From assembly GCA_030386875.1 (NCBI GenBank), contig CM059579.1, forward strand, positions 15,348,484 to 15,412,483: DNA of 64,000 bases, read 5' to 3'. Under the pieces are notes generated by a model. It worked only from the letters and a program-made list of their open reading frames with translations. It was not told the DNA's origin and did no database searches. Positions 1 to 64,000 of the stretch are shown piece after piece. Position 1 is the first letter of the stretch; each line of letters begins with the position of its first letter. This stretch comes from Morinoia aosen (taxonomy: Eukaryota > Arthropoda > Malacostraca > Amphipoda > Talitridae). The position numbers and the translations under genes are program-made.

Positions 1-779
1 TTCCATTGAAACTGCAAAACTGCGACAATGAGTTTTCATTGAAACATTTCCATTCTTTTGAATATACCTGTCGGAGACCACTGCTGAGGGTATTACTAAA
101 AAGTGGCATCTCAATTGGTAACTACAGCTCCTAGGCGTTCCTAACGGTCCACACTGAATTCCGGCCAGGTTTGAGAGCATCTTCCACCCCTACGTCTTCA
201 GTCAGCATCTTCAATTTATATACATAGGTTTGTCATCTTACGTGGGCATGATTTTGTCTTTTTGTCGTAAATTTATGTTAATATTTCGACTGAATCGGTC
301 ATTTCTGTAGCTTGTGTTGCTTTAGAGCTTATCATTAATTACTTTGGCGGTAGTTGACCAGTTGAAGAGACCGGTCAAATCAGAAATCTCGTCTTTCTAC
401 ATAGTTTTGCAATCACATTCTGAAATCTATCGATTTTCAGCGCTTTGTCTAACGTTTTTTACATTATGCTCAAATTTACTGATTCAATAAATGCAATGCA
501 CCCACATGACAATTTTCTCCTACCATCATGTTCAACTTCAACGACTAAGGGCAGCGTTCTGCTGAATGGAGGCTGTGGAGGCTTTTCTCCAAACATTAGT
601 ACGAGTATTATGCTCTTTATGCTTTATGCTTGTATTATGTTCTTTACGGGGACCGTCGGGTCAAAATCCGAAATACTATCGATTTTCTGTTTTGAACTCT
701 TGGTATAGAAAGTTTCCTTCCTATTCTAAAGCTATGCTTCAGTTCATAGAAGTGTGTGTTCGTTAGTTTACTACAGCTT

Positions 780-1900
780 ATAAAAGTCAGCCAAATAAGG
801 GGGAGGGGGGGAGGGGATTGGATGGATACAGGCTTACCCCAAAACCCAAAACCTTTCAGCTGGAGGGGTTGGTAGTGGGTTTGTCATTAGGACCTACTTT
901 TGCTAACATTTTCATTTGTGAATACAAAAAATTCTGGTTAGGTGACGGTCCTGATGATTTTAAGCCTGTGTTTCATGAGCGACACGTTGATAAGAGTTTT
1001 TTGCTTTTCGAAGAATAATCATGCATCTTAATTTCTTGTTTATTTGAACTCTAAGCATAGGTCGATCAAATTTACAATGGATGGAGAGAATAACCATAAT
1101 ATTTTTTCGTTGACTGTTAGGTTGGTAAAGTGAATGGTAGATTTCAAACATTCGTTTATAGGAAAGCAACGTTCTCTGGACTAGGTTTGAGTTTTTTAGC
1201 TTTTTGTACCTATAAATACAAATTGAATAGGATAAAGGTCGTTTGTAAGCTGTGCTTTCTCAAGTGCATCCAATTATCCGGTAATGCATTTTTAATTTTT
1301 AATCTTCAACAAATTTTCTCTTGCAATAGATATCCAGTAACTTTATTTGATTCCCAGTTTAGGCTGTTTTGTCCAAAAAGCTTGATAGTCTTCCCTCTAC
1401 CACTTACCCTAACAACTGGCTGTGCATTTTTGTCGCATATTTCGGCGCTCAATCCGAGAAAAATTTAAAAAAGCTGAAATCTCTTGTGCTCAAATTCTTC
1501 AACGGTAAATAGCATGTTGTGTTTACGAAAAATTTTTGTATAAGGTCTATTTTCAGTTTCAAGGAAAAACTTCCTGTTTCGATGCTACCCTCAATTGTTT
1601 ATGAATATAGTTGTGCTTAGTGTGCATACAGGTACTTAGGTTCCTTCGATCGTACCCTAGGACAAAGCATCGCTGAGCATAGGAGAGTCAGCTACCGCAC
1701 AGGATCAAGGTCAGGACAGCAACCTCATTCTGCAATCCGTATTCACGCAGACAACTGCAATTCAATAATCACCAAGAATAATTTTTCAATCATCGGGCAG
1801 GGGTCATGTTTCACCGACGGACGCATTTTCGAATCGTTGCATATTTTAAAGAGTAAACCAACTTTGAATGATACGTCTAGTTGTTCCTCGTTGTGTTTTC
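780..1900 (+). mobile_element. Penelope-like retroelement relic (RT and GIY-YIG parts)
   Basis: The translation shows the Penelope-type reverse transcriptase signature GPTFANIF followed by a degenerate form of the YRRYVDDTF active-site stretch. Further on there is a GIY-YIG-endonuclease-like part with TYR-type motifs and a terminal ESLHILKSKPTLND segment, typical of Penelope-like elements (PLEs). The element is 5'-truncated, since the N-terminal part of the RT is absent, and it is broken several times, so it is an old, inactive copy. A sister copy lies at about 21760-22870 and shares the same truncation. The two were therefore probably duplicated as part of a larger block rather than inserted twice. 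Confidence 0.75.
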
Positions 1901-3069
1901 ATATTTTATTATTATAATCTCAGCCACTGTAAGTGTCAGTAATTAATCACATTTATCTTATGTCGCGTGATAAAATTCATTCCGAAACATTGAAAAGAAT
2001 GTTTAAAAGTTTATTCTTTGCCTGTAAATTTTTAACGAAATAAATTATAAATAATCTAATTTTTAACTCGTTTTATAAAATTTTTTTTCTTACTCTACCG
2101 ATATTCTTCATTGCGTTGTAAGTGTGCTTGTTTGTCTGCTACAACTTGCGTAAGGCCAGTGACTTACGTCAATATCAAGAGTGTCAGGTGACAAGTTTAT
2201 CAGGCTCTCGTGAAAACTTGAATTTGTTGATCTATGAAATGCTACTGCTCCCACTGTTCTAGAGGTACGTAAATGGCAGGTTCATCAATCGATACGGCTT
2301 GAAAGGAAATAAAAAGTGTTACATGTTTTTTCAAATAGTTAGTTGAAAATTAATTCAGAAATATGATGCCATAATAAGAAATCTCAAATTTTGGAAAAAA
2401 TCTCAAGATTCAACGAATCAATGTATAGAAATTGTATGCCCATATTTATTTAGAAAATACATTTAGGTATCTAAAAAAGAGCTGTTGGTTTTGTAATTTT
2501 ATTATTGTAGGAGATACAACATTTTCCGTTTCAACCCTTTTCACTTTTTTCGAAGAAAATATCTTTTTTTAAGATACAAAAATCTTAAAATAATAAATAT
2601 GAATTTTACATCATTTCAAACACATAGCGAAAATTTCAGAAAAATCAGCTTGGTAATGACGGACGTTTTTACCAAGACGGTCCGGTTCAGGTCACCTTCA
2701 TAAGATCATGAAATATTTTTAAAAATTTTCAACATTCTTTCAAACTTGCTTCGGCCTCATGAAATTTTTAGTTCAATTGTCTTTTTCAGCAGTGGGTTAA
2801 TGCGTGAAAATTTAGTGTTAAAATTCATTTCGAATGGTTTTCGTACAGACATGCGTACCAGCAGCACTTTCAGTTTTGTCAAATTCACCTGTTGTTACAA
2901 ACGTATTTTGTGGCAGCAGGTTACTCACTTTGTGATAGAAAAAATTCCGATAACTCCTCTTGAAATCTTTCTGGGTGTAATAAAAACAATACAAATTTTG
3001 TTGTCTTTCTTTTCCTCTCTTTCTTCACAATGGAACATTAAGTTCAGAAATATACTAAGGTTCAAAGAA

Positions 3070-3380
3070 AAACATTATCTGCTCAAAGGAAAAAAGAATT
3101 ACGTCTGAAATAAAAAATAAAAGTATAATGAATTGTAGATACTAAAAATATTTCACAACAGTGAAAATACAAAGTGTGGCACGGAAAAGCCAAAAACAAA
3201 ACACAGAAGCACAAAAGGAATACATGTCAAACATATACGCAACACATGAAACATGAAACATGTACGTTTTCTGTGTCATACTTTGTATTTTTGCTTTCAT
3301 GATATATTTTTAGCACCCACAATTCATTGTACTTTGATCTTATAATTCAGACGCAATTCTTTTTTTCCTTTGAACTGATG
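3070..3380. repeat. Long inverted repeat of possible Penelope pLTR type
   Basis: The left arm (about 3070-3190) and right arm (about 3262-3380) are inverted copies of each other with arms of roughly 100-115 bp and a spacer of about 70 bp. Each arm contains a variant of TACAATGAATTGT and of GCTAAAAATAT. The right arm runs into a hammerhead-like core. The same palindrome is present at about 23860-24160. Penelope-like elements are known for inverted partial terminal repeats, so this is a plausible remnant of one. A MITE is the alternative. Confidence 0.55.
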
Positions 3381-3403
3381 ATGGAGCGGGACTCTGAAAC
3401 GTT
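3375..3403 (+). ncRNA. Hammerhead-ribozyme-like core
   Basis: The sequence has CTGATGA at 3375-3381, a short GGAG/CTCT stem II with loop, then GAAAC at 3396-3400 followed by GTT. This matches the hammerhead consensus CUGANGA - stem II - GAAA, with the minimal palindromic ACGT stem III reported for Penelope-like elements. No clear long stem I is visible, so activity would probably require a dimer, if it is active at all. Confidence 0.4.
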
Positions 3404-3429
3404 TCTTAGTAAAGATGATGAATAAATGG

Positions 3430-3900
3430 GATTTTTCATCATTCTTAAGTTTCTGGTCTGGGGATTGTGGTGGCCAGATAAGAAGCTCAGCTTCATCAGA
3501 ATGTTCTTCCTGCTATTCTTTCAGCAATAATTCAAGCAGCGGGGACTGAGACGTTATTAACTTGGAAGATGGCGTTCCCCTCCTAAAATAGTGCTTGATC
3601 CATAGGATGAACTTCGTCTCCCAAAATTCTTAAATGGCTGTTAATTTCTCAATGCATGGAAATCGTTGATTCGGCGTATTTCTAAGAAATAACACTCTAG
3701 ACCATCACAGAAACCTCGTCTTGTTTACGGTTGGGAGGAGGCAGTCATGCTTAAATGCTTCTCTTGGTTTTGTTGAAACAACACTCGACCGGAAGTCAGA
3801 ATTACTTAACGATTATTATTACCGCGCTCCTTGTATCTTACAGTCAAAGTTGCCTCCGTAGAATAAGCTTAAGTTAAAGCATTGCCATTGATTCGTTCAC
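3430..3900. repeat. Transposon-like segment, family not recognised
   Basis: This segment is highly similar to 24200-24660, including the stretch around GGTGGCCAGATAAGAAGCTC. No intact frame exists on either strand. It sits between the hammerhead-like core and a Tc1-like relic and may be part of the latter (a transposase C-terminal half), but I could not find the DDE residues. Confidence 0.35.
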
Positions 3901-4269
3901 TTCTATCCAATCCAAGGAAGCAAATTGTATCTGCAGCAATTAAAAATTCTTTGTAACAGGTGTTCCTATCGCATCCTTCTGTTATTACTCTGAAGAACTT
4001 CGCATTTACTTTAACAACATCTTTTGCACCTTTTCTGCCGTTGTAGACAGATTCAACAATCATTAGACACTAATAATAATATAAATGATGTCATCTTTCC
4101 GAATGAAATACCATGTGACCCATGCACTCAAAACTTTGCGTGTTTGATTCGTCATTTATTACTAAAATTCTCAAAAAAAAGAATAATGGCTCATTGGTTT
4201 TAGCATCAAATTATTGATCTATGAGCAATGAAGGTCTAACTCTAATTTCGAGCCTTCAGTTATTTGTTA

Positions 4270-4730
4270 GAGAAAAATCACATTTTTCCGCTGCTCAACG
4301 GACGAATTCTCGTGGTTTTAATACAAAGTTAACGCTGCGGAAAATTTGTCTATGAGAGCAGGTGTTTTCTAATTGCAGCTCTTCCGTAGAATTCAGATTT
4401 GTGCAGCTTCCGAAGAATAGTTTTGGTGAAAACCAAGTTTTGTACGTGTTTATTGAGGTCTGCAGTGATTTTAAGAGGCGTCGTCTTGCGACCTCTCTAA
4501 AAATTCGATTTATGGTCTGACTGCCAGTTTAGACTTTCGGCCAGAACTCAGTTTTGCTGAGAAGGTTTTTCTTTCTCTTTTAAGTCAGTCATTTTATTCG
4601 AGACAGTACTTTTCAAAACGTCATGCGTTCGCGTAGTTTCTGTCACACTAGCACCTGCCATATGAGCACCAACAATTTGGCCTCTATGAAAGTCAGAGTG
4701 TTCTGCCATTTTGATAAGGTTATAGCCAAA
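4270..4730 (-). mobile_element. Tc1-like transposon relic (N-terminal transposase)
   Basis: On the minus strand the start of a Tc1-type transposase is readable: a helix-turn-helix region with RGQIVGAHMAGASVTETTRT, followed by fragments resembling the GRKTTPLKITADLNKH region. The catalytic DDE half is not recognisable and there are stops and frameshifts, so the copy is dead. A parallel copy lies at about 25040-25500. Terminal inverted repeats were not found. Confidence 0.65.
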
Positions 4731-4955
4731 TTTATTTAGGTACCGGTAGAACAGTTCATATCGATAAAATCTCAAATAGCTGCAATAATAATTAATAAAA
4801 CATTTTAATATGCCTAGTTTTGATTCTTTATAACATGCTCAAAGATTATGATTCTATAATATTGGTTGTTTTCATTATTTTTGATATATGTAACTTCTAA
4901 ATTTTCAACTACTAACCGTACGAATGAAAAGAACAAAAAAACAAGAAATACTTAC

Positions 4956-5304
4956 GCACGAAAGACTGCCTAATCTTGCAGGTAGTGGCACCGACGGTTC
5001 CATTCCGTCGAGCAGCAACACTCTTCAGGGCATCATCGCCCCACGTCCGACACTGGGCCCCAGGGCGGTCTTTTGAGAAGCAGGAGGCCTGGCCCCACTC
5101 CAGCGCTTGCGATATGGCGAGACAGTGCATGGCGGAGTCCGTGTAGTTCGACCACACTCGTCCTCCACTTTCCATCATGGCAGTTTCGTTGAGTACAGAT
5201 GAGACCCACACCTCTGTGGTGTGAGACTTTCCACATTTCCCCACTGTTCCACGGACCGTAAAAGCCCAAAACCCAATAATGTTGAATAAATTTCCATATC
5301 CCAT
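4956..5304 (-). CDS. Lectin gene A, exon 1 (signal peptide and PAN-like domain)
   Basis: First coding exon of a secreted composite lectin. The start chosen is the ATG before GYGNLFNIIGFWAF, because it gives a signal peptide; an in-frame ATG lies 11 codons upstream. A domain with four cysteines follows (in HCLA, ASCF, AQCR and TTCK), containing the conserved block ALEWGQASCFSKDRPG. The spacing resembles a PAN/apple module, but this is inferred. The exon ends in phase 1 at a GTAAGT donor (4951-4955). It is open over 349 nt. An extra cysteine (GKCGK) is found only in this copy. The next lectin exon expected downstream, the 102-nt exon 2, is missing: the sequence joins DNA that in gene B lies about 1 kb further on. 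Exons 3 and 4 should be outside the window. Confidence 0.85.
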
Positions 5305-5339
5305 TCCAAAGTTTAGAAAATATTTATGGCCTGTCATGA

Positions 5340-7440
5340 AAACCCTGAAATTAAAAGTTAGAATGTGGTTACAAGAATGCAATCGGTGTTAAATGTAAGA
5401 TATATGACCGCAAATGGGAAATAACAAAATGAAACAACGAATGAATTATAATACTAATGCTAGTTCATACGAGAACTGGATTTACTTTTAAAAATAGTGA
5501 ATACAACGTTGAAACCTCATTTCGACAACGTTGATGGAACCTCAATATAAGAAATTTTAAACGCCTGCTGCGAGTCACTTCAAGGAGCTTCAGCTCTCAA
5601 TGGTTTCCAAGCTTATCTGCCGTCCAACTTCAATGCAATCCGTTCCCAGTGATGATGCACCACGCTCATATCAAGGTGCATTGTCATTACTTCTTTCTGG
5701 TTGAAAGCAAATTAACATCGGAACGCGCATTCAAAACCTGCGAGGAGGTATCGCTCATGTGCTTGGTATTGGTTGCGAGCGAGGAATGACTGATAATGAC
5801 GAGAAAATTGGATATCATGACTGTAATTAGATAAATTACAGATTCCTACCGGAGAAATGGATTCGTTAATTTTGTGCGGCCAGTAATGTCATGCATATTA
5901 TAAAAGTGCAGAGGAGGTTATAGAGTGCTTTCAGGTGCAAAATGGCAGCACAGTTTCGGTGCATTGAGTCTTTCATTATGCTGGTGGCTTTTGAAGGCAT
6001 TATGAGAGAAGGAATATTAAAAATTTTAAGGTGCTTCTATAAAAACTGATTTGAGACAAGCATGTTATGTCATGCTGCGTTTTCGAGGAACCACATGAGC
6101 TATACGAATTTAAACTTTTTAAACTTTAAAACAAACTCTGGCATCACTAGTTGCCTCTGTGGCATTTCGGAAAATGGATAGATGTCACAATGCATTCTTA
6201 CCGCAAGGGTAGAGCGCTCATGAACATGTGACAGGATACCTTTACAATAGCATCAAGTGTCAAAATAATGGTCAAAGCAATATTGTTCTCACCACACGCA
6301 AGCAACGTGCATAACAAAATGGTTTCTACTATGATCATGGAAAAAAGGAGTGATTTTGCTCACAAGTATTCTGTGGAAAGAAATTCAATTTTAGTGAATA
6401 ATGCTCATGTGTGGCACACATAAGTAAATTCGGTTGTTTTATTAGTGAAATACCTAGAGATCACTATCTAGATTTCCCCTAGGATTAACATAGATATATA
6501 TCCATTTCGTAAATAAATACCCTTGAAAACTTTTGGGAAGACATGCATGGCATGGCCACGAATTAGCTTTCCAGCAACTGTTAGAGACAGTATTAACGCT
6601 GAAAATTATACAATAAATTTTCAGAACTGAATCACGAGTATCCAAACCAAACTGAAAGATCAGAATAGGAATATTCCTAAGACTTTGTTTTCAAAGACAT
6701 CATTGAAACGTGCAGTTCAATGATCAGCCTGTAATAAAAGAAAGTGAGTTTTTCTGGTGCACGAAAAATATGCATTGAGCCTGCCACTTTTTAATATCTT
6801 TCAAAGCTTCAATTTTTCAAGAAAAATATTTCTATATTAAGAATGTCATATCTTTATTGCTCTTTCTCAAATATATTTTCACTTATTTACTCAGTAGTGC
6901 TGTTCGTGTTTCAACCAGTCAAAATAAAAGTAATAATGAAGCATCTTAAAATATGAAATTTGTCCGAAGGACTTATTCCGTACAACGCACATGGCTTGCT
7001 CATAACAACAAATCATTTGGCAATTAAAAATTATTCACTTCAAAAGTATTGAGCTATACAATAAATAATTGAAGTTTTTACTACATACTTAATCCCCAGT
7101 ATCAAGGCGTTCAACAAATCAACTTTGCCGCTATCTTAGAACTTATCTAATAAACCCTGTCTTTGTGTGGGCGACAAAGTTAGCCTTAGTCCATCTTGAA
7201 TACATGACGAGAACCTTGGTTCTCTTCTGATGGAAACCTTCAAATTCGGAAAAAAATTTGGTCTATTTAATTATGCATACGCATCCTTGAAAGTGGAATT
7301 CACTGATTTCTCCGTAATATGGGCATTTTATCCTAAATAAATTTTGTGATGAATTGTAAGTTGGTGCGTGTGCTTCTCGACTAACTACAAATAGGGTAGG
7401 GGTGAAGCTCATTTATTTTATCTTCTTTAAATCTCTTTCA
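5340..7440. repeat. Lectin 5' flank, duplicated segment (copy 1)
   Basis: Intergenic DNA upstream of gene A exon 1, colinear with about 41590-43690 (gene C), and in part with 27070-28130 (gene B) and 59340-60000 (gene D). No coding sequence is seen. The similarity shows that the genes were duplicated together with their 5' flanks. Confidence 0.8.
5399..5407 (-). promoter_or_regulatory. TATA-like box upstream of lectin gene A
   Basis: On the minus strand the site reads TCATATATC, about 95-103 nt before the chosen ATG. The equivalent position in genes B and D also carries a TATA-like string, which supports both the start choice and a core promoter here. The transcription start itself is not known. 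Confidence 0.45.
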
Positions 7441-7453
7441 CTCAAAAACCTTA

Positions 7454-8238
7454 CTCAGGCGGCGTCACACCATGACCAATCCGTGGTGCTACGTAGCCAA
7501 ATTGATCGGGTAGCTCACCAGAATTATGAAAAGAGCTGTCACACGTTTCAGTATTTTGTAGCGATCCGTAACCGTCTGGATTATTTATTATATTAAAAAA
7601 AAAATTAATAATTTTTCAGAACGAAAAAAAATGTCATGAATTAAAGGTCTGAGGAGTTGAGTTTTAATGATTCAAAATAATTTATCAGACAATCAAAATG
7701 CCTGTGCACCGAAATTCAATGATGAATTGTCCAATATTCACACAGTTTTGCTACTCATTAAATCATTAATTCAAGGCAAGCCGTGTTTAGTAGCTCATGC
7801 AAATTTAAAATTGAAATGAGGAAAATTAATAGATTTTCAACTGTATTGTCAGACAAGTTTATTCACGATTATCAATCTCAAATTGATGATGCTATTTCCC
7901 AAACTCTTCTCTCTAATAAAAATCGGTTGGACACATTATTTCGACAACAGATGAGAGCAGTGTAAAAAATACGCTCAAATAATGATGCTATATTAATAAA
8001 ATAAATTCTGCTCTTTATATATATTTGCCGTGAATGGAAAAGAAATAATTCCTGAATACAAGTAAATAAGTACACTCCCACCCAGTTCTTTGCTATTTCG
8101 GTTACCAAATGTTGACAGTACCCGTTCCTTAAATGGACCGTAGCTCACGGTTTTCGTAGTGCTAGAATGACCGAATGTTGCCGCTATGTAGACGATTATG
8201 ACGAGACGTTACTATTTGTCCACCGTGTGACAGTGGCC
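7454..8238. mobile_element. Non-autonomous DNA transposon with imperfect TIRs
   Basis: The ends carry related inverted sequences: GGCGGCGTCACACC near the left end and the inverse of GTGTGACAGTGGCC at the right end. TTA flanks both sides. This 785-bp segment is absent at the matching point of the paralogous flank (about 43690), and a relative occurs at about 60005-60735. No transposase frame is present. The family (PIF/Harbinger-like by the 3-bp flank) is a guess. Confidence 0.5.
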
Positions 8239-8247
8239 TTAAGTATA

Positions 8248-9060
8248 CAGGTGTGTCCAATGATTTTGAGAAAATTTTTTCGTATTTCATGGTTTTGTTG
8301 CAGAATATACTTATGCTTAATCGCTAACAGCCCTATAATATAGCAAAATTACTGAGAACCAAGGTTAAAAAAATATTGTGTAGATTTTCTTAACAATTGA
8401 CTAATTTTGTTTTCCAAAAATACGGAAAGCTATTTGCGCTAGTTTAAAACCTTATACGGGCGTTTGAGCAGATGAAAGAATCGTTCGCAAGGTGAGTTGC
8501 CTGTTTCTTTTCAAATATTTTGTTCAATGATGTTTTTTATAGATGGTTCATAGATGGTTCAAATTAGGAAAACAATCATTCTTCTCCATCACAGTGCTCT
8601 ATCAAAAAAGGAAATTGTTGCCAAGCAACTTGCATTATCGTTAACTGTCTACAGATTGATAAAACAGTTCAACAAGATAAAATCCATAGTGGTGAAGACA
8701 ACCTCTGGCAAGAAAAGATTGTCATCGGTTCGTCAAGAGAGGGCTTTAGCGCGCTACTCGTTATGGGAAAGGACTGTCAGCAGTTCAGAACTTGCGTTAG
8801 AAAGAGAGAGGGATGGCATGCCTCAGCGCGAACAGTTCGAAGTTTGACTCTTCGACAACGGACTTGCTGAAAACAAGCTGCGAATCACCTCTTTTGACAG
8901 CGAAAAACATCAAAGACCAGCTCAATTTTTCTTGGAAGTACCAGCATTGGACTGCGGAACAATGGTGCAAGGTTATTTTCTCCAGTGAATCTCTGTTCCC
9001 CCAACGGTCAAGCATCCTGCCACTGAAATTAAAGCGTGTTTGAAGATCTACAGATACATT
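8248..9060 (+). mobile_element. Tc1-like transposon relic
   Basis: The left end at a TA reads CAGGTGTGTCCAATGATTTT, like a Tc1 terminal repeat. From 8554 a frame resembles the paired helix-turn-helix start of Tc1 transposases (SKKEIVAKQLALS). A different frame at about 8870-9000 shows the first catalytic region (LLTAKNIKDQLNF, then HWTAEQWCKVIFSSES, where the family has FSDES). The coding region is frameshifted and the right terminal repeat was not found, so the copy is 3'-truncated and dead. The matching site in the gene C flank lacks it. Confidence 0.65.
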
Positions 9061-12000
9061 TGCCGACTTGTTGGAGTTTCTGGGTTTTCTGTCAGGTACC
9101 CCTCGCATGCTCTCTCCCCGCTCCGTACTTGCCTCACTCACCAACACAGGATACAGTGATTGCAAATATTTTCTTTCACCTCACACAACGCACGAACCAC
9201 ATCAGAAAGACGATCAAAGAAACTCGGCTAAACCTATCAAGTTTTTGCTTTCTTGACGAAGCAGGGGCTGGATGTAAAGGCTAACGTTCACGCGGCAACC
9301 ACCAACCGTAATTGTTCATATATCTTCTTAAAGTCATAATCTTAAAATTCTCGATAATAGTCTCTGGTATCCGCAGCCTTCATTATCATTATAATATTTT
9401 GAATAACGATAAAGAGTTCATACATTCCTATTTCGCACAGCGGCTTTGAACATGGATTATTGATATCTTGGCTAAAAATTAATGCCATAAACAGCATATT
9501 CAATATCGATGACATAATAATTGTAAGTCATGATGAAAACCGTAACAGACGAATTTATTTTCAAGAGTTTTCTCAAACATGATTTAATATTTCATGATTT
9601 TTCAGTCTCACCATCAGAATTAAATACATTAAAAATGAGCGATCCGTATGTTCCGATTTTATTTTTGAAAGCTGTTAGCCTTGTTCGTTAGTTTTCGAAA
9701 CCTAATCAATTAAGATTCAAAAAAGTTAGTCCGCTCAATTATTGAACGTGGAAATAAAGAATTTAAACTGTATTGCGCAAAGAAAACTAAATGTGATATG
9801 AAACTAAATGTTTTCACTAAATGTGAAAACATTGCCAAACACAAGAAATAATGCCTTCGTACGTATGGATCTTGAAAACTTAAACCTCATTACGGGCTGT
9901 TCATGAAGAATATTGAGTAGCATTCAACTGATTGAACGTCAAGTTGCCAGTCACAAAGGCATCCCTGAGCACAAAATTTTTATTTGTTTTTCTTTTTCGT
10001 TGTGGTTATCGTGAATCACATATATTATTTGATCCTCTGATGCTGAAAATCATATATATTTTAATGGCAAAAGTTTACTTTATGATTTTGATCACATAAA
10101 CCACAGCAGGTTCATCAAAACTTCAAAATATCTTTATATGGGAAATAAATAACCCTTAGAACTATGAGTAAATATTTCGGTACTTCCTAACTTTAATTAG
10201 CTTCAATTTCTCACAGAGTCGGCACAGAAATACTTCATTTCGAAGCATTTTCTTCATCTGAGTATACAGGCTTCTCATAAAAATAAAGGAACATCTAGAA
10301 AACGTTTTTCACAACAAAATTACATTGGATTGAACTCAGCTCATCATTATCGAGCTGCAAATTCAAAAAACGCCTGTTTGTTCAGGGAAGTGAATGATAG
10401 AAAATCTACGGGATTTAAAACCAGTATTTAAGTACCTAAATTGATTTTTTTTATTATGGATGTTACGAAACATAGAATAGGAGTTCGACTTTCACTAAAT
10501 TCACCTGTCTCGCTTTAGCCCTTAGACGTAAAGATTATCGTTTGTGTCGCATCTACAACAAGTTTACTCCATAGTCTAAGAGTTAGAGGGCATTTTTACC
10601 ACCTGGAGTTTCTTGATAACGAAAGCTGCGAATGCATTAAAAAATAAAAGACCTTAAAGTCAACCAGTTGAAGAGCCAGGTCTGAATTTCATGCTTAGAG
10701 TCCAGTGGAATAAATTGAAAATTTTCAACCAAATAAATTTCGCGAAATATATGTAGTAAGTTCAGCGAAAAATTAGAATTAAGGAGCATAATTCGAAATT
10801 CCCGATGCCACTTTTTCACTGCAAAGAAATTCGAAATTCTTCAATTTGAAAAACAAAATATTACATATATTTTAATTAGTTTAACTATTGCTCGCAGCAT
10901 AAATAGAAGTGCATGATTAAATTAGTTTCGTGTTGTCTAATATCATATTTATATTAAGCACAGACACACAAGTTGTATGTTTTTATGCCTTTTGCTACAA
11001 CCACACCACGGACGACATAGAATATATGATCTGCAAGAATAGATGGCATCTGCTCCTCACCAAGATACTTAGGATTGCCATTTCAGCAGAAAAATTGCTT
11101 CTGTGGAGTATTCCATAAATGACCACAAAACCACTATGAGACTTTTTGGCCAGGGCCTTTATATATGGTTTTATCAGCGCAGTGTAGAGGCTAGATTTTG
11201 GCCACTAAATTCATGGCTGCTTCGGCAAAAAAGTTCCACTGGGACGGCGTTCCAACAGCTTAACTTCACTCACAGTCCGAAGCTTATAATATAAACCTTG
11301 CCCAGCAGATTTACATTGTAATCCCGTGTTCAGCTCTCTGGGTCCTTTTAAAGCGCGTCGTATTAGTCTCACCGGGAAAGGCGTCTGGTCAGGAAAAGCA
11401 GTGCTTCGATGCGCTTTTCCGAGCCGTTGCTGTAGGTTGCCGTTTTCTAAGGGGTTCTTTGGCTACTTTGAATTTTCATTTTCCTCACTTTTAGTTTCAC
11501 TATAGCAATTTCCATTTCATTTTGTCAGTTGTAACCTTGATCCCTAAACTTCATTTTTTTTGAGGAGACATAAGTCTACTCATATTTAATTTTCTTCATT
11601 TATATTTTTTTGAGAATTGGTAATTTAAAAGACGCAAGCCACATTGAAGGTTTTAGCCACAAAAAAAAGCGTGAGTCACATTCAAGGTAATAATTACTTC
11701 GAAGGCGTAAAGCTATGAATATAAATTCGCAGGACCGTAAAAGCTGGAGATGTGACCCATCTCGTTAGAAAACTTCTATTTATCCATGATTTTAATATTG
11801 GATATCCTGAAATGCTTTTGACAACTATTTCTATTTATTCTTCGCTCACTGAAATCTTCAACATTTGAAACATTTGCTCCACCTAAGCTCGATTTTATCA
11901 GGTAAGATAAATCAGCGAACTAATCAAACATACCTTATATAAAAGTTTCAATTAAGAATAAGCTAAACTTTTGTTGCGGGATTTCTTTGAACCCTTAGGT

Positions 12001-14738
12001 ATTTCTCACACTGTTCTGTAAACTATTTGGAAGTCTGGACTCCTCGACACACTTTCTTTTGCTCGTACTGTGCTAGTGCAGTTATCGAGCTTCATACTTG
12101 TTTTTTGACATCCTTCTGCTTAAGAAGACAATAGACAAATGCGTCCAGTTTGGTCCTGTTGGTGCTCTCTTGCTGTGGCTGTGTCGTTCGATTTACGAGA
12201 GGCAAGTTCTTACGTATTTGTGGCAGATTAATGTGCTCGATTCCGGCTGCACAACTTTTGTATTTTATCCTGTACGCTCTATCCATCTTTGTTGCCCAGT
12301 TGCCTCTTCTCCTCGCCTCTCGTCTCTTAAATTTTTACAAAAAAATATTTTAATGAACGCATTTTTACAATCACTTCCATACCTAATTTTCCTCACTTTC
12401 TGTGAATTAGGTAAAGAATTCTTCGGGAAAGTCACATCCTCCGTGAACTTCGCTTTGGTAGCAGAATAGATACCGTCATTTTCAGCCTATGTTTCTTAGT
12501 TTGTCGGTTCGACGTCACTCGCCTTCACATCTCGTTTGCAAACCTCTTTCCAGGATAAAATCAATAGTCTTGCATGTCTATGACTAATAGTGAGCTAACA
12601 GTAGAGGATGTCGTGCAGGATTCGTCTATCATTCATTCGTCTGAGCTGAACAGAACCACTGAAAAATACCCCGAATCGGCAATACAAACAAGCTTGAGAT
12701 GACAGCTTTTTGAATGGCATCGGTTTTTACTACACAGTCTTCCCGTGTGATCACTAAAATTCTAGTGGAATCGAAAGGGTGAAAAGTGTTTTGCCGTGTT
12801 TCTGATCGGAGTACAGCATCTACGAGTACGTCTAGCTATAGTAGAGCGAATTGATGGTTGCATAAGCTTGCTATGCATGCATTTTTGTGTTGATTCCCCA
12901 CCCTCCTCAAGTGGACTTTGGCTGTTGCTGCTTTTTCAATCTACTAGTCCAGTTTGAGGTTCAGAGGGAGAGTATTGAATTCGAGGTAGATGAATTTCTA
13001 AACAACCTCAAGCTTACATCCAAAAATAAAGATTCAAGCCGCTCCCTTACCGGCCCATGATTTCAGTTTTCTTCTGGTGAATAACCACGCCAAATTCTTT
13101 GCACACAGGAAAGAAGAGGTCAATGAATCGCTTCAGTGTTTCATTGGGTGGGTGACTAGAATGACGTCATCTGCTATTAGTATCTTTATGTATTCGTTGC
13201 ATTTTTCTTTTAGGTTTAAGGAAGGCATGGTTGAAGAGGGTATCTTTGTTTCTAGTGTATCTGATTAAATGGGCTGGCATGGTTCTAATGTATCTGTTCA
13301 GAGTACCTGCCATAAGTTTCAGTGTATCTGGTTAAAGTGGATGCATTAGACGCTTGTATTCTCACAGCATCCACTAACTGTAATCATAACTTGAGAAATC
13401 TCGTAAACGTATTGGTATTACAGCTTGAATATAAACTCGATTTTCGATTTCACTGAGTATTCGCAAACTCTGGCAGTGACAAATTTCATTCTTTCATAAA
13501 AAATAAATTTTAACGTTAAACTTGAGTATCCAAATTAAAAGTTAATAACGTAAAGAAATAGAAGCTTTCACTGAAACGAAATACTTTTCCTTGAAATTAA
13601 ACGCTTCAGTAACCTAGAAATGCTTAACGATTGGCCGACAGTTTATCCAACTTTTTGTCATTTATTGAAATTGACCTGACATTTTATTTACTGTATTCCT
13701 GGATTTTTTACCATGGTATTTAGTGCTAGTAATTGAACGCCGTAGCTTCAGATACTTTCTAGAATCGCTTAAAGGTTGGAGAGATCTTGTGTTGTTGGCC
13801 CCTGTGCTCCATCCAGGCTCCTGTGAACTCCTGGTGCTGAGGTATTCTTTTTTGTATTTTACCACAACGCGACCACTTTCATGAAGCTGTCTAAACTGTG
13901 CTGTTGGGTGCTCACACGCTCACAGTTTTGTCTAAGTTAAACAACCGATTAGAGAGCCGTCCAAATTGGTTGCGAAATTTTCAGTTTTTGAACACAGTTG
14001 TTATAGCTTGCTCGGAGCCATTTGCTGAAAAAAAAAAATATTCAACTAGATGGTTATCTTGTCTAATGTGAATTGCATATCTTATTCAAAGCATGATTTT
14101 TAATGAGTTGTGCGCTTAGACCTTGAAGAATCTGATTGACCTATTCATATGCTAAAAATTAATTTTGAATATTTTTAACATTAGCTTTGCTGCTAAAACT
14201 TCGTAGAATCTACCCACTTAACTGTAGTATGTAAAGAATAAGCCCCATCTTCTTGTGGACATCAGTTTGAATTTATGCAGAATTTGCCTGTGTTGAACTT
14301 TTACACAATGAAATCTCACTGTTTGAAGAATTCTTATGCAATGAACCGCTTTTCATTTTGCAATGCACCACTTTCAGTGTTTGCGCCTTACATTGGACCT
14401 AGCCATTGAAAGGCTTGTGCCGGAGTATTTGGATGATTTTACATATAATCCCAAGTTTAGTACAGTTATGTGCTTTATTTTTAGTTATCGATAATTTTTT
14501 ACCGTGTTCATGATTTTGAAGGCTAATTTTTGAAACGCGTAAACTTACGTTCGAATTACCATGTGTTCATTTATTGGTTTGCTATTAGAAGACAACTAGA
14601 TGGTGCTTACGATTGAATTTTCTTGAAATAATTGTGACGATTCGGAGAAATCTGCTCGCGGCCGTGACATGTGAAGAAACATTGATTCAGGGAGCAAGAA
14701 GCCAGAAATGACTAACCTAGCTTATTAAGTTCACTTTT

Positions 14739-15106
14739 TCATTTTCTAGCACACACTTCCACACGTTTTCTCTCAAGGTCTATTAGAGAGCTAAAATTTT
14801 CATCTGTAAAAGCCTTGGCGCACTTTTCGCTCGGGTAACTGTTGGGTTCTGTCGGTATCCGGTGGGCTTTGTGGGTATCCGTTGGGCTCTGCGGGTATCC
14901 AGTGGGTACTGTGGGTATGTGATGTGTTCTGCGGGTATCAGGTGGGGTATGTGGGCATCCGTTGGGATCTGCGGGTATCTGTTGGGCTCTGTGGGTATCC
15001 GGTAGGTTCTGTGTCGGCCCTATCTCCTTCACTTTTAGGCCCGGGGCTAGACCCGCTCTGTAGTCACTGCCATTTGCCGCTAATTATCTTCACCACCACC
15101 TACATG
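14739..15106 (-). pseudogene. Dead lectin terminal exon with minisatellite in its sugar-binding loop
   Basis: Read on the minus strand, this aligns end to end with lectin exon 4. There is a VVVK / SGKWQ / SSPGPKSEGD beginning (live copies have WVAVKK, KWQW, SGR.PG), then a repeat array, then SEKCAKAF and a closing VEVCARK stop (live copies have EECARV and SVCQV). Key tryptophan codons have become stops, so it is a pseudo-exon. It lies about 3.4 kb downstream of the exon 4 of gene B, so it is either an alternative terminal exon that died or the last trace of a further lectin gene. A sister copy is at 49177-49595. Confidence 0.8.
14844..15020. repeat. 20-bp minisatellite, about 9 units
   Basis: Tandem units near GGGCTCTGTGGGTATCCGGT (plus strand). 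On the minus strand a unit reads like CAGAACCCAACGGATACCC. This matches the codons for the TDPNG part of the CTLD EPN loop in the lectin terminal exons. The array lies exactly between the parts of the dead exon that flank that loop. Confidence 0.85.
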
Positions 15107-15659
15107 CCATCTATTTATACAGGATTGGAATGGAAAAGAATCGAATGAAACATAGGGGAAAAATTAGGGATACAGATTAATGAAATTACTTATTTGTAGA
15201 ATTTTACCACATTATTGGCTGTTGAGAGCCAATAATTATAGTTCTGAATGATTGAATGTGAAAACATAATATTAAGTATTTTTCACTTCAATCACACGTT
15301 TTTCCCAGCAACCATGCGTTACTAGGGAAGAGAAGTACATCCCTGACTTGGAATTAACGAGTGTAGTGTTCCATATTGTTTTTTGCAGTTCTGTTCGCGA
15401 TAGTTTCCATTCCAGTGAATTCGGTGCAGTCACAAGCAGTTCAGTGCAGCCAAAACTACACGCGCACTAAAGCATTAAATACTGCCTAAGGTTAAAACTG
15501 GTAAATACTACGGATTGGCTTTCCTCAGTAATTTGATGGCACTCAGTGGAAGCCACTTACCAAAATTTCTTCATGTCAGGGGGCTAAATAACAGCTGGAG
15601 GAAAGGAAATTACGCCTGTTTCACTGTACTGTCGCTGCCAAGTCATGCTAACAATGCTG

Positions 15660-17520
15660 CTTCAGTACTGCAATAGTACCGCTTATATTGAATCGAATAC
15701 ATGAGAAATTCATTCATCTATTTTACACTTTTTTACCTCTTCCCAGTTTCTCCCGTAAATATAAATATAAGTATAACTACTAATAGATGTTCATTGAAAA
15801 ATTTACATCGTTTTCTCAGATGTCAGAATAAAGCTTTGCAAGTAATTTGTTCAACTATTGAAACATTGGTTAGATTTGAGTTTCCGGTTCAAGTGTTATC
15901 CCCGAATGCGAATGAGTAGGATTCTCTGCCGCCAATATCGTGTATTGCTCGAGAATTTCAAGTGCTTAGAACAAACTCGCTCAGCCTTTGATCAGACTTT
16001 GAAATAATTGTTCATGAATCGGGTCGCTTAATAAATCCGATTAAATCCAGCAATGATTCAAAAGACTGTTTATGTTATTGAATCATAAAAACTATTGAGA
16101 ATTGCACCAGCTTTTATTGGAAGTTGCCGTATAGCACATAAATAATTAATTGCTCAATAAATAAAAATCAAACTGAGCAAAGATGTGTCCTGCTGCAAAT
16201 CCTTTGAATTGCATAAATTTTCTACATTGTTATCTGAAAGTCTTTGCTTAATAGTGATATCAAACCACACAAATGTTTGATTTGTTTCATCCAGGAATTA
16301 ATTACAATATTAGGTCAGTCTCTCACAGGAACTGATATAACGATAGTGAACTATAATTTCAAAAAGTGAATTGTGGCAGAATGCTTCGTTTCTGCCTGAC
16401 TTGAAAATTAAAAATCTCTCTATTCCTTAGAGAAGTGAACAAGAACGAATACGAACTCGATAACGTGGACCTTTAATCATAAACATCGTTTTATGAGCAC
16501 TTATACCGAACATTATTTCGAACTTTCAATTGGGTGAATCAAGGCAAAAGTGAGCCAGTCTTTACTAAAGTGAGCCAGTCTTTATTTTGGATGAGCTGTT
16601 CTGACTCTTGCATTAAAGTGTTGCGGGACGAGTTAGCTTCTTACTCTGCGCACTTCATGCGTCAAAGCCATGGAAGCATGCAGCATAATTGATATGATGA
16701 GTCTTTTGAATAAAAAATGGAATGCGTTGAGCCCTGAAAACGTCAGGATTTATCCGTACTCTGAAATTGTAGTTTTGAACATAAAGAACAGAATTGAAAA
16801 ATTTTCACATTTATGAAATTGATCAAAATTTAAAAAATAGATTACTGATTTTCTGATTGATATTCAATACATCTCGAAGTTGTTGAAGTAATTTGCCGAT
16901 ATGCTTTTTTGGGAAAAATCCCTGATAAAGGTTCGATAATCTTGCAACGGAGATGCCATGGAAGTATCAAAGCAATCTTGAAAGAAGTCCACATGAGCGT
17001 TTTTTTTTCTGACAGTACAGTAACATCATACCTCCCAATAAAAACAATCTTAGGAGCGAAGTAGTAGAATGCATCACAAAAAAACTTGAATGCATAAATT
17101 GAAAACAAAATCTGGAGTAAAATTATTAAAGAAAAATCAAGAAACAGATTACTGACTTCCTCTTAAATGCTGCGAAAATCAACTCTGTTAACTGTTCGAA
17201 GTAGACAGTAGATTCCCAATGCTGGAAAGTGATTCCATTTCTTACTATTATTTTTTGAAGTTAAAGTTCCAATAGATCCACTTTTGAAACCCTTGAGCAA
17301 AATCCCGAACTATACAGTATCATCAAAGAACAAGAAACGTAATTTGATTATAATATCATATAAAATATCTACGTACCTCAAATTTCAGATCATTTAACCA
17401 TTCACCTTGGTTCCTAAAAAATACGAATATTTTAAACAGCAGTTCTTTACGAATTTTATTCTTTGTAAGTAAATTAGCCAGCAGGATATAAATCAAAATG
17501 AAACATCTGCAATCTTGATC
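15660..17520. other. Copy-specific spacer, no gene seen
   Basis: This spacer has no counterpart in the paralogous flank, where the corresponding point (about 50150-50700) instead carries a TIR element. It is AT-rich with only short open frames. It includes a short tandem duplication of AAAGTGAGCCAGTCTTTA at about 16548-16586. Confidence 0.5.
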
Positions 17521-17524
17521 AATT

Positions 17525-18545
17525 TTTATTCAGGTAAATATTACTCAGGACGGATAGCGTGTTGTGCATCATTGCGGTGTTTCTTGTTATACGGTAAATT
17601 TCATCAGAGGCTCATAGACAATGACGATGCAACCTTTTCCATCGCTCATTTTGAATATTTTTTTCCACATTTTGTTCTTAAAATGCAACTTAATCATAAA
17701 AAATAACTCAGCAATTTGCTCGGATATTTTTGGGTTTAGTGAATTTTCAGCTTTGATTTCCAACTATGTCGTTATTATCAATCTTATCGAAAGAAATGTC
17801 AGGAACAATTTATTCGACATCATATTCAGTATTCATCCTTGTTCTATATATCAGAGTGACCGTTCCTTTCAAAGAAAAATAGCCTACTTAAGCTTAGCGA
17901 AGAAAAAATTTCACACTGCACCTTACGAGAGCATGTTTCAAACACTTTAATCCCAGTTCTAGCCTCGTCTGCTGTACAAATTACAATATATAAAGAGAGG
18001 GACAGAAGAAAGTAAAGCTAAAACTTTTAAATCTCACTTTTCGTCTCGTGTACAGTTGAGATAATTCATCGACATCGCTTATGTAATTGAAAGGGAGAAA
18101 AATTAAGATACACAATTTAACAATCCAGCACAAGTCAAACTTGTCTGGAAAATTAAATAACATGAGTTTCGTTTTCCTTTGAGGACAGGCCAACACAAAA
18201 AAATATTTGTAAAAGACTCCACATAAATCAGCAACTATTTGAGCGGTTCAGGAAGTTTTATCCTGTAGGATGTGGAGAAGCAATGATTGTATAGTTTACT
18301 TATTTTTTTCCTCTCACAAAGCAAGCTTTCACACACCCTCACATTGTTACAAATGGTTGTCAATCTTTATTTCCCGAGATAGTTTCGCAAGACTCGCCAG
18401 TCAACGAAATATAGCCGATGTGGGAGGTTAAATGACGGCTGAGCTTAATGAGTGCAGTGGTTCGTGCGTCAAAAGTGAAATTTTGACATGACTAGACCTC
18501 CAGAATTTAGATGCATGGTATCAGTCAGCAGTCGGAATTAAAAAC
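17525..18545. repeat. 3' flank of lectin gene B, duplicated in gene D
   Basis: Colinear with about 50700-52082 downstream of gene D. It includes the putative 3' UTR and poly(A) signal. In the gene D copy a solo LTR interrupts the segment. Confidence 0.7.
18366..18371 (-). terminator. Candidate poly(A) signal of lectin gene B
   Basis: AATAAA on the minus strand, about 175 nt after the stop codon. It is conserved at the same relative place in gene D (51897-51902). Confidence 0.5.
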
Positions 18546-18766
18546 TTAATTCGATGTCACCTGACAAACAGAATTGAAAAATGTGTTGCATTTTGTACCG
18601 GCGAGTTCGAAATCCACTTCTTTCATGACCCTGGCACATTCGTCGCCGCTTGTTGGTTCGTTAGATTTCCATGGATATTGATATGCGGTCCCAACATTAC
18701 GTCCGCTCGGTATCCACTGCCACTTTCCGTTTGTTTTCTTTACCGCCACCCAAATGTGTTCGTGTT
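18546..18766 (-). CDS. Lectin gene B, exon 4 (C-terminal half of CTLD)
   Basis: The acceptor is a T-rich tract ending TTAACAG, and the exon enters in phase 1. It reads HIWVAVKKTNGKWQWIPSGR, then a loop with NEPTSGDECAR, then two more cysteines in TKC and SVCQV, and a TAA stop. The cysteines in DEC, TKC and SVC fit CTLD C2, C3 and C4. The calcium/sugar loop keeps EP but has T in place of N, so classical EPN binding is doubtful. The exon is open. Confidence 0.88.
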
Positions 18767-18769
18767 CTG

Positions 18770-20700
18770 TTAAAAAATAACAAAACATCCCTGGAATCAA
18801 TTCGAAAAAATGATCTACTGCTTAGAAATGTGTGGTGAACGGCTGAAAATCATTTCTCACACTGTAAGGTCAGGACTCTGCGACAATAGGGTGTCATCAA
18901 AACTTCATAACATCAAAAAAGTATTCGTGAGAACTGCAGGTTTTTCAACAAGTCTCAGATGGATTAGGCATCAGTGTAAAAATTTTGAAAGGAATTTAGA
19001 AAAGAATTCTCAAAAAGAATAATCCAGCTGAACTGTCAGGCAATGTCGCTGACTATTCAGGCGTAAATGAAATATAAATTTCCCATCTTCTACGTTTCTA
19101 AGTGGATATCATAAACGAGTGTGAGCATTCAATGCAGACATCGGTCAAACGGTGAGTGTTTTACAAGTATTTCGTTCTAATAGCATCCCAAATGTAGCCT
19201 CGCACGTTTTTATTAACGTCGATGGTGGGAATTTTTGAACCTTTTTAAATTCTGTAAGGAATGAAATATTATTTACATTCACTAATATTGTAAAAAATGA
19301 AAAAAATTCAAATAATATCAGTTCCTGATCTTGATCGCTCTGTGAATTGATCACACCGTGTATTCATTAATTATCCCGATCATTCAGTGAACAGGTCGCA
19401 GTGTCCCGAGAGCTCCATTGAGTAACTCAGGGCAAAAGCTCATAGATTCATTGTCTAAGAATCGCTGCTATAATTCATGCATTAATCCCCAACCTTCTAG
19501 TGGAATGGGCACAAAGAGAGCAAGTTTTAAACAGTGAATTTTAGATATCAAGGCGACGAAATTAAAATGACTCGTGGTTTGATGTTGAAACATGTTGATA
19601 TTTTGGAGGGTGTAATTGCACAAGTCTATGGGAACAGGAGCTGCGACTATTTGGTAGAAACGGGTTTTCAATATTCCTGAATGAGCACCAGGATGAAATG
19701 GAATTACCTAGTGGCAAGTTTGGTTGAAAAACTATCTTTCTATTTTTAGTTTGGAATGTTGGTCGATGTGAAAAACAGATCGGGTTCGTTCATTCCTCTG
19801 CCTTCTAATGCTCATTTCGGGCTTTCTAATGCGCAATAAAAGGACCGAAAAGCCCTCAATGGATCAGAAATGTATATTATAGGCCTTTATTGTGTATGCA
19901 GTTTAAATTGACGTCAAGGCCACCGTTTTTTTGAGCACACCTCACCTGCAATAACATCCGAATATAATCTTTTGTTTGCAATGCAGCTCAAAAGAAGGAA
20001 AAACTTCAATTTGAGCCGCTCTAACAATCAAACAGCTTCAAACCTTTCACTGTTCTTGAGTAGAGCCACAAGAAAGGCTTTCAGTTCCCCATACACTTAT
20101 AGTAAAGCTATAGTAGGTCGAAGAAAACGTCAGACAAATTAGCAACAAATTGTGAAATGAATAATAAAAATGCAAATAAACCAAAATGAGGCATTTCATG
20201 ACAGTATTCCACTAAAAGATTTTATCGTTATTTTTGGAAACCTGGGAAAACCATGGTTGAAATGATTTACAATATGACTTGGAAAAAATATTGACTTGCA
20301 AATAGCTGGAAATCGATGCACCTATAAGACGAACTGCAAAAAAGTGTATGAGTTACAAAACAATAATAATCAGTACAATAATCTTATGGTGCAAATATTG
20401 ATTAAAATGATTTTAATTCAGTTTATTGGTTAAATAATAAATAATTATTATTGATTAATTCATGTTGCAAATATTAATTATATGTATGCTGATAAGACGA
20501 CCTATGATCTTCATAAGCAAAAGATAGTAAAAACTATTGTAATATTCATGAATATAACGGAATTAAAGTTCGATCATCTTACAGTGAATGAATTAGAAAC
20601 TCTGTATTCGCTAGAGCGTGAAATTTTCATCCACGTACGAAAAAGAAACTGGGAGAGGTGCACAGGAGTGAGTATAGTTTCAAAATGAATTCAAATATGA
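18770..20700. other. Intron 3 of lectin gene B
   Basis: 1.9 kb of AT-rich sequence. Parts near 18810-19100 match 52330-52600 (gene D intron 3), and parts near 19740-20690 match 36500-37320 (gene C intron 3), confirming common descent of the introns. No gene is seen. Confidence 0.6.
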
Positions 20701-20705
20701 CTTAC

Positions 20706-20891
20706 CGGTGCCGCTTTCATTGAGAAAAGTCCTCAGTTTCTTGAACTCCGCATCAGTGTTGGCCGTGTACAAGTCCGCCCTGAGATCCTCGCATTTCTGC
20801 CGCGCGCTGGCCCAGTTCTTCTTAGCAGACTCGATGTAGAGGCAGCCGGCGTGGGTGCATTCGAATGGCTTAGGGCAGTGTTTGCGGCTTT
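20706..20891 (-). CDS. Lectin gene B, exon 3 (N-terminal half of CTLD)
   Basis: 186 nt between acceptor AGCAG and donor GTAAGT, phase 1 at both ends. It encodes a long-form CTLD start: KHCPKPFECTHAGCLYIES, then the helix ASARQKCEDLRADLYTAN and a C-terminal LNESG. The cysteine in QKC is CTLD C1. HC and AGC fit the extra N-terminal hairpin pair. FEC is an additional cysteine not found in genes C or D. Confidence 0.88.
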
Positions 20892-21759
20892 CTGCTCAAA
20901 GCCAACAATACATCGCAGAGAAACTCAGACATACTGTACATAAATTTTGCAAATTTTAGTGCCAGACAGTACAACTTTTATGGTTCAATGAGTTTTCATT
21001 CAAACTGCGAAGCTTCAGTTGCCAGTTTTAAAAATGACCACGTACGCGTAGACTTAAATAAATCTGTTGAAGACAACTCTTGAGGGTTTTATTAAAAAGG
21101 GACGTCTCAATTGATAACCACAGTTCCTAGGCATTCCTAACTGTACAAACTGAATTCCAGCAAAGTTTAAGAGCATCTTCCCTCCCCCCCCCTACATCTT
21201 CAGAAAGCATCTTCAGTTCATTGACATAGGTTTGTCATCTTTCGTGGACATGATTTCATCTTTTTGTCATGAATCGATGTTAATATCTCGACAGACTCGT
21301 TCATTTAAAGATCTTCTTGAAGCTTTAGAACTTATCATTAATTACTTTGGCAGTAGTTGACCTGTTGAAACGACCGGTTAAATCCGAAATCCCGTCTTTC
21401 TACAGATTTTTGCAATTACATCCTGAAATCTATCGATTTTCAGCTTTGTCTAACGATCTTTACATTATGTTCATTCAATACATGCAATTCACCCACATGA
21501 CAATTTTCTCCTCCCACCATGTTGAAGTTCAACGACTGAGGGCAGCGTTCTGCCGTATGTAGGCGGTTGAGGCTTTTCTCCAAGCATGAGGGGCATTATG
21601 CTCTTCACGGGGACCGTCTGAGTCAAAATCCGAAATATTCTTGATTTTCTGTTTTGAACTCTTGGTATCGAAAATGTTCTTCCTAATCTAACGATTTGCT
21701 TCAGTTCCTAGTAACTGTGTTCGTTAGTTTACTACATCTTACAAAAAATCAGTCAAATA

Positions 21760-22870
21760 GGGGGTGGAAGATGGATGGGGTCCGGCTTACCCCAAAACCC
21801 AAAACCCTTCAACTGGAGGGATTGGGAATGGGTTTGTCATTATGACTCACCTGTATTAACATCTTCATATGAAATTACAAAAAAATTCTGGTTAGATTAC
21901 GGTCCTGATTATTTTAAACCCGTGTTTTATCAGCAGCACGTTGATGAGAGTTTTTTTTGCTTTCGAAGAACAATCACGCATCTTAATTTCTTGATTTTTT
22001 TAATTCTAAGTATACGTCGATCAAATTTACAATGAATGGAGAGAACAACAATAGTGTTCTTTTTCTAGACTGTTTGGTTGGTAGGGTGAATGGTAGATTT
22101 CAAACATCCGTTTATAAAAAAGCAGCGTTCTACGGACTAGGTTTGAGTTTTTTAGCTTTTTCTTACAAATACAAATTGAATGGCATAAAGGTTGCTTTTA
22201 AACCGTGCATCCTCAATTTCATCCAATTATCCTGTAATGCATTTCGAATGGTAAATCTTTTAAAAAATTTTCTTGTGGAATGAATATCCAGTAACTTTAT
22301 TCGAGTCCCACTTTAGGCAGTTTTGTCCAAAAAGCTTAATAGTCTTCCCTCTACCACTTATCCTAATAACAAGCGTATATTTCTCTCCCATATTTCGGTG
22401 CTCAATCCGAAAACATAAAGAAGAGCTGAAATCTCTTGTGCTTAAAAAAATAGCATGTTGTGTTTGAGAACAATTTTTGTATTAGCTCTTTTTTCAGTTT
22501 CAAGGAAAAACTTCCCGTTGCCAATGCCATACGATCCCCATTTGCTAATGAATATAGTTGTGCATAGTGTGCATCCAGGTACTTAGGTTGCATCGATCGT
22601 ACCCGAAGACAAAGTATCGCACGGCATAGAAGATTCAGCTACCGCACAGGGTCAAGGTCAGGACAGCAACCCCATTCTGCAATCCGTATTCACACTGACA
22701 ATTGCAATTAAATAATCGACAACAATAATGTTTCAATCATCGGGCAGGGGTCAGATTTCACTGACGTACGCATTTTAGAATCGTTGCATATTTTAAAGGG
22801 CAGACGAACACTGAATGATACGTCAAGTTCTTTCTCGTCGTGTATTCCCATCATCCACTGTACTTGTCTG
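21760..22870 (+). mobile_element. Penelope-like retroelement relic, copy 2
   Basis: Sister of the relic at 780-1900, with the same RT and GIY-YIG remnants and a similar truncation. It is broken several times and old. It lies antisense to gene B within intron 2. Confidence 0.72.
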
Positions 22871-23725
22871 CAGCTGATCACATTTATCTCATGTCGCGTG
22901 TTATTTCAGCTGATGATGAGATTTATCTCGAAGCGTTCAAAAAATATTTAGAAATTTATTCTTCGCTTATAAATTTTTACCGAAAAAAATTATACATTAT
23001 CTATGTTTGAACTCATTTTATGGAGTTTTTTTATGATTCAAACGATATGCTTCATTACCTGCTACAACTGGCGAAAGGCCAGTCACATACCTGATTATGT
23101 ACAGTGCCAGGTAACGATGCTTGTCAAGCTCTCCTGAAAATATTAACTTATTGATGCTTGAAATGCTACTTCTCCCACAGATCTAGAGGTACCTAAATTG
23201 CAGGCACATCAATTGATAGGGTTTAAAAAGAGCTAAAAATTGCTATTTGTTTTTTAAATAAAGATTTGAAAGTTATTTCAGATATGTGATGCCATAATAA
23301 AAGAATCTTGAAGTTTGAAAAATCTCAAGATTCAATGAATCAATATATCGAATTTGTATTCCCATGTGTCATTTGATAATACATTTAGCTATCTAAAAAA
23401 GGCTGTCAGCTTCATAACTTTATTATTGTTAGAGATATAAAAAATTTTCCATTTTAACATTTTTTCACTGCTTTCAAAGAAAAACTCATTTTTTTGAAAA
23501 TACAAAAAAACTAGAATCAATAAATAAAAACTTTACATTATTTCTTATCGTAGTGAAGATGTAAAAAAATCAACTCAATAATGACGAACGTTTTTCTTCC
23601 AATTACGACGGGTCTTAATAGCGCCAATAGCTCATACCCATTGCAAATTTACTTTTAGATTTTATTGTTCCTTTGTATTTGTATAGAAGATTGATTTTCT
23701 TTATTTTTTACTTGCAGACTGTTAA

Positions 23726-23754
23726 CTGAAGATGGAGATGGTCTCCGAAACGTT
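23726..23754 (+). ncRNA. Hammerhead-ribozyme-like core
   Basis: CTGAAGA at 23726-23732, a five-pair stem II GGAGA/TCTCC with loop TGG, then GAAAC at 23747-23751 and GTT. This fits CUGANGA - stem II - GAAA better than the other cores in the window. It is followed by an AATATAAAG-type tail, as in Penelope-like termini. Confidence 0.5.
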
Positions 23755-23859
23755 TTACAAAACTGACTTAGTTTTGAATATAAAGTGTTTGCAAAATTTT
23801 AATTAAATATGATTTTAATATGTGGTGCATTCATCGATTTTAAATTCCCCGTTCAAAGG

Positions 23860-24160
23860 AAAAATGAATTACGTCTGATATAAGAAATCAAAGTATAATG
23901 AATTTTAGGTACTAAAAATATATTATGCGAGTAAAAATACAAAGTATGGCACAGAAAAACCAAAAACTAAACACAGAAGCACAAAAGGAATACACGTGAA
24001 ACAAATACGTAATTCATAAAACATGAAACACGTATATACGTTTTTCCGTTTCATACTCTGTATTTTTGCTCTCATGATATATTTTTAGCACCCACAATTC
24101 ATTGTACTTTGATCTTTTAATTGAGACGCAATTCTTTTTTTCCTTTGAACTGATGATGGA
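23860..24160. repeat. Long inverted repeat, copy 2
   Basis: Counterpart of the palindrome at 3070-3380, with arms at about 23860-23960 and 24030-24160. The right arm ends in the hammerhead-like core at 24150. Confidence 0.5.
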
Positions 24161-24178
24161 GCGGGACTCTGAAACGTT
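24150..24178 (+). ncRNA. Hammerhead-ribozyme-like core
   Basis: Same sequence as the core at 3375: CTGATGA at 24150-24156, short stem II, GAAAC at 24171-24175. It is retained unchanged in both duplicated blocks. Confidence 0.4.
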
Positions 24179-25039
24179 TCTTAGTATAGATGATGAATAA
24201 ATGGGATTTTTCATCATTCTTAAGTTTCTGGTCTGGGGATTGTGGTGGCCAGATAAGAAGCTCAGCTTCATCAGAATGTTCTTCCTGCTATTCTTTCAGC
24301 AATAATTGAAGCAGCGGGGACTAAGGCGTTATTAACTTGGAAGATGGCGTTCCCCTCCTAAACAGTGCTTGATCCATAGGATGAACTTCGTCTCCCAAAA
24401 TTCTTAAATGGCTGTTAATTTCTCAATGAATGGAAATCGTTGGCTCGGCGTATTTCTCAGAAATAACACTCCACACCATCACAGAAACCTCGTCTTGTTT
24501 ACGGTTGGGAGGAGGCAGTCATGCTTAAATGCTTCTCTTGGTTGTGTTGAAACAACACTCGACCGGAAGTCAGAATTACTTAACGATTATTATTACCGCG
24601 CTCCTTGTTTCCTAGAGCAAAAGTTGCTTTCGTAAAATAAGTTCTGTTTAAAACATTCCCATTCATTCGTTCAGTTCTATTCACTTCATGGAATCTAATT
24701 GTATCTGAAGCAATTGAAAAACTTTTAATATAGGTTTTCCTATCGTATTCCTCTGTTATCATTCTGAAGGATTTCTCATTTGCTTCTAAAAATATCTGTT
24801 GCACCTTTTCTTCCGCTGCAGACAACTTCAACAACAATTAGAAACTAATAATAATTTTAATGGTGTCATCTATCCGAATAACATGCCCCTAAAATATTGC
24901 CTGTTTGATTCGTCATATACTTCTTAAGTACTCAAAGAAAAGAATGGTTACTCATTGATTCTAGCATCAATTTATTGATCTAAAAGCAATGAAGTAACTC
25001 AAATTTCAAGCCCTCAGTTATTCTTTAGGGAAGAATCCC

Positions 25040-25500
25040 ATTTCCCACTGCTCTACAGAATAACTCTGGTGGTTTCTATAGAATGTAAACGCTTCGAAAC
25101 ATTTGTCTTTGAGAGCAGGGATTTCTAATTGCAGCTTTTTCGTAGAATCCATATTTGTGCAGCTCCCGACGAACAGTTTTTGTGGTTACTGGGTACTGTA
25201 GGTGTTTATTGAGGTCTGCAGTGATTTTAAGAGCCTTGGTCTTGCGACCTCTCTAAAAATTCGATTTATAGTCTGACAGTCGGTTTCGACTTTCAGCCAG
25301 AACTGAGTTTTGGTGAGAAGGTTTTTCTTTCACTTTCAAGTCAGTCATTGCATTTGTAGCAGTACTTCTTGAAACGTCATGTATTCGCGCAGTTTCTGTC
25401 ACACTAGCCCCCGCCATGCGAGCACCAACAATTTGGCCTATTTGAAGGCAGAGTGGTCTGCCATTTTGGAGAGGTTATAGCTAAATTTATTTAAAAACCG
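25040..25500 (-). mobile_element. Tc1-like transposon relic, copy 2
   Basis: Sister of 4270-4730. The same transposase N-terminal remnant is recognisable on the minus strand, with more damage. It is inside intron 2 of gene B. Confidence 0.55.
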
Positions 25501-25663
25501 TTAAAACAGTTAATTTCGATGAAATATCAAATAGCTACAGTAATATTTAATAAAACAATATAATATGTCAAGTTTTGATTCTTTATAACATTTTCTAAGA
25601 TTATGATTTTATAATGCTAGTTTTTTCCATTATTTTTTTCCAACCCTTGTACATTTCTTCTTT

Positions 25664-25950
25664 TAGATCACCCTTTGGGTTGAAGTTCGATTGTGGTGAA
25701 ATCAAGGAAGCTATTGTTGTGCTAGGAAAGAGTTCCCCAGTTTCAGTTTTTCGTCTGATAGCTAAGCTTAATGTTGACTCGAATGGAGAGGCTAGTAACG
25801 TATCATTGAGTATAATTTATCACTCTCTCCAGTGGAAGTCGTTGGGAATTTTGATTTCAGTAACTAAGAATTACCACGCTCTTGATCAGTTGTCTGGTAT
25901 TCGTGTATTGCTTGAGTCACTTTTATTTGTGATACTTTTGCGGAATTAAC
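25664..25950 (+). other. Exon-like open stretch of unknown identity
   Basis: A T-rich acceptor-like tract ending TTCTTCTTTTAG precedes a plus-strand open frame of about 94 codons (SPFGLKFDCGEIKEAIVV near its start, HSLQWKSLGILIS in the middle). It ends at a TAA two bases before a donor-like GTAAG at 25951. It looks like a captured or orphan exon, antisense to gene B in intron 2. I do not recognise the protein. The whole stretch is missing from the gene A block. A chance open frame is the alternative. Confidence 0.35.
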
Positions 25951-26054
25951 GGTAAGAAACATTGATTGGCTCCTAAAATTTCTGAATTAATCTTCCATAA
26001 ATGCGTAAGAAAAATTCAATGGACTAATTCATTTGGTAAAATTCAATACGATAC

Positions 26055-26156
26055 CTATCAGCTCGGGTCCACTTTCGGTGCACGTGAAGACCTCGTCACA
26101 TTTACCTGTGGAAGTTATGTTGATATTGATGTAAGAGCCGTCTTTGGGATAGCAGA
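26055..26156 (-). CDS. Lectin gene B, exon 2 (small cysteine module)
   Basis: 102 nt, phase 1 at both ends, acceptor TTCCAG and donor GTATCG. It encodes CYPKDGSYININITS, then GKCDEVFTCTESG. The three cysteines and the C...G.YI...C...F.C pattern are reminiscent of a VWC-like module, which is an inference. The exon can be skipped without shifting the frame. Confidence 0.82.
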
Positions 26157-26723
26157 CTGGAAGTAAGCACGAGATAAACTTCATTAAATTCTAGTGATAA
26201 ATATCAGCGAAAAAAAGAATTAAATCGAATTTCTGAGATTTTGTTTTGTCCAAAAAAGTGCTTATATGTATGTACTCCACAAGTAAACACGCATACAGGT
26301 ATATATATTTATGTTGGCGCCCGAAGTTCATGAAGCAACAATTATTTATTGAAGAAGCACTTATGAAATATGAGTATGACAACTTCGTTGTGGAGGAAAT
26401 TATATCAGAAACATGAAAAGGCTCACAAAATGATCGCTGAATCGTTTTTTTAAGTAAATTCAAATTTCATTTTTTATTGAAGATATCTCAGGAAGGAATC
26501 GCCACACGGTCAGTATGCCTGTTTGCTGAAATCATTAATTGATTCAACAAATGATCTGTCTGTTTCACACAGTTTCTTATTTGTGGTTTCGATGACAACT
26601 AGACAAAACGAATCATTCTTCACTTCTACAACATCCTTAAACTGCAGATATGTACGAGTATAACTGCTATATTTTCAACTAACAACCGTACACAAAAAGA
26701 ACATAAAAACAAGAAATACTCAC

Positions 26724-27067
26724 GCAGGAAATCTAATCTTGCAGGTGGTGGCACCGACAGTTCCGCTCCATCGAGCGGCCACACTCTTCAGGACATCATC
26801 GCCCCACGTCCGACACAGGGCCCCAGGGCGGTCTTTTGAGAAGCAGGAGGCCTGGCCCCACTCCAGCGCCTGCGATACGGCGAGGCAGAGAATGGAGGAG
26901 CTCGTGGAGTTCGACCACACTCGTCCTCCACTGTCCATCATGGCAGCTTCGTCGAGTACAGATGAGACCCACACCTCTGTGGTGTGAGACTTGCCACTTT
27001 TCCCTACAGCTCCAAGTACCATAAAAGCTCAAAATCCCGCAATGTTGAATATATATCTAGATCCCAT
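26724..27067 (-). pseudogene. Lectin gene B, exon 1 (broken)
   Basis: Paralogue of the other first exons with the same PAN-like block (ALEWGQASCFSKDRPG). The signal peptide reads MGSRYIFNIAGF and then TGA (27031-27029) where the paralogues have TGG. Near the donor, KIR is followed directly by FP, because 5 nt are missing relative to KIRQSFVR, so the exit phase is wrong. The donor is GTGAGT. Confidence 0.85.
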
Positions 27068-27069
27068 GC

Positions 27070-28130
27070 CAAATTTTAGGAAATATTTAAGCCCACTCAT
27101 GAACACCCACGAATGAAAAGTTAGAGTGCAGTTACAAGAATTCGATCGATGTTGTACTAGTGTAATATAACATCTGCTCATGGTACAAAGCAAGGTGAAA
27201 TAATGTGTGAATTATAGTACGAATGCTAGTTTACGACAAAACTAAATTCTCCAATAAAAATACCGAATCCTGACGTTGAAAGCTCGTTTGAATAACTTTG
27301 ATGGAACCTGAATATAAGAAAGCTTAGACGCCTGCATCGAATCACTTGGAGGAGCTTCATCTCTTCTAGAGCAGTTTCCAAGCCTATGAGCCGTCTAACT
27401 TCATTGTTATCCGTTCCCAGTGACGATGCACCACGCATATGTCACTATACATTGTCATTACTTTTTTCAGGCTGAAGGCAAATTAGCATCAAAACTTTCA
27501 TTCAAAGCCCACAAATAGGTATCGCTTTTGTGCTGAATATTGGTTGGGAGCGAGGAATGACTGCTCTTAACGAGTAAATAGGCCATCTCGACTGTTATTA
27601 GATTAATTACTGATTCGTTATGAAGAAGTAAATTCGCAAATTCTCTGAAGCCGGTAATGTCATGCGCGTTATTCAAGTGTAGTGGAAATTCTGGAGTGCA
27701 TTCAGGTGCAAAATGAAAGGGCAATTTCGGTGCAGTAAGTTTTTCATTATGTTCGGGACTTTAAAGACAATAGAAAGGAATGGATAATGAAAATTTCATG
27801 CTGCTTCTCTGAGAACTGATTTGAGACAAGTAAGTTATATTGTGCTTCATTTTGCGAGGAAACTCTTGCAGTGTAGGAATTTAGACTTTCAAAACTTAAC
27901 GTTAGTTTTTTCATTACTAATTGCCCTTATGACCTCAAAGGTCATGAGGAAATGTCCCAAGTTATTCATACCTCAGTGCTAAATCACTCACGAACATGTG
28001 CCAGAGTGCTTTTCGTTAGCTTAAGTGTCAAAATAATAGCAAGAACAATATTGTTTTCTCCATACGACAAGCATTACTAAGTTGGCTTCTTTAGAACATG
28101 AAACATGAGTGTTTTTGTTCAGAAGCATTT
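27070..28130. repeat. Lectin 5' flank, duplicated segment (gene B copy)
   Basis: Recognisably colinear with about 5310-6340 and 41560-42600, but more diverged. No coding sequence is seen. Confidence 0.6.
27162..27170 (-). promoter_or_regulatory. TATA-like box upstream of lectin gene B
   Basis: The minus strand reads TTATATTAC at the same 95-103 nt distance from the ATG position as in genes A and D. Confidence 0.4.
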
Positions 28131-28139
28131 TCTAGAGAA

Positions 28140-28735
28140 ATATTCACATTGAGCGATTAATGTTCACGAGAAGTACTTTATCTCAATATGAACGGTAAAT
28201 TAATGAAAAAACAGCGAGAAAGTAAAATTTATTTCATCTGGTACCTTCGAAGATGAAATAATTTCTTTTTAAAATTGTGAAGTCACATGTGTGAATTTCT
28301 TCTTCACATGAAGGATGAGTATCGAATTCTGCAAACTTTGTGCTGGAAAATGTTCAGTCATCATTTTCATCACTTTCTAGTTTTGCCAACACTTTTGAAC
28401 ACGAATTTGACTAACAGACAGGTAAACTAGTAAACAGTAGAGTAAATAAACAAACGAATTAACTAACACCTGATTTTTGTAAGATGGATTTTCGAAATAC
28501 ACAAGGAAAATACATATTCGCGCGTCATTAAGTTATGCATTGAAAAAATAGCAATAGAACGATAATGACCTTTCCTTAATTATTTGCTTGTCTAATGAAT
28601 GTTCATAACAAATAATTCGCAATGAGCGTATTCGTCAGCTATTTCTAGTATGTGGCGTACCTACAACTCATAACACTCCAAATACATAATTAAAAGAACA
28701 TAATCCACTTTCTTTAGACAAATATTTAGGAATAT
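28140..28735. other. Unique AT-rich spacer
   Basis: Nothing recognisable: no open frame of interest, no repeat shared with other parts of the window. Confidence 0.5.
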
Positions 28736-28743
28736 TACTTCAT

Positions 28744-28919
28744 ATGTGTATCTAGTGTGCATTTGTTATTTATTCCCATCCTGAGCACATACCATGAGTG
28801 AATAATTATGGTATGTGCTCAGGATGGGAATAAATAACAAATGCACACTAGATACACATTACTTCATATGTGTATCTAGTGTGCATTTGTTATTTATTCC
28901 CACCCTGAGCACATACCAT
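28744..28919. repeat. 52-bp repeat in direct-inverted-direct order
   Basis: The same 52-bp sequence occurs at 28744-28795, inverted at 28808-28859, and direct again at 28868-28919, with one mismatch in the third copy. TTACTTCAT precedes both direct copies. The first two copies form a perfect palindrome around a 12-bp loop. Confidence 0.95.
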
Positions 28920-29830
28920 AAGTCAAAAATTATCTAAGTTCACGTTAGTCTTATAACCTGAACTAGCTTCCAATAAATCCATATTCCACCGCGGTAATGG
29001 CGAATGAAGAAATGATGAGAGATCGAGCGCTACATTCTTCCCCGAGCCAGCAAGGAACTTCTCAGGTTCCGTCATGTCTAGGAGTCATGGGAGTCAGTGT
29101 TCAGGTTACGGATATACGACTAGGTGAACGGGTGGAAAAATAAGAATGTTCTATAATTTACTGAAGTTCAACATTTTAAATGAAATGAAATCTAGAGCGG
29201 GACACTTTAATACACGAAATTAGAATAGAACACATGATACACATGAATAATAAATACGATCACCTAGATAGCTATAGTTTACGAATTTTAACAAAATGCA
29301 CTAAGCGCAAGCCTGACCATAGTAATGCCGAAGCAACGAAACAAGTAAATAAAGAACTCCCTAAACACTATTAGGATACACTGCTTCGGGCCGGCCAGAT
29401 CGCAGCTCCTAGCGTGGCCCGTCAAGTTGTAGGTCAAGCGAGTGCCGGAAGAGACGTGAAGTCAATTCCACGAAACGAAAAGTCGTCAGCATAGAAGCCG
29501 GGAAATCATCGGTTTTCCAGAAACCGCCACCAGCCGTTGCCTCGGGTACTCTTCGGCGTTTAGCTCGTAGTTACGTTGAATAAATGTGTATTCTTAACAT
29601 ATAAGAACCGGTTAGGTTGTGGCTGGAACTTGCCCAGAGTATCTCAGTGTGGGGGACGACTGAAGACGCAAGTCTACAGTAATTAAGACCGATGAAAAAG
29701 CAAGCTGAAGTACAACACCGGGCGACATAAAATAAGAAAAAGTATAACCCGAAAACATTAATTCCTCCGGCTTTCCATTCCTTGACAGTCAGCGGATCAA
29801 GTTAATTGTCCGAGTTTCTCTTGAGGCTAT
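28920..29830. other. Unassigned insertion with higher GC, no gene
   Basis: Base composition differs from the AT-rich surroundings (for example GGGCCGGCCAGATCGCAG at about 29390). No open frame and no clear terminal repeats were found. It could be a piece of an LTR element or another transposon. It borders the triple 52-bp repeat. Confidence 0.35.
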
Positions 29831-29979
29831 ATTTATTCTCAATTAATCCTGTAATGAACTGCTCACGGTTGTTATATATGTTAATTAACTGAATCTTTTG
29901 CCAAACCATTCGTACATATGAATTCAAAAGAGCCATACTACAATATACAGAATAGTGATTATGGTTGCTAAATGCGAGA

Positions 29980-30450
29980 AATGTTGTTTATTATTCATTA
30001 TTTCCATTATAAAATGTATAGTACTGAGGAATTGAATTAAAGCTATGCTACAAAAAGTCGAAAGTAGACTGTGTATTTGGTTTTCCTCTGTAGAAATGCA
30101 GCGCTAATCAGCCTCTCTAAAAAAAAAAATCTGCCGCTAAAATTTGATGAGAATGCGGCTACAACACATTGAATATGAGCAAATTGTTTGTTTATTTATT
30201 GAAAAATGATACGTTCGACAACCATCTCTTTTACTAAATAACTCGTAAAGCTGAATTGACTGAGAGGTGTGTTACAAACAAAAGAATAATGCCTGAGCAT
30301 ATACTATTGATCTCCAAAAATGCTGCATTTTTACTTATATTTTACACCAAATCAAATGAGAGTCATGCTACAAAAGGCTGACTAATGACTATGCATTTGT
30401 TTGGTTTTTATCAGAGAAATACTTGTTGCCCTCATAAATTGAGAAAACTA
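29980..30450. repeat. Local diverged duplication
   Basis: Sequences around 30040-30120 and 30360-30440 share a pattern (ATGCTACAAAA followed by a GCATTTG/GTATTTGGTTTT motif), suggesting an old tandem duplication or two MITE copies. Confidence 0.35.
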
Positions 30451-30459
30451 AACAGAAAT

Positions 30460-32690
30460 CTATGAATATGTTTTTAATGTCATTAAACATTCTGATTACG
30501 TTTCTTCGAACGCGAGTATTTAATTTGCAAACGTATTTGCAGTTCATTTTCTACATTTCATAAACAAAATTTTATTTAGTGGAAATATGTTTTGCATCCC
30601 TTTCAGCTTACCGGCCTTTCAAAATGATACGGACATACTCCCGTGTTATTTTTTGCTCTTTCCCAGGCAAATTTATTAAAGCCTTGAAAGAATGCTATCA
30701 GCTAAAAATTTTTTGGATAAACTTTGATAAATAATACTCCCTCTCGTTGATGGAAGTTGAAGGTTAAAGAAAATTCCACTGACCTTAGTTCTTAGATTTA
30801 TTTTATTTTCTAAGGTTAGTGAAGTGTCAATACATACTGAATTTGTTGTGTTACTGTTCATATCTATCTACTGTAGGTATAGGATTTAAAACGCACACGT
30901 ACACTGAAAGAAATAATTGCCCTATTTTGAAACACCCAGGTGCATCTTACGCTTGTTATGGAACCGAGACACGCAGATGCATCATCAATGAGACACTCAA
31001 GGCTAGGAAGCATAGCAGTTTCTCCAAACCGAATAAGTGATGCTCCAGTGTCTCATTAAAAAGCTTCAGTGTGTTATCGATGAAACACTTGGGCTTCAGC
31101 TTTAACGCACTTATAACCGGTGTCTCACAGAAAACTCTACGGATGTTAAGCATAGCATTGCACCGCCTTGCATGGTTGACTCTCCCTTGGCGTGCAGTTT
31201 CACTGTTTATTAGAATTTTTCTCGAATGTTCTGGAGAGCAGCGGCAGAAGCTGCTGTGGTCACCAATTTTAAGACTTGTTGATGCAACCTGGGTCATTTC
31301 GTTCCATTTGTCCTAGTGCAGTGGCGGTTATACATTGGTTTCTACTCTTAGTCATAAAGGGTGAAACTCAACGTAGAAAACGGATCGGTTAGGACAGAAA
31401 TTAAATAGGTATATCTTATAGTATAGTGGAACTACAGTGTCCTCGAATGCTTCATTTACTATTTCCTATTTACTCCTATCGGTAGTTGCATTGATCAAGA
31501 AAGCATGACCGGTTTTTGGTAAGTATCTCTTGGCTCATAACATGACCGAAAAAAGTTCAGCATTCATTTTTTTACCTTGAATGAACTATAAACAATAGAA
31601 ACTTAAATTTGTCGATTTTATACATTGAGGGTGAAAGATTCGTAACATTTAACGCCAGAAAAACTTTCAAATGAATGTTCTTCATGAAGATAACTTCGAA
31701 AACATGGGGGAACCCCAGACGCCATCGACTGAGCTCTAGCATATTTATATATATTCGACAAATACGATAGCTATAGCCATTTGAAAGTTGAACATTAAGA
31801 AACGCATCAATCACGTTTGAAAAAACTCTTTAAAAAATAAACTGATGTAGAGGAAAACGTAGTTCAAAGCAATAACTTTCGTAAATCATTTTCTATTGAA
31901 ATATCATAATTTATTTTTTAATAATGACAAGTATTGCCCCTTTTGTTTATTGACCTTGAAAAGATCTTACTGGAATTATATCTAGTAATTGCAATCGTAT
32001 GATTGACTTAGCATGGAAAATTGGTCTTTAATTTGAGTATTTAGGGCGCGGAATGAAGTGTATCTATTGAATGAACTACTCAGTTATAACTCTTCTGCTT
32101 TTACGAGCTGCTTTGCAAGCTAGCACGCGATTTAAAAATCACTTACCTGAAGGATTAAAATAAGAAGTCAAATTTAAATAATTGTTAAAGAAAGTGAATC
32201 ATAAATGAGGACCAGAATGTAGACACTTCATTTCACAGCCTGATTCATTCGCGAAACATGGAAGGAAATAAATTTATATATAATCCTGCAATTTGAAAGT
32301 CAGATATGTTTTTATATGACAGAAAATATGACCTGTGCTCGTAAAAAACATGAAATTTAGTCTTTTCCCAACTGCCAGACAAGTAAAGTTTTTTCGGCCT
32401 ATCCCGTTGCATTTCACTCCAAGCTGTTGAATTTTAGTTGAATTTGAACTTCACGATGAGATCAACAGTTACGTGCATGCTGGGCTCATTTTTCTAAGAA
32501 GGGAAAGATTCGGTTGTCAGTCGTTGGCAGAGTGCTGCATTCTGCGTTGTTTCATCAATTTCTTCTGTTTTCACCGATTCATCAATTTTGTAATTTCATT
32601 GAGGATCATCCAAAATGGTTCTGTTTCAATAGCCCTGCTCAATTTTATTTCAATTCCAAACCGCTGCAAAGCACTTTTGAAGCACTTGAC
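30460..32690. other. Spacer between genes B and C
   Basis: No recognised gene. At 30956-31316 both strands are open for 80-113 codons, with repeated GTGTCTCA / TGAGACAC motifs nearby. The composition is slightly GC-richer there, so it may be a transposon fragment, but no family was recognised. Confidence 0.4.
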
Positions 32691-32697
32691 ATAAAAT

Positions 32698-32703
32698 TTT
32701 AAT
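32698..32703 (-). terminator. Weak poly(A) signal candidate of lectin gene C
   Basis: ATTAAA on the minus strand, about 140 nt after the stop. The AATAAA seen in genes B and D is not present at the matching place. Confidence 0.25.
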
Positions 32704-32840
32704 ATCTAGTGAAATTTTTTTGTCTAAGTATTTTTTCCCCTACAGCCGCAAATTCAAAACATCTTCAAAGGAAAAGCAAAGCAGTATGTTAATCTCATTG
32801 AAGTTATACGATTGGAAACTTCTCACGTCGAACTAAGACC

Positions 32841-33073
32841 TTAATTGCATACAACGCTGCAAATGCTATTAAAAGTACTCGTTTCACATGAAACGTCTCC
32901 GAGTTTGAAGTCACGTTTTTTCATCGCTCTTGCACACTCGTACCCATCCTCTGCTCCGTTGGGGTCATTCACAGCCCAGTCTTCTTGCGTGTCTGGGCCC
33001 GGACTGCGTCCGCCCGGAAGCCACTTCCACTCATCGTTGATCTTTTTCACCGCCACCCACAAGTTGTTGTAGT
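32841..33073 (-). CDS. Lectin gene C, exon 4 (C-terminal half of CTLD)
   Basis: 233 nt to a TAA stop. It reads NNLWVAVKKINDEWKWLPGG, then a loop with VNDPNGAEDGYECARAM, then VSC and NSICSVVCN. DPN is close to the EPN sugar-binding signature, and YEC, VSC and SIC fit CTLD C2-C4. An additional cysteine sits two residues from the end, unique to this gene. Confidence 0.88.
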
Positions 33074-36000
33074 CTACGGAGCGAAATTAAAAAACAAGAT
33101 AGTACGCACTTATTTGAAAGAGGATATCGTTTCCCAAAATATCCAAATGAACTCTAAGTTTTCTCAACTGATGCTGCTGATAGGGTTCGTGAAAGGACAA
33201 ACGTACATTGCAGTTACTTTAAAACAGGAATTCGTTGTTATTAAAACCATTTCACAAAAAGTTTCGCTACCTTTCAACGTTTAAAAACAGCTTTGTCACA
33301 CGAATCAGCATTGAGAAACTTTTCAGGAATCCATTCCTATTTAAGCATATCTGTGAAGTATCTGAGTACTGACTGACACGTAGTAGAACCAGTTTACTCA
33401 AAACAATTCTTGATTTCGGAAATATTTCAACTTCTCTGTTTCTGGTAATAGAGAATTTTTGAATGAAATTGTTCCAGCTTATGGTCTATTGATGATGAGA
33501 ACTTGTGTTTAATGAAACTCTAAAAATATTGCTAAATTATGTAAAACCATGCAAACATTTCTGTGGGCACCGTAAATAATTTCAAACTCTTTATAAAGTT
33601 ATAATTTATTTAAATTTCAAACCAACTAATAGCCAACAATATTTTTATTTCTATTAATAACGATTAACATGAATTCAAATTAAAGCATGAAATATTGGAA
33701 TTCAGACAACTGCAAACATATACCGGGTGTCCCAACGAAGAGTAGACAAATAAAAGTTTGGTCTTTCCAGTTATATAACTTTTAATCAGAACAAATCATT
33801 TATCTAATAGGAGAAAGGGTTTTGTCTTTAATAACATCCAAAAATATTTGAACATATCCTCCTTTTTCTTGATAACCTGGCGGAGACGAGGCATCACCTG
33901 ATCACACATGGCGTGCACAATTTTGGCGTCAATTTCTGCCCAAGTTTGGGTCAGGTTTTGCTTCAGAACCTCCACAGTTGAGTGTGATGCAGCTTTTGCT
34001 GCAAGATTTCGTGCTTATTGAACGTCGAAATTCATTCAAGAGACAAAAACCAGCCTCCGTAATGGCGTGGGCAGGGGCTACTTCAAGTCTCAAAACCCCT
34101 TCGATTTTCATCGAGGCTTGTGTAAAAATCAATCAATATGTTTATCTGACGATTTTAATGAATGACGTTGTTCCTAGGGCGAGGAAAGTCACTGAAAATG
34201 TAGGAATTACACTTCAACAAAATGGAGCAGCCTCTCCCACAGCCAAATTGGTCCAGGACTGGTGCAAAGACAATTTCAAGTTGTTTTGGCCAGAGGAGCT
34301 ATTACCTCTGTCTTCTCCTGATTTAAATCCAATGGACTTTTGGATATAATCTCTTGGATCAGAAGTCTTGCGCTTTATCACACTCAAGTGTCTCGTCTCC
34401 GTCAGGTTATCGCGGAGAAAGGAGGATATATTGAATAATTCTTGACTGTAAATAAAGGCAATACATATCTCTTAGTTGATACACGAGTTGTTTTGATTGA
34501 TCTTCATATAATTGAAAAAACCTAACTTTAATTTGTCCACACTACGCTGAGACACCCTGTACACCTTTCGCTTTATTCCATTGTAACTTAAATTTGTCAC
34601 ATCGATGAGATACTAACTTCAAACAGGGCAGATAGCAAATCGTTACTGTAGGTCTGTTTTTCCTCTTTTATTTTAGTTATTGTTTCATTCTAGGTGAGGA
34701 AAGACTCAAATGCCAGGGCTCAGATGTGTTCAATTTTGACTTTACTGTTCTTGTCTAACAGTCCACTCAGCATTAGGTATTCAATGGTGCTTCATTGTCG
34801 TTGATTTAAAAATTTAAAAAAGAGTAATCGAAGAACGTCTTGCTTCTTCATTTCTCTACTTAATAGCAAAATCTTTATGGTACTCTCATCTGTATTTAAC
34901 GGTATCGATTACAACCCATACTACATTGCACTGCCGTTAATGTTCAGAAAACCAACCAGAAATTTTTTATCAGCTGGTAAATCAATGACTTTCAATGACC
35001 TACTTGTGGTCTCGTCATCCTCTGAATTTATTGGAATGCATCGAGTGTCCTAATGTACAATCGTTGGACTGCATCGAGTGTTCTAATGTACAATCGTTGA
35101 CTGCATCGAGTGTCATAATGTACAATCGTTGACTGCATCGAGTGTTCTATTGGACAATCATTGGACTGCATCGAGTGTTCTATTGGACAATCATTTACCT
35201 AACTTCAGTTTATCATTAAGTGGAAAGTGCAGATGGAACTCTCGCATTTTACAGCAATCACTCATTTTAATAGTACCATGTGGCTGTAGAGTGAGTTAAC
35301 TTTAAACGGCGTACATTTTTGAGACTGATGTTCAGCTATTAAAATAGTGTTTCTTTGAACATAAAAGTTAAATCTGTTAGAGTTTGGACAGGATACGGTT
35401 CTGCTTGTTCCTCGCACCAGAGGCTTTGACTGCATAAGCACAAATGGAAAAATTAAATCAAATACATGAGTGTCACGATAATGTAAAACAATATTGCTTC
35501 GTGCATTTTTCGAACAAAAATTAATGAATTTTGTGGTAACTTCAAAGTGGCTGAAAACCTGTAATAGATGATCGCATGGAAAATGTTAATATTAAAATGA
35601 AGAATTAACAGAAACGAATTCATACAAAATTCAAGAATCACATAGGTAAGGTAGAGGACCTTTTATTGCAGTCTATAATGCAGTGTGGACTCTCGCAGTC
35701 ACTGTAATCTCTGACGAGTAATCACATGTAAAGATGCATTACAGGCAAATATACGTGAATATATTTTTCACGCACAGGATAGTCCTCCATTTATTCATAG
35801 GTACACAACAGCGACAACTGAGCGTTGGTCCCAAGTTACGTTCCGATTTAGCCTTCAAGTTAATAGCCGCCAATGAAAGAAAAAAACTCATGCTTTCAAA
35901 AGCAATAGTTTGAACATAAATTCATTTCAATAACAAACACGAGTGAGAAAATCTATAAAAAGAGCAGGCTCTTTTCATAAGTATTTCCATCACCGTATTA

Positions 36001-39000
36001 TTAGGGGATCTCCCGTAAAATTTCAGTAGTGATAATTTAAATCAACCAGTTTTCGAGTGGCTAAATTTTGTCATGTTAGCTGAGTTAGGTGAGTTAGATT
36101 AAATTAGCTCACAGATATTTTTTCACCAGTCTAGCAATTCATTTAACTCTGGGCTTGCAACCAGCTTAGGTTGATATTTGAAAAAAAGTAGTTATTTTTT
36201 AAGCTCATTTTCGGGACATCAATAAATGAGCGCCCTGCTCTGGGGATTAGTGGCGTAAAATTAAAATTCGTAATATTTGTATCGTACTGAATTGCCATGA
36301 GCTAAATGATCTCATATAAAATGACATAATCAAACCTTACCTGACCTAATTGAGCCGAAGCTAACCTCTATTGGTAGATTAAAATATATAGCAACTCACT
36401 TTTGATGACGTGACGTTTCTTGAAAACAACAATGTGACTCAGCTGACTGTTTGTCAGTATCTGGCTATCGAGGTGTCTGTAACTTTTTTTCCCTTGGACG
36501 ATTTCAAAAATGTGATTAAGTAATAGGAACTTCCTAGAAACACTGTAAATTGAAGCATACTGAAACGGCCTCTCTTTTAGGGGTTCTCAAATGCGAAATA
36601 TACAGACCGAAAAGCCCTCAAGTGCTTAGAAATGTAATTCATAGTCCTATTGTTTTTTAAATTGACATCAAGTATGAGTGCGTACACAGCATCTTAAATG
36701 ATTTCTAGGTCTTACATTTTTTTGAAACACAACAAAAGAAAATATTTTGAGCATCTACAGTTACAAAACTGCTTCAAACCTCTCACTGTTTTTGAATAAA
36801 GCCTCAAGACAAACATATAATTCACCACTAACTTATTGTAGAAGCTTCAGTAGATCCACGACAAATACATGACGAGCTATGGAATGATCAGAAATAAAGG
36901 TAAAAAATTATGAGGCATTTCGTAACAATATTTTACCTGCAGAGCTTTTCATTATTGTTCGGAACCTGAAAAAATTGTGTTTGAAACATTCGACAACACG
37001 GCAAGAGAAAAACATGAAACTGTTATCACGTTGAAAATCGTAGCACTTATACAAAAAACAACAAAAGTCACAAGTCAAATTACGATTCGGTGCAGTAATT
37101 ACTCAACTTCGTGCAACAAATAGTAAACTTATGTTGATAAGCCAGCCTTCAGTCTTGGGGAGGAAAAGAAAGTAAACGACCATTGTCATGCTCATGTATA
37201 TAACAGAATTAAGGTTCAGTAACCTAACAGAGAATAAAATCGAAACGATGTACGAGTATACGTTAAAGGTACACACTTTAGGCCTAGTTGGAGGACGAAA
37301 TTCTGAGAGGTGCTTCACAGTGAATGCATTTTGAAAAATGAATTTAAATATGACTTACCGGTGCCGCTTTCATTAAGGTAAGTCCTCAGTTTCTCGAACT
37401 CCTCATGAGTGTCGGCCGTGTACAGGTCACCCCCGTGCACCTTGCAGTTGTCCCACTCGTTCTGCCAGTCCATCGTAGCGGACTCGATGTAGAGGCAGCC
37501 CGCACTGGTATTTTTGAAACTCTCTGCTCACGGTAAAAAAAACATAATAGAGGGGATTGGAGAAAACTGATGAAACACAAGCATTTATGGTGACATGAAT
37601 AAGAATAGTTATGGGTTAGTGGTAGGAAGCTGCAAGTGATGGAAATGACATATATAAATAGTGACATTTGAGTTGGTTGTCAAAATTTTTTCAAGAAGTT
37701 TGAGTATTGCTGCTACGAAATATTAAGAATTGACGATGAGTTGTGGAGAAAACCCCTAAAAGACTATCAACGATATCTTCCATCTTTCAGTATTGTACAA
37801 TATATTTCTTTCTTGTTAACAACTTCCTTTCCTCTGACATACCTTGCACTGAGCCCATTGATGAGTAAAAGTATAAATTCTAGATGTATTTCCACAAGTT
37901 TTGATGAACTTAAGAATGTGAGATACATTAGTGCATTTCCAAAATTTGCCTATCATTACTCTACAACACACTACCTAAGTGCTTCGTTCCATTTTCGGTG
38001 CACCTGAAGACCTTGCCACTGTCATCGGCGTAGGAGACGTTGAGGTCGATGTAGGAGCCGTTTTTGAGGAAGCAGCCTGGAACTAACGACGGGATCATTT
38101 ATTACGATCGTTAGATGAAAAAAATGATATCATAGATTATATAATGTAACAAGTGTAACGCTTTCATATGTGAGGGAATGTAAAAGGAACACGTGACTTT
38201 ATGCCTCCAGGTACGAAAGTTAAAAAAGACTCTAAGCCTTATAAGTCTTACTTAAAGCACAACAAATGCGACAATTTGACTTTCAAATTTCAATTATTTT
38301 GAACCGTTAAAAAATTTTCTGTTTAATATTTTATTTCTTGATGTCTCAAATATTGCCAAGTTACAACCAAGTTTTAGAATAGGAACATTGCTTAAGTTTC
38401 ACTTATTTTTATTTTCAAGTTAGGAAGAGAGATGTGAAGTTGTTTCTATTTATACGATATAGGGCCGCCAAACAGTTTACTAAAAGTCTTTCAACTCTTC
38501 AATTTTAATTAGATTTGTGTTGAAATATCTGAAACAGTCTTCCATGAATAATTAGTGATATTAGGTTGCATTGATTGGCTTAACTGTATAAAATGAGTGT
38601 TAATGAGGAGCGTCTTGAACATTGTATTCTCTACTGATTTAAGAAGATTCCTCGTCTCTACTCTAGAAGCAATGTTTTAACTGACCAAAGATGAAGATTG
38701 TTGTTTGTTTTTTTCTATCTGGATATTTCAGTAGATGGGGTCGTTCAGGGTATTGAAAATACGGGAAAATTATGTTATTGAAAGTACATACGGGAAAGTG
38801 ATAGTATATAGGATTGAAGAGGGGCCTCACAAAATGTTTTTGGAGGAGAAGAAGTTGGAAATGAAGAATTGACTTACTTTCATACTTCAATCACGCAGAG
38901 TAGAGCGTTGGTTTGGAGTTGTATTTTCTAACTCTATTCTAACTGCATAATTGCATGAATAAAAAATCGCTGACAAGGTCATCCACAGGGTTTTCGATTT

Positions 39001-41548
39001 TTACAAAGCCAATGTAACGACGACAGATCCTTGTGGAACTCCATTAGCCATGGAGTTCCACAAGGATCTGTCCTTGGGCCTCTCCTTTTTCTAATTTTTA
39101 TCAATGATATCATTAAATCTACATCATTCTTCAAATTCATACTCTTTGCCGATGACAGTACCCTTTCTGCGGTCCTTCCAGACCAAAATCCCGCTAGGAT
39201 GGCGGAGCGTATAAATAATGAACTTCATAAGGTTTCATTGTGGCTTAAAGCTAATAAAATAAGCCTTAATATCGATAAAACAAAATATATAACATTCTCA
39301 TACAAGAAAAATATATCTCTCCCACGCATTCAAATTGGCGAAGGTGAAATCGAAGAAACCAACTCAAGTAAATTCCTGGGCATCATAATAGACAAACATC
39401 TAACCTTTAAAGAGCACATCGCTCATATTAGTTCTAAATTATCAAAATCTATCGGAATCCTAAATAAAGTTAAAAATTTCCTGCCTGAAACAGCCTTACA
39501 AATGCTCTACCGAACGCTCATTTCACCATACTTGCAATACGGAATAGAAGCATGGTACGGAACTGATAAAAATAAAACCAACAAAATTTTTACCCTGCAA
39601 AAAAGAGCCATAAGAGCGGTAAAGAATCTAGAATATAATGCTCACACAAATGACTCATTCAAAAATTTACGAATACTTAAGCTCTCGGATCTCTACAAAA
39701 TCTCCATTTGCAATTTCATTTACAAAACATTAACAAATGATGGCGACAATAGCCTAAAACAACTATTAACTGCGCAAACTGGTCATCACGACCATTTAAC
39801 CCGAAATAGAAGTAAATTCATGCTTCCTTATTACTCAAAGGCTCGGTCACAACACAGTATCCTCTTCGTTGGAACTAAAACTTGGAACTCAATACCTGCG
39901 GAGATCCGTGAAAGTAATTCTTATAAGGTATTCAAAAATAATCTTGAGTCTCACTTCCTATCAGATTACTAGTCGTGTAAGATCACAGAGTAAAACCTTG
40001 TCATGCACCTACATAACTGGTCCTAATAATGTAATTCGCCGTGGTTAATTTCGCCGATCTTCAGTCTGTTCATGAATCGTTTGTCGACTATACTGTTAAA
40101 TCAAGTCCATATGAACTATATTGTGAAATGATGTGTCTAATTTCGAGTTAATTATCTCATTGATCAGTCTAATGCGTCTCTAGTTTAAGTGAATTAGGTT
40201 AAACATTATTGTACTCCTAAGACTAACCTTGATGGTAGGATGCCCTAGAAGTCACTGAACTTATTCGGGCCCACAGGTAGCTATACTCAAATTTGACCAT
40301 TGTACTAGACTTAAGAAACATTTTATCTCTGTATCACCTGTGGTAAATAAATTGTTTAAATTGTTTAAATTGTTTAATCTAAAACCTGTTCATTTTTTTT
40401 TTCGAATTTAACTACGAACAAATTTGAAATGTCAGGCAGCAGAATTACCATAAATTCTTTTATTTTGTTTCGAGTGTTTCCTTTCATTGCATTGCCAAGC
40501 GTCAATAGCATTACATTGAAGAAAAATATTCAACTTTTTGCGAATAGATAGAAGAAAGTCAGCTTAACTTTCGAGTTGAAAAATGGTCAAATATCATCAT
40601 GCAACCGGAAAATTGACCGATATGTAAAATTTAGCTGCTTCACGTTAGATTAGGTAATGATAGAGAAGATTTGGTTGAGATATGTCCAGGATCATAGCAT
40701 AGGCTACGTAAGGGTACGTAGAATATGTTTGGCTAAGATTGATGTGAATTGGAACAATGATTTTATGATGTAAAATATTCAAAATTTATTAATTCGGGAT
40801 TTATAATTTTGGAAATACATAACATAATTGGATGGGTTAAAAAATATCTTTTCAGACCGCACTACCGCTCTAGTAAATTATGTTTAAAAATTTGTTCAGC
40901 CATTTTTTCGTAAGCAGGCTATAGGATTGACGTGAGTAGAGAATTAAACCAATGCAAAAGAACAAGGTCTATTTGCTTGTGTGACAATTTCGGAGAAATT
41001 GAAAAAGTCCTACGCTGATGTGAGCGGGCTAACATTTTGTGCAAAGCGCTTTATTCCACAGGTCTTCGGAGAAATATTGGAATTAATTTGATTTAGATTG
41101 CGCGTGAATTTTTTGGATGAGTCTTTTTTTTAATAAAGATTGACGTTATGAGCAAAGATATTTCATGAACTCAAGGAAATCACAACAAGTGATACTTACG
41201 CACGAAAGATTGTCGTATCTTGCAGGTGGTGTTACCGACGGTACCGTTCCATCGAGCAGCCACACTCTTCAGGGCATCATCGCCCCACGTCCGACAGTGG
41301 GCTCCAGGGCGGTCTTTTGAGAAGCAGGAGGCCTGGCCCCACTCCAGCGCCTGCGAAATGGCGAGGCAGAGAATGGCGGAGTCAGTCGAGTTCGACCACA
41401 CTCGTCCTCCACTTTCCATCATGGCAGTTTCGTTGAGTACAGAAGAGACCCACACCTCTGTGGTGTGAGACTTTCCACTTTTCCCCATAACTCCAAGGAC
41501 CATAAAAGTCCAAAACCCAATAATGTTGAATAAATTACTATATCCCAT
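32841..41548 (-). CDS. Lectin gene C, complete four-exon secreted lectin
   Basis: Gene-level entry (introns included); exons at 41200-41548, 37975-38076, 37359-37523 and 32841-33073. The summed coding length is 849 nt, predicting 282 residues with no stop, and all three introns are phase 1. Order: signal peptide, PAN-like four-cysteine domain, small cysteine module, CTLD. The likely role is extracellular sugar or surface recognition; CTLD function is known for the family, but the ligand is not. It differs from B and D in losing two cysteines and gaining one near the C-terminus. Introns are 3.1, 0.45 and 4.3 kb. They hold a LINE (intron 1), and a mariner fusion and a minisatellite (intron 3). 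Confidence 0.85.
33723..34559. mobile_element. Head-to-head fusion of two Tc1/mariner 3' halves
   Basis: The element is bounded by TA at 33721-33722 and 34560-34561, with related inverted ends (CCGGGTGTCCCAACG on the left; inverse of CGCTGAGACACCCTG on the right). From about 33978 on the plus strand, a mariner-type transposase segment runs through KPASVMAWAG, QQNGAASPTAK and SSPDLNPMDFWI, then a stop. A terminal RLRQVIAEKGGYIE follows in another frame. On the minus strand the left end also encodes the transposase C-terminus (PRLRQVIKKKEDM). Both ends are therefore 3' ends and the 5' halves are lost. The second catalytic D reads N. It is dead, in intron 3 of gene C. Confidence 0.8.
35031..35194. 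repeat. Minisatellite, about 35-bp unit, nearly 5 copies
   Basis: Units share GACTGCATCGAGTGTTCTA followed by TGTACAATCGTTG or TGGACAATCATTG. Two unit variants are interspersed. It lies in intron 3 of gene C and is absent from the introns of B and D. Confidence 0.9.
35200..37350. other. Rest of intron 3 of lectin gene C
   Basis: AT-rich. About 36500-37320 is homologous to 19740-20690 in gene B. No further feature seen. Confidence 0.6.
37359..37523 (-). CDS. Lectin gene C, exon 3 (N-terminal half of CTLD)
   Basis: 165 nt, 21 nt shorter than in B and D, phase 1 at both ends, donor GTAAGT. It begins SFKNTSAGCLYIESATMDW, then WDNCKVHGGDLYTAD and ends LNESG. The seven residues missing at its start include the leading cysteine (TC in D, HC in B), so the cysteine in AGC has lost its usual long-form partner. 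Confidence 0.87.
37975..38076 (-). CDS. Lectin gene C, exon 2 (small cysteine module)
   Basis: 102 nt, acceptor TTCCAG, donor GTAGTG. It encodes CFLKNGSYIDLNVSYADDSG, then KVFRCTENG. The middle cysteine present in B (GKC) and D (GDC) is replaced by serine. It sits 451 bp from exon 3, as in gene D. Confidence 0.87.
   Translation of the reverse strand, partial: AASSKTAPTSTSTSPTPMTVARSSGAPKMERST
39022..40378 (+). mobile_element. 5'-truncated LINE (CR1/Jockey-like) with snap-back 5' end
   Basis: An uninterrupted frame to a stop at 39970-39972 encodes the C-terminal part of a non-LTR reverse transcriptase. It begins at GVPQGSVLGPLLF and continues through the catalytic FADD box (FILFADDST), then KFLGIIID and SPYLQYGIEAW. 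The endonuclease and first RT blocks are absent. The 3' end has three 9-bp AAATTGTTT units (about 40350-40377), as in CR1-type tails. The 5' end (39022-39044) is a perfect inverted copy of 39050-39072, part of the RT frame itself. It lies in intron 1 of gene C, antisense to the gene, and gene D lacks it. The open frame suggests a young insertion. Confidence 0.85.
40400..41195. other. 5' part of intron 1 of lectin gene C
   Basis: Homologous to about 58170-58960 of gene D intron 1. No other feature seen. Confidence 0.6.
41200..41548 (-). CDS. Lectin gene C, exon 1 (signal peptide and PAN-like domain)
   Basis: 349 nt, open, ending in phase 1 at GTAAGT. The signal peptide starts MGYSNLFNIIGFWTFMVLG. 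The mature part has VWVSSVLNETAMMESGG, a putative N-glycosylation site NST, and cysteines in ILC, ASC, HCR and TTC. It is very close to exons 1 of A and D. An in-frame upstream ATG would add 11 residues. Confidence 0.88.
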
Positions 41549-41589
41549 TTCAAAGTTTAGGAAATATTTATTGCCTGTCATGATCACCC

Positions 41590-43690
41590 AGGAATTAGAA
41601 GTTAGAATATGGTTACAAGAATGCGTTCGGTGTTAAATGTATGATTCATGACTACCAATGGTAAATAGTAAAATCAAACAACGTATGAATTAGAATACGA
41701 ATGCTAGTTCACATGAGAACTGGATTCACTTTTAAAAATAGTGAATCCAACGTTAAAAGCTCATTTCGGCAGCGTTGATGGAACCTGAATATAAGAAATT
41801 TCGAACGCCTGCTGCGAGTCACTTGAAGGAGCTTCAGCTCTCAACGGTTTCTAAGCCTATATGCCGTCCAACTTCAGTGCAATCCGTTTCCAACGATGAT
41901 GCACTACGCTCATATCACGGTGCATTATCATTAATTCTTTCTGGTCGAAGGCAAATTAGCATCAAAACGAGCATTCAAAGTTAGCGAGGAGGGTATCGCT
42001 CATGGTCTGAGTATTGGTTGCGAGCGAGGAATGACTGATCTTGACGAGAAAATAAGCAATCTTGTCTGTAATTAGAAAAAATTACTGATTCCTGACAGAG
42101 AAATGAATTTGCAAATTCTGTGAGGCCAGTAATGTCATGCACATTATACAAGTGCAGTGGAAATTACAGAATGCTTTCAGGTGCAAAATGGCAGCACAAT
42201 TTTGGTGCATTGAGTTATTCATTATGGTGGTGGCTTTTGAAGGCATTAATGAGAGAAGGAATATTAAAAATTTGAAGGTGCTTCTCTAAAAACTGATCTG
42301 AGACAAGCAATGCCATGCGGCGTTTTTCGAGGAACCACATGAGCTGTAAGAATTTAAACTTTTTGAACTTTAAAACAAACTCTGGCATCACTAGTTTCCT
42401 CTATGGCATTTCGGGAAATGGATAGATGTCACAAAGCATTCTTACCGCAAGGGTAGAGCGCTCATGAATATGTGACAGGGTACCTTTACCACAGCATCAA
42501 GTGTCAAAATAATGGTCAAAGCAATATTGTTCTCACCACACGCAAGCAGCGAGCATGACAAAATCGTTTCTCCTGTGAACACGAAAAAAGGAGTGATTTT
42601 GTTCACATGTATTTTGTGGAAAGATATTCAATTTGAGTGAATAATGCTCAAGTGTGGCACACATAATTAAATTTGGTTGTTTTATTAGTGAGAAACCTAG
42701 AGATCCCAATCCAGATCTTCTCTTGTATTAACACACACACACACATATATATATCAATTTCATAGATAAAAAACTTTGAAAACTTTTGGGAAGACATGCA
42801 TGCCATGGTAACCATTTAGCTTTCCAGCAACTCTTAGAGACAGTATTAACGCTGACAATTATACGAGCAATTTTCAGAAGTGAATCACGAGTACCCAATC
42901 CATACTGAAAGATCAGAACAGGAATATCTTTATGACTGTGTATTCAAAGACGCCATTGAAACGTGCAGTTCAATGATCAGCCTCTAATAAAAGAAAGTGA
43001 GTTGTTCTGGTGCTCGAGAAATATGCATTGAGCCTGCCACTTTTTTCCATTGTTCAATAGCTTGAATTTTTTAAAAATAATCTTTATTAAGAGTGCCTTA
43101 TCTTTATTGCTCTATCTTTTATATTTTTTCCCTTATTTACTCAACCGGACTGTTCGTGTTTTGAATAGTCAAAATAAAAGTAATAATGTAGCACCTTAGA
43201 GTATAAAATTTGTACAAAGGGTTCCTTCCGAACAACGCACATGGTTTGCTCACTACAAAAAATCATTGGGCAGTTAAAAATTATTCACTTCAGAAGTTTT
43301 GAGCAATGCAATAATTAACTGAAGTTGTTACTGCATACTTAATCCCAAGTATTAAGGCGTTCAACAAATCAACGCTGCCGCTATTTTTGAACTTATCTAA
43401 TAAACCCTGTCTTTATTTAGGCGACAAAGTTAGCCTTGGTCCATATTGAATACACGACGAGAACCTTGGTTTTCTTCTGATGGAAAACCTTAAGATATAA
43501 AAAATTAGATGCATTGAATTATGCAAACGCTTCTCTGAAAGTGAAATTCCTTGATTTCTCCGTAATATGGGCATTTTATCCTAAACAAATTTTGTGATGA
43601 TTTGTAAGTTGGTTCGTGTGCTTCTCGACTAACTAAAACTACGGTAGGAGTGGAGCTCATTTAGTTTATCTTCTTTAAATTTCTTTCTCT
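41590..43690. repeat. Lectin 5' flank, duplicated segment (gene C copy)
   Basis: Colinear with 5340-7440. It contains a copy-specific (AC)n(AT)n microsatellite at about 42731-42755. At the TATA position seen in A, B and D (here about 41642-41650) the minus strand reads TCATGAATC, so the TATA-like string is lost. Confidence 0.8.
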
Positions 43691-43712
43691 CCTGAACCAT
43701 ATCAAATGAATT

Positions 43713-43959
43713 AGAGGGCAAATATGTAGAATTTCCTAACCCACAAAACACAGATTATTAGAGCACTCAAGTTAGAGGCGTGGTGTTCAGTGCAGGGTTA
43801 CCAAACTGGCTTTTCCTAGCCAAGTTACTAACGAGGAACTGAACTGGGAACCAGGCCGTTCTGCCTAAAAGACACCATCGCCGCTATGAGGAAAAATTAT
43901 CACTCTGCCAGTTTTGACCTTTGATTTGTGGGTTAGGACACTCTGCACAATATCCCTCC
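43713..43959. mobile_element. MITE, 247 bp
   Basis: The ends are imperfect inverted repeats of about 35 bp, ending in the shared CCTAACCCACAAA. AATT flanks both sides. It sits at the point where the paralogous gene A flank instead carries the TIR and Tc1 elements at 7454-9060. No coding sequence. Confidence 0.75.
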
Positions 43960-46900
43960 AATTTATTTTCAAGATTTTTCTCAAACTTGTTACAAGTCTT
44001 CATGATTTTTATGTCGTACCATCGGAATAAAATACATTGAAATTGAGCGATACAGTGTGTCCCGATTTATTTTCGAAAGCTCTTAGCCTTGTTAGTTAGT
44101 CTTTGAAATATATTTAACTAAGATTGCTCTTTGCTGCCAGTAGGTCAGAGATTAAGTTAGGTTACCCAATTATTGAAAGTGGAAGTAAAGAATTTCAGCT
44201 GCAATGAGCAAAGAAAGTTAAATATGACATATTTTCCCCTAGCCAAACAGAAGAAATAATACCTTCATATGTATGGGTCCTGAAAATGAGTATGGGTCCT
44301 CATTGCGGGCTGTTCATGACAAAGATAGAGTGGCATTCAACTGATTGGACGCCAAGTTGCCAGTCACAAAAGCATCTCTGAGCACAAAAGTTTTATTTAT
44401 CCTTCTTTTTCGTTGTGGTTCTCTTGAATCACTTATATTATTTGATCCTCTGATACTGAACATCATTTATATTTTAATGGCAAAAGTTTACTCTATGATT
44501 TTGACCACTTAAACTATAGCAGGTTCGTAAAATTTCAACTTATCTTTATAGGGAAAATAAATACCCTTTAGAGCCACAAGTAAGTATTTTGGTACTTCCT
44601 AACTTTAATTAGCTTCAATTTCTAACAGAGTCGGCACAGACATGCTTGATTTCTGAGTATTTTCTTCATCTGAATATATAGGCTTCTCATAAAAATAAGT
44701 GAGTATCTAGAAAAGGTTTGTGATAACAAAATTAGATTGGATTGAACTCAGCTCATCATAATCGAGCTGAAAATTTAAAAAGCCTGTTTGTTATTGGAAG
44801 TGAATGATCAAAAATCTACGGGATTTGAAACTAGTATTTAAGTATCTAAATTGAATTTCAATTATGGATGTTACGAAACGTAGAATAGGAGTTAGACTTT
44901 AATGGAATTTCCTATTAAATAGCTCGTTTTAGCCCTCAAACGTTAAGATGATCATTTGTGTCGCATCTACAGAACGTCTACTGCATAGTCTAAGAGTTAG
45001 AGGACATTTTTACCACCAGGAGTTTCTCGATAACGCAAGCTGCGTATGTATTAAAGAATACATGACCTTAAAATCAACCAGTTGAAAAGCCAGGTCTGAA
45101 TTTCGTGTTTAGAGTTCAGTGAAATAAAGTGAAAATTATGAACGAATTAAATTTTGCGAAATACATATAGTAAGTACAGCGAAAAATTAGAATTAAGCAG
45201 CAAAATTCGAAATTCCCGATGCTACTTCTTCACTTCAAAGAAATTCAAAATTTTTCAATTTGAAGAAAATATTTTACATATCTTTCAACTATTTTAACTA
45301 TTGTTCGCAGTATAAATAGAAGTACATGATTAAATTAGTTCCGTGTTGTCTAATATAATTTTGTTTTATGCCCAGCCTCAAAAGTTTTATGTTTTTACGC
45401 CTTTGGCTGCAACTACACCACGGACGGCATAGAGAATACGGTCAATGGAGCTAGTCTGCAAGAATAGATGGCATCGGCTCCCTACCAAGATACTCAGGAT
45501 TGCCATTTCAGCAGAAAAATTACTGTTTTGGAATATTCCATAAATGACCACAAAACCACCATGATATTTTTCGCCAGGGCATTTACATATGGTTTTATCA
45601 GCGCAGTGCAGAGGCTAGATCTTGGCCAATAAATTCATGGCTGTTTCGGCGAAAAAGTTCGACTGGGACGGCGTTCCAATAGCTCAACTTCACTCACATT
45701 CCGAAGTTTATAATATAATCCTTGCCCAGCAGATTTACATTGTAATCCCGTTCTCAGCTCTCAGGGTCCTTTTTTAGCGTGTCGTATTAGTCTCACCAGA
45801 AAAGACGTCCGGTCTGGTACTGCTTCGATGCGCTCTTCCAAGCCGCAGGTGGAGGTTACCGTTTTCTAAGGTTTTTTTTGGCTACTTTGAATTTTCCTTT
45901 TCCTTACTTTGAGTTTCACTACATCAATTTCCATTTAATTTTGTCCGTTGTAACCCTGATCCCTAAACTTCATTTTTTGAGAATACATAAGTCTACTCAT
46001 GTTTCATTTTCTTCATTTACATTTTTATAAGAATTTGTAAGTTAGAAGACGCTAGCCACATTGAAGGCTTTAGCCACGGAAAAAAGGCGTGAGTCACATT
46101 CAAGGTAATACTTACATCAAAGGCGCAAAGCTATGAATAGAAATTAACAAAACCATAAAAGCTGGAGATGCGACCCATCTCGTTAGAAAACTTCTATTCA
46201 TGCATGATTTTAATATTGGTTTCTTCAAATGCTCTTAATATTAATTGCTATTTATTCTTCACTCACTGAAGTCTTTCAAAGACTGAAAAATTTGCGCCAA
46301 TCTAGCATGATTTTACCAGGCAAGATAAATCAGCGAATTGATCAAAATACCATAAATAAGAGTTTCAACTAAAAATAAACTAAAATTTAGCTGTATGATT
46401 TATTTGAACCTTTGCGTATTTCTCACACTGTTTTGTAAGCTCTCTGAAAGTCTGCATTCCTTGACACACTTTCTTTAGATCTTCCTGTGTTAGTGCAGTC
46501 ATCGAGCTTCTTCACTTTTACTGTGCGACAACTTCTGCCTATGAAGTCAATAGACAAATGGGTCCAGTTTTGTCCCGATGGTGTTCTCTTGCTGCAGCTG
46601 TGTCGTTTGATTCACGAACGGCAACCTGTTACGTATTAGTCGCAGATAAATGTGCTCGATTCCGCCCGCACAACTTTTGTGTTTTGTCACGCGTGCTCTC
46701 TCACTCCTTGTTGCCCAGGTAATTTCTTTCCCCGCTTCTCGTCTCTTAAATTTTTACCATATTTTAATGAACGCATTTTTACAATGATTCACTTGTCTAA
46801 GTTTCCTCACTTCCTGTGAACTAGATAAAGAATTATCCGGGAAGGGCACATCCTCCGTGAACTTTGCTGAAGTAGCAGACTAGCTACCGTGATTTTCAGC

Positions 46901-49176
46901 CTATCGTTCTTAGTTTATCGGTTCGACGTCACTCGCCTTCACATCTCTTCCGCAAACCTTCTTCTAGGATAAAATCAAAAGTCTTGCATGTCTATGACTG
47001 ATAGTGAGCTAACAGTGAAGGATGTCCTGAGGGATTCGTCTATCATTCATGACAGAGCCACTGCAACAAAACCACTGCAAAATACGCCGAATCAGTAATA
47101 CAAACCAGCTTGAAGTGAGAGCATTTTCAATGCCATCGTTGTTTGTAACACAGTCTTCCCGTGTGATCACTAAAATTCTTGTGGAATCAGAAGGGTGAAA
47201 ATTGTTCTGCCGTGTTTGTGGTCGGAGTACAGAATCTACGAGTACGCCGAACTATTGAAGAGCGTATTGATGGTTGCATGAGCTTGCCATGCATGCATTT
47301 GTGTTGATGCCCTACCCTCCTCCTCAAATGGGCATTGGCTGTTGCTGCTTTATCATTCTACTAGTTAAGTTTGAGGTTCAGAGGGAGGGTATTGAATTCA
47401 ATGTAGATGAATTTCTAAACAACCTCAAGCGTAAATCCAAAAATAAAGATTTATGCCGCTTACTTACAGGCCAATGATTTCAGTTTTCTTCGGGTAAATA
47501 CCCAAGCCAAATTCTTTACAAACAGGAAAGATGAGGTCAATGAATCGCTCCAGTGTTTCATTGGGTGGGTGACAAGAATGACATTATCTGCTATGAGTAT
47601 CTCTGAATACTCATCGCAATTTTCTTCTAGGTTGAGGGAGGGCCATGTTGAAGAGAATGTCTATGTTTCTGTCTGATTAAATGGGCTGCCTTAGTTTTTA
47701 ATAAATCTGTTCAGAGTGGCTGCTATAAGTTTCAGCGCATCTGATTAAAAGTGGCTGCTTATTACGAAGCTTGCACTCTCGCAGTGTTTATTAACTAAAA
47801 TCATCATTTGAGATACATACTTGTACATGTTGCTATCACAGCTTGAATGTAACTATTTCACTGAGTAACTATTTCATTTCGATTTTCTATTTCACTTAAT
47901 ATTCGCGAACTTTGGCTGTAATAAACTTCATTCTTCCATAAAATTAAATTTGAAAGTTAAACTTGAAATTCGAAATTTAAAATTAAAAATTTACAAAATG
48001 TATAAGCTCTTACATGAAGTAAATACTTGTAGTTGAAATTAATCATTCAGTAACCTAAATATGCTTAATGATTGGCCAGCCGACAGTTCGTCCAAATTAT
48101 TGGCATTGATTGAATTGACCTGATATTTTCTTTACTGAACTACTGAATTTTCAGCTATGGTTTTTAGTACTAGTATTTGAACGCCGTAGTTTCAGATTCT
48201 TTTTTGATTCGCTATAGGTTGGATCTTGTGATGTTGGCCGCTGCGCACCATTCAGGCTCCTGTGCACACCTGGTGCTGAGGTAATTTTTTTATGTTTCCC
48301 ACTACGCGACCACTTTCATGAAGCAGTCTAAACTGTCCTGTTGGGTGCTCACACGCTTACAGTTTTGTCTAAGTTAAACAACCAATGAGAGAGTCATCCA
48401 AATTGGTTTCGAAGCTTAAATATTTTGAGCACAGTTGTTATAGTTTGATGGGAGCCATTTAGCAAAATAACAAATGTTGAACTACAATTGATGGTCATCG
48501 TGTCTAATATGAATGGCTTATCTCATTTAAAGCATGATTTTATTAAGTTATGAGCTTAGACCATGAAGAATCTCATTGACCTATTCATTTGCTAAAATTT
48601 TATTTTGAATATTTTTGCGATTAGCTGAGCTGCTAAAATTTCGTAGAATCTACCAACTTAGCTGCTATATGTAAGGAATAAAATGCCAACTTCTTGTAGA
48701 CATCAGTTTGAATTTATACAGAATTAGCGTGCGTTTAAATTTTACATTCTGAAATCTCACTGTTTTAATAATCCTGATGCAATGAACCGCTTTTCATTTC
48801 GCAATGCATGGTTCATGGTGTGTGCGTTGCATTGGACCCAGTCATTGAAAGAGTTGCGCGGGAGTATTTGGATGAGCTTACATATTGTCCAAGTTACTTT
48901 AGTTATGATCCTTATTTAAAGATATTGATAATTTTTACCGAATCTTTGGTTTGGAAGGCCTATTTTTGAAACGCGTAAATATACCTTTAAATTTCCTCGT
49001 GCAGATTTTTTTGTTTGCTTTTGGACAACACTAAGCTAGATAGTTTCTACGATTGAATTTTCAAGAAATAATTGCAACGATCCGGAGTAATCTGCTGGTG
49101 GCCGTGACTTATGAAGAAACATTGATTCAGCCGAGCATGGAACCAGAAATTACTTTCAGCTTATTAAGTTAATTTT

Positions 49177-49595
49177 TCATCTTCTGACCCACACTTCCAC
49201 GCATTTTCTCGCAAGGCCTATATGAAAGCTAAATTTTTTCATCTTCAAAAACCTTGCAGCACTTTTCGCTCGGATATCTATTGGGCTCTGTGGGTATCCG
49301 GTGGGCTCTGTGGGTATCCGGTGGGCTCTGTGGGTATCTGTTGGGCACTGTAAGAATCCGGTAGGGTTTGTATGTACCCGTTGGGCTCTGCGGGTATCCG
49401 GTGGGTTCTGTGGGTATCCGGGGTCGGTTCTGTGGTTATCCGGTGTGTTCAATGGGTATCTGGTGGGTTCTGATGGTATCCGTTGGGTTCGGTGTCGGGC
49501 CAATCTCCTTCACTTTCAGGCCTGGGGTTAGACCTGCTCTGTAGCCACTGCCATTTTCCGTTAATTATATAGTTATCTTCACCGCCACCTAAATG
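49177..49595 (-). pseudogene. Dead lectin terminal exon with expanded loop, copy 2
   Basis: Same relic as 14739-15106. Exon-4-like beginning (AVKI near 49580; SGKWQW-like stretch, RSNPRPES-like stretch), then a longer minisatellite, then an AKSAARF remnant of EECAR and a closing EVWVRR stop. It has a small extra duplication near ATTATATAGTTAT. It is broken and lies between gene C exon 1 and gene D exon 4. Confidence 0.75.
49279..49495. repeat. 20-bp minisatellite, about 11 units
   Basis: Units near GGGCTCTGTGGGTATCCGGT, the same family as 14844-15020 but about two units longer and with one irregular unit (GGGGTCGG). The length difference between paralogues shows that the array kept changing after the duplication. 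Confidence 0.85.
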
Positions 49596-50158
49596 CTATC
49601 TATTTATACAGGATTGGAATGGAGAAGAATCGAATGAATCATAGGTGAAAAATTGGGTACACAGTTAAATAGAATTACTTATTTCTACAAATTTTCCACA
49701 TTATTGACGGTTGAGAGATAATAATCATAGTTCTGAGTGATTGATTATAAGTACATAATATTAAATATTTCTTACTCAAACCACGCGTTTTCCCTAGCAA
49801 CCATCCGTTACTAGGGAAGAGAATTACATCCCTGACTTGGTTTCATCGAGTGCAGTGTCCCAAATTGTTTTCTGCAGTTCAGTTCGGTCAACGCATGGCG
49901 AGTTCGGGGTAGTTTTATTCCAACGAATTAGTTGCAGTCACAAGCAGTTCATTGCAGTCGAAACTGCATGCGTATTACAGCTTTGAATGCTGTCTAAGGT
50001 TAAAACTGGTAAATGATATCAATTGGCTTTCCTCAGTAATTTGGCGTCACTCAGTGGAGGCCACTAGCAAAATTTAGTCATGTCAGGGGCTAAATAACAG
50101 CTGGAGAAGAGGAAATTACACCTCTTTCACTGCACAGCCGCTGCCAAGTCTAGCGAAC

Positions 50159-50686
50159 GGCCCCGATACACTGGCGTTCATGACTCGAGAAATTGCGGTA
50201 GTGGATCCGTCCGCCAGTTGAAGTGACAACTGGCGACATGATACACTCAGCACGCAAAATGAAGCACCGCGGAATGCAATGCAAGGCGTCAGTCTGCCTC
50301 AGCGTGTCGTACGGGTAGGTACGCGATTGCGACCAGCCGTATGGAGCGCAGTATTAAACCAAAGCGCACGTTGCGCTGTGCTTTAGCCTTCTGTAAGCGC
50401 TGCTCATCACATTCTGCAAGCAGTTGAATTTTTTAAATGCGTCTATAGAATTCAGCGTTCGAGTTTTGTCTACTCAATTGCGGAGAAAGACATGGCTGTG
50501 CACCTCTCCCGTCAACGTTCATAACAGTAATGCTCGTCGCAGTGACGACCGTCCTAATCCAGACATGCTCGGATCACTGAAAGCTCGGTGGCCACTCTGC
50601 CAACTGGCTGGTGTGCAGGGATGGGAGGCACGTTGAGAGGCGTGCTGGCGGTTATCACCGCGATTTTTGCCCAGTGTATCGGGGCC
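50159..50686. mobile_element. Non-autonomous DNA transposon, 528 bp
   Basis: The left end GGCCCCGATACACTGGCG and right end CCAGTGTATCGGGGCC are inverted repeats of about 16 bp. The interior is GC-richer than its surroundings. The homologous spot in copy 1 (about 15650) lacks it. The right end is followed by a partial repeat CCAGTGTATC. No transposase; family unknown (possibly hAT-related). Confidence 0.75.
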
Positions 50687-50773
50687 CAGTGTATCAGGTA
50701 AATTAATCAGGACGGATAGCATGATGCGCGTCATTGCAGTGTTGGTTACTATGCGATAAATTCCCTTAGAGGC

Positions 50774-51142
50774 TGTAGTGTAGCTCTTTTCAGCACGTCT
50801 TGAGGTTTATTTAGCAGAAGCTGTATCTTCAATTCACCTAGCCGAATACCAGGCTGAAGGATAGGGAAACGCACTGTAGGACTTATAGTATAGTACTGAC
50901 TCATCGATATACAGACATTCCTTAATAGTAGGAGAGCCCGGAATTTAAACAAAGCCCATTCTGTGCTTGTTTATGCGAGGCGCCCAAGTCACTTCCGTCG
51001 GCTCTTCCGCCGGAGGCCTTCCAAGACATGCGACCAGAGGGCACAAGGGACTTCCGATACTCGTAAACCTCAGCCTCTGGAATTAAGTCTTATTAACTCA
51101 ATCAGCGTCACACCACAACGATGCCCACTTCACTGTATAACA
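50774..51142. mobile_element. Solo LTR of an LTR retrotransposon
   Basis: 369 bp, starting TGTAGTG and ending TATAACA, flanked on both sides by the 5-bp target duplication GAGGC (50769-50773 and 51143-51147). The paralogous site near 17600 is empty and carries a single GAGGC. No internal part remains. Family not determined (gypsy- or BEL-like by the 5-bp duplication). The perfect duplication suggests a moderate age, younger than the segmental duplication. Confidence 0.8.
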
Positions 51143-51149
51143 GAGGCTT

Positions 51150-52082
51150 ACAGACGATGACGACGCAAACTCTTGCATCTCTCATTTTTACTAATTTTTT
51201 TTACATTTTGTTCTTGAAATGGAATTTAATTTTAAAAAAACCTCAGCAATGTTTAATGTGACATTTTTTGTTTAACAACTTTTCCTCTTTGATTTCCAAC
51301 TATGCCGTTATTATCAATCTTATGGAAATAAATGTCAGGAACAATTTATTTCACTTCATATTCAGTATTCATCCTTTTCCAAGAAATCAGAGTGACCATT
51401 CCTTTCCAAGAAAAAACCTACTTAAGCTTAGGAAAGAAAAAATTTCAGAATTAACCTTACGAGCGCATGTTTCAGACTTTTTAATCTCATCGCTAACCTC
51501 GGCGGCTGTATAAATTACAATATAGTTCGAAGGACAAATAAAAATAAAACCTATGAACCTCACTTATCGTCTCGTGAAAATTTGAGATGATTCATCGACA
51601 TCGCATACATGTAATTGAAAGGAAAAAATAAAGTTATGCAATTTAACAATACAGCGAAAATCATAAATGTCCGAAAAAAGTAAATAGCATGCGTTTCTTT
51701 TGCTATAAGGACAGGTTAACACATAAATAAATCTGTAAAAGACTCCTCATAAATCACCAACTCTTTGATCGGTTCAGGAAGTTTTATCTTGTAGGATGTG
51801 GAGAAACGATGGTTGTACATTAAACTTATCTTTCCCTCGCACAAAGCAAGCTTTCACACACACACACCCTCACTTTGTTAAAAATGGTCGTCAATCTTTA
51901 TTTCCCGGGATAGTTTCGCAAGATTCGCCAGTCAACGAAATATTGCCGATGTGGGAGGTTAAATGACGGCTATAGGAGCTTAATGAATGTAGTAGCTCAA
52001 GCACGTCAAAAATGTAGTTTTGACATGACCAGAACTCTAGAATTTAGATGCATGGTATCAGTCAGTTGTCTAAATTGAAAAC
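51150..52082. repeat. 3' flank of lectin gene D
   Basis: Colinear with about 17620-18545 downstream of gene B. No coding sequence seen. Confidence 0.7.
51897..51902 (-). terminator. Candidate poly(A) signal of lectin gene D
   Basis: AATAAA on the minus strand, conserved in position with gene B. Confidence 0.5.
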
Positions 52083-52306
52083 CTAATTCGGTTTCACCTG
52101 ACACAGAAAATTTTCAACTTTATCGCAAGGTCTAGCAGCGAGTGTGATGGATACCCCAATTTTCACGACCCTGGCACATTCGTCGCCGGCTGTTGGTGCG
52201 TCATATTTCCATGGATTTTGATTTTCGGCTCCAACAGCACGTCCGCTCGGTATCCACTGCCATTTCTCGTTGATTTTCTTTACCGCCACCCAAAAATCTT
52301 CGTTTT
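52083..52306 (-). CDS. Lectin gene D, exon 4 (C-terminal half of CTLD)
   Basis: 224 nt, acceptor ATTGCAG, TAG stop. It reads EDFWVAVKKINEKWQWIPSG, then PWKYDAPTAGDECARVV, then RPC and NFLCQVKPN. The cysteines in DEC, RPC and FLC fit CTLD C2-C4. It lacks both EPN and WND motifs, so calcium-dependent sugar binding of the classical type is unlikely. Confidence 0.88.
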
Positions 52307-55300
52307 CTGCAATAAAAAAATTTCAGCAGCCATTACCAAAAAATGATTAACTGCATAAAAATGTGTGATGAAAGACTAAAAGTCTTTTCTCACACTCTGA
52401 GGTCAGAACGCGATGAAAATAAGGTTGCATTAAAATATCATAACATCAATAAAATATTCGTAAAAACTGCAGATTTTTCAATAAGTCATAGATGAGTTAA
52501 GCATCCATGTAAAAATACTCTAAAGGAATTTTGAAGGGAATTTCCAAAAAGAATTATCCAGCCAAATTATCAGGCAATGTTGCTGAAGATTCAGGCCTAA
52601 ATGAAAAAAATTTCCACTCATCCATGTTTCCAAGTTGATACCATAAATGTGTGTGAATATTCAATACAGCAAGCGGTCAAACGGTGTTTTAGAATTGGCT
52701 GCTCCCGGTGTTTTACGAGCGGTGTTTTAGAATTTCAAAAAGCGGTATTATACAATTATTTCGTTCCAATGGCATCCCAAATGTAGCTGAACACGAGTTT
52801 TCAACGTCGAGGTTGGGGATTAATGCATTTCTTTAACACTGGTTAAGAAAAAATATTTTTTACATCCACAAGTTGATCATTTCAAATAGGTTAAGCATTA
52901 TTTATGCAAAAGCTTACTTGATTTTTCTCAAATTTATAATGAATAAGGAGCGTATTCCCGAAAAATATACTAAGTTACGAAATGAGGAAAAAATTATACA
53001 ATAAAAGAGGAGTAAAAGTTTCGTGTAGAAAAGAACTGATTGACAAAAAATGGTTGCAACACGGTCTTCCATTTACATAACCCAGTAATCGTTCGATATA
53101 CATATCTCCTGCAGGCATTCAAACAAAATTTATGTGATGTTTTTCTTTTAAGAACACATTATAACACTTGAATTATTTTGAATTACTGGATGAATTTGAA
53201 TTTTGAATTTTGTTACCAATATTTCAATATAATTTGACGTAACTCATCCAGTGCCCAAGCAGGACTTAAATTTGGTTTGTCTGAGGCAGTGCAGCGTTTG
53301 GCTGATTTGTAAGCCTTTTCTCGGTGTAGATCCATCGTACGATGGTTTTTGATTACTCTTCAATAAAGAAGAAAAAAGTCTAACTAGCGAGCAAGTCGAT
53401 AAGGTTTGGGGAACGTTTTACTGTCCTGGTTGTGTTGTGAACTGATTACACTCTGTCGAGTATTCTGATTGACAAATCAAGGCAAAAGCTTTTCCATTCA
53501 TTGTCTAAGGAGTGTTGCGATAACCCATGTATTGATCATCAATCTTCTGGTTGAAAGGTTGCAAAGAGAGTAGGTCATATAAATAATAAACTTGAGATTC
53601 TCTGGTTTTGCAGCAATATGCAATAAAATTCCATAGTGTTGGTTTTATTTGATTTGAAAACTTGATTTTTGTTTTGGTTCGGAATGTTTATCAACGTAAA
53701 TAACGGATTACATTCGTTCAATCACCTGCTCAACGTAAATGCATTTATTGAAATTTCATCATGAGAAAATTTTTATAAAGTATACTTGCAAAAAGAATCC
53801 CTCGTGGATGGCAGCACAATACCAATGTATGTATATCGTAGCTGAAGCAATGTTTGAATAGTAATCGTTGAAAAAAGCACCAGGAGCTAAAAGAAGGACA
53901 TTAATATTGATGAAAAGTGAAAATTTAGGTTATGTAAGTTGTATATAAAATAATGAATAGATACGAAAAATATTTTTGTGCAGTGCTACTAAAGAAACTG
54001 CACAAATTATTCAACTATTCTTTTCATCAAACGTCAAAATAGTACACCTAATATCATTTCTCGTTAGTTCAGAGGGTAATTTGTTTTATATCACTTAATT
54101 ACACTATCGACACCACAGCACACAAAAAACAGACGTGCTGTGATCAACACTAGCAAGAGCAAGAAGCTTTGCTCTTTATTAAAGGCACATGAATACATTT
54201 ATTAAATCTAAGTCTAATTTCTCTAAATTATAAAAATAAAATAACTTCATGCTTTAACTATACATAAATTTTCAAATATCTCTGCGTTTCAAATTTTCAG
54301 GCACCGCACACAATACACAGTGAACTATACACAAGATTATCCATAATGTAGTTGTCTGTAATTTACTATTCATACTAAGTGTCAGTCGATTGATTTGCTT
54401 TCCCTAATTCTAATCCAAAGTAAACCAAAAGGTGGAAGAAACTTAACGTTGAACCTAAAAACATTGCTAAAGGGGGTAAAAAACCTTTGAATATTTCATC
54501 TTAGCTGATAGTGATTTTTTTAAGGCTACCTATTTTCAGGACCTGGATACAAATTTAAAATTTTTCGCATGATACAAATGAGAAGAAAAATATTACTTGA
54601 AATGTGAATTAATTTGGGCTTGGAAAATAATTTATGAAACTTAGAAGAGCAGAAGAATTGGTATTACTGGAGACTTTTGTTTTTAGCAGGATTTACTTTT
54701 GAATTTTGTGTTAGTCTAAAAATTTCACATACATTCAAAAATAATTTTGCCGTCTATTTGTATGATGTTCACCTTTTTTTATTGCAGACACCGAATTTGA
54801 ATAGCGCTGTATTCGAAAGCTTCATTTTCAATATTAATCTCAATTTCGAAGATATTAAGATATTTTAATCAAGTTGACAAAACTTTTTTAGTGTCGATTG
54901 TGTACCTCTGAAGAAATACAATAAAACTTATAATAAAACAGCTAATATATAACAGTTTCCTGTTGAATGATTATAAAAATGGTGCTTGTCAAAGCAAAGT
55001 TCTCTCTTTATGATTTATGAAACAGGACTGCAATTGAGCTTTATTGTCATGATGAAAATCAAAGAAATTAAGTTTATTTTAAGGCCTAATATGACTTGCT
55101 CGAATGATACCCTAATTTTCCTGAAGAATGCATTCAATACACATTTGAAACGCTGGCTCAGATTTCACTTACCTTTGCCGGATTGGTTCAGGTAAGCCCT
55201 AAGGTTCTCGAACTCCTCTTTACAGTTGGCCATGTACAAGTCCCCCCCGAGTGCCTGGCAGTTATTCCGCGCCCTGTACCAGTCCATCTCAGCGGACCCG

Positions 55301-58300
55301 ATGTAGAGGCAGCCGGCGCTGGTGTTTTTGAAGGGCGCAGAACAGGTTTGCAGGCTTTCTGCTCACAGTAGAAAATAAATAATACAGATTAGAGCAAAAC
55401 TAATGAAGACTGGCGCTTATGGTGAACCGAATAAGGATAAATATGGGTTAGTGATAATGAGTTACGAGTGATGGAAATACTATCGTAACTTTTGGCTTGG
55501 TCGTCAATTTTTTTTTATGAAGTTGCGAATTGTTCCTTCAAAATAGTAGGAATTGGCGGCGAAAATCGAGAAAACCACAAAAAATCTATCAACGATATCT
55601 TTCAATTTTATGCAGTTTCTTTTGCTTGTTAATATCTTACTTTACTTTTATATAGCTCAATGATTGACTTCTAAGTAAATAGATTTCAGATCTATTTCCA
55701 CAAATTGAAATCGTAAGAACACAGCACATGGCTGATGAATTCAAGAATCCAAGAACATTTACAAAAATTGCCCAACGTTACTCTTCAACACGCTACCTAA
55801 GCGCTTCGTTCCATTTTCGGTGCACCTGAAGACCTTGTCACAGTCACCGGCGTAGGTGACGTTGAGGTCGATGTAAGAGCCGTTTTTGAGGAAGCAGCCT
55901 GGAACTAAGGACGGGATTACTTATTACAAACGTTATGAAAAAATGACTACAATAGCTTCATAAAATATGACATCAGGTTTGAAATTGTCAGGCATGAGAG
56001 AATGTATCAGAAACACTTGCTTCATTATTTAAACTAAGTCTAACTTTTTCGCCGAAGCAAGCATGTTTTTCGCCGCCCAAGCGATTTAATTACTTCGGCA
56101 GCGAAAACCATGCATGCTGGCGGTGAAAAAGTGAGACTATTTAGGTTGAAAAGTTAGTCCAGACTTTATCCCTAATAAGTCTTACTTGAAACAAAACCAA
56201 TGCGACAATTTCACTATCAAATTCCTATCAGTTTGATATGATAACCAACTTATAAGGCTTGTGTTGAAATATTTGAACTACTCTTCCAGGAATAACAATT
56301 ATTATTATCGATACTGGAGAGCATCAATCAGCTTAAGCCTTGAAAATGGGTGTTAATGAGTAACATCTTGGATATTGTGTGCTCAATGAAATAAAAAAAA
56401 AGACATTCCAGCTGCAAAAAAAAACATTCAACTTGGCTCTGGAAGCAATGTACTATATTGAATAAAATCATTTTATTCGATACCGGTCTCACGGTGCGTT
56501 GTAAGTATGAGCCAGAGGAGAGCTCAATTTTATGACGATGTCATAAAATTATAAACGCCTGTTATATAATTGAGTCTTGAATTTTAGATTTTACGAAAAT
56601 GTTACAAACAACTATGCACATGCTCGCCCATCTGCTCAGGAAGGCCGCCTGAGAAACGAGCGATAGACCAGGGATCATAAATGTATTTAAGAAGGAAACC
56701 ACATATCGTACTTGTTCGTCGGGCTCGCTTTATTCATCATGATCGGCGAAAGCCAGAGTACCCGCAAAATATACAAATTTACTCCCTTTCTTTCAAGACC
56801 CCCTCCCTCTCTTCGCCTTAGCCTCCCCTTTTCTGAGTAGCCATGACGCTATCCAGGCTGAGGCTAGGGGCAGGTCATTGAGGGATCACTTCGGGCCGAG
56901 CCAGGTGCGACAGATTTGTAATAACTGGACAGAGAGTCAATTAGGTCGGTCGCAAGTTCGGACTCTGATAATATTTGACTAACACGATTATCGGTAAGAG
57001 CGAAATCCACGCCAAGGATTTGTCTTGTTGGATTGAGTCGGTCTGGTGCCGTTTAGCGGGTTTAAAATTCCGGATTCGTTTGATTGTGGGATAATTAATT
57101 TACCCTGAATCGGGCTTCACTTTGGCAACTTTGATGGTGGTAATGTCATAAAGCGTTCCCGAAATCGAAGTAATTGTCGAGTCGGTACGGTTGTTGTGTC
57201 TCCGTCCGCATGTGCTCGTAATCCATTTCGTACTTGCCTCCCGCACCAGTAAATTAAGAAGAGATATGAGTCGTTTCCTTTTCTCCTCCCCTTGCAAGAA
57301 CCACCACTAGATGCACGTGCCCGAACTCGGCCAGCGCTACCACAAGAGACGTTGACATACGAGTAAGGGGTGGGCGTAGAGTCTTACGCTTGCGAACCAA
57401 CGCCACCCGGTAAGTGCAGAAGCGAATTTAATTTCATTCACCTTCATTAAAAAATTGAGATCCTTGTCTCTGGTTGCAGTTCTCTTTTCCTTCTGTTTAA
57501 ATCAACCCTGATTCTGTAACGTAATTCAGTGTACTCGACAAAATTAACTCAGAATCCATTTCATACAATATAATCAAAGATGATGACTGTGCTTTTCTGG
57601 CTCTATCTGGATATTTTAATCTTTAGGGTCGTTCAGGTATGAAAATATCAAAGTTCAAAGATAGAAAAGTTTGAAAATACCCTAAATATTAATTTAGTGT
57701 TTACCAGCATAAAATGAGCTGGAAATTTCATCACTTGTGATTCGAGTATTATTAGAAAATCCATGGATTAGAAAGCTAAAGTCATGAAAAATTAGTTCCC
57801 ATAATTTAAATACTGCTCTACGAATCAAAAAATGATGGCTTGCATATTTCTGCTTACTAAAACCTCTTTTGATCTTGTTTTAGTATGAATTGTAAAAGGG
57901 GTACGAGAAATGGGCTTTTTATATGAATAGTCAATGCAAAAGACAGTGGTTATATCGAATTCAAAGTCACAATAATTTACATATCAGGGACCACACCGAA
58001 GGAAGCTCAAGCTTCGTAGATGATGGGACTTAGGAAGATTTGTTTATATTTTTAAGCTACACCTCAACCGCCATAGTCGCAAAAGTAATGCCTAGCGTTT
58101 GATCCAAAAATTATTTTGCTCAATTAAGGCTAGCGTCTCTTAGTGGGAGAGATAATGTGCATTTACTTAAAATATGAACAAATTCAAATTGGCAGGCAAC
58201 CGGAATACTATAGATTCGTTTCCTTTACATAGAGAGCTTTCTTTCATTGCATTGTGAATCATCAATTGAGTAACATTGAATATTTTTCTCCAGTGTTCGA

Positions 58301-59311
58301 AGATCGGCAGAGAAGTAACAGGTTACGTTCCGAGACACAATATGGTCAAATATCATGATGCAATTGGAGAATTGAATGATTGATTAGGCTGAATTGGCTC
58401 GATTTAGTTTAGAAAAGGATAAGATAGGTTTGGCAGAGATTTGTATGTCGAGAAGAACAGCTTACGTCAGGATGTGTTGAAATAGGTTATGTTTGGTTTG
58501 GGCAGGAAAGGCTGAGTTATGACATAATATGTGTAAAAAGTAATTATTTAGCTTTTAAGTTGATAAAAAACGTAAAATTATAGCGTGGATTAAACATAGC
58601 ATTTATACCGCACGACTGATTTCATAATTAATGATGAAAAATTTGGTCTGACATTTTTCGTAAGCAGGCGATCGGAAAGACGTGAGTAGACCATAACACC
58701 AATGCAACGCAGGGTGCGAGCAAAAGAGCAAGGACTATCTGCATTTGTAACTTAGTTATTAAATGCACTTAGCAATTAGTTAGTAATTAAAATAAGTCAT
58801 AAACTGATGTTCTCCATTTAGCTGAATGGGCATCATGCCTTCATTCACCAGGTCTAGAGGAAAAAATTAAAATTAATTTGATACGATAGCTGGTAAACTT
58901 ATTAGAATGTGTACCTACTTATGAATTAATAGCATTAGGAACAAAGATTACAAGATACTTACGCACGAAAGATTTCCTTATCTTGCAGGTAGTGGCACCG
59001 ACGGTACCGTTCCATCGAGCAGCTACACTCTTCAGGGCATCATCGCCCCACGTCCGGCACTGGGCCCCAGGGCGGTCTTTTGAGAAGCAGGAGGCCTGGC
59101 CCCACTCCAGCGCCTGCGATACGGCGAGGCAGAGGATGGCGGAGTCCGTGGAGTTCGACCACACTTGTCCTCCACTGTCCATCATGGCAGCTTCGTCGAG
59201 TACAGATGAGACCCACACCTCTGTGGTGCGAGACTTGCCACTTTTCCCCACTGCTCCTAAGACCATAAAAGCCCAAAACCCAATAATGTTGAATAAATTT
59301 CTATATCCCAT
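52083..59311 (-). CDS. Lectin gene D, complete four-exon secreted lectin
   Basis: Gene-level entry (introns included); exons at 58963-59311, 55797-55898, 55173-55358 and 52083-52306. The coding sum is 861 nt, predicting 286 residues without a stop, all introns phase 1. It has the same architecture as gene C: signal peptide, PAN-like domain, small cysteine module, long-form CTLD, with 14 cysteines in total in the mature part. A secreted recognition protein is likely; the ligand is unknown. The EPN loop is degenerate (YDAPTAGDEC). It has TATA-like and poly(A) signals in conserved places. Introns are 3.1, 0.44 and 2.9 kb. Confidence 0.87.
52310..55170. other. Intron 3 of lectin gene D
   Basis: AT-rich. 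52330-52600 matches gene B intron 3. Near 52680-52740 a short CGGTGTTTTA motif is repeated three times. No gene seen. Confidence 0.6.
55173..55358 (-). CDS. Lectin gene D, exon 3 (N-terminal half of CTLD)
   Basis: 186 nt, phase 1 at both ends. It encodes SLQTCSAPFKNTSAGCLYIG, then the helix with RARNNCQALGGDLYMANC and LNQSG at the end. TC and AGC form the presumed long-form hairpin pair and NNC is CTLD C1. ANC is an extra cysteine absent from B and C. Confidence 0.88.
55797..55898 (-). CDS. Lectin gene D, exon 2 (small cysteine module)
   Basis: 102 nt, acceptor TTCCAG, donor GTAGCG, phase 1 at both ends. It encodes CFLKNGSYIDLNVTYAGDC, then DKVFRCTENG. The odd number of cysteines (three) implies that one pairs outside the module. 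Confidence 0.87.
   Translation of the reverse strand, partial: AASSKTALTSTSTSPTPVTVTRSSGAPKMERSA
56039..56136. repeat. Hairpin insertion (MITE-like) in gene D intron 1
   Basis: Two arms of about 47 bp, imperfectly inverted, around an AATT centre. One arm starts CTAACTTTTTCGCCG; the other ends CGGTGAAAAAGTGAG. It is absent from gene C intron 1 at the matching place. A pre-miRNA-like fold is possible but unsupported. Confidence 0.7.
56460..57565. other. Insertion of about 1.1 kb, unassigned
   Basis: Absent from the colinear intron of gene C (junction near 38670). It is GC-richer than its surroundings, with a perfect AATTTTATGAC hairpin at 56529-56553 and no coding frame of note. It may be a non-autonomous transposon or an LTR-element fragment; no diagnostic ends were identified. 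Confidence 0.45.
58963..59311 (-). CDS. Lectin gene D, exon 1 (signal peptide and PAN-like domain)
   Basis: 349 nt, open. The signal peptide is MGYRNLFNIIGFWAFMVLGA. The mature part has VWVSSVLDEAAMMDSGGQVW, NST, cysteines in ILC, ASC, QCR and TTC, and a phase-1 exit at GTAAGT. The upstream in-frame ATG at 59344 or 59350 is an alternative start but would bury the signal sequence. Confidence 0.9.
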
Positions 59312-59339
59312 TCCAAAGCTTAGAAAATATTTAAGGCCT

Positions 59340-60000
59340 GTCATGAACACCCATGAATTTAAGTTACAGTATTGTTACAATAATTAGATCACTGTTAAAT
59401 GTGTGATATATAACACTGGCAATGGTACAAAATAAAATGAAATAACAGATGGGATATTATACAAAATCTAGTTCACATGAGATCTGGATTCACAAATAAA
59501 AATAGCGAACCCAAAGTTAAAAGCTCATTTCGACATCATAGATGGAACCTGAATATAAGAAAGTTTAGACGCCTGCATCGAATCACTAGAAGGAGCTTCA
59601 ACTTTTAGCAGTTTTCAGGCGCATCTGCCTTCCAACTTCAGTGCAATCCGTTCCCAGCGATGATGCACCACGCGTATGTCATGGTGCATTGTAATTACGT
59701 CTTTCTGGTCGAAGGCAAATTAGCATCAAAACGTGTTTTCAAATCCGGCGATGTGGTATCGCTCATGTGCTGAGTATTGGTTGCGAGCGAGCAATGACTA
59801 ATCTTGAAGTGAAAATAGGCTATCTTGACTGTAATTACATTAATAACAGATTCGTTAAGAAAAAATGGATTAATAAATTCTGTGAGGCCGGTAATATCAT
59901 GCACATTATTCAAGTGCAAAGGAAAATTTTTGAGTGCTTTCAGGTGCAAAATGAGAGCTTTACACCGGTGCATTGAGTTTTATCATTATGATTTATGAAG
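59340..60000. repeat. Lectin 5' flank, duplicated segment (gene D copy)
   Basis: Colinear with about 5330-5990. No coding sequence. Confidence 0.7.
59405..59413 (-). promoter_or_regulatory. TATA-like box upstream of lectin gene D
   Basis: The minus strand reads TTATATATC, 95-103 nt before the ATG. It is the best match of the three conserved copies. Confidence 0.5.
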
Positions 60001-60004
60001 AGAG

Positions 60005-60735
60005 GCGTGACACGCTTCATGATTTTTTTGGCGATCAGTAACCGTTGGGTTTATTTATTATATTAAATAAAAAATACTTCAATAAATTTTCGGAATTAAA
60101 AGAATTTATAGAGATGTAAGGATTAAAGGTTGTGAAAGTCGAGTTTTACTGGTTCTAAATGATATATTTGGTAATGCAAATGCTTGTGCACCAAAATTAA
60201 ATGATGAATTGCCCAATTTTAATACAGTATTGCTACTCATTGAATCATTAATTTATGGCCAGCTGTGCGTAATAGCTCATACAAATTAAAATGCATGAAT
60301 TATTCATTTTTCTATTGTATTATCAGACCAGTTTAATCACAACCATCAATCCCACATGGATGAGGCCATTTCTCAAACTCTTCTCTGTAATCAAAATCGA
60401 CCAAGCTAATTTTTTGTTACCCAAGGAAAGAGCAATGAAGTAAATTCCCTTAACTAAAGATGCTGTATTAATAACGCAAATTATTCACTTTATACCTGTT
60501 TGCTGCGTTAGGTATAGAAATGATTCATCAATACAACTAAATAAGTGCACTCCAGTCCAGTTCTCCGCCATTTTGGTTACCATATGGTGACGATACCCGT
60601 ACCAAAAATGGACCGTAGCTCATGGCTGAAGTCTGACGGTTTCGCAGCACTAGACAGACCGAATGTTGCTACTATGTTGACGATTATGACGAAACGCAAC
60701 CATTTGGTCTCCCTGTTACAGAGGCCTTATATATA
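60005..60735. mobile_element. Relative of the 785-bp TIR element
   Basis: Similar to about 7535-8240, including the closing stretch around GACGATTATGACGA and GAGGCCTTA. The left end is less complete. Non-coding. Confidence 0.5.
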
Positions 60736-61029
60736 TGTGGGTCTTATTTTTGACCAGTGTCTTGTTCGATTGTGACTGAACACCTTAGTGAAGATTTGAA
60801 ATTTATTTTCCAAAAATTACTCTCAGGACTTTTCATGTATATCTAACAAGCAAAAGTGCAAATTCAGCGTAAATTCAACACTTTTTCAGTGCTTTTCTTA
60901 GTTAGCAGCGATGAACTCAATTTTTTAGCAGAAAATTATGAGATCCGACTCTCGCTTATCAGTAAAATTCATCCAGAATGAATACAGAACTGAGAAGAAT
61001 TTTTACAACGATACCACCATACGGAATAG

Positions 61030-62612
61030 TGAAAAAGTACTTTGAAAACATTTAATCTGAACGTTTCGAGCCTAAGCTCATTCATAACAAAAAGTCTGCA
61101 GATGAAATACTAAACAAGTCAGTTCACCCAAAATTCACAGAAGCCCAAAATATAAGCACGAAACAAACAAACAAACAAAAAATAATAATATATCGGTTGA
61201 CTATTTTCAGAGGGTATGCACTCTGCATTTCGTAGAGAGAAGGTATGCGTTTATGAATGAATAATGGCTCTGAAAAACGTTGGTCTAAGTTGGCGGTACA
61301 AGTATCTAATATTTTAAATTTGCTAATGTCAATAATCTTTTCACAGGAATCACTACAATTTTGTCTGATATTAGAATGAGTAGGAGAGGTAAGCAAGTGA
61401 CCTGTAGGATGACTTCGACCAGCATATTCAACAACCCTGACGCAAAGTGCTCGGTGGGGGGAATCCACATACTGCGATGCGCAATGCGCACAACTGAAAT
61501 TATAGACGAGGGAAGATCGCACGCCGGTCGGGAGCACATCTTTAAATCTAAAAAAATGACCCAATGTTATGCTTGTTAACTAAAAAAATACGAAAGGAAA
61601 TTTGCGGGAAAAATTTAGTCAAAAGTATTAAAAGGTCTTTTCTCAACTTTTCCGATTGAAATCCAAAATATGGCAACACACAATAACTATAGTTTAGAGC
61701 TTGAACACGAGAGTCCGGAAAAAATTGCTATTCAGGAACTTATTAATTGCACGAAAAATAACAGAATGTGGAGAATCATTGGTTTTAAAATAAGACTGCA
61801 AAAAAGTAAATTCTTTATGAAGGTCAGTGTAATTTAAACAAATATTATAGGCGCGAGTTATAAGGTTTGAGATGCTATTAAGTGTAAATCTCTTGCAACA
61901 GAAACTGAAGTAACTTAGACCTAACCCGGAGAATGTTGGTTTTCTGTATAGACTGAGGTTACGAATTTATTACCAGATCGGTGAACATTGATATCAAGAT
62001 AATTCAAATGGTATTTTTTTTTCCAGATCTAAAGTGAATTTGATATTAGGATGCCTGGAATTGAAATATTGAAGAAAGGAATGGGCACCACATTTGTTTT
62101 TGAAAAGAAGAAAAGTATCATCAATATAGCGCCTATAGAAAACTAGTTTGAATGAAGTCGGACACTGATTTAACCATTTCTGTTCATTGTGACACATGAA
62201 AATGTTGGCGAAAGTAGGGCCTATAGAGAGACCCCTTCCCAACCCTTCAATTTGATTATATATACGACTATTGCAAATAAAGAAGGAATTTCGCACACAT
62301 AGTTCTAAGAGAGATCTAAAATAATTTTTTGTTAAACCTATAACTGAAGAGGACGGAACAGAAAACAGAGAATTTATGCAAATATCAATGGTTTCGTCAA
62401 GAGTTACATTGGTAAAAAGATTCTCAACGTCAAGGGAAGCCATAAAATACTTATCAGCGTCAGGTTGACTAGATAGAGTTTGTACAAAGTCGAAAGTATT
62501 TTGAACAATGAAATCATTAAGAGTTAAATGGATAAGCAACGGAACTAAAAATTTAGACACATTATAAGTAGCACAATTATAAGCGGCGGAAATCAGTCTG
62601 AATGGTAACGTA
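61030..62612 (-). mobile_element. Penelope-like retroelement, 5'-truncated, broken
   Basis: An open stretch at 61994-62560 (minus) holds Penelope-type RT blocks: SKFLVPLL, SLDVENLFTNVTLDETI, GLSIGPTFANIF and the active-site stretch YRRYIDDTFLLF. Further on (61124-61564) lies a GIY-YIG endonuclease region (SSLVYNFSCAHCASQYV, AGRSHPTG, SNIRQ, then FIHKRIPSL and YPLKIVNR). The 3' end at about 61040-61075 carries a stem-loop with GAAACGTT resembling a degenerate hammerhead core. It is broken in a few places and better preserved than the two plus-strand relics, so it is probably younger. The first part of the RT is absent at about 62612. Confidence 0.85.
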
Positions 62613-62614
62613 GT

Positions 62615-63300
62615 CTATGAAGCAGGGCTGAATGTAAAGGCCAACGTTCACGCGCCAACCTCCAACCACAAGTTATAGAACCTCTTAATTAAAGTCATTA
62701 TTGCAAATTTCGAGACGACAGTCTTTGGTATCAGGAATCTTCAATATATTTATAATATTTGGATTAAACATAAAGAGTTCATTCTTTAACTCTCGCATAG
62801 CGGCTTTGGACGAAGATTATTGATATCTTGGATTAGAAGTAATACAATAAACATCATATTCAATATCGATGAAATAATAACTGAAAGTTTAACGAAAACC
62901 GTGGCAGATGAGATTTTTCCCAAACACGTTTTAAGTTTTCATGATTTTTCAGTCTCACCACCGGCATCAAATACACTGAATATGAGTGATTCCTTATGTC
63001 CGAGCCTTTTTTTGTTGTTGAAAGGTGTTAGCCTAGTAATTGTTCAAAATATTTTCCATTTAGAATTATTGCTCCAGCTCTTCCAACAGTCTCTTTGCTA
63101 CCCGTAGTTCAAAGATGAAGATATGCCGTTCAATCAATGAGCATGGAAATAAATATTTCAAATTGCACAGCGCAAAGAGAATTCAATATTATATATTTTT
63201 CAGTTGATAAAAAAGAAATAATACCGTTACACGTGTGGCTCTTGAAAAATTAACGAAGGGTTATCTAAAAAAAAAAACACGATGAATGGCGTGATGCAAC
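62615..63300. repeat. Fragment of the intergenic duplicated segment
   Basis: Similar to about 9255-9920, including the GGCTTTGAACATGG-like and TTGATATCTTGG stretches. It continues the gene D copy of the 5' flank after the Penelope insertion. Confidence 0.6.
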
Positions 63301-63507
63301 TGTGGTGTTGCGTTTCCCCTTATAAGAATATTTGCATCTTATTTTATGAAATTACATTTGTGCAAATAGGTGTTTAATAATAAAGCCGTATTCATCAGCA
63401 ACCTGTACTGTAAGAAAATTGACCCGTTTACTCAATGCATATTTATCCGTATTTCACTGTCTTCGCATGATCTTGACAGTATTTTAATATCTTTTTTTAT
63501 CCGGCAG

Positions 63508-63734
63508 AACTCAATAACTTGTGGGTGGCGGTAAGGTAAATCGGAGGGGAGTGGCTGTGGTTGCCCAGCGGTCGCAATCCCGGGAGCTCCGGAGAAGGAG
63601 ACTGGGCGTACACCGACCCCAACGGATCTGAGAGCGAAGAATGTGCCAGGGTCGTGAGAGATAGAGGCTTCAAACTCGGAGATCTAGGCTGCATGACAGA
63701 GTTTAGCTCTCTGTGTCAAGTAGTATTGAATTAA
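63508..63734 (+). pseudogene. Orphan CTLD terminal exon with one internal stop
   Basis: The acceptor (TTTTTTTATCCGGCAG) and phase are as in lectin exon 4. It reads NNLWVAVR, then TAA (63537-63539) where the paralogues have AAG or AAA, then IGGEWLWLPSGRNPG, TDPNGSESEECARVV, GCM and SLCQVVLN with a TAA stop at 63732-63734. Apart from the one stop it is intact, with a DPN sugar-loop signature. It is the only lectin exon on the plus strand, and no exon 1-3 was found on the plus strand upstream. It may be an inverted, displaced copy. Confidence 0.85.
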
Positions 63735-64000
63735 GCTTTAGAATATGAGCGAATGAATACTGGCATTATGCTTTAAATGAATCGACCTTTATACCTGTAG
63801 GCCAAATAAAAAACGCCTGAAAAAATTTCGTGAAAATCTTGTCAAAAGAATTCACGTTCAAATGACCCCCTAAGTGTACGGTGGTCAAGCGCTAATGGCC
63901 CGGAATGCTGCTGGTTAGATTCACAAAAATTTAAAAAAATATAAGTGCGGTATTGAACGGATTTGCTGAAAAAAGCTCTCTGTAACACTATTCATGATGT
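63735..64000. other. Right edge, nothing recognised
   Basis: AT-rich, no open frame or repeat recognised. Confidence 0.5.

What the first reader, a model, noticed from the sequence alone, without database searches (positions are those of the whole stretch)
14739..15106. A minisatellite born from the sugar-binding loop of a lectin exon
The 20-bp array sits exactly where a live exon 4 encodes the DPN/EPN loop. The sequence before it (GAAGGAGATAGGGCC) and after it (GAGCGAAAAGTGCGCCAAGG) aligns with GAAGGAGACTGGGCG and GAGCGAAGAATGTGCCAGGG of the intact exon at 63508. The repeat unit itself (AGAACCCAACGGATACCC) matches the loop codons CCGACCCCAACGGATCT. The loop was therefore amplified in place. 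A 20-bp unit cycles through all three frames and is free of stops in each, so the expansions read as a Pro/Thr-rich 20-residue repeat.
Basis: seen in the sequence. Interest (0 to 1): 0.8.

Follow-up and report, generated by a model that had tools for sequence, protein, structure and literature searches.

The report
Dead lectin exon became a minisatellite
A 20-base stretch that once coded the sugar-gripping loop of a C-type lectin was copied over and over inside its exon, but every array-bearing exon found is broken, so this is a traceable minisatellite birth rather than a new kind of lectin.

Summary
The core observation holds. On the minus strand, nine 20-bp units (14833-15012) replace the single copy of the T-E-P-N-G-Y-P loop codons in a C-type lectin terminal exon. 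Array-free sister exons carry 24 or 27 nt there; array exons carry 24 plus about 20k nt. Seven arrays (9-20 units) were found: five in this lectin cluster, one of them also in the window (49272-49493), and two in a related cluster on contig C6. The seven group together, so the array most likely arose once and spread with lectin-gene blocks. A 28-base unit pattern has 52 hits in 1.99 Gb, all inside these arrays; reversed control 0.

The functional reading is not supported. All seven array exons have a stop near the splice acceptor and further damage downstream; exon and intron diverge nearly alike, and stops inside arrays are not rarer than simulated. The "live" exon at 63508 has an in-frame TAA, though two sisters are open. 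Best explanation: a neutral minisatellite in a relic exon, hitchhiking with lectin genes. Whether array or exon death came first is unresolved. Interest is modest.

The parts
14833..15012 (-). Array A2: 9 units of 20 bp, consensus ACAGARCCCAMCGGATACCC
   Evidence: TRF; unit split; 28-mer pattern
15013..15110 (-). 5' part of the relic terminal lectin exon after acceptor ATAAATAG; stop TAG at 15100-15102 in place of the conserved Trp, TGA at 15064-15066
   Evidence: Alignment with 7 array-free exons; reading
14731..14828 (-). 3' part of the relic exon (SEKCAKAF...), with a 1-bp deletion; end approximate
   Evidence: Alignment
49272..49493 (-). Array A3: second copy of the same relic exon array, 11 units (one of 22 bp)
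   Evidence: TRF; unit split; flank identity 83%
18546..18764 (-). Open lectin terminal exon (exon 4, EPT type) about 3.5 kb upstream of array A2, in the duplicated block; 5' end approximate
   Evidence: Pfam PF00059, 4.7e-06; tblastn
20683..20895 (-). Probable exon 3 (first half of the lectin domain) of the same gene
   Evidence: ORF and tblastn; no Pfam match by itself
52083..52322 (-). Lectin exon 4 about 2.6 kb upstream of array A3 (ORF limits)
   Evidence: ORF and tblastn
63508..63740 (+).

Best explanation
A minisatellite that most likely arose once, in place, by tandem copying of about 20 nt of the EPN sugar/calcium-binding loop of a C-type lectin terminal exon. The exon is a non-processed relic (upstream intron and 3' flank kept, no exon 3 found beside it). 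The array and the relic were then copied as passengers of lectin-gene blocks of roughly 10 kb, within the C24 cluster and to a cluster on C6. Since then the arrays have grown, shrunk and diverged (9 to 20 units). Shown: the in-place origin, the grouping of the seven copies, stops near the acceptor in all seven, no detected coding constraint, and one length change after duplication. [quoted passage not shown]
For: Array-free sister exons carry 24 nt (5 of 7) or 27 nt (2 of 7) between GCCGAC and GAAAA; array exons carry 24+160, 24+180, 24+280 nt (A2, A4, B1) and 24+202, 24+202, 24+339, 24+378 (A3, A5, B2, A1). The two flanks, searched apart, return the same 14 places. A branch with UFBoot 100 separates the 7 array exons from the 7 array-free ones. 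Trp codon: stop in 7 of 7 array exons, TGG in 7 of 7 array-free. In the array clade the 5' exon part diverges like its intron (0.137 against 0.162) while in four array-free exons it diverges about half as much (0.126 against 0.232). Both unit variants (CCCAAC and CCCACC) occur in all 7 arrays. A1 and B2, 97.3% alike in flanks, differ by 39 bp of array. All 52 pattern hits lie in the seven arrays. Block homology runs across the array.
Against: No flanking repeat of 5-10 bp, as the usual birth model wants, is seen at the reconstructable single-unit site (1 nt at the 20-bp register; 4-nt repeats at spacings 17 and 23 only). The stop at the Trp is TAG in five copies and TGA in two, and the downstream damage differs (1-bp deletion in A1, A2, B1, B2; stop in A3, A4, A5), so damage in the founder is inferred by parsimony. 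Four of the 7 array-free exons (all on C5) are damaged too, so damage is common in this family and not tied to the array. The codon-position test is weak: array-free exons show no third-position excess in the 5' part either (0.109/0.152/0.116). A1/B2/B1/A3/A5 branching is only partly resolved (support 75 for B1). No transcript or population data.
Confidence: 0.86

Rival explanations
1. The array is a functional coding repeat: an expanded, Pro/Thr-rich sugar-binding loop in a live lectin.
For: The consensus unit is stop-free in all frames, and at least one frame is open across the array in 7 of 7.
Against: Stop just after the acceptor in 7 of 7, further damage downstream in 7 of 7, no exon 3 seen beside them. 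Stops in the arrays are not fewer than in a rough simulation (probability of a total as low as observed 0.24-0.95; rate set by hand for the four arrays with indels), and an open frame is expected in 71-90% of simulations.
Confidence: 0.03
2. The relic exon is used as an alternative last exon of the lectin gene 2.6-3.7 kb upstream (same strand, 7 of 7), giving a truncated lectin.
For: Position conserved in 7 of 7 blocks; the AAATAG acceptor is kept in 7 of 7.
Against: It would end the protein two residues after the splice, before the second half of the domain; exon and intron evolve nearly alike. The shared position is explained by block duplication.
Confidence: 0.06
3. A dispersed satellite that inserted into lectin exons, so the resemblance to the loop is secondary.
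For: Two other contigs (C14, C25) hold arrays of 19-20 bp with 72-77% local similarity.
Against: The C14 and C25 units differ (GGGACTGTGGGCATCCCTG; ATACCCAACATGTCCACCGG), give no hit to the 28-mer pattern, and the 10 kb around each shows no lectin exon (tblastn E 0.35 or worse). The array unit is the loop sequence itself, in register.
Confidence: 0.02

Closest known systems
Rlec lectins of Macrobrachium nipponense (PMC7536079; abstract and passages seen)
   Same: C-type lectin multigene family with a tandem repeat in a lectin exon; copy number varies between paralogues, ascribed to slippage.
   Different: There the repeat is 30 or 33 bp (frame-keeping), outside the sugar-binding domain, in expressed genes, 1-9 units, with function tested. 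Here it is 20 bp (frame-breaking), inside the domain at the EPN loop, in damaged exons, 9-20 units.
Antifreeze glycoprotein repeat birth in notothenioid and gadid fishes (PMC8622921; passages seen)
   Same: Tandem amplification of a short stretch at one place (partly non-coding in notothenioids, non-coding in gadids), then gene-family duplication carrying the array.
   Different: There the 9-nt unit keeps the frame and became a selected protein; here the frame breaks and no protein is likely.
Minisatellite birth model of Haber and Louis 1998 (as described in the review PMC6947457; passages seen)
   Same: A unique stretch is duplicated, then expanded by slippage or unequal exchange.
   Different: The model calls for 5-10 bp flanking repeats; only 1 nt is seen at the right spacing here.
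Frame-shifting tandem repeats in human coding regions (PMC1273636; passages seen)
   Same: Coding repeats whose unit is not a multiple of three exist and are under-represented.
   Different: The repeats counted there are mostly of 2-6 nt in live genes; this is a 20-bp array in a relic exon.

Membership tests
C-type lectin domain terminal exon (relic) | Homology over exon and flanks to open lectin exons of the same genome | tested here: met
   sisters C24:15485 and C6:48764 without stops
C-type lectin domain terminal exon (relic) | EPN motif of calcium site 2 at the array position | tested here: met
   EPT of the window's sister gene aligns with EPN of CLEC4M (8rcy_A); array exons read ADTEP(N/T)G at the array start. 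Which residues bind calcium is from PMC7536079 passages and recalled knowledge
C-type lectin domain terminal exon (relic) | Pfam Lectin_C match of the array-bearing frame | tested here: not met
   no family for window:14739-15083:-; also none for the open exon 32841-33086, so this test is weak for half-domains
Minisatellite | Head-to-tail units of more than 9 bp | tested here: met
Minisatellite | Copy number varies | tested here: met
   9-20 units among paralogues; 39-bp change between A1 and B2; variation among individuals not tested
Functional coding tandem repeat (Rlec-like) | Open reading frame through repeat and domain | tested here: not met
Functional coding tandem repeat (Rlec-like) | Transcribed and translated | not testable with these tools
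   no RNA or protein data held
Non-processed pseudogene or relic exon | Intron sequence kept upstream, disabling mutations | tested here: met
   up to 200 nt of upstream intron aligned; stops in 7 of 7

The most novel reading that the evidence does not exclude
The loop was first amplified while the exon was still live, giving a short-lived lectin with a repeated EPN loop, and the exon died later because a 20-bp unit cannot grow one by one without breaking the frame. The array would then be the cause of the exon's death, not its consequence, and a sister species might still carry an expressed expanded-loop lectin.
Probability: 0.12. Interest if true: 0.6.

Novelty: new member of a known kind. 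Interest (0 to 1): 0.3.

Why it matters
It offers the empty site and the filled site of a minisatellite birth in one genome: seven array-free sister exons and seven array-bearing copies of graded age. Growth, decay and homogenisation of an array can be read against a close relative of its starting sequence. It also shows how easily stop-free, Pro/Thr-rich frames appear in such arrays without need of a protein function, a caution for annotating repeat proteins.

Tried and rejected
Functional reading of the array: rejected on the stops and frame damage, with weaker support from divergence.

Unrelated satellite: the C14 and C25 arrays were fetched and checked for lectin homology; none at E below 0.35.

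Structure-driven instability: four CCC runs with loops up to 8 nt occur in 7 of 7 arrays and 0 of 7 array-free exons, but with loops up to 7 nt in only 1 of 7 arrays; left as a weak idea.

Species identification: the Coagulin family gave no match, uninformative because no control genome rang either. TTAGG arrays are abundant (6769 + 8723 matches, reversed control 0), which suits an arthropod by recalled knowledge. The species was not determined.

Literature: six searches of the held library (listed of found: 9 of 9, 15 of 1,753, 12 of 14, 5 of 5, 8 of 29, 10 of 56). None of the listed titles reports a minisatellite born from a lectin EPN loop; unlisted papers and papers outside the library were not seen.

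Limits: genome searches score only the best candidates, so 14 exon places are a lower bound. The sets are these 14, none dropped, except that one divergence row used four array-free exons (C24:15485, C6:48764, C5:14276, C5:10760), of which C5:10760 has a frameshift.

Full report
What is there. On the minus strand of the window, 14833-15012, nine units of 20 bp stand head to tail. The consensus unit, in lectin orientation, is ACAGARCCCAMCGGATACCC. Upstream lie a splice acceptor and about 98 nt of exon that read GM*VVVKIISGKWQ*LQSGSSPGPKSEGDRAD; downstream lie about 98 nt that begin SEKCAKAFTDENF. A second array of the same unit and setting is at 49272-49493.

It is a lectin exon. The flanks on either side of the array, searched separately against the window's own genome (1.99 Gb, 29 contigs), return the same 14 places (lower bounds). 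Seven hold an array (A1-A5 on contig C24, B1 and B2 on C6) and seven do not (C24:15485, C6:48764, and five on C5). Three of the array-free ones are open to their end (C24:15485, C6:48764, C5:14276), for example SVWVAVKIIESKWQWLPSGRDPGPRSEGDWADNEPNGLLGGENCATAFNEADFKLTDMSCTREFGAVCQEITK on C6; the other four, all on C5, have frame damage of their own. The EPT site of a sister gene in the window aligns with EPN of human CLEC4M in the Protein Data Bank. That EPN belongs to calcium site 2 and marks mannose binding is stated in PMC7536079 (passage seen).

The loop was amplified in place. Between the fixed words GCCGAC and GAAAA, array-free exons have 24 nt (5 of 7) or 27 nt (2 of 7): for example ACTGAACCCAACGGAGGCTTCTGG, which is T-E-P-N-G-G-F-W. 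Array exons have 24 + 160, 24 + 180 and 24 + 280 nt in A2, A4 and B1, and 24 + 202, 202, 339 and 378 in A3, A5, B2 and A1, which carry small indels. The unit is thus the codons T-E-P-N-G-Y-P less one base. The 28-base pattern of the unit, with up to three mismatches, has 52 hits in the genome, every one inside the seven arrays, and none for the reversed control. Arrays on C14 and C25 that resembled it in a looser search have other units and no lectin exon nearby.

Probably one birth, then copies. With the array left out, a branch with support 100 separates the seven array exons from the seven array-free ones; within them A2 and A4 stand apart (support 93) from A1+B2+B1+A3+A5 (rooted at midpoint). 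Both unit variants, CCCAAC and CCCACC, occur in all seven arrays, from which I infer that the founder array already had several units. Homology between the two window copies runs from 9552 to 15652 and again from 17605 to 19154 at about 80%, with a gap between; in the other copies it runs on almost unbroken from the array to the gene. Each array lies 2.6-3.7 kb downstream, on the same strand, of a lectin exon 4 (7 of 7). In the genome search six of these seven exons show no stop in the matched part, and the one beside B1 has a TGA. The arrays therefore travelled as passengers of lectin-gene blocks. One change after copying is plain: A1 and B2, 97.3% alike in flanks, differ by 39 bp (two units) of array, while A3 and A5, 98.5% alike, are equal in length.

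The exon is dead. The conserved Trp after the acceptor is TGG in 7 of 7 array-free exons and a stop in 7 of 7 array exons (TAG in five, TGA in two). Downstream, A1, A2, B1 and B2 lack one base, and A3, A4 and A5 have a stop instead. Tree and parsimony put a stop at the Trp in the founder, with the TGA of A1 and B2 a later change, but this is inference. No exon 3 lies near any array at E up to 1, other than those of the window's open genes. Divergence agrees but is a weaker test. Among array copies the exon parts diverge by 0.137 and 0.128, the intron by 0.162 and the 3' flank by 0.136; in four array-free exons the 5' exon part diverges by 0.126 against 0.232 for the intron, though their 3' exon part (0.219) does not differ from the flank (0.233). 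Codon positions 1, 2, 3 are level in the array copies (0.137, 0.127, 0.148; 3' part 0.149, 0.102, 0.131), but the array-free exons show no third-position excess in the 5' part either (0.109, 0.152, 0.116) and a moderate one in the 3' part (0.187, 0.197, 0.273). Stops inside the arrays, 21 over all frames of seven arrays, are not fewer than simulated (per-array probability 0.24-0.95), and an open frame through the array is expected in 71-90% of simulations. That simulation is rough: for the four arrays with indels the mutation rate was set to 0.09 by hand.

The 'live' exon at 63508 has an in-frame TAA; its sisters at C24:15319681 and C6:48820553 show no stop. That the unit is free of stops in every frame holds for the consensus; a 20-bp unit shows all three phases in any frame, so it is one fact and not three, and no evidence for a protein.

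Mechanism. [quoted passage not shown] The birth itself is less clear: the standard model wants short direct repeats of 5-10 bp beside the unit (PMC6947457, passages), and the reconstructable site shows one matching base at the 20-bp register and 4-nt repeats at spacings 17 and 23. The order of array birth and exon death cannot be settled, because no intermediate was found.

Compared with what is known. The nearest case seen is the Rlec family of a river prawn (PMC7536079, abstract and passages), where 30 or 33-bp repeats outside the sugar-binding domain vary from 1 to 9 in expressed genes and were tested for function. Here the unit breaks the frame, sits in the binding loop, and the exon is dead. 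Antifreeze glycoprotein genes (PMC8622921, passages) are the nearest case of a short stretch amplified in place and then spread with a gene family. I file this as a new member of a known kind: a minisatellite born from exon sequence, here a relic. Six searches of the held library listed no earlier report of this one.

Noticed in passing
window 38974-39972 +: Long open frame with a reverse transcriptase match (PF00078, 7e-13): part of a LINE-like element inside the lectin cluster.
   Followed up: partly
window 61994-62614 -: 206-aa open frame that looks like a Penelope-type reverse transcriptase; label recalled, not tested.
   Followed up: no
window 4912-5388, 26720-27028, 41180-41632, 58919-59374 (all -): Four open frames of one repeated element with nearly the same wording (about ALKSVAARWNGTVGATTCKIR), spaced about 15-22 kb.
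   Followed up: no
L029 (C14:37705000-37714999) 4135-5734: A 19-bp satellite, 84 copies, 98% matches; resembles the lectin array loosely, no lectin exon nearby.
   Followed up: partly
C5 near 10.73-10.76 Mb and 14.20-14.24 Mb (L048, L050-L052): Lectin exons on C5 occur in pairs about 3.5 Mb apart, a few percent diverged, with frame damage in those read; the C6 lectin cluster also looks like the C24 cluster in reverse order.
   Followed up: partly
window 35031-35192: A 33-bp tandem repeat, 5 copies, 91% matches, between two lectin genes; origin not examined.
   Followed up: no
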